From Clavelina lepadiformis (taxonomy: Eukaryota; Chordata; Ascidiacea; Aplousobranchia; Clavelinidae), in NCBI RefSeq assembly GCF_947623445.1, contig NC_135242.1, positions 19,406,001 to 19,470,000 on the forward strand: DNA of 64,000 nucleotides, written 5' to 3'. Shown one piece after another: positions 1 through 64,000 of the stretch. How positions within the stretch are numbered: the stretch's first letter is position 1; each line of letters begins with the position of its first letter. The position numbers and the translations under genes are program-made. The notes below the pieces were generated by a model, which had not been told where the DNA came from, ran no database searches, and was given only the letters and a program-made list of their open reading frames with translations.

Positions 1-920
1 TTGAACTTTTCAAGAACGGTTTTGATGTTCTGATACTCTTCTTTCATTGTCACCGAATGTCCTATAGGAATAGAACCGTACACGTTACCATTGTGAAGTA
101 GAACACACTTCAAACTTCGTTTGGAGCTATCAATGAAAAGTCTCCATTCGTCTGCATCATACTGTGGTAATCCCATTTCTAGAAGAAGCCTTTCTATATT
201 GTTGCAATAAACGAAATCATTGTGGGAAGCAAAATATGGAAGCAGTTCTTCTTCTCGTTTGCGAAAAAATGTCACGCTTGTACCAGCTTTGAGAAGTTTC
301 CTTTCCTGTAGCCTTGATGCCAAAAACTCCGCCGATTGCTTAGGCAAATACAAATCTCTCACTAAATCATTTAATTCCATCTGATTAAACTGGGAAGGCT
401 TGTCTGACAGATCCTCGGGTGCTGGTTGAAAAATTTCACTTTCTCCTTCACTAAACGATGCTTCTGAAGAAGAAATAGCCTCTTCGTGTAGTTCTGGAAG
501 TGATATAAATACTGGCAGTGGCTTTTCATCACTGTGAGGAACTGGCCGCAATGCCGAATCCAGATTTGGATATTTCAAACGATGTTTACTCTTTTTGTTA
601 TACCCTTTCACACTAACAAGACAAAAATAACAATCGTCAACATGATTTCGTTGCTCTCGCCAAATCATGGGTATTCCAAATTTCATTTGTGAACCTTTTC
701 CTTGCGACCAACTTCTCAGACATTCAACGCAGGTCTTGCACGCTTTATGAGGAGCCCAGCTTTTGTCCTGGTCCCCTAACTTGACTTTAAAGTAAGCAAG
801 ATATGCCCTTTTTACAAACGTGGTAATATTGCATTGTTGAGACTTCAACATGAAGCATCCACAAATGTAACAAAATATATCCGGATCATTACAACATTTT
901 ACTGTACATTTACTGGACAT
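1..920 (-). CDS. Cysteine-rich ORF of a multi-copy invertebrate family (5' part, runs off the window)
   Basis: Reading leftward from the ATG at 920, the frame stays open for 306 codons to the window edge, so this is the N-terminal part of a longer protein. It opens with closely spaced cysteines (CTVKCCNDPDIFCYICGC), then KRAYLAYFKVKLGDQDK and W-A-P-H-K-A-C-K-T-C-VEC, which look like zinc-binding clusters. Further on come MIWREQRNHVDDCYFC and RPVPHSDE, then an acidic linker, then GHSVTMKEEYQNI near the edge. I recall the same succession of motifs in uncharacterised proteins present in many copies in Hydra, arthropod and other invertebrate genomes, which suggests a mobile-element origin. That is from memory and unverified. 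It lies opposite to, and probably within an intron of, the EF-hand gene that follows. There are no stops or frameshifts in the visible part, so it is young or still selected. No enzymatic function is assigned. Confidence 0.6.
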   Translation of the reverse strand, partial: MSSKCTVKCCNDPDIFCYICGCFMLKSQQCNITTFVKRAYLAYFKVKLGDQDKSWAPHKACKTCVECLRSWSQGKGSQMKFGIPMIWREQRNHVDDCYFCLVSVKGYNKKSKHRLKYPNLDSALRPVPHSDEKPLPVFISLPELHEEAISSSEASFSEGESEIFQPAPEDLSDKPSQFNQMELNDLVRDLYLPKQSAEFLASRLQERKLLKAGTSVTFFRKREEELLPYFASHNDFVYCNNIERLLLEMGLPQYDADEWRLFIDSSKRSLKCVLLHNGNVYGSIPIGHSVTMKEEYQNIKTVLEKF

Positions 921-1120
921 TTTACTGTAAAAAGGGTAAAATTGGTCAATTTCATAAAATAATGACACCGATAGAAAGAAAACTTGATGTGATAGAGAAA
1001 ATCTGAGTTCATTTTCGGATTCAGCGCCCCAAAATTAGCTACAATCAGTTGTCAAAACCCAAACCTGAAAAAAAAAGTTGAAATTTGTAGACCAGTGTTA
1101 TTTATTGATTACATTTGTAG

Positions 1121-2054
1121 GACTTTACACGGCTCCAGGAAGCGTTCGTTTTTGCTGATGTCGGCAAGACGGGAACCTTACCAGCTAAAGAACTTCGCAC
1201 GATATGCAGAGCGTTTAAGCTCCCCCTAGCGGAAGATATTCTTCAGGTTTTCATGAGCAAGTAAGTGACGTCAGCAATGGCGTAAATTGTTAAGTCTTTT
1301 CGGCGTAATTTGCGTCAGCTTATGTTTACATGACATTTAACTTCAACGTCTTGCGCAGATAACGTTATTTAGTCCGCACTTCTACATATTTACCTGTCTT
1401 CTGTTCCAGGCTTTCCGTGAAAGACGCGGTTGATTACAAGAACTTTGTTTCCAAACTGAACTGGAGAGAAAACCCCGTCGAAGCGGTTCAATATCAGCAG
1501 CTCCCAGTCAGGGTAAAACTTCTTAAATATAATCTATCGAGTTTCGATTATGTCCGCTAGCTAGCCAGTAAAAATCCATCTGTTGACCGATGTTGAATAC
1601 ACTTGACTTTTGTTAGAAACTTTGGGTTGCAATGTTTATGGTAACTTTATTTTTGTAGTTTTTTAAGTTTCAGCAAAATGATATTGGTGAAAGTTTCTTA
1701 CAGAATGTTTAATTCATCTTAGTTCGCCTTAAACGCCTGATATTTTTATTTTCAATATGAGAATGGCAAAAATGTTCTTTAAAAAATCCTGTAATTTTAT
1801 GACAGAATGTTCAATTACCTAAGGAAGGAAAGTTCCTTATAAAAAATATATAATGGCTTTTTCAAAGGTATAAAAATATTTCTGCAATTGTGTTGGTTCC
1901 ATACCTGTAATCGAGTACATTTTCTACTAGGTTTGCTAATACGACCTGTTGTTTTTAGTTCGACGCAGCTTGGATGAATGGGGAAATTTCCAAGTCTGCC
2001 GCCGTAGACAGCGTCGCATATCACGCACTGGTTGAGGATGTCTTTGGCAAATAA
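1121..2054 (+). CDS. EF-hand protein, EFHB-like: last three exons
   Basis: Exons 1121-1260, 1410-1512 and 1959-2054 join with correct phase (AGC AA|G CTT at the first junction, codon boundary at the second) and end at TAA 2052-2054. The peptide begins with a degenerate EF-hand segment (LQEAFVFADVGKTGTLPAKE, LRTICRAFKLPL), continues as DAVDYKNFVSKLNWRENP and ends VAYHALVEDVFGK. The pattern of a weak EF-hand followed by a Y-x-x-F-x-x-x-x-N-W motif resembles the calcium-binding region of EFHB, a ciliary and sperm-axoneme protein. EFHB itself is an inference: only about 113 residues are visible and upstream exons lie outside the window. Overlapping AATAAA signals at 2226-2235 fit the 3' end. Another ciliary EF-hand protein remains possible. 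Confidence 0.5.
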
Positions 2055-2225
2055 TATCCCGATTGTGGTAATATTTTAATACATTTCACGTGATGGGAAC
2101 ACGGACCTATCTATATTTTTTACTTACTTTTTACTCTGCTGAACGTACTTATTGTTGGTGTGTGTTCTTATAAACCTATTTTGCATATATAACTACGTAG
2201 ACCGAATTTGCAAACATTTTTGCAA

Positions 2226-2235
2226 AATAAATAAA
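2226..2235 (+). promoter_or_regulatory. Polyadenylation signals of the EF-hand gene
   Basis: Two overlapping AATAAA hexamers (2226-2231 and 2230-2235) lie about 170 bases past the stop codon at 2054, a normal 3' UTR distance. Confidence 0.5.
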
Positions 2236-5200
2236 TCAAAGGCGGAAGTTGTACTTCTAATTTAAGAGCAGTTCGCCTGAACGTTGCTATACAGTCGTTC
2301 ATTGTATACGTCAGACATGTATTGTTGTACATTTACTGTGATGTGTATTATGAAATGCAAATTGTACCGTACAAGTTTCAACTTTTTTCTGGACTGGTGG
2401 TCCGGTTTCCGGTTACCGTAGCAACCAACGTCACCGTTTGACAAACCTACTTCATCAGGTTATTGAATATCTTAAACTAACGATAGTGGCTGCTGATGGC
2501 AGTTCTGTGAGGCGCAATTGCAACTGGCGACCAGCCCGCGGCCACAGGCGGCTATTCCTGCTAGTATCTCGGTCAAAAATGAAGTATTCGAGCCAAAGAG
2601 CACGGTGTGGGAACAAGATGGTATTTCGATTAACCGAAGGCTATTAATAGGGAGTTGTTTTGATGGAATTTTGTAAACCTTTTGCCCTTTACCCTGCGGC
2701 TTGCTTTTATTGGAAAGGTTTTGTTCGTTTTTAAACCAGAAACAAACTTTTATTTAAATAAAGTACGACAGCGCTGCCAAACACAGGTTTTTTCAGTTTC
2801 CGATTTCGGTTTATCAACCATCGCCAAACTTTCATGACTTGATAACTTTCATGATTTCTTGAGAAGTTGACTTAATCAGTGAGTATAATAGTAGCCCATA
2901 CCTGGGACTCCCAATCAAAATAGCAGCAACTTTATGGCAGGAACGTGAATGGCCGACTTCCCGCATATTGACGTCAATTTTACCGCAACACTTGTCGAAC
3001 AAAACAACTCATCTAAGCTGTGTTGGTGATTGCGACAAACAATTCAACCGATTTTAACTTCATTGAAACGAATACGGCCGATAAAACTCCAGTTTTGGCT
3101 CGGTCAAAGTTCACGCTTTTGTTACGGAGTTCAACCAAGCTTGGCAATGTCGTAGAAAACAGGATTTAAGGTTTTCTATGAACGATGCCTGCCACACGCA
3201 ATCGGGTTTGGCAGGATTCCAAACCACTCACAAAAAATTTTCCGCTTCAAAATACCTTCCTGGCCGCTTAAATACCGCCCGTTAGATGCAAGCGTAAATG
3301 CATAGGCAACTAAAGTTTTGGGGTCCAGGTTCTTGGATCTACCTATTGTTGTATAATATTACATGTTTCATTCAGTATGTATATTAGTAGACGTGCAAGT
3401 GATATTAGTGGTTTGCGGTCGGGCCAAACGGTTTTAATGGATTGGCGTATTTTTAGCATATGTAGCGATTGACGCAAAGAAAGATGATATAATTCTTTAG
3501 GCTGTGTTTCTTATCAACTACAAAATCAGTTTGGTGCAAGTGTAGTCGTAACTTCGATAATATTGGTGGCAAATGATGAAACGGGTCTGCCAAATTATAG
3601 GCCAGGGTAAGGGTCAAGAATTGGTGAAGCTGCCCCCATTGACTTTCGATTGTGTTGTAAATGTTAAGAGTTTTATGCCGGCTGACCTTGTTGTTAACAA
3701 TTTACAATAATTTTAAGTATAGGCATACACTCTTATTATAAAAAATAATAGTGCAACGCCAATTTGTAAATAGATACTTCAATACGTTTGTGTTGTCGAT
3801 TTTACTTTCGAAATGAAATTAACTTAAAAGTTTCAAGGCATTTCAAGGATCTTGGTAGACGAGCTCCCCTAGGTTTGAAGCCATATAAGACCGCGTCTTC
3901 CAATGACAACACGATTTTAAATTTGAGATTTGCCGAACGCAACAAGCAAACTGAGTTTGATAGTTAGTAAAAGAAAATACCAGATGAAGAAAAAACTTAA
4001 CCTCTAAAAGAGCTTTCTGTCATTGTTGTTTTTTGCATTCGTAATTTTGCCTAAGTCGGAACCAGGAGAGACAATTTTAATATTTGGCTCGAAAACGAAA
4101 AGGAAACGTCCAAACGGCGGCTGATAAATATCAGCTTCTTCTCGGAAATCATACCCGTGCCTAAAGGACGTGATCCATCTGTTGGCCTGTTTACAATAAA
4201 CATCATATTTTTTCCTAATGCCAATACTTAAATGCTCTCAAAGCATCTACGGCGTCCACTGTCGAACCAATATATTGGACTAGTTGCTTTGACGTCACAG
4301 CGAAACGTTCGCAATGCCAATAAGTCTCGTCTACTACGAACGCTTTGGAACACAGCCAAGTACCTCAACATCACGTATTTATAAAAGTTCGAGCTTCGGT
4401 TTTGCTCAAAAAGCACATCGAGCGTTTGGTCGTAGTGTGTGAAGCCGCTTGCAGTATTAACATAAGCTTATAATATCTCCAGGCATTGCTATTTTATGCG
4501 ATACAGTATATTTTAATGGTGTTAAAGACAGTAAGGAGTTAAGGTGCTGTAATAATCCACCAATAAGACTTTACGATAAAGATGTTTGTTAAAAGTCAGA
4601 TGTTAATGCAGAATATTATTTAGAATTAAGCGTTTTGTGACGAGGTTCATAGTGTGTAACCTTTTTTAGCGTTGGCAATATGAAGTTCATAAACATGACA
4701 TCAACTCCTGTTCAAATGGAAGACGCGACTGGTTTGAGGTGGTTAAAACCGGTTTTCTTGGCACTGGTACAAATCGCTTTAAAGTGTGTGGTTGGCAAAG
4801 AGCGGCAGTGTGCTTATATGCTCCTGTCTTAGTCCGCAACAGTGCTATACAATTATCAGCATTAAGGTTTGCAGCAAGCAAATGTATTGGAGCTTGTATT
4901 AACCAAAGCTAAGCATGAGCAGTCTGTAGTGAGTGACAGCAATAATTAACGAGCGCAGTATTTGCAGGTTAATCAACAAACGTACATCGTGTATAGAGTT
5001 GCGTATAGCGGAGTTTGATAGAGCTTTTAAAAGCTTGTATAAAACTACATAAATTTATAAAGCCGCGCGGTTGTCATATATTTTGTCACGTTTTCGTAAC
5101 TCTCTTTGCAGGCGTTATAATATATTATGATGTGAAATCCATTTCTTCTGTTTCCAGGCCTTGTACTGAACGAAGTCATGGTCAAAGGTTTATCCATGTT

Positions 5201-5395
5201 TTAGGAGCGTAAAGTATTAATTCGGCATGGTAGAGCCTGAATAGCAAAACAGTTAACGTTTTATTGCTATTCTGTTTCTTATAGTTGGAATCACAAAAGC
5301 TAAAATAGAGTTATACTGTATTTAAAGTGCATAATCACATTTCAACGAGCTCTTGAAGCTGCGTTTTGTAAAGTGATCCACATCAAACTTAAAGC
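2236..5395. other. Intergenic, no gene seen
   Basis: 3.2 kb between the EF-hand gene and the Kelch gene. Only short chance frames are present, with no splice-consistent exons and no recognised repeat ends. It must hold the promoter and 5' UTR of the Kelch gene, but I cannot point to a specific site. Confidence 0.5.
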
Positions 5396-8300
5396 ATGGC
5401 CTCTCAACCAAAAATCAAGCAGGAACGCTTGGATTCAGGTTATGATGACCAGGAGCAAATCAGGTTTGCATTAACTCAAGCAATTGTTATTTATTGGTCA
5501 ATTATATCGTCCCATTCACAGAACTTAGGCTCAACCAGCATGAGATGCTTTAAATTTCGTACATCAAACGGGATAAGAAATTGAAATCCTTTCGGATTCT
5601 GTTTGTTTGTAACAAATAAAATTATGAATTCAACTTCGCGTCATAAATTTTTTCCACCACGTCTTGTGGAACGTTCATAGTTACCGAAAAACGTGACATT
5701 GTCAAAGTTTTGTAGAAGTATTGTGAAAGCTAAATTATTCGCGCATTAGGAAGGTATTCTTATAAAATGGGCCAAGGAAATCTTTAACCAGCAAAGTTTT
5801 CATTTTTCCCCCAAATGTATTTTGGCCAAGCGTGCGAGAATAAAGTCCTTTTTAAGGCAATATAGTTTATGACGTCACGAAATTAATCGAATTGGTTTAC
5901 TTTTGCCTTTGTTTTGGCGAGCACCGGCACTTTGAAAGGGCTCAATTTGTTTGCTATATAATGGCAGGCATGTTTGTAATGTCTGTTCTCAAATGACTTG
6001 CGCCTTTAAAGGCGTTTTTGGACTAAAGCCAATTTTATTTTCACTTTGAAGTGCCTCAACGCAAAACGGCAGACATGAAACCTCAATGACGTCATCACCT
6101 TCAACAATTGACGACAGTGTGAGCTTGAGCAGCGAAAAACGCGAAAATACTCCGCCACGTAAAAGGCTTCGATATGATGTCCCAACAGAAGTAAGTAAGC
6201 AATCAATATGCGCGTTTCCGAATCTATAGTATATGGATAGTTATAATAGTCTATAGTATGTAGTAAATATTAATACTGCTTGCTTCATAAATATCATGCC
6301 GCATGAAAAGATTAGAAGTTTTAGAACAGAGAAAAATTCTTATAGTCTTAAAAAGCAATAGCCTATATGGCACGTCGGAGCAATTTCCACTATTGCAAAC
6401 GTCCAGACATTACATTAAAATAGCATACTTTTTGCTCAAAATAGGCATTTTTACTAAATATAGTAATTTCTAACACTTGGCAATGAAACGCATTCTTCTG
6501 TGAATTTTTATCTCGCCTTTTTCTTATTGTCTCGGAATATAATTTTCAAAATTAACAAGTTGTACGTCTGCATGTAACGCGGTAGATTACATTTGTACGC
6601 ATGTTGCAAGATTAAAGGTAAATATCAGCAAACAATAACCAGATTATCTTTAATTAAACACGTATAAAAGATACGCCTTCAAGTCTTATTGCTCTAAAAT
6701 TGTTGTAGTTTCACTGAGAACCATATTACACACGCACGACGCGTGTTCATGTTTTCTGGCGTCATTTTTCAGCAAAAAATACAAAATGGGCGCGGCTCAA
6801 CGCTACCTTCGCTTTCTTACCAGCACTACGATGGGTCGCACGCAATCGGCGTCCTAAGTAGAATGAACAAGTTGAGATTCAATGAAAACTTCGTGGATTT
6901 GGTGCTCGTGACAGATGGAAAAGAAATACCTTGCCACAAGGTAAAATATAATTGCTTTGACAGTAAGAGGTTTAGTAAAAGCTGACACAAGCTCTTGTTA
7001 TAAAAACGACATCACGATGTTTTCGTTTCTGAGCATAAATGTTAGACTGTGTTGAAGTTTACCGTTAACGAAAACTTTTGTGAAACCGCAATGTACTGTA
7101 GACATAAATTTTAATAAACATTAAAAGATATAGCAATAAGTGAGTAAGTCATGCGTTACAGACCGTTTTTTTCACTGATCAATATCACGTTTGTCTACAA
7201 TGTGGGGGTGTGTGTGGATGAAATCCAAGAGACATTTGGACCGATTTCATTTGCGGTGCTGGCTTCAACCAAATTGTCTCATAAAACGCACAAAATTAGT
7301 CACGCTAAAGCCTTTTTCACGTGATTGGCATATTATCCTACGTTATTGATTTGATATAGTATATTCTCGCACGCTTAATATTCCAATACAATTTTTTCTC
7401 ACAAAAATTGTTTGGCAATACGTTATTTAATATTATTGTTTATTAATTAGTCTCAAAGACTTGCAATTGCACGCAACCCTAGTCACGCGAATCATAAGAA
7501 AATTGAACAAATAGTTTCAGTTTTTTTGTAAAGCTTCATTTTTACAGGCGCACGAGCTGGTTATTTTTACATTTTTTAATATAGTTCTGTCCGCTTCTGT
7601 CTTTCAAATAAGATTTGTTTGTTTGTTTTTCAGGCGGTCCTGTGCTGTGCCAGCCACTACTTCTCAGAATTAATTACTGCCAATTCTGCCAGCCGATACC
7701 TGCAAAAAATACATTTGAATGATGCGTCTTCTCAGACTATAATGCAGCTTGTAGACTATGCTTATACCTCCAAAATCAATATAAATGGTGAGTTGAAATC
7801 GAAACGATCAAATCGCACAAGTTTACAACGCACAACGCAGCGTACATAACGTGGCATAATTTAGTTTTCGGTCAGGTCGGTTCATGTCAGTTTTAAATTT
7901 ATACCAGATGTTACTGCTGCTTTTTATCGTGGTCACACTTTCTTTGTAGACGATAACATTGAGCATATACTATCAGCTGCAACTTTGTATAAATTTTCGA
8001 ACGTATCAAAAGCTTGCGTGATGATATTGAAACAACGCATGACTCCATCCAACTGCATAGCGATAAAGAAGTTCGCTGTTAAGCAGGTGAAGAAATCACT
8101 ACGTCATAATCGTAATAAATAAAAAGATCTACTTAGGCAAAGTAAATTTAAAGAATTACAAGTAAGCCTAATTACTTCATCTCATTTTGTTTATTTTTAA
8201 AGTCTTGCGCGGAATTGGTCAATTTTGCTAACATCTTCTCAAATGAAAATTTTGCCGAAATCAGCATGTCTGAAGATTTTCCCCACCTTAATGTGAAAGA

Positions 8301-10500
8301 CGTGATTTGCCTGATTTCAAGCAATTTCTTAACCTTGGATTCCGAAGAAGTAGTAAGGCATAGCAGCTATTGTGTTAACTTACATATCTCATATAACTTT
8401 TTGGTAAATAATGCATTATTTATTCATTTGCATAATTTATTATGAAAGAATGTTTGACTGCACAATGTAAACTTTTCCGGTACATGTCATTTTCACTTGA
8501 TAAAACCAGGTATTCGATGCTGTTATGAGCTGGGTGCAACATGACGTCACTTCCCGGAAGTTCCTACTCCCACGTCTACTGGAACACGTTCGCCTGCCAC
8601 TGGTGAGGCCCCAGTTTCTGTTGGACGTTGTGCAAGCTGACCCACTTATAAAGAACAATAAGGTAAGTTAAGTTACACCTGACTTAAAAAAGTCGCCATT
8701 TATCATAGTTTTTCTTTTTATTGTTAGGAATGTGAAAAGTTTTTGAACGAGGCTCAACGATTTCAGCTGCTTCCGGACCAGCGACCGATGATGCAAACAA
8801 AAAGGACGCAGCCAAGGCAAGCATATGTGACTAAAGTAAGCAACTTTTAATACATACAACTAAATGTAATGCCTTTAAATTACACTTTTGAAGATAGACT
8901 ACTTAGTTTTCATGATAAATTTTTTCATATAAGTAGAGAATAATAACTAGCTATAACGTTCGTGGACCTACGTGTCATTCGCAATGGATGTTTACAGAAA
9001 ATGGAGGTTTTGGTAACGGTTGGTGGTCTCAACAAAGACAAACAGACGATTGCAAATTGCGTATACTTCGATCTAAATCAACCGCGTACGACGCATTTGG
9101 CTCCGTTGTCGGGTAATTACTGTGACAAAATTGATACCAAACCGAAGGCATTCCTCAAAAGATGACCCCGCCGGTAATTTCCGAGTTGTGCGCTGCGATA
9201 TTAACTTGAAATGTTTAAACAGTAAAACAAACCGCCTACAGCGTCGCTGCAGTCAAGAACAACATTTTTGTTACCGGAGGGGCTTGTGTAACGCCATGCA
9301 ATGAAGTTTGGATGTACATTCCTAGCCTTGACATTTGGCAAGAGGTATGTAATAGGCTACTGTCTTTTTAAGTTTTCAACTTGAGGTATAAGTTAAACTC
9401 GGAGAAGAATTTAACATGGACGCTTTATCGTGCTACAGGTCGCACCCATGATTGAACCCAGGTTTCTCCATACATCGGTAGCGTTCAACGGCTTTCTCTA
9501 TGTGTTGGGTGGCAGCGATGGTACCGGAAGGCTTCGCAGTGTTGAAAAGTACAATCCAGACACAAATTCCTGGCAAGATGTGGCGCCCATGTTAAAAGCA
9601 CTGAGCTCACCTTGTGCTGTTACTTGCGATGGAATGCTGTACGTAATTGGTAAGAATTTAAATATTCGCAGTGACTATCAACTCGTTTATGAAAGGACAT
9701 ATAAAACATTTTGTAGCAACAGGCAAAACAATTGTCAGTGTTTGGCTAAATACAACTTTATTCCATCATAGAATCGGCAGAGTGCTCACTTATATTTTAC
9801 AATCTCAAGGTGGCGCCGTAGGTTCGGAGCCAAACGAAATAGTTTGTGATGTACAAAGCTACGATCCAAAACATAACTCTTGGAAGTTTGTGACTTCACT
9901 TCCGCAGCCGGAAAGAGGAGCTGTAGCAGCCAATCTTAACGGGACGGTCTACCTAATGGGACAAAATAAAGCAGTTTACTCTTACAACAGGTGGACTTAA
10001 TCTTCTTACTTTTCGTTGGGCTTTGTTTATCTAATTCTAAACTGTACTTGTAACTGATTGCTGTTTTATGGCAGACAAAGCAATGAATGGGTCAAGCGGT
10101 GCAACACACTTGGAGGTCATTTATATGGCGCAGCCACTGTTCATTGCGGCCAGCTGTGTGTGGCAGGTCAGATACTGTAATGTGTTTCGTAAGTAAACTG
10201 TGAGTCGATAGAAGGTGATAATGATTTCTTTAGTCGAATAGGTTTCGTATAGGAAACGTTATTAACATATGCTCGTGTTGGAGATGTAATCAAATACAAC
10301 ATAGTTATTGAAATGTGTTTAATTTGCGTTTTGATTTCATGGAAGCAGGTGGTCTTCACGGAAACAGTTACATCAACGGCACAGTTGAAACTTACGATTA
10401 CGTGAACGACCGATGGTTTGTAACGAGCACTCTTCACGTTCCGGTCTACGCGCAAGGATTTGTCAGCATCGTAAAGGACGACGTCACTAGTCCAAGATGA
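5396..10500 (+). CDS. BTB-BACK-Kelch protein, KLHL24/KLHL6-like, 642 aa, 14 exons
   Basis: Exons: 5396-5463, 6073-6190, 6773-6940, 7634-7787, 7950-8086, 8203-8352, 8510-8662, 8728-8835, 8998-9112, 9223-9344, 9439-9649, 9810-9990, 10075-10166, 10349-10500. All have GT-AG borders and compatible phase, totalling 1929 nt with TGA. Residues about 1-80 are a disordered leader with a basic patch (PPRKRLRYD). A BTB domain follows at about 85-195 (FVDLVLVTDGKEIPCHKAVL), then BACK at about 200-315 (EEVVFDAVMSWVQHDV, HVRLPLVRPQFLLD). From about 352 come Kelch repeats with the double glycines and Y/W spacing (LYVLGGSDGTGRLRSVEKYN, LYVIGGG). The repeat SSPCAVTCDGMLYVIGGG aligns with the equivalent KLHL24 repeat. 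Family members bind CUL3 through BTB-BACK and present substrates through the propeller for ubiquitination. The start is the first ATG in exon 1. KLHL24 against KLHL6 or KLHL35 cannot be settled without a tree. Confidence 0.9.
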
Positions 10501-10828
10501 GCATAAAACTGTGTCATGGTCTGACTTTGCGCACATTTATTTCATGGACATAAAATTACGGGAAGAGCTATTTTTACTTCATTTTACGAAAACCGGTTTA
10601 CAATCGGGTTTTGTCAGCCAAAAAATTCCTCCCACTGTGAGGAATCCTTTTGGCTACGATGTACATAATGCATAAGCAGCCTTATCTACCGAACACTTTG
10701 TCGCAAAGCTTATGGTACGGTATTTTTTCCAATTTTCTCGTCAAACCAAGGTTTTTGATACCTGTTTCTACAGTCGTTTTGTTTATTTTTTAGAATATCT
10801 TCTCACTGTTTTAACTATTGCTTTTTTA

Positions 10829-10834
10829 AATAAA
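10829..10834 (+). promoter_or_regulatory. Candidate polyadenylation signal of the Kelch gene
   Basis: AATAAA 329 bases past the stop codon at 10500, on the coding strand, in A/T-rich sequence. Other signals may be used. Confidence 0.3.
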
Positions 10835-10839
10835 ATTTC

Positions 10840-12649
10840 TCAAATCATGATCATTTTAAATAAAAGCAAACAAAGATATTTCAATACATCAATAGCCTAT
10901 ACAGTGAAAAATTTAAATTAATACACATTCGTAAAAGTTACACCTACAATTACTGTATGAATTCGGAAATGTTAGGCTGAAAAGACAACAACGTAACTCT
11001 AATACACTGTGAAAATAAATATACCTTATTTCCAGTCTAAAAGTTGTAGGCCTACATCATAATTAACTTCTATGTAGTTTTATCGAGCAGTTAAACATTG
11101 TTTTCAAAATTCATAAAGAAATGTGTTATTTCAGCCTACTTAAGTAAAAAATGGTTGGATGAATTTTACTTTGTAAATTATTTCCTGAGATTGGTTAATG
11201 TTTAGTCAAGATTGTAATAATTTTATATTTAGAAACGTAAAATGAGTTATGCATAAAACTATTTATAGAAAAATTATATGAAAACTGCATTTATCTTTAA
11301 AAATTGATTCATTTTCCTTGAAGTGGAAGATATCGTTTCTATATCAGGAAAAGACATCGTGTATGAGTATTGCCTCTGCCAAAATCCAGCACGCGCAGCT
11401 TACAGTATAAAACTGAGTTCTGTGCTAAACTTTGCAATGAACCTATAAGCGACCATATTTATGAATTCGTTGCTGAATTCATGTTTGCTAAAAGCCGCTT
11501 ACAGTAACCTCTTTTGTGCTTTAAAATGTGCTTTTATACAATTATTATAATTAGCAGTTATTCGATATTTCTCATAGCCGGTCTCTGGTATGAGAAGCCA
11601 AAAGACAAAATACTGAGATCTAAATATTCTCTTTAATTGGGTGCTTATGAAATAAGAATTTGAGCCCACTAATAAAATCTCAACTAAGTAAGCTAGGATA
11701 GGATAAGATATGCAGGATATTCTAACAAAATAGAAATATTTTAAAATTCTTATAACAATTTGGCTGAATATGAAATTTGTTGTCCTATCGGTAACACACT
11801 TCCTTTAATTATTCCATCATTTTCTGTTGTCTGTCCGAGATACTAATATTTATTAAACGTTTAAAAGTATTTGCAGTCGAGCGTTTCGATAATCCAGCAA
11901 CTCGTAATTAAAAATCAATACGGTACCATACTTAAAACAGCTATGATGATAAATACAAAATCAGCCGTTTATTGTTCTACTATATCATTGGATGTGTGGA
12001 TAAGTACTACGTCCTAATCTAATGTGCATAATCAGTGTGTTCTGCAAAATGTATAACTATTCTGTTGTGGATATGACGCATTTGGGACTTCAGCGCCGAG
12101 AAACTGGCAATGAAGCTGCCGTTCTTTACTTACTTCATAGACCACAAGTTTATCTTTGAGTGTTATCTATATACCAATCAAAAGTTGTGCACCAAATTTC
12201 CCAAAAAAAAATTACTGCTAAATTTTTAAAAATAAAATAAAGTTGTGCTGACGAAAAATTTTGTCCTTAAAACCATAGCGTTTTGACATTAGATAAGTCC
12301 TGTACAATAGAAAATTATTTCGAAATGCTATGTACAATTTACATTGTCTACCCTATTATTTAGACGTCGTTTTACTCAAAATGCGAGTCGAAACAAAAAA
12401 GTTTAAAAACAATTACCTTGGATGGCATACTAGATAACTGAAACTACCCAATGAAAAATGTATGTCAGCATTTTAAAAAAACGAACAAGTTACTTTATTT
12501 ACAACGTGTTTATGTATTTCCTTATAGGTACACATATTTATTGATATTTCTAGTAGATACACAAATAAAATAAAAACTAAAACACAGCAACACCGTTGCA
12601 AATGTAGTACTGCATATTAACTAGAATACAGATGAGTAACTTATAAACT
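10840..12649. other. Intergenic, no gene seen
   Basis: About 1.8 kb of A/T-rich sequence between the converging 3' ends of the Kelch gene and sulfotransferase gene ST1. No exon-like frame and no recognised repeat end. Confidence 0.5.
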
Positions 12650-12697
12650 TTTATTATAATCTTTAATTCAACAACAAAACACTAATTAATCGGCAGG

Positions 12698-14013
12698 TTA
12701 TGTGAAATGACGCCAAAATGCTACTACCAAAACAAAGCATGCGAACAGTTTTACTAAAACCTTTTTATTTCTTTTTTTATTAGCTATTGCTATGGGGTTT
12801 TCATTAGCGATTTCCTCCGCGATAGTTGAATTCGTATTTTTATGAGGAAAAGGAACATTAGGAACTTCAACATTGAGGAACTTGCATAGTGGTTCCCATC
12901 CTTGACTAGCTTCGTACACAAGAAGTTTATCTTTTGGTGCCATCTGCAGCAGAATTAATGAAAAACTACAGCAATATGTAGCATTTTAAAATTGTAAAAA
13001 CTATTTGCTAAACTTTTCAGTCTATTTTGGTATACAACCGCCACAGTATACCTGCATCACATAGTTGTTGTGCTGACGATATTTTAACCTTGAAATCATT
13101 TCATTTGGAGGTCTCTTACTGGGATGTTGCAGGCCATACAACACCCTCACTGCAAGTATCAATACCACTTAAGCCCAATAATATTACTGTATATGTAGTA
13201 TGTACAGTTGTAGTAAACCTTATTAGTTAACAAAAATTTATTGGTAGGGCTGCAGCAGTTATTAATGATTTTGAAATGAATTTGATTTGTTAAATTAACT
13301 TTTACTGTATATCAACATGTCCAGATATATATATTCACCGAAGACAAAGCTTATGTTCAATTCACTTAGTGTGTTAGTTATTGCGAGTTTGGCATAAATG
13401 TCCTTTTTGATGTGATCACCTTTCAATACAATAAACACTACTAATCATGGTACTTTACACTAAAATGACAAAATACTGAGGGATAGGTATCATTAAATTA
13501 TCATACTTATGTTCTTTGCAAACTTGTGGAATGTCCACCAGCCAAGGAGAGGAATTGTGGGTGCAAACACAAGAAAATTTTTAAGTCCATTATTGGTGGT
13601 AATCTGTCTTGATTGACTTTTATACCACGCATCTTCATGGCGAATGGTCAATACTATCTGTGTGAAAAGAAAAGCTTGCATTTCATTTTCAAGTTAAAGT
13701 TAAACTAATCTAAATGTTTCTAATACACGAGTAATTAAACTTGTCAAAAATTTAAACCTACCTTTGCATCAGGAAATGCTTCATGAATTTGTTCCCAAAA
13801 ATAACAAGCTGGTGCATCTGTGACAGCATCAACGTCTTTGTACATTCTTCTGAAATCATCGACAGTTCCACCACTTTCTAATAATTTGTTCCAGTCATTA
13901 CCATGATATGAATAATGTTCGAAAAAGTCATACGTCTTATATCCAAGAATAGTCAATGCTGTACACATTGTTGTGGTTCCAGTCTTTGGAAAACCTGCCA
14001 CAATCACTTTCAT
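12698..14013 (-). CDS. ST1: sulfotransferase-like P-loop protein with C-terminal membrane anchor, 248 aa
   Basis: Exons in gene order: 14013-13762, 13657-13507, 13149-13052, 12943-12698 (252, 151, 98 and 246 nt). The phases are compatible and the frame ends at TAA. The P-loop VAGFPKTGTTTM (about residues 5-16) is the 5'-phosphosulfate-binding motif of sulfotransferases. DAVTDAPACYFWEQIHEAFP, an IVLTIRHEDAWYKS segment, LKYRQHNNYV and KDKLLVYEASQGWEPLCKFL follow, in the order seen in the Sulfotransfer_4-type family (cytosolic or membrane-associated PAPS-dependent enzymes of unknown substrate). The last 18 or so residues are a hydrophobic tail anchor after a lysine-rich stretch. The usual R-D-E-D is R-H-E-D here. 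Exon 1 and upstream DNA almost match ST2, while exons 2-4 are clearly diverged, suggesting recombination at the exon 1/intron 1 border. AATAAA on the coding strand lies at 12655-12650. Confidence 0.85.
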
Positions 14014-14115
14014 TATGTCTAAGTTGCCTAAAAATGTCTATAAATTGTTAAAAACAAAAAGGTTTAAGCCACAAAATACATAATAGTTTATATTCCATCT
14101 AACATGAGATGAATG

Positions 14116-14341
14116 CAGTGGGATCTCATTATTCCAAAGTTCATTAATCCAAAACTTTCACAATCAACCCCAGGCAAGGAACATATTTTTTTATTTACTC
14201 CACTTTTCCTTCAATTTATAAAAAAGCAGATTTCATTATATTCTGTTAACGCATTGTAACCCATTTCATTATTCGGGTAGCCTTACTTATCTGACACAAT
14301 GCTTTGGAAATAAAATGGTTCCGATCAACGACATTCCACTG
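14116..14341. mobile_element. pogo/Tc1-like MITE (copy in the ST1 upstream unit)
   Basis: The left end reads CAGTGGGATCTCATTATTCC and the right end, on the other strand, CAGTGGAATGTCGTTGATCG. These are imperfect terminal inverted repeats of the type found on pogo and other Tc1/mariner elements. TA follows the right end, but no clear TA precedes the left. The 226-bp interior has no coding capacity. The same element recurs at 16531-16743 in the next duplicated unit, so it was present before the unit duplicated. Confidence 0.55.
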
Positions 14342-15050
14342 TATATAACCACAAATGCTACAAACTTACATTCAAATAAAACAGTTCAAACATGACCAAG
14401 CTCTACAAACCATTTTATGTGACTGTCTTTAAATTTTTGTTTTCTCTCCGACTTCTGTGTTGATTGATTAATTATTTGCAAAATATATGAAATGCAGCTA
14501 AAGCACATGCTTGGGATATGGGTTGGCAGTGCCAAAAATATAATAATATTTGTAATACTACACCAAAAATTATTAATATCTGACATGTTAATGACGTTTC
14601 TACATGCAACTAAAAATGGCTTTTATGATGGTAAATTTAATGCTATTTAGCTTAAACCTAGTAAATAAAACTCCAAATCTGTCCACATCCATTGTTTATG
14701 AAAAAAATAAACTTTAAATAATGGTCTCAGATAGTATTTATATATACTGTACCTACTTATGGGCAATGCCAAAATACTTTATAGATATGGCTGAAAGAAA
14801 ATTATTTTTAAAATTGAACCCAGATGGCTTATGGATGTTATATTTAAAAAAGTCTGTCCAGGACATTACAGTGTAGTAAAAAGTTTTCAAACGAGAAGTA
14901 TTCAGCACAACAGGCTCAACAAATATTACCACATTCAAGTTACAACATTCAGTAATTTAGTATTACATTTGCAGTGATGAAGAACAACTATAAATATACA
15001 GTAACTGCTCCATGAGTAAAGTACGATGCTACGATAAGCATAAATACAAT
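14342..15050. other. Spacer between ST1 and ST2, part of the duplicated unit
   Basis: This is a near-copy of 16744-17454 with small indels and substitutions. It holds no exon. It includes upstream sequence of ST1 and 3' flanking sequence of ST2. Confidence 0.6.
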
Positions 15051-16428
15051 TTATGACAACTTGTAACAAAGTGCAACAATTAAAGCTAAGCCACCAAACA
15101 GTTTGATCAAAAGTCGGCTATTTCTTTTTCGATTAGCAATAGCTATTGGATTTTCTTTTGCTGCTTCTTTCCAAAACGTTGCATTCACATTCTTACAAGG
15201 AAACGACAAATTAGGAACTACGGCATTAAGGAACTTGCATAGTGGTTCCCATCCTTCACTTACCTTGTACACCAGAAGTTTATCTTTAGGTGCCATCTAA
15301 ATACAAATCAATACTTAATTTAACATAACATGACATGGGCATATGGTACTGGTATAACACCAATTAAAAACAACATCCATTGAAAAACGCACATCGACAA
15401 ATTCTGTAACTAAAGTTCCAGCAACGAGGAATCAAAGTTATTTTGTGCAAATGTTTTCCTCAGTCTGAGGATGAACCTTTTGATACCATATATTGTATAC
15501 CTGAATTACATAGTTGTTGTGCAAGCGATATTTTAATCTTGAAACCATTTCATTAGGAGGTTTTTTACTTGGAAACTCAATTCCACTCACCACCCTCACT
15601 GCATAAATGTAGACTAATACTGATAAGTTATTTGTGCTGATATATATAAGTTCGGGCAACTGTGAACAGAAAAATCGTGAATTGACAATTTAAAAAAAAA
15701 AACTTTTTTACTTATTATGAAGTTGCATATCTAGACAATTCCTTCCTATACATTTATAACATAATATTAAATTTAATAATAATAACAGTAATGCAATTAA
15801 GACATTAACGACTGTTAAACAAATAAAAAAGCAACCGTACTGGTATTCTTGTACCACTTGTAAAACTTCCACAAGTCAAATAATGGAATAGATGGAGCAA
15901 TTGTGAAAAAGTTCTGAAGCCCATTGCTGGTTACAAACTGTTTGGAAAAACTTTTATACCATGCATCTTCATCACGTATGGACAAAATAATCTGTGTAAA
16001 AACATGGTTTCAACAATATTTCTTAAAACAACAATATCATACATCAAACTTGTGAACAGTTTAAACTGTACACATATAAGCTTGACAAAACTTTCACTCT
16101 TCTAAAGTTTTTGGTGAAAATACCTACAAAATGTATAATAGCGCAGCAGATTGATAAGAATGATCAAAATATTTACCTTTGCATCAGGAAATGCTTCATG
16201 AATTTGTTCCCAAAAATAACAAGCTGGTACATCTGTGACAGCATCAACGTCTTGGTACATCCTTTTGAAATCATCAACAGATCCACCACTTTCTAATAAT
16301 TTGTTCCAGTCATCACCACGATATGAATAATGTTCGAAAAAGTCATACGTCTTATATCCAAGAATAGTCAATGCTGTACACATTGTTGTGGTTCCAGTCT
16401 TGGGAAAACCTGCCACAATCACTTTCAT
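15051..16428 (-). CDS. ST2: sulfotransferase-like P-loop protein with C-terminal membrane anchor, 248 aa
   Basis: Exons in gene order: 16428-16177, 15991-15841, 15598-15501, 15296-15051. The sizes (252, 151, 98, 246 nt) match ST1 and ST3 exactly. It has the intact P-loop GFPKTGTTTM, IILSIRDEDAWYKSFSKQF with the usual R-D-E-D, RLKYRLHNNYV, and KDKLLVYKVSEGWEPLCKFL. It ends in a hydrophobic tail (LLIKLFGGLALIVALCYKLS) that should anchor it in a membrane. It looks functional, with no stops or bad splice sites. It differs from ST3 at only a few residues in exons 1, 2 and 4, so the two arose by recent tandem duplication. The substrate is unknown. A short pyrimidine-AG sequence (TTTTTAG) sits about 20 bases before the ATG and could serve as a 5' UTR or spliced-leader acceptor. 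Confidence 0.87.
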
Positions 16429-16530
16429 TATGCCTAAGTTGCCTAAAAATGTCTATAAATTGTTAAAAACAAAAAGGTTTAAGCCACAAAATACATGATA
16501 GTTTATATTCCATCTAACATGAGATGAATG

Positions 16531-16743
16531 CAGTGGGATCTCATTAATCCAAAACTTTCACAATCAACCCCAGGCAAGGAACATATTTTCTTTTATTTAT
16601 TCCACCTTTCCTTCAATTTATAAAAAAGCAGATTTCATTATATTCTGTTAATGCATTGTAACCCGTTTCATTATTCGGGTAGCCTTACTTATCTGACACA
16701 ATGCTTTGGAAATAAAATGGTTCCGATCAACGACATTTCACTG
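16531..16743. mobile_element. pogo/Tc1-like MITE (copy in the ST2 upstream unit)
   Basis: Duplicate of the element at 14116-14341, with the same CAGTGGGATCTCATTAATCC left end and a right end reading CAGTGAAATGTCGTTGATCG on the other strand. It is slightly shorter through a small internal difference near the left end. It moved with the gene unit, not independently. Confidence 0.55.
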
Positions 16744-17454
16744 TATATAACCACAAATGTTACAAACTCACATTCAAATAAAACAGTTCGAACATGACCA
16801 AGCTCTACAAATCATTTTATGTGACTGTCTTTAAATTTTTGTTTTCTCTACGACTTCTGTGTTGATTGATTATTTGCAAAATGTATGAAATGCAGCTAAA
16901 GCACATGCTTAGGATATTGCTTGGCAGTGCCAAAAATATAATAATATTTGTAATACTATACCAAAATGTATTGATATCTGACATGTTAATGAAGTTTTTA
17001 CATGCAACTGAAAATGCTTTTATGATGGTAAACTTAATGCTATTCAGTTTAAACCTAGTAAATAAAACCCCAAATCAGTCCACATCCATTGATTATGAAA
17101 AAAATCAACTTTAAGTAATGGTCTTAGATAGCATTTATATATACCGTACCTACTTATGGGCAATGCCAAAATACTTTACAGATATGGCTGAAAGATTCTA
17201 GAAAATCATTTTAAAAATTGAACCCAGATGGCTTATGGACGTTATAGTTAAAAATGTTTGTCCAGAACATTACAGTGTAGTAAAAAGTTTTCAAACAAGA
17301 AGTTTTCAACAAAACAGGCTCAACAAATATTACCACATTCAAGTTACAGCATTCAGTATTTTAGTATTACATTTGCAGTGATGAAGAACAACTATAAAAA
17401 TACTGTAACTGCTCCATGAGTAAAGTACGATGCTACGATAAGCATAAATACAAT

Positions 17455-18859
17455 TTATGACAACTTGTAACAAAGTGCAACAATTAAAGCTAAGCCACCA
17501 AACAGTTTGATCAAAAGTCGGCTATTTCTTTTTCGATTAGCAATAGCTATTGGATTTTCTTTTGCTGTTTCTTCCCAAAACGTTGCATTCACATTCTTAC
17601 GAGGAAACGGCACATTAGGAACTACGGCATTAAGGAACTTGCATAGTGGTTCCCATCCTTCACTTACCTTGTACACCAGAAGTTTATCTTTAGGTGCCAT
17701 CTAAACACAAATCAATACTTAATTTAACATAACATGACATGGGCATATGGTACTGGTTAAACACCAATTAAAAACAAGGTCCATAGGTCCATTGAAAAAT
17801 GCACATCGAAAAATTTTGTAACTAAAGTTCCAGCAACGAGGAATCATTGCCAAATTTATTTTGTGCAAATGCTTTCTTCAGTCTGAGGATGAACGTTCTG
17901 ATACCATACATTACATACCTGAATTACATAGTTGTTGTGCATGCGATATTTTAATCTTGAAACCATTTCATTAGGAGGTTTTTTACTTGGAAACTCAATT
18001 CCACTCACCACTCTCACTGCATAAATGTAAACTAATACTGATAAGTTATTTGCAAAATAAGTTATTTGCGCTGATATATTTAAGTTCGGGCAACTGTTAA
18101 CAGAAAAATAGTGAATTGACAATTTTTTGAAAACTTTTTTACTTATCATGAAGTTGCACATCTAGACAATTCTTTCCTATACATTTATAACATAATATTA
18201 AATTTAATAATAATAACAGTAATGCAATTAAAACATTAACGACTGTTAAACGTATAAGAAAGCAACCGTACTGGTATTCTTGTACCACTTGTATAACTTC
18301 CACCAGTCAAATAATGGAATAGATGGAGCGATTGTGAAAAAGTTTTGAAGCCCGTTGTTGGTTACAAACTGTTTGGAAAAACTTTTATACCATGCATCTT
18401 CATCACGTATAGACAAAATAATCTGTGTAAAAACATGGTTTCAACAATATTTCTTAAAACAACAATGTCATACATCAAACTTGTGAACACTTTAAACTGC
18501 ACACATATAAGCTTGACAAAACTTTTACTTTTCTAAAGTTTTTGGTGACAATACCTACAAAATGTATAATAGCACAGCAGATTGATAAGAATGATCAAAA
18601 TATTTACCTTTGCATCAGGAAATGCTTCATGAATTTGTTCCCAAAAATAACAAGCTGGTACATCTGTGACAGCATCAACGTCTTGGTACATTCTTCTGAA
18701 ATCATCGACAGATCCACCACTTTCTAATAACTTGTTCCAGTCATCACCATGATATGAATAATGTTCGAAAAAGTCATAGGTCTTATATCCAAGAATGGTC
18801 AATGCTGTACACATTGTTGTGGTTCCAGTCTTGGCATCACCAGCTACTATCACTTTCAT
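17455..18859 (-). CDS. ST3: sulfotransferase-like P-loop protein with altered phosphosulfate loop, 248 aa
   Basis: Exons in gene order: 18859-18608, 18422-18272, 18016-17919, 17700-17455, with sizes identical to ST1 and ST2. The body is almost the same as ST2 (IILSIRDEDAWYKSFSKQF, KDKLLVYKVSEGWEPLCKFL, same hydrophobic tail). The P-loop reads VAGDAKTGTTTM instead of VAGFPKTGTTTM, so the conserved F-P before the catalytic lysine is D-A. The lysine and the T-G-T-T that contact the phosphosulfate are kept. Similarity to the ST1 and ST2 upstream DNA fades within about 60 bases of the ATG, so the outer edge of the duplicated unit lies near this start codon. All splice sites look good. Activity is uncertain because of the loop change. 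Confidence 0.85.
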
Positions 18860-18919
18860 TATGTAAAGTTGCCAAAAATGTCTTTAAATTGTTATTATAA
18901 AAACGTTTCAAATACCTGT

Positions 18920-20116
18920 AAAAAAATTAGTATTTTCACTTTTAGTAAAATTAGTGTCTTTTACCTCAAAGAGCATTTGAAATGGTTAAATAAATACAAA
19001 GTTTAGCTCCATGTACCATAAAATGAATAAACATCTATCATCTGAAACTGGATTAAATCTAGTGGTAAGCTACCTGTTGGTGCATAGTTTTAGTCTGCAA
19101 CATGCATTTTATTGGAAATACTGGGTTTTGGTAAAGGCATTGAAGGAAGGCATATCATTTACAGCTTGGTATATTCAATGCTACATGCAAGTTAAGATTT
19201 AAGTATCAACAATACAGATTACAATCTTTCACAATCATCTTGTTACCTCATAAAATTCCTGAAACTTGTTTTGAAAATAATTTAGAATAGATAAAATATT
19301 GTATTAAAAATCCATAATCAAACAAACATGTCTCTTATGTTCATCCATTCTCTCCGATAAAATCAAGAATAGATGCAGAACAAAATGCAGAAAAAGGCAT
19401 AACACTTTATTCTACAAATGCAGCATGGTAAACACATTGTGCTTGCATAGCAGTAAGTGGCTGATACTATAAAATTTTGTACCATTTATATGTAAGGTTT
19501 TTTATTATTATAATCAATTGTTCTAATCATTTTGAAATCAAAAAACCACGAGACAAAAATGCTAAACACAACAGCATTCTAACACAAAATGGTAACGCAT
19601 TTAAAAATCAAATGTTGATGATAATTATCATCAGTATATTTTCACAGACGTATAAGTACATTTATTAATAGCACCCAACCGATTAGAATAAAGAGAAATG
19701 GAAACAACTTCATTGTTTGAGGTTTGGCAATGACACTCTCATAAAATAACCTAACGGAAGGGATAATTGTTACATCATTATAACAACATCATGGGATAAT
19801 CACAACAACATCATGCAAAATATAACATAATATTAATAATACTGTAGTAGTCATAACTACATAATTACACAGTTAATAGCAATACATTAAAATGTATAAA
19901 AAATATTTCTTGCTTTATATTTTGAGACCATCTACTGTTTCAAAGCAGGGTACGAAACATAAAAAAATGCTCATTTGGGAAAATTAGAAATCTGTTTTAT
20001 GGCCAAGTATGGCGATGGCCGTCTTTGACTAGTAGGCATTTAAGGCTTTCAAAAAAAGCGCAGCTTCTATTTGAGTAAATACGGTTGATAGTTTATATTA
20101 AGCAAACAGCATAAGA
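18920..20116. other. Spacer between ST3 and ST4, no gene seen
   Basis: 1.2 kb of A/T-rich sequence with no sulfotransferase remnant and no clear repeat end. It holds the ST3 upstream region and ST4 3' flank. Confidence 0.5.
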
Positions 20117-22655
20117 CTAATAAAAATTAAGCAACGGCCATATAACTGCTACGAAAACTGGTAACGCAATGATACAAAACACAAAAGCATACACCACATA
20201 AAGCTTCTTCTGTGCTTGTTTCATAACGACATTTTGAGTTCTTAACTCTGGCAACAAGTTTCCATTTGGATTCTTATGTGGAAATGGTTCATCAGGTACA
20301 TCTTTTTCAAGAAATTTACACAATGGTTCCCAGCCATCAGTTATTTTAAATACTAGCAGTTTCTCACACGGTGCTGCCTTTTAAACAAACAAAATAACAA
20401 TCGTGTATGGTGTGATATCTTACAACAATTATCTTGAGAACAAAAGCCTAGTACTAACAAACTTAATTGCCAATTTGAACCTTATAAAGCTCTACAAAAA
20501 CACAAAACCTCAAGTAAAGCTCACAATTGACATCAAATCAAACTCGCGGCCTTTAAAGACTTTGGGTGCGCCCAGCTAAGTATGTTGACTACGATCATAC
20601 TAACAGAATGCTCTAATGCAGTGGTTCTCAAACTGTGGTACGCGTACCACTAGCGGTACGCGAGAGCATTTTAAGTGGTACCGCGTACCGCTGAACATGA
20701 TTTTCGATGTGCTGTGAGTAATGTGTTGCCCCGGATAGACAAGCTTGTGCAGAAGAAACAGTTGCATCTATCAAATTAAATTGTGTTTTCTTGCTATTCA
20801 TTGGTGTTATGGTACATTGGTGTTATGGTACTTTTTTGTTTTTAATACAACTTTAACACTCCTGTGTTTTTGAAACTTTTTAATGAACCATGTTTTTTTA
20901 AAGTTTGTATAACCATAGGCAGTATATTTGTAATTTATTCAATTAGTGTGTCTGTCATGATTTAAAAGGTTTTTTAACGATGAAGTCCTTATACATTAAA
21001 TTTTCATGAACATACGACAGTTTATAACGCCTTTTGCTTAACCACAGGGAAGGGGGTGATAAGGGTGAAAAACCCATTCTCAAGCTATTTATTTTAGCCT
21101 AGTTTTTCAAGGCAAGCAACAAAACATATATAACAAGTTTATGTCAAATAAAACAGTTTTACTGCAGAAAAGCATTTCTCATTCAACCTGTGTATTCAAT
21201 TGTGTCTTAACTACTGAAGAAGCGCGTAAAGTGAAGAAATCCATAAATCCAACTATGACCATCAAACAAAAAGCAGCTAAAAAGCATTGTTATATTAGGT
21301 TCACATTCAAATTACAGAATTTAATTTTCATGTCACAGTAGCCAATTTGTCTTGATAAACAATGGGTTAACAGCAAAAGCACAACTGTAATGTATATGTC
21401 TAAACTTGACATTAAACAAGCTTGGATGATGCCCAACGATTGCAGTTGTCTTATAAAAGCTTTTGGATATTACTGCTTGCTAATGGCTCTGTCATTTTCA
21501 GTGCCGCAAAGTGGAAAAGAAGCCACAAGCTCATTGCAACAAACAACATAACCAAGCTATGGACAACGCATGAGAAACTTAGTAAGCAGAGCCTATTTAA
21601 AATAACTAGGCTAAGCTCATGTTTTGTTTGTTCGCGCAGTTGCACCTCAGTCAAAATTTCTAATGCCGCCCTACATTTAGTTTGACTTTGACACCCCTGA
21701 TAGTAAAGCAATTCAAGAAAATTATAGAAAAGTTTCCATGCAATACTTTAAGTTACTAACTTGTAAAACATGATCATTATGCTGACGAAATTTCATGAGA
21801 GGAACCATTTTATTTGTGGTACAAATATTTCCAGAAAAATATGACATAGGTAACCCAAAGGAAGCCATACCTGCAAAGTATGTAACATAGCATATTACTG
21901 GCACATAACAAGATTTAAGAAAGATTACCTGCATTAATATTTCCAAAACAGAATCAGGAATATCAGAAAATGTCTAATACTAATAAAGTATTAAAATCTT
22001 GTCACCTAGATATTGCCTATTAATCATTGCTAATTTCTTCTAAAAATGACAACTCACATATAGCTTTGTAATATCGATATGTGCTGAAATATGGAACATA
22101 GTGAGAAATTTTAAATGAAACATCAGCATTCATTCTTTCAAACTGCTTCTGTAAGCTTCGCCACCAGGACTCCTCATCTCGAAGAGTTAGCACAATCTGG
22201 CAATATATGTTTTTTTACTTGTAGACAAATGCAGTGGGAAGTACTTTAACCGTAATAAACAAAGTGCCTAAACATTCATCCAAGCCACACAATTAATCAT
22301 CCTTCACTAGCAACGAATAACATCACCACAAATTCGGTGTTTTAGCAACAAAAAAGCCATACCAATAAAATGATGTATGTATATCTATGTATTGTATGAC
22401 TACCTTTGCATCGGGAAAGGCTTCAGAAATTTCTTCCCAAAAGTTGCATGCTGGGGCGTCTGTAACAGCATCAACATCTTTATACATCCTTTTAAAGTCT
22501 TCCACTGTCCCACCAGTTGTCAGTATTTTTATCCAGTCATTGCCGTGATACCAGAAATGTTCAACAGCATCATAGACTTTATATCCCAGTACGTTTAATG
22601 CAGCACACAATGTCTTGGTACCAGTTTTTGAAAAACTTGCAACAATTACCTTCAT
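20117..22655 (-). CDS. ST4: sulfotransferase-like P-loop protein with C-terminal membrane anchor, 253 aa
   Basis: Exons in gene order: 22655-22404, 22196-22058, 21870-21761, 20377-20117 (252, 139, 110 and 261 nt), all phase-compatible and ending TAA. The P-loop is VASFSKTGTKTL, diverged from PKTGTTT but keeping the lysine and G-T. The middle segment is IVLTLRDEESWWRSLQKQF, then MKFRQHNDHVLQ, GWEPLCKFLEKDVPDEPFPH, and a 25-residue hydrophobic tail. Exon 2 is 12 nt shorter and exon 3 is 12 nt longer than in ST1-ST3, a split shared with ST5 and ST6, so these three form a second subfamily. Intron 3 is long (1.38 kb) and carries hAT-like ends. I start at ATG 22655 because MKVIVA aligns with the other copies. 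No defects were seen. Confidence 0.83.
20619..20700. mobile_element. hAT-type transposon end in ST4 intron 3
   Basis: CAGTGGTTCTCAAACTGTGG at 20619 is a typical hAT terminal sequence, followed by nested GGTACGCG/CGCGTACC inverted motifs up to about 20690. I could not find a matching right end with an 8-bp target duplication, so the element may be truncated or degraded. Confidence 0.5.
21430..21705. mobile_element. hAT-type remnant in ST4 intron 3
   Basis: The stretch ends in TTTGACTTTGACACCCCTGA, the reverse of the CAGGGGTGTCAAA ends of Charlie-like hAT elements. Inside, GTGCCGCAAAGTGGAAAAG resembles non-autonomous hAT sequence. The left boundary is approximate and no target duplication was identified. 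Confidence 0.4.
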
Positions 22656-22739
22656 TGTAAACAAGTTTTCTTATTTTGTCTGCAGTAAAATATATGCACA
22701 CAGTGTTAAAAATTACATGTTTTAATACAAAGGAGGCCA

Positions 22740-23749
22740 GATTATCACATATACAGTAACACAATAATTATGCGTATGTGGGCAAGTCATACACATAATT
22801 CCAAGCATCTGCTCACACTTAACATCAAATAGTTAATTAGAAAACACCAACAACACGACGTGTAAAACCTAATGGACAAAAATACGTTACAAGAATCACA
22901 AGAGACCTGCTACAAATATTTAAAAAGAGAGTTATTAACAGTTTATGAAAGCTTATTCTCGCGCACAATAACAGGTATCATTAAAACAAGACATAACATC
23001 TCAAAAAGAGCTACCAATCCTACAACAATCATTGGCTAAAGCGTCATTACCACATACAAGCAACACGTAAACGTTCACTCAACATAGAATTTAAATCTAC
23101 AAAACTTGGGCATTCTAAATAACAAAACATAAACGATTTTCACCATTCTGTCCCAATGCTTGCACAGAGGTGGTCTGAGATCAAAAAGTAGCGGCGATGG
23201 TGGCTAATTAGTTGAGTTATGAAATGGCTAACACAAAAGCAGAAAAATACAGTGCCTAGCAAAACATTGGTATCAAAATTGCTGAGGTTCTTCAAGAAGA
23301 AATAATGGTACTGAGTTCGATATATTATATAGGTTGTTCAAGTTAAACAATAAATTCTAACCTTCTACCAAAAAATGAGACGAAATCCTTTTTCACAAAA
23401 TAAAAAAATACCAATAAAACAATAATACACATGTAAATTTTGTCAACAACATGGAGTGGAAGCTCATTAACTTGAAGGGACTAATTAGATTAGTTCGAGC
23501 TATACAAAGCTTTGGGTTACAGTAAGTTGATAAAATTGGTCACCAATAACTATTGTATTTACTTGCCCAACTGCTTGTAAAGTTTTATCGTACTTAGTGA
23601 AATTATTTGAATTGTTTAAACTACACTTGTTTTTTCAGCTGCGTGTATCTGATTAACCTATATAACTTTCCAAACACAGTCTTGGCAGCCTCGATTTGGG
23701 TTTTTAAATGTTATACACAAAATACACGTGAAAATTGACTGAAAAAAGG
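22740..23749. other. Spacer between ST4 and ST5, no gene seen
   Basis: 1 kb without exons. The portion near 23455-23530 (GGAGTGGAAGCTCATTAAC, then GTTCGAGCTATAC) faintly resembles a pogo-like end, but no partner end was found. Confidence 0.4.
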
Positions 23750-26700
23750 TTAGAAAGCATAGTAAAGTGCAAATAAAACCGGTATGGCAAAAACAAGGAA
23801 AACTCCAATTTTATAATACAGCCATAAATTGCGAGCAACTTCACTGTCACGTTTTAATTCGGTCAAATACTTTGCTTTCACATTTTTGTGTGGAAAAGGT
23901 TCATCTGGTATGTTCTTCTCCAAAAAGCTGCAAAGACGTTGCCAACCCTCTGTTACGTTGTAGACTAGCAGTCTATCCTTAGGTGCATTCTGAGTATCAT
24001 TAAAAATAATGAACATCTTTTCCTAACATAACTTATTTTTCATAAAGGCCAACGGCATCGTGCTGTGCTGGCAAGAAAGAGCGTTAAAGGTACGCTTATA
24101 AACCTTTACATTTTACATGCCTAATGGTATACATACCTGATATTTTACATGTTTGCTAGAATATATAGATCAGTTATTTTAACCTTCAACAAACATGCTT
24201 GAAAAACCCAAACCTGCAAAACATAGCTGTTGTGTTGTCGAAATTTCATACGTGCCACCATTTCGTTGGTAGAACAAACTTGTCCTAAGAAATAAGAAAC
24301 ATCTAATCCAAATCCAACCCTACCTGCATAAAAACAAACAGAGATTTACTTTACACATGACATAAACACTTTACACATTTTGCTACTTAAGCTGGGGTAA
24401 CTCTTTATGCATCCTTTGCTCAAGACCATTTCTTTTTTTGTAAGCTTGCATATAAAAGGTATAAAAGCTGCTGTAATCATCACATATTAGACCTATGCTA
24501 CATTGGGCAACTTACAAAAATCTTTTAAAAAACGATGCGAATACATGAAGGGTACAAAGTTAAATATTTTTGATGGAACATCTCTGTTGAGCTCTTCTAG
24601 TTGAAACTTATAGCTCTTCCACCAAGAATCTTCATCCCTCAATGTGAGAATAACCTTCACAAATTTCGATAATAAATATTAATCTAGAAACATTATTTGC
24701 AAGAGCAACACCTAAACTACAGTTGCCCATCATGAAAACATCTTTTAACACTAGAAGGACGGGGCGCGTCAATTGACGCATTTTCAACCTAAGTGCATCT
24801 ATAACTTTTAAGTGGTGCATCGCAAAACTGTGATATTTCCTGACTTTTCCTACATTAGTGTTAGGTAACTAACCCATGAATATGAAGTTTTTATTTTACC
24901 GGTAGAGATAATTAACGTGGTCACTACCTAGAAGGACGGGGTGCGTCAATTGACGCATTGTTACTTCACAGTACAAAAACCAGTCTCGCGATTGAGAGCA
25001 TTGTTTTCTTTCTGCTGATAATTACAGGTTTATCGAATTAGGTCACAGCTGCCAACACAGAGGTGTGACAAACGTGTCGACAAACTATGCAAGTCGACTT
25101 TTCCGCAAAACAGAGTAGTTTCGTCACAAGCGCAGCCTAATTTCGGAATTTTTGAAGTTTATCGAAGCGTAAGTGTAGTAAGAGTTTCTTAGTTAGATAA
25201 ATTAGATGAATTAGATAAATTCGTCGGCTTGGTGGTTGCTCGTGGCGTGATAGGAGGGCGCAACTTCCCTTTGAAGAGTTTGTGGGGGCGGTCGTGGGGA
25301 TGTCCGATGTTTTCCCAAACCATGGCAAGAGACAGGTTTTTGGAGCTCATACGATTCCTTCGCTTCGATCTGAAGACGGAAAGGCGTAGGAATCTATTGC
25401 ATGATAAATTTGCACTCGCTTCACAACTTTGGAACAGTTTTATATCAAACTGCCAAAAAGCATTCATTCCACAGTGGAAGATAACTGTGGATGAGCAACT
25501 ATTGCCGTGTAAGGCACGCTGCAAGTTCATCCAATATATGGCCAATAAACCAGACAAGTTTGGTCTAAAGTTCTGGCTGGCAGTTGACGTTGAAAACAAA
25601 TATTTATTCAACGGTTTTCCTTACGTTGGAAAAGATGACGCAAGGAGCCCCCACGTGAGTGTGCCCACCGACGTTGTACTGAAACTCATGGCTCCGCTTT
25701 TTCAAGGAGGTTACAACGTCACTTGCGATAATTTTTTCACCTCACTTGACCTGGCGTTGCGACTTGCTGAAAAGAAGTACAGCCTCGTAGGGACAATGCG
25801 CCAGAACAGGAGAGAAGTCCCAGAAGAGTGCAAGAAGAAAAAGGAGTTGCGTGAAACAGAAGTGTTTAGGCACGAGTGCTTGTATTTTCAATGCGATTGC
25901 TTTTGTTAATTAAAATGCACAAAGTGGACATGCAATAGAAGTAGTTTTTTCGGAGCAACAGCACAGTTTTCTCAACAAAAAACGTTAGATTTGCGCCGTT
26001 TTGACCTTTTGCGTCAATTGACGCACTCCGTCCTTCTAGGTATACGAAAATTGCCGTCCTTCTAGTGTTAAGCACACCGAAATGTCTCCTGGGATTACTA
26101 TGAAGCTACTTTGGCCTGATAGTAAAAAGAAGGTAAGCTAAATGTTTCTTTCCCCTTTAAAATGAAACTCCCTGCTTCAAGAAGCGAACACTTTGCTTTT
26201 TACGCAGAAGCAACATATGTTAATATATTCATTTTGCAAAGGTAGCAGCACAATCATAATAAAGTAATCTGCAACATTGCATGAGACCTGACGTTGCACA
26301 GCTTGAAAGCCGTGTTGTAAAGACTCGAGTCCTTAACTTGGCCTGCCTTAGTCAATTTTAGCCACATTGTAGTAAATGCAGTTGCAAAAAATCTAAACTA
26401 TTGATCATAGAATGGAATATTTTCGAAAAAATACACTTTTCCAAAACAAAATTTGAACCACTCCAAATTCGATATAGCCATAAAGAAGAACTTGAGGCAG
26501 TGCATAGCGTGACATTGGAAAACTTTACAAGCTTAACGGTATTGGCTTGACTTTAGTCAAGTTTAGGTTCATTGCTGTGCTGGCAATAGATACAACTTGA
26601 TTTGGGTCCAAAAATATGAATTATTTCAAAGTTCTGTTTAAATGTATTTTATTGATTAAATAAAAAAAAATTGTGTACCAAGTTAATGCTTGAGGCCACA

Positions 26701-27115
26701 CCAGTAAATTTGAAAGTGTTGATATATTTAAGTGCTCAAAATTTTTAAAGTCTTATTTATCACAAACATAAAAAACTTTCATGGAGTATTACAATAAGAG
26801 CTTTACAATATAATTCATAAATATGATTATAATTATCCTTCTCCAAAATAAAACAAGATTCACCTTTGCATCTGGAAAAGTTTCAAGGATTTGTTCCCAA
26901 AACAAACATGCAGGTTGATCAGTGACTGCATCCACATCCTCATACATTTCCCTGAACATGTTGATTGTTCCTCCTGTTTCCATAATTTTCATCCATTCTT
27001 TTGTGTGGAACCAGTAATGTTCAAAGTTATCATACACCTTGTAGTCCAAGATTTTTAAAGCAGCACACATAGTCTTTGTGCCGGTCTTCGATAATCCAGC
27101 AACTATTACTTTCAT
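23750..27115 (-). CDS. ST5: sulfotransferase-like P-loop protein, 246 aa, intron 1 interrupted by piggyBac
   Basis: Exons in gene order: 27115-26864, 24654-24516, 24323-24214, 23989-23750 (252, 139, 110 and 240 nt). The joined frame is open and ends at TAA. The P-loop is VAGLSKTGTKTM. VILTLRDEDSWWKSYKFQLE, MKFRQHNSYVLQ and KDRLLVYNVTEGWQRLCSFL follow, then a hydrophobic tail of about 20 residues. It belongs with ST4 and ST6. Intron 1 is 2.2 kb, against 100-200 bases in ST1-ST4, and the excess is mostly a piggyBac element at 24749-26067. Splice sites at both ends of the enlarged intron are intact (AAG|GTGAAT and GTGAAG|GTTATT), so the gene may still be expressed. I link the exons by phase, spacing and the array's one-gene repeat; a transcript would confirm it. 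Confidence 0.8.
24745..26071. mobile_element. piggyBac-family DNA transposon, non-autonomous
   Basis: The element (24749-26067, 1319 bp) is flanked by TTAA on both sides (24745-24748 and 26068-26071), the hallmark piggyBac target duplication. The ends are perfect 14-bp inverted repeats, CACTAGAAGGACGG. Next to the left end, and again at 24928-24957 and 26010-26039, sits a CTAGAAGGACGG-type motif joined to the perfect palindrome GCGTCAATTGACGC, making a multi-part subterminal repeat array likely bound by transposase. It carries a shortened transposase gene (separate entry), so any movement would need enzyme from another copy. Confidence 0.93.
25229..25909 (+). pseudogene. piggyBac transposase, truncated (226-codon frame)
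   Basis: The frame contains the core of the DDE_Tnp_1_7 (piggyBac) domain: MARDRFLELIRFLRFD, WKITVDEQLLPCKARC with the first catalytic Asp, GLKFWLAVDVENKYLF, and NVTCDNFFTSLDLALRL with the second catalytic Asp. A full transposase is about 550-600 aa. Here the N-terminal region before VGLVVARG is absent and no ATG is in frame until the methionine at about 25307. The protein stops soon after YSLVGTMRQNRREVP, before the third catalytic Asp and the C-terminal cysteine-rich domain. It cannot be catalytically active on its own. The loss is consistent with internal deletion and decay of a once complete element. Confidence 0.85.
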
Positions 27116-27830
27116 TTTATCCCCTTTCTATTAGACTGTTAAACAGAATGCAGGATGTGAGAACATAATGATAACACAATTAATTTGACAAAAACTAGGA
27201 AGGATTCAGTATGAAATGCTTGCTAGAAAAATGCCACAGCCTAATATTAGAGTACAAATTTCAGTGGAATTTAATTCTTTAAGTAGGAAGCAGAAGTACT
27301 AAAACTTAAATCATTACACAGTAGAAACACTAATCGTGTTATAGATGTAAGTTTAACCAATATAAAATAAATTTGAAAATGGTAATTTTGCCATAAAAAG
27401 TACCCTACATGCAAGCAAATTCATACATGAAACAAAAGATTACATTAACAAACTCTACTCAAAGAAACAATAAATTAATTATCTACCAGGTTAAAGAAAG
27501 TATCAGATAGACAATTTTGGAGAATGTGATTACTGGTATGCTGTCAAACAATACACAATAAAAGAATGCACTTTTGCCTAGTTATAAAACTGCAGTAACC
27601 ACCAAATGAATACAGTTGGGTATTAAATGAGCTAACATGAGCCAATAAAAATGCAACTGAATTTGTTGTCACAACACACAGTTTCGTAACATTAGATGAC
27701 TTTACAAGCATTAGTGAAGTTAACTTACACTTTACTACAAAAACAAAATTAGGCAAAAAAACCAAATAGGGTGTTAGATAGTGGTGTGAAAGAGTAGCAA
27801 GAAAAACAAGGCAGATACAATCACCACAAT
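27116..27830. other. Spacer between ST5 and ST6, no gene seen
   Basis: 0.7 kb with only chance frames. It holds the ST5 upstream region and the ST6 3' flank. Confidence 0.5.
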
Positions 27831-29178
27831 TTAAAAAATATAATTTAAACTGACTGCAATGCAAATAAATCCAATTGCAAGATATAACCTGATGATGAAC
27901 CAGATAGTTCGGACTGTTTTGTTTTCAATTTTTATATCTTCGATAAGCTCACCACCAACATATTTGAGTGGAAATTGCTCATTGGGTATCTCTACACCCA
28001 AGAATTTACAAAGTGGTTCCCAGCCATCTGATACTTGGTAAAGTAGCAACTTATCTTTTGGAACAGCCTAGAGTTTTATTTATGGGAGTTGTTGAATAAA
28101 CTATAAAAGCAATACCGTAATGCATACCTGGTTATGATTGAATGTGAAGTTTGTTTAAAGGGGAAATTTAAAGCTTTTTATATCTACATGTAAAATCTTA
28201 TTATGGTATCTGCCTACTTGCAACACATAGCTGTTGTGATGACAAAACTTCATTCTAATTACCATTTCATTGGAAGCGCACACGTTCCTCATGTAATAAG
28301 ACACGTTTACACCCAAAATAAAAAGACCTGTCATAAACAGGAAATACTGCAGAAAGTAATCAGTAATAAAGAGGAATGGCTTACTATGTGATTATATTTA
28401 GAACAAAAGCCAAATAAAAAGAAACCTTGACAAATAAAGAATCAATTGATAACCAAGGAATGCATTTTGCGAGTGTAGAATAAGTCATACAGTGATACAA
28501 TACAGTAATAATTGCCTCAATTATGAACTATGAACTACTTATTACATTTTGGAATTTTTAACAAACAATTGTCAAACCTTTTAATGCATATTACTTTCAC
28601 TAACAGTATTTGGATAACAGTAAACTTACATTTATTAAATAGGTGCCAATATATTCCCAAAAATGGAATGAAATTGCAAATTTTTACTGTAATATCTGCA
28701 TTTAAGATATCAAGGTGATGCTTGAAACTCTTCCACCAATAGTCTTCATCACGAGTCGTAAAAATTATCTATACATAAATATAATCCTAATTTAAATTCT
28801 ACCTCGAGCATAGTAAGTGCAGTGCTGTGGCATTAACAACAATCTTTAAAACAAAAACAACCTAGCTAACAAATTGCGCACAACTCTTTAAAGGCAAAAA
28901 CAAACATAACCCATAATATATTTTAAAACAAGTACCAATATTATACAGCAAGGTCATTGAAGACAACAGAGTACATGTAACAAATCAACTCTGCAGGCAT
29001 GTCGTGGTACAAAGCCAGAATTACTATGTGCACCTGATCTACCACCATTCATTCCAATGTCGTTGACTGTTTCATCCAAAACATTTTTGGGAAGCTATAT
29101 GCTTTACATATTTGCATATGATTATTAGTCCTGGAATGTAGGTATACCATGACTGTGTTTTAAACTTTGGTTTACAGA

Positions 29179-29357
29179 CAGTGGCGGGATTCAGCCGGTT
29201 CGCACCAGTTCGTGAAAACTGGTTCTTGGAATTTTAATGACCTCCGCAAACCGGTTGTCAACAAGTGTACGTATAGACCTATGTTATATCGCCTACGTAA
29301 ATATGGCATGCCGCTAGTGACAGAACCGGATGTTAAAATATTTGAATCCCACCACTG
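29179..29357. mobile_element. hAT-type MITE in ST6 intron 1
   Basis: The left end is CAGTGGCGGGATTCAGCCGG and the right end, on the other strand, CAGTGGTGGGATTCAAATAT, as in short hAT derivatives. The 179-bp interior is non-coding. The flanks TTTACAGA and TTTAGACA (the latter read across the second insertion) match at 6 of 8 positions, fitting an old 8-bp target duplication. Confidence 0.65.
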
Positions 29358-29364
29358 TTTAGAC

Positions 29365-29815
29365 CAGCGGTTCCCAAACTGGGGTCCGTAAAGCAGTTTC
29401 AGAGGGTCCTCAATGTACAGCAATGATTGTGATTCAATTATAAAGCTTTCTCGGGAGTTATGCTTGCTTTATATTAGTCTTTAGTTAGCGAATGTTTTCA
29501 ACATTATAGCTGTACTATTACTATTTCCCCTCTACTCAATATGAAAAAAATACCGAAACCGACTGGATGTAGTACACGACATGAGAGTTGCGCTATCCAA
29601 AACCAAACCGAACATTGATGAGTTAATTGCAGCAAAAGAAGTGCACCCATTCCATTAAACGCTTATCGTATTTGATAGTTTTTGCTTTTTCTTTCATTGG
29701 TGTGGTTCTTGCATTTTTCCTATAGCATACTTTGATTTTTATAGGGCTACGAAATATCAAAATAATTGCAAAGGGTCCACCAGGAAAAATTTCTAGAAAA
29801 GTTTGGGAACCGCTA
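29365..29815. mobile_element. hAT-type MITE inserted at the edge of the previous MITE
   Basis: Inverted ends CAGCGGTTCCCAAACT (left) and TAGCGGTTCCCAAACT (right, other strand) bound a 451-bp non-coding element. The 8-bp target duplication GTTTAGAC is perfect (29357-29364 and 29816-29823), and its first G is the last base of the 29179-29357 element. This insertion is therefore the younger of the two. Confidence 0.8.
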
Positions 29816-30440
29816 GTTTAGACAGTCATTTGAAATTTGTGCAGTTCTGTGCAGTTGTTGGTAGAAATGAAACCAAGCTGTCCACTTTTTACCCAAATTT
29901 CTGTTCCCTTACTAGCCCACAATTACAAGAGATGAAGCATTTGCTCTAATGCCCAGCATACAACAGATTGATTGAGTTTAAAAAATGAGTGTTTGTGGTG
30001 TGCTTTTTCCTGAACATAAGAAGAAATTTACAAATTTCTACAATAATATAAATATAGCTGTAAATGATATCAGAATAAGTGGCTGCAAAATTAGCAGTAC
30101 AGAGAATAGTTTGCAGTTAGCCTCGAGTATGCACATGCATATTGCACAAACATGCTGAACACACTGCTAACATTGCAGTTCACAACACCTTCGCATCAGG
30201 AAATGTCTCATGTGTTTGTTCCCAAAAATAAAACGCCGCCATATCAGTAACAGCATCAATATCTTTGTACATTTTCTTGAAGTCACCAGTCGTTGCACCA
30301 ATAGTTAAAATTTTATTCCACTATTTTGCATTATACCAATAATGCTCAAATCCATTATACACCTTGTAGCCCAACATGGTTAAAACAGCAGCTATTGTTT
30401 TTGTGCCAGTTTTGCAATATCCAGCCACAATTACTTTCAT

Positions 30441-33323
30441 GACATTATGCTGTAACTTACTTGAAGTGTTTAATAAGTTTTTCAAACAAATGAAAGTCAA
30501 CCAGCAATTAAATAAGTACTTAGCTTTTTATAAAGGAACGCTTGTGTTGACATGGAGTAAGCTAAGTTTCTGTTATTTTTCATTGATAACAAGATGTCTA
30601 TATAGGTTTGGTGCTGGCCTCATCAATTTGTCTTTCTTACACCTAATTACTATGATGCACCCTGACCTTGCACGTTTTTTCCCTCAACGCTTGTTGTTGT
30701 GGTGTACGTATTAGCATTATTGCTAATACGTTTGTGATCTTCAACGTCAGCACAATTTTGCAGCCCCCACAATTATGACGAAAAATAAACTGAATGAATA
30801 AAAATGAATGATTTTGCGCTATACGTAATATTATTGATTTGAAAACTATTCGCACATAAGGTGTCGCTTATTTTTCATGATTAAAAGGGGGATACAAAAA
30901 GCATGGTGCCATAAAATTGTTACAGTACAATACAAAATGCAATTGCCATTTTACCAAGCATCATAAAACCTGAGTGAGCTAAAAGTAAACAACAAATGCA
31001 ATGAAGTACCACAAAAAACAAGCCTTCAATAAATAGGGATAACACCGAAAACGATACTATTTATGAACACTATGTGACGTCATAAGAGCTTTTTTATAAC
31101 TAATACAATTTTTGTACTTTGTTTAAAATACCAAAGCTGTTAAGCTTTTAAGCTTTTAAGCTTCCAAAATATCAGAATTATAAATGAAGTTTTGTTTTTA
31201 CGTTACTATCTTTAGTATAGGGCCTATACTATAGGCTATCCGCTAGGGTCACTAAAAGCTACTAAAGAGAAAGGCTACTTGTTGTTGAAGAAGAGATGAG
31301 AGTAGATTTGTCGAATGTGCGCCCAGATAATGAGAGGATTCGCCCTAAAAATCAAACACAAATTTTGCACTGACTTTGTTTAGAATAAATTTAAATAAAT
31401 CGTTCTTGTGGTACCGATACTGTAGTTTATTTTGTGTTTTTCAAAACTGTTTTCAATGTAGCATTTTGATTTCAAACTTTACACCTAAATTTGATTTCAT
31501 TCGATGCGGAAGCTCTTAGGTTCGACTGTGGATGCCGCAAAATCTTTTTGTTGTTTGCATTGTGCCGAAAGCCAAACATGTTGAAAACCACTGATATAGT
31601 GGGTTTATTTCGGTCATGTTTCGGTATGGGTGTAGAGCTGTACGCATACAAAGCGGTCCTTGTTTTCATCAGTATTTTGAACGTCGTTGAAGCATTTTTT
31701 TGTTAACGAATTTCTTTGCAAACTTTTGATTAAGTTCTTAAATTCAGTTGCTTCAACATTAGTACTTGCAAGAATATTTATGTTGACAAATTTTTGATAA
31801 CCGAGTGGTTTGCAGCAGCAACAACAACAGATTACTTAGCGCACTAAAACAAGACCGAACATTGAAGATGTAAACGCTGATCACTAGGCCGGTGTGCAGC
31901 CAATACGTAGCATTGGCAGACAAAAGTTCTTGTTAAGTTTTGTTAAGTTGTAGACCAGTGGTCCCCTAAGTATGGTCCGTAGAGCAATTTGAGGAGGACC
32001 TCAAATTTTTTTTTCAGCATTGCATTACATTTCAGCAGTTTGCAAATAAGGAAAAAAATACAGTTTTAATGATGTTAAACGTCAATTTTATAGGGAACCG
32101 CAAATCATTAAAAAATGGCAAGAGAACTATTGCAAAGTTTTTTAAAACGGTTGGAAACTACTTTTCCAGACAAACCAACATGATCTTAATTCAATTTTTA
32201 TGCAGAATACGTGTGTTTGCAGAACTGCCGAAGTATCGCTTAAGTCTATTTTGTAGCCTACGTTCTCTAAAAGGGATCGCGTAAATAGCCTATATACTTA
32301 CAGCAAGATCTATAACTAGATTTGATTCTAGCTTCTAAATCGCCAAAAGATACACACACATTGCTTCGTTGAAAATACTAAATATTTAAGCTTACCTAAG
32401 TTAGGCTCTCGAGTTTGAGCATAATTTTTAAAGTAAAAGATTCCAACGTTGTCCCTAACTTCTAAAAATATAAATTTTCTTTAGAGTTTAGAGTTTAGAC
32501 CATAGCTTACTGAGAAATGGCCTGAAAGTTGGAGAATAACAAAAATGAAGCTAACCGTGACGTTTTTCACAAATACTCTAATTTTATGCATTTAAAACCG
32601 GCGCAGTAAAAATAGAGGGTGGTAGTTAGTTACAAACGGGAGAAGTTTCGTAAATTTAGCTTGACCTAATACTATGGATAGGGTTCCTTATATTTCCGGA
32701 AAGGGGCTTTTATGGTCTACATTTTATCATAAACCTTTTTCTTTGAATTACTACAACCACTGCAAAAAATTACTGCAAGAAATTACTTAGGTCCTTCAAT
32801 TCTATCCACATTTAAAGCTACTGCAAATTGAGAGCAAGGTATAAGTTACCAGGTTGTCTTAACGTATTCATAAACAATGTTGTTTGCGAGGCGTAATGTG
32901 TTTATGCAATTAACGATTATACGCCAGTTCCGTTTTCATATCCTTGCGCCAAAGCTGACGCGTCTCTATACAAAATGAAGCCAAGCGAGTGCGTCGGAGG
33001 CAGCGTTTTAGCGGTAACCAGCAAACGACATATGAAACGTGACTTAAAACAACTGTTGATTGATGTTGATTGCTTATAGTTTTCGAAAGCACACAGACCA
33101 TTACTTCATTCCAATGTGGCAGATATTAGCTATTATTCTTTATTATGTATGCTTTGTATATAACTTATACATGGAATAAAGCAACACACAATTTCAGCAT
33201 TGATATGACTTGTAATATAAAAAACGTGACGGGTTTGCTGCTATTAGAACAAAATGCTCATACTCAGTACTCATTATTCATACAGCTCATTACTCATACA
33301 GTATTTAAAGAGGGATGCAGAAA
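30441..33323. other. Intergenic, 2.9 kb, one hAT fragment
   Basis: No exon-like frame was recognised between ST6 and the PTB-like gene. A hAT-like end (CAGTGGTCCCCTAAGTATGG) lies at about 31962 and resembles the element at 29365. A short direct repeat of TTAAGCTTTT units is present near 31140-31162. Confidence 0.45.
31962..32030. mobile_element. hAT-type end fragment
   Basis: CAGTGGTCCCCTAAGTATGGTCCGTAGAGC, broken here only for description, parallels the left end and first 60 bases of the 29365-29815 element (GGGGTCCGTAAAGCAG, GAGGGTCCTC). The right end was not found, so the copy looks decayed or truncated. Confidence 0.45.
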
Positions 33324-34484
33324 CTATCTTTTATTTCCATTAAATGTCGCAATTTGATTTCCAAGAGCTCTAGCCAATAGCCTGGCATGCTGTAAGTCAT
33401 CACATTCGACAGCGTAACACTCGACAGCACTGACGTTGCTTTTAACAAGATGATAGACCCAGGTTAGCCAACTTTCGGGCATTCCGCATATCTCAGCGCC
33501 ACAAAAAATAACCCTTTTGTAAAGAAATTTCATGCATTTCCGCTTCCTACGCAAGTTTTCGTAAGATTTCAGGCAGAGAGAGTTCTTGTGCTGCAGCAAC
33601 TGGGGATACTTGGATGGACCGCAAAACTTCATACATGATAACAAAGATTTTTTGGGCGATCGCTTCTCTTCTTTTGGAAACAAGGCTTGTTTCTCTTGTT
33701 TCTTTGGATTATCCTTGTATGACTTTTGTCTTGGCTGGCTTACAACACTCACTTCGTCAGTTGTTTGGTGTTTTTCCTCTCCTACAACTCCACAGTCTTC
33801 AAGAACGAAGGAGTCTTCTAAAATACGCAGCAAAGTGAAAGACTGGTTCTGAGAGGAAAGCAAGTCTTGCAATGGTCGTGACAGGTCAAGTTGGCGGAGT
33901 TCTGCAGCTGTCATCTTACGACCTCCAACAAAAAGGATCAAAGCGTTTCGTGGAAGGTCCGAGGGAGTAAATAACTCCGGAAACTGGTGGCTAGATTTCG
34001 AGGAAGACGCTAAATCACTTTGAACATCATGTAAACAATCTGTAGTTTGTGCCGGAACTTGAGTCTTTCCTACTTCTGTGACTTCTTTGATTGTTTCGTA
34101 AACAGGACTTTTGCTGGAAGAGAATATGCATGCGTTTTCTTCTTCTTCTTCAATGACGTAACCGGAGTTATCTTCTTGTAGTAGATTATTATGATTTGGG
34201 GCCGCTTCTATGCACGCGTCACTGACATCAAGTGATGTTTGGTTAGTCAATAACACACTGAAGGCCGACGTTCTCAGGCGGTTGACACTGGCGGCGAAAT
34301 TCTTGCGTTTGGATGGAATCTTCCTTAAAAACTCTTTTTGAATAGCACTTGCCACAGAATTTAGCACTTGGGTGTCTCTGTAGTATAGGTCGTCTTCGGA
34401 GTCAGTGTCGTCGCTACTTGAAAGCTCTCCTACCCGCAGTGCCATTATCTTTTTTGGCGTAAGGTCATCTTCATTAAAATACAT
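33324..34484 (-). CDS. Acidic, serine-rich protein with a PTB-like C-terminal segment, 386 aa
   Basis: One long exon from ATG 34484 to TAG 33324. Residues 1-170 are acidic and serine-rich (SSSDDTDSEDDLYY, VIEEEEENA). Around 180-240 is a structured stretch (NALILFVGGRKMTAAELRQL, FTLLRILEDSFVLEDCG). A lysine-rich linker follows, then KRVIFCGAEICGMPESWLTW with VYHLVKSN, VECYAVECDD and ARLLARALGNQI. The final 70 residues follow the F-C-A-D, W-V-Y, C-H-A-V and A-L-A-x-A-L-G pattern of phosphotyrosine-binding domains such as those of FAM43-type adaptors. I infer a PTB domain split by the linker. An alternative start uses a first exon at 34763-34712 (MAARYEELTSDTGKPKK) spliced to 34468, giving 398 aa. 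The function is probably adaptor-like; no orthologue was recognised. Confidence 0.65.
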   Translation of the reverse strand: MYFNEDDLTPKKIMALRVGELSSSDDTDSEDDLYYRDTQVLNSVASAIQKEFLRKIPSKRKNFAASVNRLRTSAFSVLLTNQTSLDVSDACIEAAPNHNNLLQEDNSGYVIEEEEENACIFSSSKSPVYETIKEVTEVGKTQVPAQTTDCLHDVQSDLASSSKSSHQFPELFTPSDLPRNALILFVGGRKMTAAELRQLDLSRPLQDLLSSQNQSFTLLRILEDSFVLEDCGVVGEEKHQTTDEVSVVSQPRQKSYKDNPKKQEKQALFPKEEKRSPKKSLLSCMKFCGPSKYPQLLQHKNSLCLKSYENLRRKRKCMKFLYKRVIFCGAEICGMPESWLTWVYHLVKSNVSAVECYAVECDDLQHARLLARALGNQIATFNGNKR

Positions 34485-34711
34485 CGTAAAAACGTCATTA
34501 AACCATCAAACTATTTGCAATAATCTTCTGCCAAATCCAGAAAATTTGTATACCAAATTTGCAAAATTACTATACATACTGTAAAAGGAGGACAGTATTA
34601 TAGGCCTATAATATACATCACTGGGTATCAAATCACCTGTTTTAGTGGCATTATCTTGAAATTGGTGGGTAATTAGGTTCGTATAGCATTTGCTGAAAAT
34701 AGTGTCCTTAC

Positions 34712-34763
34712 TCTTCTTTGGTTTCCCTGTATCTGACGTCAGCTCCTCATAGCGGGCTGCCAT
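34712..34763 (-). other. Possible first coding exon of the PTB-like gene
   Basis: ATG at 34763 begins MAARYEELTSDTGKPKK and runs to a good donor (AAGAAGA|GTAAGG). The phase fits an acceptor at TTTTAATGAAG|ATGACC, so the exon would join 34468. No stop is created. It remains a hypothesis because the downstream exon has its own usable ATG. Confidence 0.4.
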
Positions 34764-37686
34764 TTGACAAACTTAAATAAACAAATTCTTAATAAGTTTA
34801 CCTTGAAAGGTCTATGGTATCTCATGCATACCATATATAGCTACTATTTTATTATATCGCTTAGTATAATGTTTATGCTTTACCTACAGTATTTCACTGG
34901 ACTAAACAAACTACAGTTATGTTGTATATACAATACATGCATTAGGCTTTTATTATTGCAACTCATATACCTCTCAGTAATTATTATAGATACTTTACAC
35001 TGGAACAAAAGTTTGTAAATACATCAATTATTAAAGAAATCGTTTCCAACGTAACATTAGCAAAACTATTTGCATTTACCGCTCTTGTCCCCCATTTCGG
35101 CGATGGTGGAGCCAATACCGTCGATGTGTAAGTATCATAGATGTACGGGGTCTTAAATAAAGCCGTTCTTCACACTTCCACGCTAATTATCGCAAGATGT
35201 TGCCAATTGCAATATCGAACAGAACAACGTTTCTTGGTTGTAAAGTCTACGTTTTCATTCATAAACTGTTAAACTTCAAAAGACGCAAGAGGATTTTGTG
35301 CAAAAAGTTATAATTGTTTGTTTTCTGTTGTGTATTTGTTTTATATATTCTGACGATATCTTGCTGCATAGGCTAGTTGAAATAAAGTAATATCGACCTA
35401 TACGGTTTTAATGTTTTTGCAAAGATTTAACCATAAAAATAGCTCAATAAAACTAGCAATTCCATATCATCATATGCGAGCAAAACTTACAGAAAGTTAA
35501 TTAATTAACTAAATTTCGTAAAGAACGCGGTTCTTACCGGGGCCACTTGACATCTGCAGGTTCCTTATAAAGAGCAATTTTCTTTGTGTGCCACAATCGT
35601 ACCACAAAATCTTTATACGCGCTGGTTTTATGGAGCTGCTTAAAGTGGCTGTCAACCTGTTAAATGAAGATAGTTGAATAAGATCGCTAAGCGAAGAACA
35701 ACTTCTTGAAACCAGCACTTGAAATACCCTATCACTAAAGGTAGAAACCGAAGCCAGCACAAAAACGATTTTAACGTGTTGTGAAGCTTAGATTTTGTCG
35801 TTCACTTGGTCGTTCACTTGGTTGGTGATTGCATTAGGCCTACAAATTTGACCGCACATCAGTAACATAGATGGATCTAAATGGGATATCCATAATGAGT
35901 TATGCAAATCGGAGTACAAAAATGAAAAGGTAAGCTTTAGGCCCTGTCTAGGTTTTTCTATTTTGATATAGGATTGTCATAGAATATAGATTGAGAGAAG
36001 GTCTTTAGGCTTTAGTATGACTATAGGTTGTTTGGCCGCTATTGGCCGTGTAATAAAATTCATACTCGGCGCCGTTAGCGGCGATAAAGCGTCATCGCGT
36101 GTCAATAAAGCTGGAAAAACAATTTCGGACTTAGACCTGTTCATCCAATATGACCCAATCCTGTTATGGCTGTAAATCAAGGTAAACGGTATAAAAACGT
36201 TTGTCATATGTTTGTGTTCCTCTCAGCGTTGTCATTTTCATTCAAGCCGGCCTTTGTCATTCTTTACGAGGCACCAGCTTGAGTTTAGTTAGTCGCGATC
36301 TTCACGCTAAATAACGCGATCTTCACGCTAATAATGCCGGTGTTCTTCGAATATCGCTTGCTTAAGTGTGCTATAAAACGGGAGAATGCAAATACAACTT
36401 TATTGCGCTCTGTTGATTCGATACTTGAAAAATTACCTTGTTTTGTAGAGGCTAGAAAACTTGTTACGAACTTTAGTTTGAACGGTTGTACAAGACACGC
36501 AAAACCTGCCATTCGTTATGTACAAAAACAGAAAGGTTTAACAAAGACAGGGAGCTTCCTTTTCTTTCTTTGCTGGTCTGGCAGCGATCGGGTATTAGTA
36601 GAATTCATTTATAGTGAAAAAGTTGCAACGTTTCCGTAACACTTAATACAAAATTGATAGAAAATGCCCTTTTTTGCCTTTCGAAAATTTACGGTTGAAT
36701 GCGTATAAACCGTAGGAAGTCGAAGGAAGCGACTTGACTGGGTAAAATAATTAATATTGCATTAGGAAAATGTACAGACCCTTCGTGTAAAACATGTGAT
36801 GGACTGATGGTTAAGATGTTTTAGAGGGCCTCTTAAAGTCTGAGTGAAGAAGCTGCTATAACTCATAGCTAAGGAAGAGATTTTAGTCAAAGTGAAATTG
36901 TATCAGAATCAATTACAGGACAGGCATTGGGTGTAAACAGGAAATCGGGTTAAGAATTAAGAGATTAGTATCGATCGGAAAATCAAATATTACCCAGCCC
37001 TTATCGAATATATCTTTTCTGGAAATCGTAGATATTTTTGTATAGTTTCCCTTCGATTAACCGACCGTTGCTAATTTGATGTAGCCGAAGTGTACTGCGA
37101 TATGCGTAATGCGATTTTGGCCTGTGAGTTGGCTTACGCAAGTGAAGGTTATAAGCGATGTATAAAAAATTTATGACGAAGATTTCTCTCCGTTGCGGCA
37201 TCTGTTAATTTGCGCTCGCCTTGGATTTAATTGTTGATTATGATCGTCGCTTCCTTCGTCAGATCGAACAGCACACTCACGCTCTGTTACGTCACAATAC
37301 GATACAAGCGCGGTTGTTATTGTTTCGCGACACACGTATTGAAAATATTTTCTGTGACGCTTAGGCCTACATACTTAGAATAATGTCCTGTTTACAGTCA
37401 GACAGTGGTTTTCATTGCTGGGCGTTATGAAAACAGAGAAGTATAGTAGCACACCTTTACCGACAATAGAGGTTTAGGAAGACCGAGTTATGGCTATGGT
37501 GTCATTTGTCAAAGGAAGTATACGGTCATAGCTTAGCCGTAGGGTTGAAAGCTTAAATTGATGCTACCTGGGTGTTTTCAATCTGCAATTTAATACTTAA
37601 ACAGATGTTGTCTGAAGCGCAGCTAGGCTCCGTTGGTCATTAGTTTGTTTTACTCCAGTATTTGTGGATACATTTAACTAAAAACA
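34764..37686. other. Intergenic between divergent PTB-like and FAM124 genes
   Basis: 2.9 kb with no confident gene. Exon-like fragments on the minus strand at about 35545-35549 (a short ATG stretch before GTAAGA) and at about 35088-35155 (open segment ending at GTAAAT) could be 5' UTR exons of the PTB-like gene. Their frames do not join into a coding sequence I trust. A short direct repeat (CGATCTTCACGCTAA) occurs at about 36296-36330. Confidence 0.4.
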
Positions 37687-40600
37687 ATGACGGCATCGAA
37701 GACAAAATATTACTTTCGGTAAGTTGAATTTTTGTCGCCAGTATACCCAGTTTTAAGGCGGTTTTAATGCGGACTGTTGCTAGTATAAGGTTAGCAAAGA
37801 TGTTCAATTGTACGTTATGTTGAGTCAGTAAGAATAAAACGTATGGAATTTATACAATACAACATTTCGTTTTCCCAGTGGAAAAATATAAGATACAATG
37901 AATCCTGTGATCAGAGACCGACAAGTCAAAAGTAAGGGTTAACAGAGTAATAATTTTGTTTTTGAAGTCAATAGATTTCACCTTACCTGTTTTACGAGAT
38001 CGCGCGGGTAGCTTGGTTTAAATCTTGTCAAGTACACTTGACTTGCCTAACACCAAACAGTTTTACGTGTTGTTGTATTTGACGCACCAGTCAGTCACAT
38101 ATATTAAAAATCCAAGGGTATTGCATATAACCATTGGACAAATAATCGATTTTCCTCATCATTTATGGTTAATGTTTAATGGCAATTTATCAATAGATAT
38201 ATGATTACACCTTACTAACATTCTTTACTCTTACTTCTTGATCCCATCGCTTGGGAAGAAATGGTGAAGGTGTATCAAGTGTTGTATTGTTTCCAAATTG
38301 CTTTAATGCTCCATTTAATGTATTCTTACAAAGGAGTCGCCAATACAAATAAGATCTAACAATGCTTTAAGCCTTTCGGCATTTAATTCCTCTGTCGGGC
38401 TTTCTTATACATCTCTAAGAAGAAATCAGCGGGAATTGTCAATGAATTTTGGCATAACGCATTGCTAGCGTGCTGTTTTTAAAACGGTTGTGCGAGACGA
38501 AAGAATGGATCGTTAAACGCTTTAGTGTTAATCTTTCGTAAGAAGATTTCCTTATTCTTTAAAAGGCTTTGAAAGTTTCTTTTCGTTTGCAGTTTATATG
38601 GTAACGGCACTACAGTGGTTTTGACTCCTTCATTCAAGGATATATGTACACGAAACATGTTTGCTCATTATGTTGGCTCAGAAAGCCATGTAAACGCGAT
38701 GTAAGGAATTAATGTTTCGCGTTTACCGCGATAAGTAACGACTCAGCAAAACGTCAATGCTTTTACAAGCAGGTTAATCTCATAACAAGTGTATATATAA
38801 ACCTGACGCACAGAAAATGTCGTATACTGGTTCGTACGTAAGTCATATAGGATTAACCCAATCAATCACGTGTTCGCGTCTGGTAACACATTATGTCGAT
38901 AGTAACACATTATTAGTGTGTTTTTTTGCTCTTTCAGGAAAAAGTCGAAAAATTCGGATACAAGTGAAAGACCTTTAAGGGCCAGCAGCTCAACGGACAG
39001 TAAGCAGCTTTAAATGTACAAACTCGATCGCTAAAATGTCAGCTTCTCGTAGAACTTTGTGCAGACATTTGGGCTTTTCTAATTAAAATACACTGCAAAT
39101 TAGGAATAGGCTACATGAAGTCTTCTTTTCCGAGTTTTTTTTACCAGTTAATAACATAAATTAAGTCAAACATTTTCATAACAACAATTGATTTTTTAAA
39201 GGTGAGGATTTTTCTTCCAGTGCAGAAAATGCCCGTAGAGTCACTCTTCATGTCATCACGGATCCCGGCCAATCGGAGAAGATTAATTCGTCCTTTCAAG
39301 ATTTGATTCGGCGCCTGAATTTGACCTTTGACGTCATTTGCGTCTCGGAAAGGTTTAAGCCGATCAATCACAAAGACTCGAAAAATAATTCGGTAAGTTT
39401 AAGTTATCAGGGCGAATCGCATAATACTAGCGGTAAAATGTACGAATTTTGGTTGTAAATATATTTCTTTATTTGTGCAAACTTTGATAAATCGTTCTTG
39501 ATAAAAAGAAGATTACAAAAGTAGGCGTTTCTATGACTACGCGTACATGGCAATTGTGACGTTCTGTCTCTGCTTTTATCGTTAAGCGTAAAATTGCACC
39601 GTCGCACGAGATACAAGCGGCCTACGTAAATTTCCGTTTAAATTTTACGCGGCGTAGACCGGCTGTAAAAGCTTCTTTGCCGTGGGCCATGTTACATTGT
39701 CATATCTCATTTAATGTGTGTTTTCGATATTATGTCACTTAAGTGCTTGTTTTGCAAATTTCAACTCAGAGCTCACCTGACGTACCCGCAATTGCTGTTG
39801 TTCTTTTCTTCAACGACGGATTTAATATCGAAAAGCAGAACGACACTGTTGAAAGCGACACATCCCAAACCGCCGGTGAAAAAGAGGAGCCCATTGACAC
39901 CACCTCGCGGATAAACAATATGAACGAAGTTAGGAATATTTTCAGACAAAAGCCGTGGCGCTTTCATCACAAAGTTGCAGTGAGCGGAAAGCTGATATCC
40001 TGCGATAGCAACGAGCAAGACTATTACGAATACAACTACCACGATGCATTTATGACGCCACAAACGCTGAATACCGGTCGTAGAACGCCTTTTGGTGACA
40101 CCAAACCTCTTGAGAATTTGTCCTGCTCAAAGGCAGCCTTCCCATTGTGGGGCGTACGGAAAGTACATTACGGCAAACAAATACTACGATTTACCATCTT
40201 CGTAAGCCAGGAAAATTGGGACGATCAAATCAATTTATACAAACTTATATTACGGGCTGACGAGACGCAGGTTAGAGATGACTTTTGTTATTTCCTCACT
40301 TATTCCAACACAAGAAGTGTAATTCAGATTGGCTTGAAAAAACTGCCGCCTGGGCTGAAGCCTGAACCGCTGACATCAACAATTTTACAGTTCAAGATTA
40401 AAAATGTAGGACAGTTGGTGCCGCTCTTGCCTTATGCTTGCGACCCAATCAGCGAGCTTCGTTGGCGAACTCGTGACCACGACTCCAACCTTATTTTGTT
40501 GCAAATTTATAGGACGCAAGGTGTCTCTGCCGGGTCAAGTTTTATGGAAAGAGTTTTCACAGATCAAGAAAGCTCAGACAGTCCCGGGAAAACGCCAAAA

Positions 40601-41098
40601 ACGATCGCGTCCGCTGTTGACGTCATTCCAAGATCCAAGAAGAACGGCCGGTCGACTCCGAGCAGTTCAGTATCCTCTACTAAATCAAGTAGTCATGATG
40701 GTGAGAAAGTTGGTTCAGGAGCAAGAAGTTTTGGAAAAGAGACAAGCGTTTTAGGAGACAGTTTTCTGTGCCCCTCCTTGCCCGAAAAGATGCCCCTACT
40801 GAAAACGGTGACGTGTATCCCGACGAAGTACTTCCTGAATACATCCAGTTGTTCCTCCGTGTCTTCGATTGACTCTTCCGAGCATGTCTCAAGCTTAACG
40901 TCATCTTCTAGGTCACCGGAACGTCACTCAAGCGTGTCTTCAATACCGAGTTCCACACCGAGGATTATTAATGAACGGCATCCAAAGGTTATAAGATCGG
41001 GAAGACTCTCTGTCACAAATAATCCAAGAAATTTACCGGATAACTTTGAGTCATTCCATTCGACCTCTTCGCCAAAGGAAGGCGAATATTATGTGTAA
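37687..41098 (+). CDS. FAM124 family protein, 537 aa, four coding exons
   Basis: Exons 37687-37718, 38938-38999, 39202-39392 and 39770-41098 join in phase (TTTCG|G, ACA|GT, codon boundary) to 1614 nt including TAA. The family domain begins RRVTLHVITDPGQSEKINSS and includes FDVICVSERF. It continues PAIAVVLFFNDGF, RQKPWRFHHKVAVSGK, AAFPLWGVRKVHYGKQILRF, DDFCYFLTYSNTRSVIQIGL, ILQFKIKNVGQLVPLLPYAC and DPISELRWRTRDHDSNLILL. These match the order and key residues of vertebrate FAM124A/B (PLWAIRPVHYGKEIVRFTV, GELVPLLPNPC). The fold is related to glyoxalase-type domains, and its molecular role is poorly known. After about residue 350 the tail is long, serine-rich and disordered (SSVSSIDSSEHVSSLTSSSR). 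The start is the only in-phase ATG upstream. The first intron is 1.2 kb. AATAAA at 41240-41245 fits the 3' end. Confidence 0.9.
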
Positions 41099-41239
41099 AC
41101 GCTTTGCTCCAGTTAAAGTTTTCATTTTACGGTAATAACTGTGATTATTAAAGACTTTATTTTTGTTATTGTAAGTATTTTAGGTCAAAGATTTTATTTT
41201 TGTACACTGCTGAACCTAATTGCCTATAACGTAACGGCT

Positions 41240-41245
41240 AATAAA
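41240..41245 (+). promoter_or_regulatory. Polyadenylation signal of the FAM124 gene
   Basis: AATAAA 142 bases after the stop codon on the coding strand, followed by T-rich sequence. Confidence 0.5.
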
Positions 41246-41950
41246 AGAATCTTTTCTTAACCTATACCAAAGCAAAAATGTTTGTAAACTGGACTTACCA
41301 TATTTCTATCCTAAAATCTTGTTTGATCACAAAACTGCTTTAAAGCAAAGTAAAGTATAACACGTTTCCGATAAAAATTGGTCGGATTAGGCAGAAACAT
41401 AATTTATTGGCGGCAGGTTTCGAGTAAATTCTCCCAACACAGAGGTGTTGATTGCCGACACACGCAACAACACGACCTCGCAAAGAAAAATGTAATCGGA
41501 ACGGAAATACAAACAAAGAAATGAAACGAAAGACGGCATGTACAGTGGAAACAATGCAACGTAATAGAAATGAAGTTAATAAATGAAAAGCTAAGATTCA
41601 GGTTAAAGTCAGGCTACGCGGATGGATGCCAGACCACATACCAGCTGTGACGAAAGGCAGAAACAACCAAAGCACGCATCGAAAGCGGAAATACAAGCTT
41701 ACAGCTTTTTCTGCGGCTACTGTGTTAGCTTACTACAGCTGCAGTTAAATCTATCTTACGCTGTGTCAAGCGTTTTGCGGTTAGATGCGTTATACTGTGC
41801 AGCAGAAGGTAATTTTTGAAACAGAAAATGCAATTGCAAGCGATGGAAAACAAAAGCTGATAATGCATGCGAAAATGGTGCTAACGTTCAAAATCGATTG
41901 AGCACCTTATTCAAACATCTTTTCTTGTCCGTGCGCCATACTGGGAATTA

Positions 41951-44900
41951 TTACGCCACCGATTCCTTCTCAGCACACAAAATTGTTTCGTCTATGAACC
42001 TTTGAATAATGTGCACAATTTCTTTCGCTTTTGTTGATTCCACCAAATAAGTCTCTTTACTGCTCATAAACAACTTCAACTGAGCGCCCCCAAGGTCACT
42101 GTAAAGACGTTTAAAATATTAATTTGATGTAAGTAAACGAGCAACGTAATATTCAAAAAACGCTACACTTAAATGTTTAACGAAACATTTCTCGGAAAAA
42201 AGTGGGAATTTGTTGGCTCAAAAAAGAATGAAACAAATTTTAAATTGCGTTAATGCTTTTTGACTCAAATTACCAAACTGTTTTATATTTACGGCCTTAA
42301 AAAGAGGAGTCCGACGTAAACCTTTGTTCCACAGTTCTATAACCACAAGGCGCAATCGTTTCATAATTTTCTGTCAAGATACCTCTTATCCAGCCATTCT
42401 ACACTCTTCAAATTCCTCACTTCCAATTCAAGGAGGGGTGGCTCCGGGGATTTAGTATCATGCTCGTGTTCACGCGTGCTCACAGCAACATTGCAACGTA
42501 TGACAAGCTTTTCGTGATTCAATGTCATTATGACGTCAGTAAAGGAGCTTCTGTCTAAATTTTCGTCAACCCGTTGGAATCTCGACAAACTACAGAATAA
42601 ATAAGAAATGATGGCGAAGAGATAAAGAAATGATGTAATCATAACGGAAGATAAGCTTGGGGACGATGAAAAGATTAGTCTCATTATAGCCAAGACTGAG
42701 CATAAATGGATGTCGTTTTTCTCTCAACCATTGTAGTGTCATAATCACTACCCGTCCCCCCTCTTCAACAGTAAATCATTTGTCACTATGTATTGAGAAA
42801 ACCACTTGCGGTTGTGAAACCAGTTTATAATAAATGATTGAGCCAAACGATTAGTCAGATTTTGTAACGCAAGAAGGCTACGGTTACCAAACTAGGTTAC
42901 TGTAATGTGCTTTTCTGTGACAAATGAATGAAGTAACGAAGTGAAAATTGACGACTTACGCGAAAGATTTGGTAAAGCTGTCAATGAACGCCTTCGAAGC
43001 GTAACGGATGACTTGTTGCATGATGTCAAGCGTATCGATCTTTTCTGAAGGTTGGTATTTTGCCTTCAAAAGTTGAAGTGTTAAGGGGATTTTTAGTCAT
43101 ATTTTCATTTTAAAGATCTTATTGCTCAGTGATCTTTATCAAGAAATATTTTAACGAAACACCAAATTATTGCGTCAGCATACTGACTTAGTTAACATCA
43201 GTTACCAATTTCATCAGTTATAAATTTCACACCGTTTGAAACCTACTTTGTAATCTGAATAGACGTCATTTAAAAAAGTTGTCGCTCAGCCTTTTACCCT
43301 CCTGACTTAATATTTAACCCTGGGGGTTGCTCAAAGAAGCTACGTCACGGTGTTTATGCATCATAAGAGACATACTTTACAGTCTTAGTAACGCGTCAAG
43401 CTATGGAGAATTAATGCCTTACATGCAGGGCTTTGAGGGTGGAGTGAACCATTTGGCACCATTTCTTCTTATTGTTATCCTTGCACAGGCGAGAGGGCAG
43501 ATTTTGATCGCATATAGCAGTCACCCGTTTCATGTCTATCTTCTGAAGACCGTTTCTTACGCAATATTGATGAGCCATCAGAAGTGCCAGGTCTTGCGCC
43601 TATATCATGTAAATAAAGTATCGATATTTTGCTGTTTAAACTGAAGAGAAATTACAGTTTTAATGAAAGTTTAATTTCCACGAAAAGCAGTGTCAATTTT
43701 AAGATTAAATACTCAGAAGTCCAAAAGATTTGATAAGCTTCGATATAAAACGACGTGGATTTGATTTGCCACAATCGGTTAAACATAGTTGTATTACAGG
43801 TCTAAGACTCCTATAACCGTTAAAAGAAACGTTTAATAAAGTCTAACATGCTAACACAAAGTATTAGGCAATCAAGTGGTAAAAAATCAAATTGTGCAGC
43901 ATGCAATGTAACCCTTTTCGATGGAGGTAGCAGCGGAACTGGAGATTGATATAAAAGTTCAATACGATAACAAATAGCTGTGGTGACCTCGTGTATTTTT
44001 TCAGAAGCCACAGAAGTGTTACAGCTGGGAAATTCGATTTAAATCGAATAAAGCGAATGCCACCTACCTTCAGACATTGATATTCTCCTGACTGTACGCC
44101 CCCGCAGATTTGCGAATACGTCAGGAGTGCTCTCATTTGGTTGTCTTGTATACCAGTTGCGTCAGAAATGGAGAAAATTTCCCTCCTTATTTAAGAAAAG
44201 CAGTTAATATTAAATAGCAGATTACCAGTATATTTTATGTGTTTGATTTATTAAAACGCTTCCTAAGACGCCTGTCACGTCGGGTAACACTAATTTACGA
44301 CCACCCATAGCAAGATTAGCTGCTGCTGCTCTTCTACATTTTTAAGAATTTATTTCACAACGGAATGAGATACCATCGTCTGCTTCATGAAATGTCGACC
44401 ACAAACAAAATGTTAGTGTATGCAAACCTGTAATATATTCTCCATATTTCCTGTACATCATTCAGTTTGCTGAATTTCTCTGCCTGCGATATGGCGTCCA
44501 GTATATGAAAATTACCGTTGCCCAGGGTGACCAGCTAAAATAACACAATATTGTTGTTGTTCAAAAAATTTTTCTTTGAGTTAGACTGAATGGTGGGATC
44601 GGACTAAATTCCAACTCGGTTGGTTACCTTGTTATTTAGGGCAAGGTAAAGGGAAAAACCAAAGGAATCACCCAGTCTATTTTTAGACGCCAGTTTTCGA
44701 CACATTTCTTCGGCAGTAGTGCTTGAATCGGTCCAAATTGTTCGAACGGAATGATCCATGCAAATTACCGGAAGACGTATTTCCTGACGAGACTTGGCGG
44801 CCTAAAATGGATAAGTAAATACTTTTATTAAGCCTGATACCAAGAAATTACTATCATAAATGCAGTAACTATCACAATTGTGTCACAATGCTTAATATAG

Positions 44901-46627
44901 CCATTTCGCGTAACGCCACGCATGATACATTCACACGTCAGCTCGTGTTAGTGTACAACATTACGTCAACATCATCTAGTAATTATCTTCCGCGAGTTCA
45001 AAAACTTGCACCATGCTTGCACTGACCTGCAGTTCAAGGGAGCAAGGTGCGTTTTTTCTTTCACCGTTTTCAAGGACGCGCGTCAGTTTGCCTTTGCAGT
45101 AGGAGCTGTATGGCGTGTGCTGATCGTCCAAGAATCGGCTAATTAGGTCCAATATCTGTCGACGCAACGCACGTTTAGGCTTGGTTGTTTTGAAACTCGA
45201 ACAGAACGGGAACGGCGATATTGTCACGCCGTGCATCACACCGAATAACAGTCACTCATAAAAAAGTAACTAGAATGGGATTTCTCATTGATCGACAGCT
45301 ATAAACGGGGTATTTATTGAGAATGAATGGTCTATTGTATACTGGTTATATACTATCGCATAATTTCCGAACCTTGTTAGAAGGCGAGAAGCATCCCATT
45401 ATCAAGGCTAACAAGATCCAGCCCAGTGCGTTGCTACGAAGCGACGGATTACAGGTCAGTTGCTTTACCAGTTGGCAATAGATTTCATCCCGTAAGTGTA
45501 CGTTTTCTATTCCGATGTTCACGAGAAATTGGATCTGGAAATAAAGTAATACTCATCGTAGCTTTGCAAACCCGTTCGGCATCGTTTTCGTCAGGAAGGA
45601 ATTGCGACATTGTGTGTAACCACTCGTATGAGTAAGCTTGTCAAATACCATTAGATAATCGCTTCTCTATTTACCTTTTCAAGTACGGTCATTTTTGAAA
45701 GGTTTTCGCCCGAGATCGCCGATTCTCCATTGTTATTTAAAACATCTTTGTTTTCTGCCGGCTCTGACTCGATGTACATTGACGTGGGTCTTTTTCTCGG
45801 GCTTTTATTTCCGGCAGAAATCTCGCTGCTTTGCTTTCGCCACAACTTCTTCTTTGTGGAGAAATACTTCCTTCGTTCGAGGATGGTTGATTCAAACAAT
45901 CTTGTCCCCTGACCCTAACGAGCAGGAACAATGAAAAAATGTCAGCCATGTAGACCTTTACGCTGTGACAGCAAATCGGGTGTTGCAAAATGGGGCAGTT
46001 CCGGGCCGCGTCGATCTTTTGTGATAAAGCTCGTGAACACAGATAAGAGTTTTAAACTATAAACGTTTCAGAGAAATATTTAAATACTTGGCTTACTTAC
46101 CTTTTCTAAAGCTTCGCTTTCGTCGCCCATAAAAGAGAGTATTAGATCCCAGCTTGAACGAACCAAAGCCATGTCACTACTGTTGGAAACACTTCCACTA
46201 AACGAGTACCGTCTTGCTCTATCAGCTGTACCTATATGATAGTACGAAAAGTCATGATGTTATACATCATATAGATGCAAGTTACATTCACAAAGGTCTG
46301 CGTGACTAAAACCAACGTCTATTTTGCCATGAGCTTACCGTTGACCTTTTGCATGTCCGGTGATCCACTTTCTTTTTTGTAATTCGATTTTAAACGCTTT
46401 AAAACGGAAAGATTTGTGCTCCTAAGTACCGGAAGATTTGTACGTTTTTCAAAATGACCTTTCACCCCAGGAGCAAAATGATTACAAACTATTTCTTCTA
46501 TAACCGGGGATAAAGTCTTTTCCGTATTAACAGGAAGTTCTTGTCCGTTGGGAACTTTTAAAGTGGAATTAGGCGCGCCGTTTGTGTGGTGGCCATTAAC
46601 CACGCCATTAGTTTCGACAGGAGACAT
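41951..46627 (-). CDS. MyTH4-FERM protein without a motor domain, 661 aa, 12 exons
   Basis: Exons in gene order: 46627-46339, 46231-46101, 45914-45675, 45534-45373, about 45179-45027, 44801-44628, 44534-44428, 44185-44068, 43599-43423, 43039-42960, 42589-42383, 42098-41951; all phases agree. Residues 1-110 are a disordered leader starting MSPVETNGVVNG. MyTH4 begins at SSWDLILSFMGDESEALEK, is broken by an 80-residue lysine- and serine-rich exon, and resumes with VHLRDEIYCQLVKQLTCNPS, NALGWILLALIMGCFSPSNK and YCKGKLTRVLENGERK. FERM F1 follows (LPVICMDHSVRTIWTDSSTT, FGFSLYLALNNK), then F2 (DLALLMAHQYCVRNG, YASKAFIDSFTKSF) and F3 (YLVESTKAKEIVHIIQRFID). The tandem resembles myosin VII/XV tails, which bind microtubules and cargo, but no myosin head, IQ motifs or SH3 domain is present upstream. 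The exon-5 acceptor is ambiguous (45179 or 45155). Confidence 0.85.
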
Positions 46628-49600
46628 GTTTATCAAACAAAACAAACACTACAAATCTGTATTAAATGAAGAAACAGAGTAAGCCTTAGTGGTAAATACA
46701 GCATAAATACGTTCAAACTAAACTGACATTCTCTGGTAAAAAAGCAATACGACACTAATCTCAACAAAAGGCGATACATCCTTACATGATATACAATTTT
46801 GAAGCAAATGACAATGCTACAACAACTTGCACATTTTACAAGCTCAGCAAGTTTCCACCTAAACCTCCTAAAAACGACTGTTTTCTGTAGTAGACATCAC
46901 TTCTCACGTGGTTACTATTTGCCAACTTGTTTACTATACGACACCAGCTCTCTTAGCACTTACTGCAATAGTTAAGTCTTTTAGCCTGTTGCACTATCAA
47001 CCGCACGGCATTGTGGATAAGCTTGACAAAATACAGAGAAAAATCTACTGCGCTTAACTAACCCTCCCTATTGAAGCTTACACAGATATTATCACTTTAT
47101 ACCGTACACTGCTTTTAAATACCAAACAAGATTTATATTTCTGACGTCACCCCTTGATCCAACGTACCTAATCATCATCATCGAAATGTTTTGCAGTCCT
47201 ATGGGCAACGTCACTAGTACAATGGTAGGTCGACAATTTACATTTTAGATTTTACAATACTCAAATGTCTTATTATGTTGCCTTTGTTATTTAGCCAATA
47301 GCCATTTGTGCGATGTGTTTTGCAGTCATAGGCTAGCATTTTATATGTTGTCAATAGAACTAAGTCACAGTTTAAGCTGCCGAATACAATTCCCTTGAAT
47401 AAAGTTGGAAAAGCAATCTGCTGAGAAATATCCTACCAGACTTGATTAAAGTACTGTAGCAGTTCCAAGTTGTCCTTTCTACGTAACCACACCAAATGAA
47501 GTCTGAACTAGTTTGCCAGTGTTCTACCTAGTGTTAAGCATCAGGGTAAATCACTTCAGAAAAACAAAACCTACAAAACAAACCATTATACTCACGAGTA
47601 ACCCACATTCATTTCGTCTGAATTTGTTTGTTTTAACTGAAACGTGCGTTTGCACACATCCGCAAACCTGTGATTACCCAAACAAAGCCTGCGCAAGGGG
47701 CAGAGACAAGTTGATTTAACAAACGCAGTTATGACGTAGCACCCAGCACGTTAGTTTGCATGACGGCAGATGGATATTCGAAATCGCATTACATAAATCA
47801 CGTGCATAAATACGTTAAAGTTTTTCAGTAAGTATAATTTTTCGTGATGTGCCAATAAACGCACCAAAAAATATTAACAGACAGTCACAGGCTTTAATCG
47901 TCTATGCAAACATGTTAACACTTCTGCTCAATGAATTATGTCATCAATGGCGTTACTACAAATAAGAAGACGACATCAACAAGGCAAAAATGCCTAAACG
48001 TTTATAGTGTAATTTTGTTCATAGAGCAACATGTACATATGCAACAGTTCCTTAATAAGCTGCGGCTTTAAATTTTCAACTGGCATATTTTCACTTGCTC
48101 TACCTCCGCCCAAAATTAGCCTGACACGTCTCACTTCGCCTTGTTTTGTCATCGGTTGAACATCTCTAAACGTGCCATATAAAATAGGTAGATTATACAC
48201 CGCACCCGTCATTCAATTGACAAACCAACACATCACGAAGTGTAGAACGCGGTGACTGCAAAAAGAAAATCACACAAGCTTTCCATTGTAGGAACGAATA
48301 CGAACTAACCATGGTCAAATTGAGGCTAACCCGTCGTGACGTCGGCTTGAATTTTTGGGGAAAAAGACCAAGATAAGCTCGAGTGGGATGCCATTGAGCG
48401 GACCAAAGGACAGCAAAAAACTGGCATAGCGCACTAGTAGAGTAGGTACAGCACGACATCTGCTTCGACTGCAAACTGTTTTGGTAACACAAGACCGCCC
48501 AACGTTGCTGCCTGTTTAAATATTCATTTTCCAATATGTCCGTGAAAGCGAATACGTCCGGTTTATCGGCACTTATTACTAGCGAAGGCCTTTTCTCTTT
48601 TTTGCTAATTTTTAAAGGCCTTCAAAACGGTTTCGAAGCATCTACTTAAACAACATTAAAAAAATAAAACAATCCGTTTTTTGTACGAACAATACCTATT
48701 CGTTTTCTTTTTGGAGAAATTCTAGATTCACCATCTATTTTGCAAATACGTATTATAGGAAACACAACGCCAGTAAACCATAACAAAGCACAAAGTAAGA
48801 GTGCTTATTAGAATTTAATGACGTCATTACGCTTAGCATACACGTGCAAAACGACTAGCTTGAATCAAACGGCAATTCAGTGAACAGGCGATAACAACAA
48901 GGCAATTTTGACACAGACACAGTTCTGACAATGCAAGTAACTTACCATGCACACTGGAGTCACACTTGACGTTGTGATGTTGTGTCTATTATGATACGAG
49001 TGGAGTATCTTTCTCGGTCAAAAAAACTTTCACCATAAATTGAAACTTTGTTGTGGTCTACTATTACTTGCTGTTTGTAATAAACCGTTCTTTGTAAAGG
49101 ATCAGCTTTCAGGTTTTAATTTGGCATATATTCTGGCGTTTGCCTTGGGGTTAAAAATTTTAAAAATGACTACTTAGCCTTGGAGAAATTCCTTTTTCGT
49201 AAATATTTATACTTTCGAAACATATTTTGACTTAAACAAAGCCGACGGCAAGAAGTGCCGTGCATTAAACGGCTTACTTATACCGCAATAGAATTTATTT
49301 CACAAAACGATATTAATAATCGTGTGCCACAGTCTGTAGGTCTATAGGTCATCGCACACGCCACACCATGCTTTTTATGATCTTTAGAGTAATTCTTAAT
49401 TTGAAGAAATTGAATTGGTGGTTTTGATAACAAAAGCTCAAGAGAGTTATTGTTTATCGGGTTAGCCCAATTAGGAATACCCGTTTTGTGGTCGTTAGCA
49501 AGGCACTCGCGATCTTTGCGAATATCAAATTATGAGCGCCACCACATACCGCCTTGGAATCAATTGTAATTCGCCCTGCATTCTTCATAAAGGAAAACAA

Positions 49601-52333
49601 GCTTGATGTTCTTAAAACAAAGCTTGATCGAACAAGAGAGACCACGTTCACATACTTGTAAAAAAACAACAAGAGAGACAGCAGCGCAAAATTTAAAGTT
49701 TGTGAATAATTCCGATATTTTGAGGTCAATTTAGGGGAATAGTTTTAAGTAAAAATTTACAAATTGTCAGAATTGCCTATAGTTAGAATTCTTAGCAAGT
49801 GGCCTATAGGGACCCAGGGCAAACGGTTTAGATCCCTGATCATTATTTATATCACGCACACAAATTCTAATGATATGTCTATTGTTTATCGAAACGATAG
49901 TCAAAAATTACGATACTGTGCAGGTAAAACAAACTCCAACAGATTACCTTATCATCGCGATTAGGCCCACTTCTACATTCTACAATTAGCACAGATTTCT
50001 AGCTGGACAAAACAATAATGAGGCTGTAGAAACATGCCAAATAGGCCCCTCTTTCTGGCACGCTTATGCAACTATAACTGTAATGGTGTCAATTTGTATG
50101 ATATACATTTGCCTGAATGAATTGCTTTATATTTGCATACAGACGATGCAGTATACATGAAATGTATTTTCTATTTCGAACCTTTTCTCTTTCTATATAT
50201 AATTGTTGTGGGCATAAATAGCTGAACCAGCGACCTTAACAATGAAACCGTATTCCTGCAATTACCTGGAACCGCTTTTTGTGCCATTGAAATTGGTAGG
50301 CTGTAAGACAAAAGCAATCACAACATTTTTTTTCAATATCAAAGATTCCCGTTTCTAATTCAGCCCAGAGTATAGCTTCACAAATCACGACTATACAGCA
50401 TAGGTCTTTATTATGCACTCACACGATTTGAAATCATTATTACTGCAGCAGAAGTTACTAAAAAGCTTTCTTCCCTTGTCTCGTCAAGACTAACTGTACG
50501 CAAGCAGTAACATAAGGTAGAATGGGCTGGAAATACCTGAGACGCATGGTGACGTCACGTGGACATAAGCTTCTCAAAGCGAGGCTGCATATTATAGAAA
50601 TATAGAACATTCTCCGCTGAAACCGCATTATGTACCTCAATGGCAGAAACCAAAAAATGGCGATTCGTCAGCTGATTTGTTACGCAAAGGTTAATGATAC
50701 ATGAAAAATCTGATGAGAAGGTTTTGGAGAAACGTACATTGAGCATCGACTACACTAATTCGATACATGATTGATTTTATCGTCATGCCAACTTTTCACA
50801 GTGGCTACAGAGAACGGTTTATGAAGCTCCGACTGGCATATTTATTAAGATCAAGCCACTTCGAGACTGACTCACGCTTTAAAGGTTATTTTAAATAACT
50901 TGGTTTTCCGATAGACAATACCGGTGAAAAAGAATAGGTTTAGGAAAAGTCACGTAGTGAAGATTTGATTTACAGTACTTAAATGATATCAAAAACGCCG
51001 CCGCGTAATTTGTCAACAACGACATACTAATTTGATAACGTAGTTCCTGTATTGTATATTGCCAATAACTCGTGTTTGTACTATGCCAAGTTAAGTTTCG
51101 TTGCTGTAATTACTGCAAAAATCTTCATAAACTAATACAAAATAATAAAAGATTGTTTTTTTGGGAGGGTGGGTGAACAATATAAATTCAATCAACTTGT
51201 AAAACTTTCTAGAGTACATGGCAACCGACCCAATGATCATTTGTCCTACACCGGCAACTTGAAGTAAATTCGGTGTTGTTTAGTTTACTGAACGGTATTT
51301 TATGTAAAATTTCTTACAGTGCAAAAAAGAACCATGATGCCGAAAGAAAAGACATGTATTTACATGCAGGCAATTTCATAGATGGGCCATCCAGTGAACA
51401 ACCTACAAGAGTGTAGATTGTGACATCGCTCTTCTGAACACTTCATACTGCCAACTAGCGACAAGTCAGACCTTATAAGTTTATTAGTTTCTGCCATCAC
51501 CAATGTTCGCTCAGACGATAAAATGCAAAGCTTTCAGAGTAACCAATATCCTTACAAAATATATCATGCAGGGCCGAGATAGAAAAATTATAATAACGTT
51601 GAATAAAGGGTTTAATTTGTCAGAAAAACGGCCACGACTAAAGAAAAGTGTTACAATTGCGCAGTATAACAGAGGTTAAAACTGCACATGGAAGAAAAAG
51701 GAATAACCATGGCTTTATGTAACAATCGTTGTTTTACAATACACTTTTGATTATGGCAAAGCGGGTCTACCCAACGGCTGTTTTTTCAAAATCAGAAATG
51801 GCAAAACGTTAACCGATGTGCAAGATGCAACTGGTGATGGTTTAATTTTCCAAACAAGAATAACTGTGTTCGCGTTTGCCACGTGCTGATATTGTACAGT
51901 GTTCTTGTTCAACTAAAGTTTATTTCATCAACAAAATCATATCCAATCGGAGAAAAAATACTATGTGTTCTATTGCATCAAGTTGTACTGCTTCCATGTC
52001 AGAAATCGATGAAAAAATACATACTGTTGCTAAGACTTCAAAAAGCTTTCAGAGAAGAATGGGATAAAACACAGAGTGAGTGTACCACGCAAAAAAGACC
52101 TTCAAAGCCTTGTTGAAATCTATCTAAGTCCACTTGCGCGTATGTTAGCCCTCCCAGTGAACTCCATGATCAAATATTTATAATTTCGCTAACCTTTGTA
52201 TGCAATACACTCTCGTTAACGTAACATAGCTCAGAAAAAAGAAAAAAAAATGAAAATGGAAAAACCGCCAGGACATTTCTTTAAGATCCACTTTGAGCAT
52301 ACCCAAAGAATTACATATGTCGTACGGTCGCGC
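46628..52333. other. Intergenic, 5.7 kb, no confident gene
   Basis: This is the longest gene-free stretch, between the divergent start of the MyTH4-FERM gene and the 3' end of CUL3. Only a short ATG frame at 47994-48212 deserves listing. Frames near 49454-49729 and 51876-52116 lack family motifs or credible splice context. Confidence 0.4.
47994..48212 (-). CDS. Short unassigned ORF, 72 aa
   Basis: ATG at 48212 opens a frame to TAG at 47994 with a protein-like composition: MTGAVYNLPILYGTFRDVQP, then R-V-R-L-I-L-G-G-G, and KPQLIKELLHMYMLLYEQ, which could form an amphipathic helix. I recognise no family, domain, signal peptide or membrane segment. No convincing acceptor lies upstream, so it is either a small single-exon gene, a 3' exon, or chance. 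Confidence 0.2.
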   Translation of the reverse strand: MTGAVYNLPILYGTFRDVQPMTKQGEVRRVRLILGGGRASENMPVENLKPQLIKELLHMYMLLYEQNYTINV

Positions 52334-55300
52334 TCATGCAACGTACATATACACTTTCCGGTCGTTGTTGGAACGGGAAAGGTAGTCGCGTTCAATTAAA
52401 CTCTCAATGCGCCGTTTTATGATTACAGGGTTGGGTAAGAATCTATGCTTCAGCTGTGATGTCACCTTGAAACGAATAAAAAAACATTAAGTTAGTAGAA
52501 CTTGCATAAAGAGAACTATATTGCACATTTAATATCGTTAAATAGCTAATTAAGAAATGTGATAGTGTGTGATGGAAATACTTCAGCAATGAGGAGGTTG
52601 TGCTGCATCTCCTTCCTCGACTTCATGATGCGAACGATGGCCGCTTCGATCTCGTGCCTCCTGTCCTCTTGGACTTTTGATCTTGTTTCTTTTCTTTCTG
52701 GTTCGCTCTCCTGTTTTTGCGCCACTGCGAGGGAAAAACACAAGAATGTTAAAGTACACCACAAGGCAAGCAGGATAATCCCAAAAAAGAAATGTACAAA
52801 TGTAAGGCACCCAAACACATATATAACAGAACTCCGTTCAATATGAAGGTAGCAAATGCGTTTAATTTACCAAATAATACACATTGTACGTATTCACATT
52901 GAAGTGATTTTACACTTAACATACCTGATTGTATCTTAACTCTGTGCAGCTTTGAAGTGAAGTTGTCATTGACCGTGAATGTATCTCCTTTTTCAATTTC
53001 CTTGCCTTTTGGTTCCTTACTAAGCACACGTTGGTTTTGTTTTCCACAAGCAAGGGACTGCAATGCACGGGCCAGCTCTTTGGCAGGAATTTCGGTCTCT
53101 TGTTGCATATCCTGTGCAAAGATGTGATGATAAAAACACCAAAGAACAAAAATTGGAAATAAAATCAGCCATGTGCATGAACACAATCAAAAAATTATGT
53201 ATTGATAATATTTTATATTAAGCAAATAATTATAGACGATGGGTTCCGAATAAAATTGATAAGATGTATTTAATTATCACGTTTTACATAAAATACCTCA
53301 AAGAGCCACTTCTCACGATTGTTAAACAGCATCAGTATGCACATCTGGAAGGTTGACACCTGCAGAATGTGCTTCCTGGTCGACTGCTTCTCAGTGCTGT
53401 CTCCTCCGTTATTTAAGCTTGTCGATGAAGAGGAATTTGATTGGGTTTTCTGCTGAGGGTAAAACGAAGCATTGAGATCAGCGTAGCCTCGATGATGTTG
53501 GAGGGTTAGTTGACGACCTTCATGCTTGCCAAGGTAAAATCTGAAACAGCACAAGAAAAATTTGATTGTACTGTTGAGAACTGGCAGAAAAATTAATTCT
53601 ATTGACATACAAAGGATGTTTTTAAAATGTCTGGATCAGTGATTCTCAACCGCGGCTCTCAGCTGTACATTTTGCGGCTCTCACTAACTTAGTGAAAAAT
53701 TAATTAGTTGTACCAGAATTGCAACAAAGGAAGTAAAAGAAATCAAGAATTAGTGAATTGTCTCAGCAAGTATCTCGTGCACCAAGTACTAATGTTACCA
53801 GTTTACTACCGTACTGCTGTGTACAATCATTTTGTGGCTTGTGACGTCATTTTTCATGCGGCTCCTTGCAAACCTTAGGTTTGAAATTTGGCTCTGGCAC
53901 TAAAAAGGTTGAGAATCACTGGTCTGGATCATTATAAAACAACTCTTTAAATAAAAAATAAAATGTAGTGAGTGAAACACCACTTTTGTTTAAATCCGTT
54001 ATTTTTCCTAAAGTTTTATACGACGTTTTAAGTACAGCTCTTATACAGAGCGGTTATTTGTTACGTGTAATTTTAAATTTCATTCGATTTATAAATTGAA
54101 GAAAGATGATTAGATTATTATCTATTAACCGAAGCTAATCATGGAAGTAAATATGTTTTTGACCGTAATTGTCTACAAGGTATGTGAAATCAAAACAACT
54201 TAAATATACCAACAATCCCACAAACACTAGCTGGTTGTTGAAGATTTTGTTTGGTGAAATGACTTAAACAGAGAGTCTGACGTGGCAGTATCAAAGTTCT
54301 GCTTACAGTGCCACACCCACACAGTTTAAGAGGAAATATAGGTAGACTTTTAACATTACGGTACATACTGATGTAATAGTATTTTATTTTGAATCTCCGC
54401 CATAGTTATTACATCTTATTTTAACTCACCGTCTGAACACATCAAAGGCATGCCTGGGTGCGTGAGGTATGCTGCACGTTGGAGACGAGGCCTGTGTTGG
54501 CCAGCACATTGTGGTTAAAACTTGCACGGTCAAGTCTACACCTTGTAGAGATGTCTGTGAACATAAAACCAAGCATTACAATTTTTCGAGTCACAATTTG
54601 ACAGAAGTTATTTTTGAGTACCAACTGATACTTACAGCTGTATTCTGCACGTGCTTCTTAAATTCTTCATTGGTTGTTGCAGAAACTTGCATGTCTTTGA
54701 ACATGACGACTAACTTCTTTGTGAATTCACAACCACATTCCGTCTAAAAATATTGGTGTTACTTCAATGTGTAATGGCTACAACACGTAAGAAAGATGTA
54801 CAGTAACGAATCATGACTGTATGAATAAACAAATGCTGATTGCATAAAGGCATGTAAAGACAAATCAAAGACCTGAAGCTTGGTTATCATGGTGTTTTCA
54901 GAGTCATCCGAAATGCTCTTGTTTGTCAGAAGTCTGCGCGCCAGATGTTGTTTATAATAGCGCTGAAACACGTCCTTTTCTTGCAGAAAACGAAATAGTG
55001 CCATCGTCTTGTCCAAAACCACTTCTACCTGCTGTTCCGACAACTGTGAAACAGATGCAGCATAGATTATGAAATCAGAGGTATACTTTAAATAAACAGC
55101 AGCTGCAACAACTGCATCAGAAGGTAAAAGATTGGTGAAGACCAGAGTTACGTTGAAAAAAGTAGATTGAAATTACAATTGGTTAACTGACACATGAATG
55201 CAAATCAGTTTGCAAGATCAAGATTACACTAACCATTTTGATTCCTTTTTTCAGTTTATCGTCGATAAAAAGTGAGAGGTATTCTGGAGACTTTGGATTC

Positions 55301-58300
55301 AAATTAACAAACCACTCGAAATCCGAGCAAATCATTTTCTTAAAAAGCGAATCACTCTTAAACGAATATTTGTAAAATCCTTCCATTCGATCCTTAAGAT
55401 CCAGCAAGTTCTAAAGAGTGACAGATAAATGGCGCTATTTAAGCAACTTTCCTTAATTGTTGCTAGGTTATTATCTCATGTTGATGTGGCACTACTGCTT
55501 CATTCAGTTGCATTGCCTTTGTTTTACAATATCATAAATCAACATAGATAAGTTCATATATATATACACAGTAAAGCCGACATGTTTGGTGACCTCTCTC
55601 AAAAAAATACTGGCTTAACACTAATACGGTGTTGCTGTTGGAATATTGGAAACATTACCTGGGCGTTAACCAATGATACCTGGCAACATATAATCGAAAG
55701 CTACAACAACTGCAAACCTTAATTAGTTTTAAGCTGTTGAACAAGAATTGCAACCTACATCATATGCACTGCAAGGACCTACATCATATGCTGTCCTACC
55801 ATTAATACTCTGGCTGTATTATACTGTCAAGAATGCTAAAGCATGTAACTAATGAAACACAAAGAAAATTACCTGAACATATTCGATGACGGATTTTTGG
55901 CCACCTTCTTCCACCAAACTTTTCCCAACTTCTCGTAAATAACGACTTGCACAGTCTCTAAGAGTTTCAAGTCCTTGCGGCACACGAGCAAAAAGCTTGT
56001 ACATGCACAGGAGATCTGTGAGAATTAGTACCAATGTTAAGATTGATTACGGTTGTTGTCGTGGCACACGTTTAATTTAAAATAAATGAATTGATAAGCC
56101 AAGGAAAGATTTTTAACACTAACAACGATTATAAAGGTGGCTACTCTCATACCATCTTTTTTGTCATGTTTCAGCATGTGCACAGCACCAGAATTTTCCA
56201 TTTCAACAATTGTTTTCATATGTTGCTGGATCAATTCACGCTCAAGAACTGAGAAACAAAAATTTTAAGCAAACAAAATCTACATAAAATACTCGACAAA
56301 ACTCATTATAAAAAAGAAACCACCAATACATAAAGCAATCAGCGACAGTCAGTAAATAATCAAAACCTGCAATCATTTCCGGCTCAGTAGAAGGATCAAG
56401 GTAATGTCGAGCTCTTTCAGCTTCCTCATCAATGCGCGCTTCCACTTTTTTGATGTAAACTGATGCACTGTTTTCAGCGAGGAACTTGTGGCTTTCCAAC
56501 TATTAAATAACAAGTTGGATTAAACATGTGTAGCATTAGATAAAGTTGTAATTAAAATTTAAAATGGATTACAATTGAAAATGCTTGCGAGGTTGCAAGA
56601 ATTGCCTCGCCAAAATGACGTCAGTTTTGAATGTTGGTGTTTTAGGATAAGTTTATATTGGAAGACTTAGTTTAAGAGTATAATATATATGAACTAGCCT
56701 GCAAAATATAGCGGATGACTTTACCATTGTCACTTACCATGTAAAACTCCGCTGACTGTTGAAGACATGCCTTTTCAAATTCTTCCTCATACACGTCCCT
56801 GTTATCCAAACTGACAGTCATAAGCATCATGCATGCATTTCTCACAGCTCCCCTGAAAAAAATAAACAAAAATTGAGCACCAAGCTAAACCACGTACAGG
56901 AAAAGCACTATTATTAAAGCATGAACAAATCAGCGAAGTTTGATGTGTTACCTGTCAACAACTTCTCCTCTACGCTCCCTTGCCACAAGATCAAGCAGCA
57001 TTGCTTTCAGATGTTCACGAATTTCGGCTTGCCTTATCACTTGATCTCGAAATATTTTTAAACCCAAGTTGTACACACTGTCGACATTGTTTTGGGAAAC
57101 ATATACTCGATCCTGAGGAAATATATCATTACACAGGTCACAAATCTATAATAGAAATCAGTTATGGGAAGACTATTTTCAACAAACTATGTTGCGCCTT
57201 TGTTTCCAAAGCATTAAAGTGGAAGTTTTGAACTGAGAAGTAAATATTATGAACAAGAAAATAAATAATTTAGTCAAATTGGCTTACCATATACATGAGA
57301 ATATCTCTTATCATGACCATGCAGGTTTGATGGTCGTCCCATGCCGCATTTAGGGTTTGTAAGAAATTGTTATTTAGTGACTTCAAAACATCAATACGAA
57401 CCTATAATGGATCTAGTTATAATCGCTTTAATATAAAGATCTTTCTTGACATTTGCATATATTACTTAAATATATGGGAGGTTTATGGTGAAAAGCATAC
57501 AAGGCATGTAAACCTTTTGAGTCAGGTGTTCAGTAACAACTTCTCGTAGACCATTGTATAGTTTTTCTCCATATTTATGCAAAACCATTGTATAGGCATT
57601 TCTGTAAAGTTCTTCAAAACTGAGGCCACCATTATTCTTTTTCTGAATTTCCTGGATGGCTTTCTTGAGAAGGTCCCAGATGTTAGAGACATACTTCTCA
57701 TCCATAGTCATCTGTAAAATAACAAAATAAGAAAAACAAACTTCACGAATAAGCTAAGATAAAGAAAGTGCCAGTAAGCACATCGACTAAACAAAATTGA
57801 TTGCCAATTCCTAAGAACCTTAATCACATGGCAAAGGAGTGTTTGTTTTAAATAATTTTAAAAAATATTTGAGTTAATTATTGGAATTATTTATATGCAT
57901 GAAGTATGCAAGACACTTGAACATAAGTGCTTAACAAAAAAGTCAACTAATCTGCCGATTAATCGGTGCAATCCTGAAGTTAATGTCATCGGACACCCAT
58001 AGCATGTACAATAGAAAAAATCAAATAAATTTGCTAATTATGAACTAAAGTTATATGCAGTGTTTAAAAGTAATATCTCCATATACCATTGTTTTATGTA
58101 GTGTAAAATAACAAATCTAGTAAATACATATGCATTAAATAAGCTAAGCTGAACTAGTACAAAACCGAGAAATACTTAAAGACCTTCCTTATAACCAGAC
58201 TATACATATAAACACCCAGAAAAGGATTGAACAGATATACTACTATAAAACAAATTCTAAAATAGCATAATAAATTTAAGATTTAAATCTTGTAAGATCA

Positions 58301-58930
58301 ACACAGTTTCAAACCTGGTTATAATGCAACAAATGAAAATCCATTTCTGCACTATGCCTATAAGGCCTGTGCTAAAAATCTACCACACATCTTGTTCACA
58401 TGGTCAACTAAGCTGCCTGTCTGTAACTAACTTTCACATTTCTCCATAAATTCTAATACCTTACAACATGAACTAAGTACACTAAGAACATATAACAAAA
58501 CAAACTTCAACTGAGAAATTCAATGTTTAGAAATGAATTACTTATGTGACTATGATGTCACAAAAACAATTGAATTATAAGGCCTTTGTTTTGAAATACA
58601 AGCAGAACAGCTGATTTTTGTTACATGATGATTTAAACATAAAATTTTGAGCACAAATACAATGTTGAAAGCAAATAAAGCAGACCAGCAACTGCTAATT
58701 AATATTATTTTCACGCACAATACACAATGTATGCTTCCCCTATCCAAGGATTATTCATACATTTAGTAACTATTGTAAGTAAATATGATAAGTGTAAACA
58801 ATGTGGTTATCAACAGATACTGCGTATAAGTACATTGCATGTGTGTACTATGTGTAATATAAATACTAACCGGAAATGCACGAATCCTCATTTTAGAGTC
58901 TTTCTTTGTTGGTTGTGAGAGCCTTGACAT
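52334..58930 (-). CDS. CUL3: Cullin-3, 768 aa, 16 exons
   Basis: Exons in gene order: 58930-58871, 57711-57514, 57401-57288, 57112-56952, 56852-56738, 56499-56367, 56248-56153, 56015-55873, 55410-55234, 55043-54873, 54743-54636, 54554-54430, 53540-53297, 53111-52925, 52724-52582, 52465-52334. All phases fit, and the total is 2307 nt, the human length. It starts [20 protein letters not shown]. The BTB-binding N-terminal helices include [20 protein letters not shown] and [17 protein letters not shown]. The cullin-homology region has [20 protein letters not shown] and [17 protein letters not shown]. The winged-helix tail has [19 protein letters not shown], with the NEDD8-acceptor Lys at residue 712 as in human, and the end is [12 protein letters not shown]3 is the scaffold of CRL3 ubiquitin ligases, holding RBX1 at its C-terminus and BTB adaptors at its N-terminus. 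An in-frame ATG three codons upstream (58939) is an alternative start. Intron 12 holds a hAT MITE. Confidence 0.97.
53629..53929. mobile_element. hAT-type MITE in CUL3 intron 12
   Basis: Element 53637-53921 (285 bp), with perfect 15-bp inverted ends CAGTGATTCTCAACC and a perfect 8-bp target duplication GTCTGGAT on both sides (53629-53636, 53922-53929). The interior is non-coding, with repeated GCGGCTC motifs just inside both ends. The clean target duplication implies a fairly recent insertion. Confidence 0.88.
57715..58868. other. CUL3 intron 1
   Basis: The 1.16-kb first intron is the longest in the gene. It is A/T-rich, with no exon-like frame or repeat end recognised. Confidence 0.7.
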
Positions 58931-58939
58931 TTTCTTCAT

Positions 58940-59831
58940 CAAAAAATGACGCAACAGAGCTAAAACCAAGTTATTAACTATTACATAGACTAAACATGCT
59001 GTAAAAACTGTGTTTAGTGGATGCCCTTGAACATCTTGGCTCTGTAAAAATGGTTGCCACTCGAAAAAGTTGGGATGTCCAACTCTGGCAAACTAAGCTT
59101 AATCTGACAACAGACACAATCAGCAGTTTTTTAGGTCTAAAATTTCGCAAAAATTCTGTTCTTTTTCCCTCCAATGATCTAGTCACAATTGCCAGGGTCA
59201 TTTATTGCAAATACTTTTCATAATCCAATCTCTCCATGCTGTACGCATAGCATAGTTTGGCACAGATCACACCTTAAACAATAGCATTATCCAGACATCA
59301 GTTACATGGGAAACCTCATTGTGATTAGAAGACTAATATAATCATTAAAAAAAAACAAGGGCTGCCCAATGTCCAGTGGGCATTCATTCAGCTTAATGTT
59401 GGATGCCCAATTCAAAATTTGGTTTGGATGACACCAAGACACCCAATTAAATCTGAAGCTGGTATTTAAGTATTGGCATAAATTAAGGCCTTACAAAATT
59501 GCAAAAAAAGTTGTTAACAGGAAGGTAATATTTAAAACAGCTATAATAAGCTTTAAGCAGAAAGTACAAGTTCTGGCTGTGATAATTTTTACAAAATATA
59601 CATAATGTTACATAACATAACTCATAGTAAAGGTACGTTATTGCAAATTTTAAAGCAATAACTTCATACAAAGCCATGAGGCTTATTTCTATTACATACA
59701 CCAAAGATAGGTGAGTAACTGTGAAACGCTAAAAAGTGTTCAGTCTGGAGTTTGTAGCAACGGAAATAATGGGTCTTAGCCATCAAAATATTAACTACAG
59801 TCCACAGCAAGTGAATTTTGTAACCAACATT
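58940..59831. other. CUL3 upstream region
   Basis: No gene recognised. GCCCAATGTCCAGTGGGCAT at about 59367 is an internally self-complementary stretch, possibly a degraded repeat. The CUL3 promoter should lie at the left of this interval, but no TATA box or other site is clear. Confidence 0.4.
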
Positions 59832-60032
59832 GTGTAAACCAGGCCTGCACAACATATGGTCCACGATATGATAACATTTCGTTTTTCCTAACTCAGCGAT
59901 ATCTCTTTTTCAACTATATCGTTTGCATACACGTTACAGTGGTTACATCAACGTCAGTATGCAGCCCATGAAAAATATTTTTTCTTGTTGCGGCCCTTGT
60001 ACCATTTTGAGTTGTGTAGGCCTGGTTTAAAC
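59832..60032. mobile_element. hAT-type MITE, 185 bp
   Basis: Element 59840-60024 with ends CAGGCCTGCACAAC (left) and CAGGCCTACACAAC (right, other strand), a familiar hAT terminal type. Flanks GTGTAAAC and GTTTAAAC match at 7 of 8 positions. The interior is non-coding and has GCGGCCC near the right end. Confidence 0.75.
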
Positions 60033-60659
60033 TAACCAGATGGATGATTCATGATTAATTTATATATTCTCACGTGAATGCAGTCTGTAGAAACATCTGA
60101 AAAAAATCTTGGCAATGCAATGCTTTGATTTAATTTATTATTTAAGCTATTTGTTTTCTTTATAAAGAGTCAAGTTCATTTCAAAAATGGTTGTAAGTGT
60201 ACGTGTGTGCTGCCTTCATGCTTCCTTCAAAAGATGAATTTGAACAAAACATTTCTAAATTTTCTTAAGAGGCAAACAATACATAGCCAACTGGTATTAT
60301 TACGGCTGGTATTAGCAGGTTAAAAGTGGTTCCTTTGTTCCTGATGTCAGTTAAGAGTTGCTTGATGCAAGGCCAGTGCCATGCACAATGTATTATAAAA
60401 TTGAAAGCAGTTTAAGAACCTCATACGAAGCACAAATTAGTCGCCCTAAGGCCAAGAAATGTTCTTGTTCAGTGGTCCTGGTGCAAATTTTAAATTCGGA
60501 AAAGATCACTAACAAATTATTAAAAACATTTATAAAAAATAACTCAGGAAAACTTGGTGAAAAACCAAATATCGAATTAAAGAAATACACTATTTTGATT
60601 ATACAGTATAATTACATCAAGTTTATCATAACGTTTAAAGACTACATGAAACATTTCTG

Positions 60660-60715
60660 GGGACTACTATGGTTCTTCACGAATCCCAGGTTGAGAACCC
60701 TTGACCACAGTCACG
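60660..60715. mobile_element. Degraded hAT-type end
   Basis: GGTTGAGAACCCTTGACC, preceded by ATGGTTCTTCACGAATCC, resembles the right end of hAT elements ending in GGTTGAGAACCACTG. No left end or target duplication was found. Confidence 0.35.
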
Positions 60716-60804
60716 GTAAAAAAAGCAAGCTAAAAGCATGTCTCTTGTCATTATTCAAGTATGTACAGTATATCGTGAATCAACAATATTTTGTTTGTCT
60801 AGGA

Positions 60805-61354
60805 CTCTAGGCCATAGGTCGGCAACCCTTGGCTCTGGAGCCGCATATGGCTCTCTCATCTCTGTGCTCTTGCTCTTGTGACTCAGAGCCAGTGAGCTCA
60901 TTTAGAAAAATGTAACGTGAATAAATAATGGTGTTTATTAGTGTCACAATGTAATAACTTAAGGCGTTTCTCTGATTATTATTCAGAATGTTTTATTCCA
61001 ACGTGGAAAATCTTATATAATTACTATCCAGTGATTTTTGCAGGCATAACATGCATGACTGCTCGCCACTCACAAGATCCTAAGTTTGGTTTTGTTCGAG
61101 GTTGTATGTCTTGGATATTGGTCTTTGTTTGGTGACTATGCGGATTGTCATCGTTGTAGTGAGAATTGTGTGAGGGTAACTATGGAAGTTTTTACGTGTA
61201 ACTGTAAAGCATTAGTTCAAATTATATATGTAGCATTAGGTTTTTTGTTTTAAGTAGTCAATTAGGTGTTGTGGCTCAGAGTAGGTTTTAGTTTGATGGA
61301 AACGAGACCAAATGGTTCTTTCAATGCTAAATGTTGCCGACACGTGGTCTAGGC
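60805..61354. mobile_element. hAT-type non-autonomous element, 534 bp
   Basis: Element 60813-61346 begins CATAGGTCGGCAACCCTTGG, with GGCTCTGGAGCCGCATATGG following, and ends GTTGCCGACACGTG. The terminal repeats agree at 11 of 14 positions, including a shared GTCGGCAAC core. The flanks CTCTAGGC and GTCTAGGC match at 7 of 8, as expected of an 8-bp hAT duplication. No transposase coding remains. Confidence 0.7.
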
Positions 61355-63648
61355 ACAGAGCTTTAAAAATGCAACAGTAAACCGCCAACCTAACATACAA
61401 CAGCATTGGCAGTATAAATTCTTGTTGATGCCCGTTTTATCTCTTTGTTATGGTAAGCCCGTACTAGTAGACTATTTTGTGCTTCTCTCTCTCATTTAAG
61501 AACCCTTCCTACTCTCTCTTGAAAGTCAAAGAAGTGGCAGCTCCAACTGCACTCAAAACAGTTTGCATTATTTCAATTGTTCGCTAGTTTTAGTTGTGAC
61601 CAAGCAAGGTCAGTGATGCAACTGCACCATCTGGTTGGTGCTCTGCACATCCTGACACATTCTGGTGATGCAACCATACGCTCCTAGTTTTGACCTCCCA
61701 GTTCAAAGAAGTAGGGACTTAACATTTAATGATTAACAAGTTCTATGCATTTGATCTAATAATATTACACAAAAAAATCTGAAACCTGTACCATTGTGTG
61801 CCTTGCCATATTTTGGTCACAGTCCAAGATTCATGACCATGACTCAATTTGAAAATTGATAGCTGATTCATCCTAGAAAGCTCTCAATTCTTGAAAATCA
61901 AACAGTTCACACTTGACTACCCTTGCTTTTCTAATTTAGGTGTCCAGTTCTATGATCATCTTTTCACATTCGTGAATTGCACAAGAATCGTCTCTGCTTT
62001 ATCTAACCACTTTGATTTAATCACATCTGATTTTGTTCGTACCAAGTGGAGAAATGAGCTTGTCTAAATTAATAACAGATTACTTTTACACAGTAAAAGT
62101 ATACGGGTAGTAAAGCAGAAGCAACTTAATAAATCTATCAGTGCTAATTGTTATTAATTAGCCATTATTCTTACAGAATTGTTATAGGAAAACTGACCTA
62201 GATTGAGGACTGTAAAAGGTGTAATTGGGTAAGAATCTGGGTGTAATTTAAGTTGCAATTTTATGCTCTGAATATGTGATTCATGGCATTTTTACCAACC
62301 CAAGTTGTTGTTTTGCTGCTGTTTTAAGTGTGACGGTTAATAAAATCATCATATATTAAATCTGAAATCAGCTTGGACCAAGGTGGATTAAACCTGTTTA
62401 CAGTAGTATGTAAACTGTGAAAAAGTTCAAAAAAGCGTCATTTGTGTGCAAGAAATACCTTTAAAATTAGAAACACATTTTTCAGCCGAACGTTTGTGTG
62501 CCATTACTGACTGAGCCAAAAAACACACTAAAAGAAAAAAACTTAATAAAACAGAACGGACCATCAACTTGCCTTGCCTTGTCTTGTTTCTGATAACATA
62601 GATTTAATCATTTCAATGTTCACCACAATCACTCAAAATATGTACAAATGCATATCACTGCCTGAACTAAACGTAAGTTTTTCTGAATAAACAAAAGAAT
62701 TGTGTGCGGTGTTTGCTTTTGTGCTGTTCTTAAAACTTTAGCCCAAATCATCCAATAAACTTGAACTGAAAACTTGTAGGGCTAGGCTAGATTGTTATGC
62801 AACTTGCAGTGAGTAGGTTGAAAAAAAAGAAAAACAACTTGAGTGTAGTGAAGATAAGTCACCGAAACTTTCAGAAGTTAAAGGTGAAAGAAAGAGAAAG
62901 AAGCAGGAGAAATCTGAGCAAAAAAAGAGTAAATTTTCGTATAGTTTTAACAGTGTTTCCATTATTGGACAAAAATGGTTTTTGTAGTTAAAGGTCTGCC
63001 TGAGGTCAGCTCTCGAACTGTCTGTGTTTGTTTCGTTATAACTGCAGTTATACTTGAGCTAGAAAAGTGAAATTTTGGATTAACAACCAAAATGGACGAT
63101 GTTTTGATGCAGAGCAATTTTTTTGCATTTTATTTGGCTTTTGAAGAATTTTGATGCCAAGACAAACAACCTCATATAAGCTGACAGACCCTAGTGCATG
63201 AAGGTATATAACAATACAGACGAAATCAGTCAATTACATATATCGTTTTACTGCATACAAATCGGATGTCCCAAATCAAATCCTATCTAACGTTAAGTAA
63301 AAACGTCGGTTAATCGCATACCGTTAAAAGGAATAAATCAGATTACTGCATATATATAACTAAATTTATGCTGAGGCATTGTATCATAGGTAAACTATAG
63401 TGTTTTATCCTAATTTTTTCGTAAAGGATGTTAGTCAAATGGTATACAATGACTTCCATCAGTATTCAAAATGTACCAAACCTAAGCATTAACAGGCTAG
63501 CAATGCTACGATGTTAAATGACATAAGTTGAATGTCGGCAAAAAAGGCATTTAAATTACGTCCATGGTTAATGGTTTTTAACAACAGGCCAAACAGAATT
63601 TAACGATTAATTCTAGTACTACGTTTGGCATCAGGCATAATTTAAACT
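61355..63648. other. Intergenic, no gene seen
   Basis: 2.3 kb with short chance frames only. A lysine- and arginine-rich frame at 62797-62991 comes from a purine-rich run and has no family signature. Confidence 0.45.
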
Positions 63649-63649
63649 G

Positions 63650-63952
63650 CAAAAGTTGCTCAGCTGGTGAATGAATTCTTTAATGAACCAACGTTTCGCA
63701 AACCCATGCGGGTGAGCTTCGCTAGGGCAAATGAAATTTTGTGTTTGTTACGCTACGTCATAATAGTAATACCATATATCATAATAATCAATTTGTAGTT
63801 ATTGCTCGTATCTAGGTAGTTTTATATGTTTGCAGCTTTCAAAAGTATGTCTTATTCTCTATTATTGTAATCTGCCCTGACGAAACTCACCTGCACGGGT
63901 TTCTGGAATTTTGGTTCATTAAAGAATTCATTCACCAGCTGAGCACCTTTTG
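63650..63952. repeat. Foldback or MITE-like element with about 65-bp inverted arms
   Basis: The left arm from about 63650 (AAAAGTTGCTCAGCTGGTGA, ATGAATTCTTTAATGAACC) is mirrored by the right arm ending about 63952. The first 40 or so positions are nearly identical, and weaker matching continues through AAACCC-TG-GGTGAG-TTCG. A spacer of about 170 bp separates the arms. No open frame and no clear target duplication were found. The palindromic arms would form a strong hairpin. Confidence 0.7.
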
Positions 63953-64000
63953 TTGATTAATTCCAGTGTTAATTTCTTTGGTTTTATTGTTTTAACCATA

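Follow-up and report, generated by a model that had tools for sequence, protein, structure and literature searches.

The window, a 64,000-nucleotide stretch of Clavelina lepadiformis DNA, contains six sulfotransferase loci in tandem on the minus strand (12698-30440), five of which are intact and one of which (ST6) is broken. The five intact genes, ST1-ST5, probably encode tail-anchored, cytosol-facing PAPS sulfotransferases that have diversified for small amphipathic acceptors and that resemble SmSULT (PDB 4mua), the Schistosoma mansoni sulfotransferase that activates oxamniquine, a foreign drug (PMC4618941).

Gene models and Pfam searches revealed a common four-exon design with phases 0/1/0 at all six loci (Table 1). 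The exons measured 252, 139 or 151, 98 or 110, and 237-261 nt, and all introns were of the GT-AG type; these splice models are based on homology and splice sites only. The array limits are exact, as position 12698 is the end of the ST1 stop codon and 30440 is the first base of the ST6 ATG. A sequence-only reading of this DNA had described six genes of identical design in one orientation. The design and orientation held for six loci, but exon 1 of ST6 has an in-frame stop codon (TAG) at codon 40 (30323-30321). The transposase fragment located within ST5 is of the piggyBac type, judging from its Pfam family, and is not part of the sulfotransferase system.

Table 1. Sulfotransferase loci and the transposase fragment in the array (KD19, 19-residue Kyte-Doolittle mean)
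Feature	Position	Strand	Product	Exons or location	Pfam match	Tail KD19
ST1	12698..14013	-	248 aa	14013-13762, 13657-13507, 13149-13052, 12943-12698	PF17784, 212.6 bits	1.96
ST2	15051..16428	-	248 aa	16428-16177, 15991-15841, 15598-15501, 15296-15051	200.2 bits	2.04
ST3	17455..18859	-	248 aa	18859-18608, 18422-18272, 18016-17919, 17700-17455	200.8 bits	2.04
ST4	20117..22655	-	253 aa	22655-22404, 22196-22058, 21870-21761, 20377-20117	197.4 bits	2.94
ST5	23750..27115	-	246 aa	27115-26864, 24654-24516, 24323-24214, 23989-23750	197.7 bits	2.37
ST6	27831..30440	-	pseudogene as assembled	30440-30189, 28768-28630, 28327-28218, 28067-27831
Transposase fragment	25193..25906	+		inside ST5 intron 1 (2.2 kb)	DDE_Tnp_1_7, 162.7 bits

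The profile search proposed in the sequence-only reading placed all five intact proteins in Pfam Sulfotransfer_4 (PF17784; InterPro IPR040632, "S. mansonii-type"), with scores of 197-213 bits versus a cut-off of 22.8 (E 8e-63 to 3.5e-58). The matches ran from profile position 1 to 212-215 and thus covered the full domain. The only other Pfam family detected in ST1-ST5 at E <= 0.001 was Sulfotransfer_3, below its own cut-off; at this level none matched Sulfotransfer_1 (PF00685), which sets them apart from cytosolic SULTs. The latter share the PAPS chemistry and the P-loop fold and usually employ a catalytic His, whereas the proteins described here belong to another Pfam family and have an Asp in this role. 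Elsewhere in the same genome, Sulfotransfer_1 gave 85 exon-level matches. ST5 could be aligned over most of the domain with solved relatives, including SmSULT (E 3.7e-17), and its best solved match was 9kf1 (E 1.3e-24). Both 9kf1 and a second solved relative, 8y9p (SgdX2), appear to be bacterial, as judged from their names and a Streptomyces match.

Conservation was examined in 52 aligned family rows (51 genes). K10, T11, T13 and W95 were present in every row, and R90 and S98, which form the R..S motif for the 3'-phosphate, in 50 and 51 rows, respectively; the family members thus possess both the P-loop, which serves the 5'-phosphosulfate, and the R..S motif characteristic of Sulfotransfer_4. 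The catalytic Asp (D66, equivalent to Asp91 of SmSULT) was found at all six array loci and in 48/52 rows. The mean majority fraction was 0.73 for exon 1 and 0.75 for the catalytic part of exon 4, but only 0.49 and 0.48 for exons 2 and 3. Residues of the PAPS site are near-invariant, and the acceptor-side exons are variable. A PAPS-synthase kinase domain was detected in the genome as four exon matches at a single place on chromosome 1. These features would fit PAPS-dependent sulfate transfer by ST1-ST5.

It is directly supported that the proteins belong to this family, keep its PAPS-binding and catalytic residues, share one gene structure, end in a hydrophobic tail, arose by the duplications described below and are under purifying selection; the following mechanism would be compatible with these properties. 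Exon 1 carries the P-loop and Asp66 and, jointly with Arg90 and Ser98 at the beginning of exon 2, would bind cytosolic PAPS. Once Asp66 has activated the acceptor hydroxyl, in-line transfer would place the sulfate on a small alcohol or phenol of lipid-like character that the enzyme reaches from the membrane. The acceptor side would be covered by exons 2 and 3, which are poorly conserved. As these two exons differ between copies, tandem duplication and the formation of chimeras such as ST2 may provide varied specificity on one scaffold.

Tail hydrophobicity was assessed in 48 family rows using the classical membrane threshold of 1.6 for KD19. All five intact array proteins ended in a hydrophobic segment (KD19 1.96-2.94) followed by 0-7 residues, in agreement with the C-terminal membrane anchor predicted in the sequence-only reading; as in tail-anchored proteins, the segment is single and lies about 30 residues or less from the C-terminus. 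None of the 48 rows reached 1.6 within the first 200 residues. The anchors of ST1-3, on the other hand, are short and contain a lysine, which weighs against membrane anchoring. Compared with shuffles of their own composition, four of the five array tails (ST2 being at 7%), but only 17/48 rows overall, stood out at the 5% level. Other genome copies that we read also have a hydrophobic tail of varying strength. Of all 48 tails, 28 had KD19 of at least 1.6 and 20 were below it, and in some copies the segment is followed by 14-34 mostly basic residues. Such moderate and extended tails, together with solved structures of SmSULT and bacterial relatives and the lack of a C-terminal membrane segment in eight of nine bacterial relatives measured, could mean that the tail is a hydrophobic or amphipathic helix packed on the domain or peripheral at the membrane, and that the enzymes are essentially cytosolic, like SULTs. 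We regard this as unlikely, since the array tails are well above the threshold with few residues beyond, and tail hydrophobicity is kept despite poor sequence conservation (majority fraction 0.45). A different possibility is that the enzymes sulfate glycans or proteins within the Golgi lumen, which would make a matrix component the target, and tunicates do produce sulfated glycans. However, the first exon opens directly with the strand of the P-loop (array sequence MKVIVA) and leaves no room for a signal peptide or anchor ahead of it; judged from this start position, an N-terminal signal sequence is absent. The C-terminal position of the anchor and the Pfam matches noted above also speak against the Golgi model, which is highly improbable. 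The predicted topology is thus tail-anchored, the catalytic domain being cytosolic and N-terminal to the membrane tail, and the short uncharged stretch after the anchor suggests ER-type targeting of the array proteins. With the catalytic domain predicted on the cytosolic side rather than inside the Golgi, a matrix component is a less likely target.

SULTs are usually regarded as soluble and Golgi sulfotransferases as luminal, and the predicted combination of a cytosolic catalytic domain and a membrane tail departs from both. SmSULT has the same Pfam family, P-loop, R..S motif and catalytic Asp as the array proteins; it differs in that the C. lepadiformis family comprises more than 100 loci and has the hydrophobic tail, and we know of no membrane segment in the solved schistosome chains. 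A search with a bacterial query yielded 11 relatives among 70 pattern matches. In eight of the nine complete ones, where the tail was measured (L033-L041; two incomplete relatives were set aside), the same domain occurred without a C-terminal membrane segment, whereas one, from Anaerolineales (L037), had it. The tail is therefore not unique to the tunicate copies. With patterns derived from the tunicate alignment, 0/63 and 0/69 matches were confirmed in the prokaryote and viral collections, but these patterns are too specific to tunicate copies for the result to be evidence of absence. Two of five tunicate-only orthogroups present in all tunicates compared (ENOG502CNPV and ENOG502CXMB) are possibly of the same family; the text on them names no Pfam domain.

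The sequence-only reading had proposed a local amplification of six genes. The array is real, but this view understated the family, which occurs genome-wide with 115 full-length first exons, nine of them interrupted by stops, and another 18 matches that are partial; the full-length count includes one at C6:5645581 that covers query positions 2-84 and has four stops. Ninety-five of the first exons are organized in 19 clusters. Open frames of 400-770 aa had suggested intronless or fused retrogenes, and this idea was rejected because 51 of 54 modeled copies proved to have four exons in spliced alignment and the exon-1 search gave ordinary frames. In the phylogenetic tree, the array forms one clade (100/96) composed of two subclades, ST1-3 (100/99) and ST4-6 (100/94). 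Thus, the two subfamilies recognized from sequence are separate clades, and the tree and pair comparisons agree with the proposed old duplication followed by recent local duplication. ST2 is a chimera, with an upstream region of the ST1 type and a body of the ST3 type. dN/dS was about 0.26 for ST2-ST3 and 0.26 for ST1-ST2, but exon 4 of ST2-ST3, taken by itself, had 5 nonsynonymous versus 0 synonymous differences.

Tandem families may also vary in copy number through mutation alone, with most copies functionally idle, and the broken ST6, the first exons with stops and the partial matches would fit this explanation. Similar family pairs listed with dS < 0.9, however, had dN/dS of 0.14-0.39, indicative of purifying selection, except for C9_891250/C9_894007 (0.68, with a frameshift in one partner) and a pair of identical rows representing the same gene; mutational noise is thus a quite improbable account. 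General detoxification, in which broad phase-II sulfation acts on dietary or microbial compounds and chemical exposure sets the copy number, is a possible, though less favored, explanation. The variable acceptor exons and tandem turnover resemble other detoxification families, and SmSULT itself activates a foreign drug (PMC4618941). On the other hand, nothing in these data sets detoxification apart from biosynthesis of the animal's own metabolites. For the diversified, membrane-tethered sulfotransferases that we favor, this drug-activating relative and tunicate chemistry suggest, by analogy, a small-molecule acceptor. The enzymes may take part in making sulfated secondary metabolites or signalling compounds, and for the product a sulfated metabolite or a compound used in defence is a reasonable guess.

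Tunicates have sulfated steroid sperm attractants. Alkyl sulfates are also made by marine tunicates (PMC6780655). In a limited literature search, mostly by title, we found no paper naming the enzymes behind tunicate alkyl sulfates or sulfated steroid attractants, none on Sulfotransfer_4/PF17784 that concerned tunicates by title, and none on tail-anchored sulfotransferases with a C-terminal transmembrane segment; searches within PMC9323829 yielded no information about a catalytic residue or the native substrate. A large, actively duplicating family with conserved cofactor exons and variable acceptor exons offers defined candidates for tunicate sulfation enzymes.

Genes near the array were considered as members of a shared sulfation pathway. 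This idea was rejected, as none of the 10 window ORFs scanned was linked to sulfation: they included kelch, FAM124, cullin, a transposase, one sub-threshold PTB match and four without a match. Besides these 10, the window has 12 other listed ORFs with a length of 110 aa or more, and four of them are array exons.

A broader and rather doubtful proposal is that the more than 100 genes form a membrane-tethered battery in which the PAPS exons stay constant and the acceptor exons can be exchanged. Its tails would fall into two classes, one short, uncharged and ER-like, the other long and basic, as expected for mitochondria or peroxisomes. Such a battery might serve combinatorial sulfation, yielding pheromones, alkyl sulfates for defence or other products from lipid-like metabolites, and a four-gene branch lacking the Asp would have been retained for a function that is non-catalytic or relies on altered chemistry. 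This branch is a cluster on chromosome 2 (C2:4.61-4.63 Mb) in which all four genes have lost D66. Its dN/dS values are 0.22-0.33, and it may be a test case for the change from transferase to pseudoenzyme.

The sequence-only reading described a six-gene tandem array with one orientation and a four-exon design. The array is real: in all six loci, three GT-AG introns, in phases 0, 1 and 0, separate the four exons. However, one member is broken, as exon 1 of ST6 carries an in-frame stop at codon 40, and ST6 is a pseudogene as assembled. The intact genes ST1 to ST5 encode proteins of 248, 248, 248, 253 and 246 amino acids. Exon lengths of 252/151/98/246 are common to ST1-3, and the first three exon lengths (252/139/110) are common to ST4-6. 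In a profile search, all five intact proteins matched Pfam Sulfotransfer_4 (PF17784) end to end (E 8e-63 to 3.5e-58), which excludes a chance match and bears out the proposed identity; this enzyme family is already known. The new aspect appears to be the predicted membrane-tail topology together with the scale of the expansion. No account of a membrane-tailed, expanded sulfotransferase family was found in the searches made of open-licence papers, judged mostly at listing level.

Features of the sulfotransferase array, its neighbors and related loci elsewhere in the genome
Feature	Position	Strand	Details
Six-locus array	window 12698-30440	-	head to tail; splice models from sequence
piggyBac-type transposase fragment	window 25193-25906	+	inside ST5 intron 1; DDE_Tnp_1_7, 162.7 bits
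Kelch repeat	window 9415-9768	+	
FAM124-domain ORF	window 39743-41095	+	187 bits
Cullin exons	window 52752-53635	-	
Aspartate-less cluster (L001-L003)	C2:4608534-4628323 (4.61-4.63 Mb)		four full-length tandem genes; catalytic Asp lost at 66 (G, A, G, A)
Largest cluster	C2:24.31-24.37 Mb		regular repeats at C2:24337361-24361870
Broken spare exon 1 (L032)	C6:510516-511317		upstream of intact gene, 550 bp apart

A profile search of the genome (209.06 Mb in 95 contigs, with the window at C3:19406001-19470000) detected at least 193 Sulfotransfer_4 stretches, a lower bound because 150 of the 317 candidates were scored. With the first exon as query, all 141 candidates were scored and 133 matches were found at E <= 0.001. 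These comprised 115 full-length matches (at least 83 of 84 residues covered), nine with an internal stop, and 18 partial ones; C1 had a partial match only. When first exons separated by gaps of up to 20 kb were taken as a cluster, 19 clusters held 95 of the 115 full-length first exons and the remaining 20 were solitary. The array ranked sixth, the larger clusters having 15, 12, 10, 9 and 8. Thus, the expansion noted from the array is real but was much understated, with 115 full-length first exons in the genome and only six loci in the array. In the largest cluster, first exons of identical score repeat every 8084-8087 bp, which may reflect either a tandem amplification of very recent date or a fault of the assembly. 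Sulfotransfer_1 had 85 exon-level matches (145 candidates) in the same genome, a figure that cannot be set directly against the others as a number of genes.

Statements on the family as a whole apply to the sample that was read, which holds no more than 60 of the 115 full-length copies. A tblastn sample of selected genome loci and the window gave 59 first-exon places (six in the window), from which five fragments were dropped to leave 54 usable gene models. Three introns in the same places, with phases 0/1/0, were present in 51 models; the others were one divergent, one broken and one cut by the locus end. Five of the 54 had a stop or frameshift. The design also fits all six additional copies picked for closeness to the array or for spread, one of which is without its 3' end. 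C6_510516 and C6_511066 yield one identical model, and hence a single gene entered twice, because the former is only a damaged additional exon 1 lying 550 bp upstream of the intact gene. The alignment had 52 rows, or 51 genes (cut copy and worst broken copy left out), and the tail sample 48 intact rows, or 47 genes (cut copy left out).

In a tree of 58 rows, ST1-6 form a single clade (100/96) containing ST1-3 (100/99) and ST4-6 (100/94), the two subfamilies originally proposed; an earlier 52-row tree gave 100/98, 100/100 and 98/85, respectively. ST6 sits on a long branch, and its placement was flagged as unsure. Judged by exon 1 only, the array stands out less: C5:14982216 outscores ST5 and ST6 with ST2 as query, and C5:18222324 outscores ST2 and ST6 with ST5 as query. 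Both were included in the 58-row tree, where they lie outside the array clade. Local duplication and purifying selection are both shown by the sequences. ST2 and ST3 differ by a dS of 0.091 and a dN of 0.024 (ratio 0.26), and dN/dS is also 0.26 for ST1-ST2, at dS 0.61. ST1 and ST2 are identical at 96% of 581 aligned upstream bases, and ST2 and ST3 at only 64% upstream, whereas in exons 2-4 identity is 95-98% for ST2-ST3 versus 66-79% for ST1-ST2. ST2 is therefore a chimera, ST1-like upstream and ST3-like in exons 2-4, with its junction in or near exon 1. The first exons of ST1, ST2 and ST3 are mutually 94-96% alike and look homogenised.

ST5 aligns with SmSULT, the oxamniquine-activating sulfotransferase of Schistosoma mansoni (PDB 4mua), and with other solved chains. 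Counting along the printed ST5-4mua alignment places Asp66 opposite SmSULT Asp91. According to extracts of the crystallographic study, the accepting hydroxyl of oxamniquine is positioned for a hydrogen bond to Asp91, and Asp144, which in our reading of the alignment lies opposite the exon-2 part, contacts its amine (PMC4618941). The cofactor site is conserved. Over the 52 rows, K10, T11, T13 and W95 are invariant, and S98, R90 and D66 are kept in 51, 50 and 48 rows. The mean majority fraction is 0.73 in exon 1 and 0.75 in the catalytic part of exon 4, versus 0.49 and 0.48 in exons 2 and 3. All four D66 exceptions are genes of the aspartate-less cluster on C2, two of which also have K at 90. 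It is possible that this cluster is a pseudoenzyme branch; its dN/dS is 0.22-0.33 in the five listed of its six pairs, and the frame of C2_4628323, judged by eye, is apparently shifted in the tail.

A Kyte-Doolittle mean of 1.6 was reached by a 19-residue segment of the tail in 28 of 48 rows (1.2 in 46) and within the first 200 residues in none (median 0.88). All five array tails reached 1.96-2.94, followed by 0-7 residues. Only 17 of 48 tails, including four of five in the array, exceed shuffled versions of the same composition at the 5% level. A true anchor is therefore fairly to strongly supported for the array and less well supported elsewhere. By eye, the tails form two classes: short ones, in which 0-10 residues with a net charge between -1 and +2 come after the segment, and longer ones, with 14-34 such residues and a net charge between 0 and +5. 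Mammalian tail anchors that are hydrophobic and carry little tail charge are directed to the ER, and charged tails lead to mitochondria or peroxisomes, as outlined in PMC5450235; transferring this rule to tunicate tails would be a guess by analogy. Unlike the array proteins, eight of nine bacterial relatives measured are without a C-terminal membrane segment. The tail is nevertheless not peculiar to tunicates, because the ninth, from an Anaerolineales MAG (L037), ends in one (Kyte-Doolittle mean 2.58).

We infer that the acceptors are small amphipathic hydroxyl compounds, sulfated at the cytosolic membrane face. The sperm attractant of Ciona is a sulfated steroid. Aliphatic sulfates are present in ascidians, e.g., 2,6-dimethylheptyl sulfate in the tunicate Polycitor adriaticus (PMC6780655); the portions of the sources consulted link neither these nor the attractant to this sulfotransferase family. 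The family may occur across the tunicates and not in Clavelina alone, because, according to an excerpt of a comparative study, two of the five orthogroups found in all compared tunicates, and only there, contain unknown sulfotransferase-domain proteins (PMC8704543).
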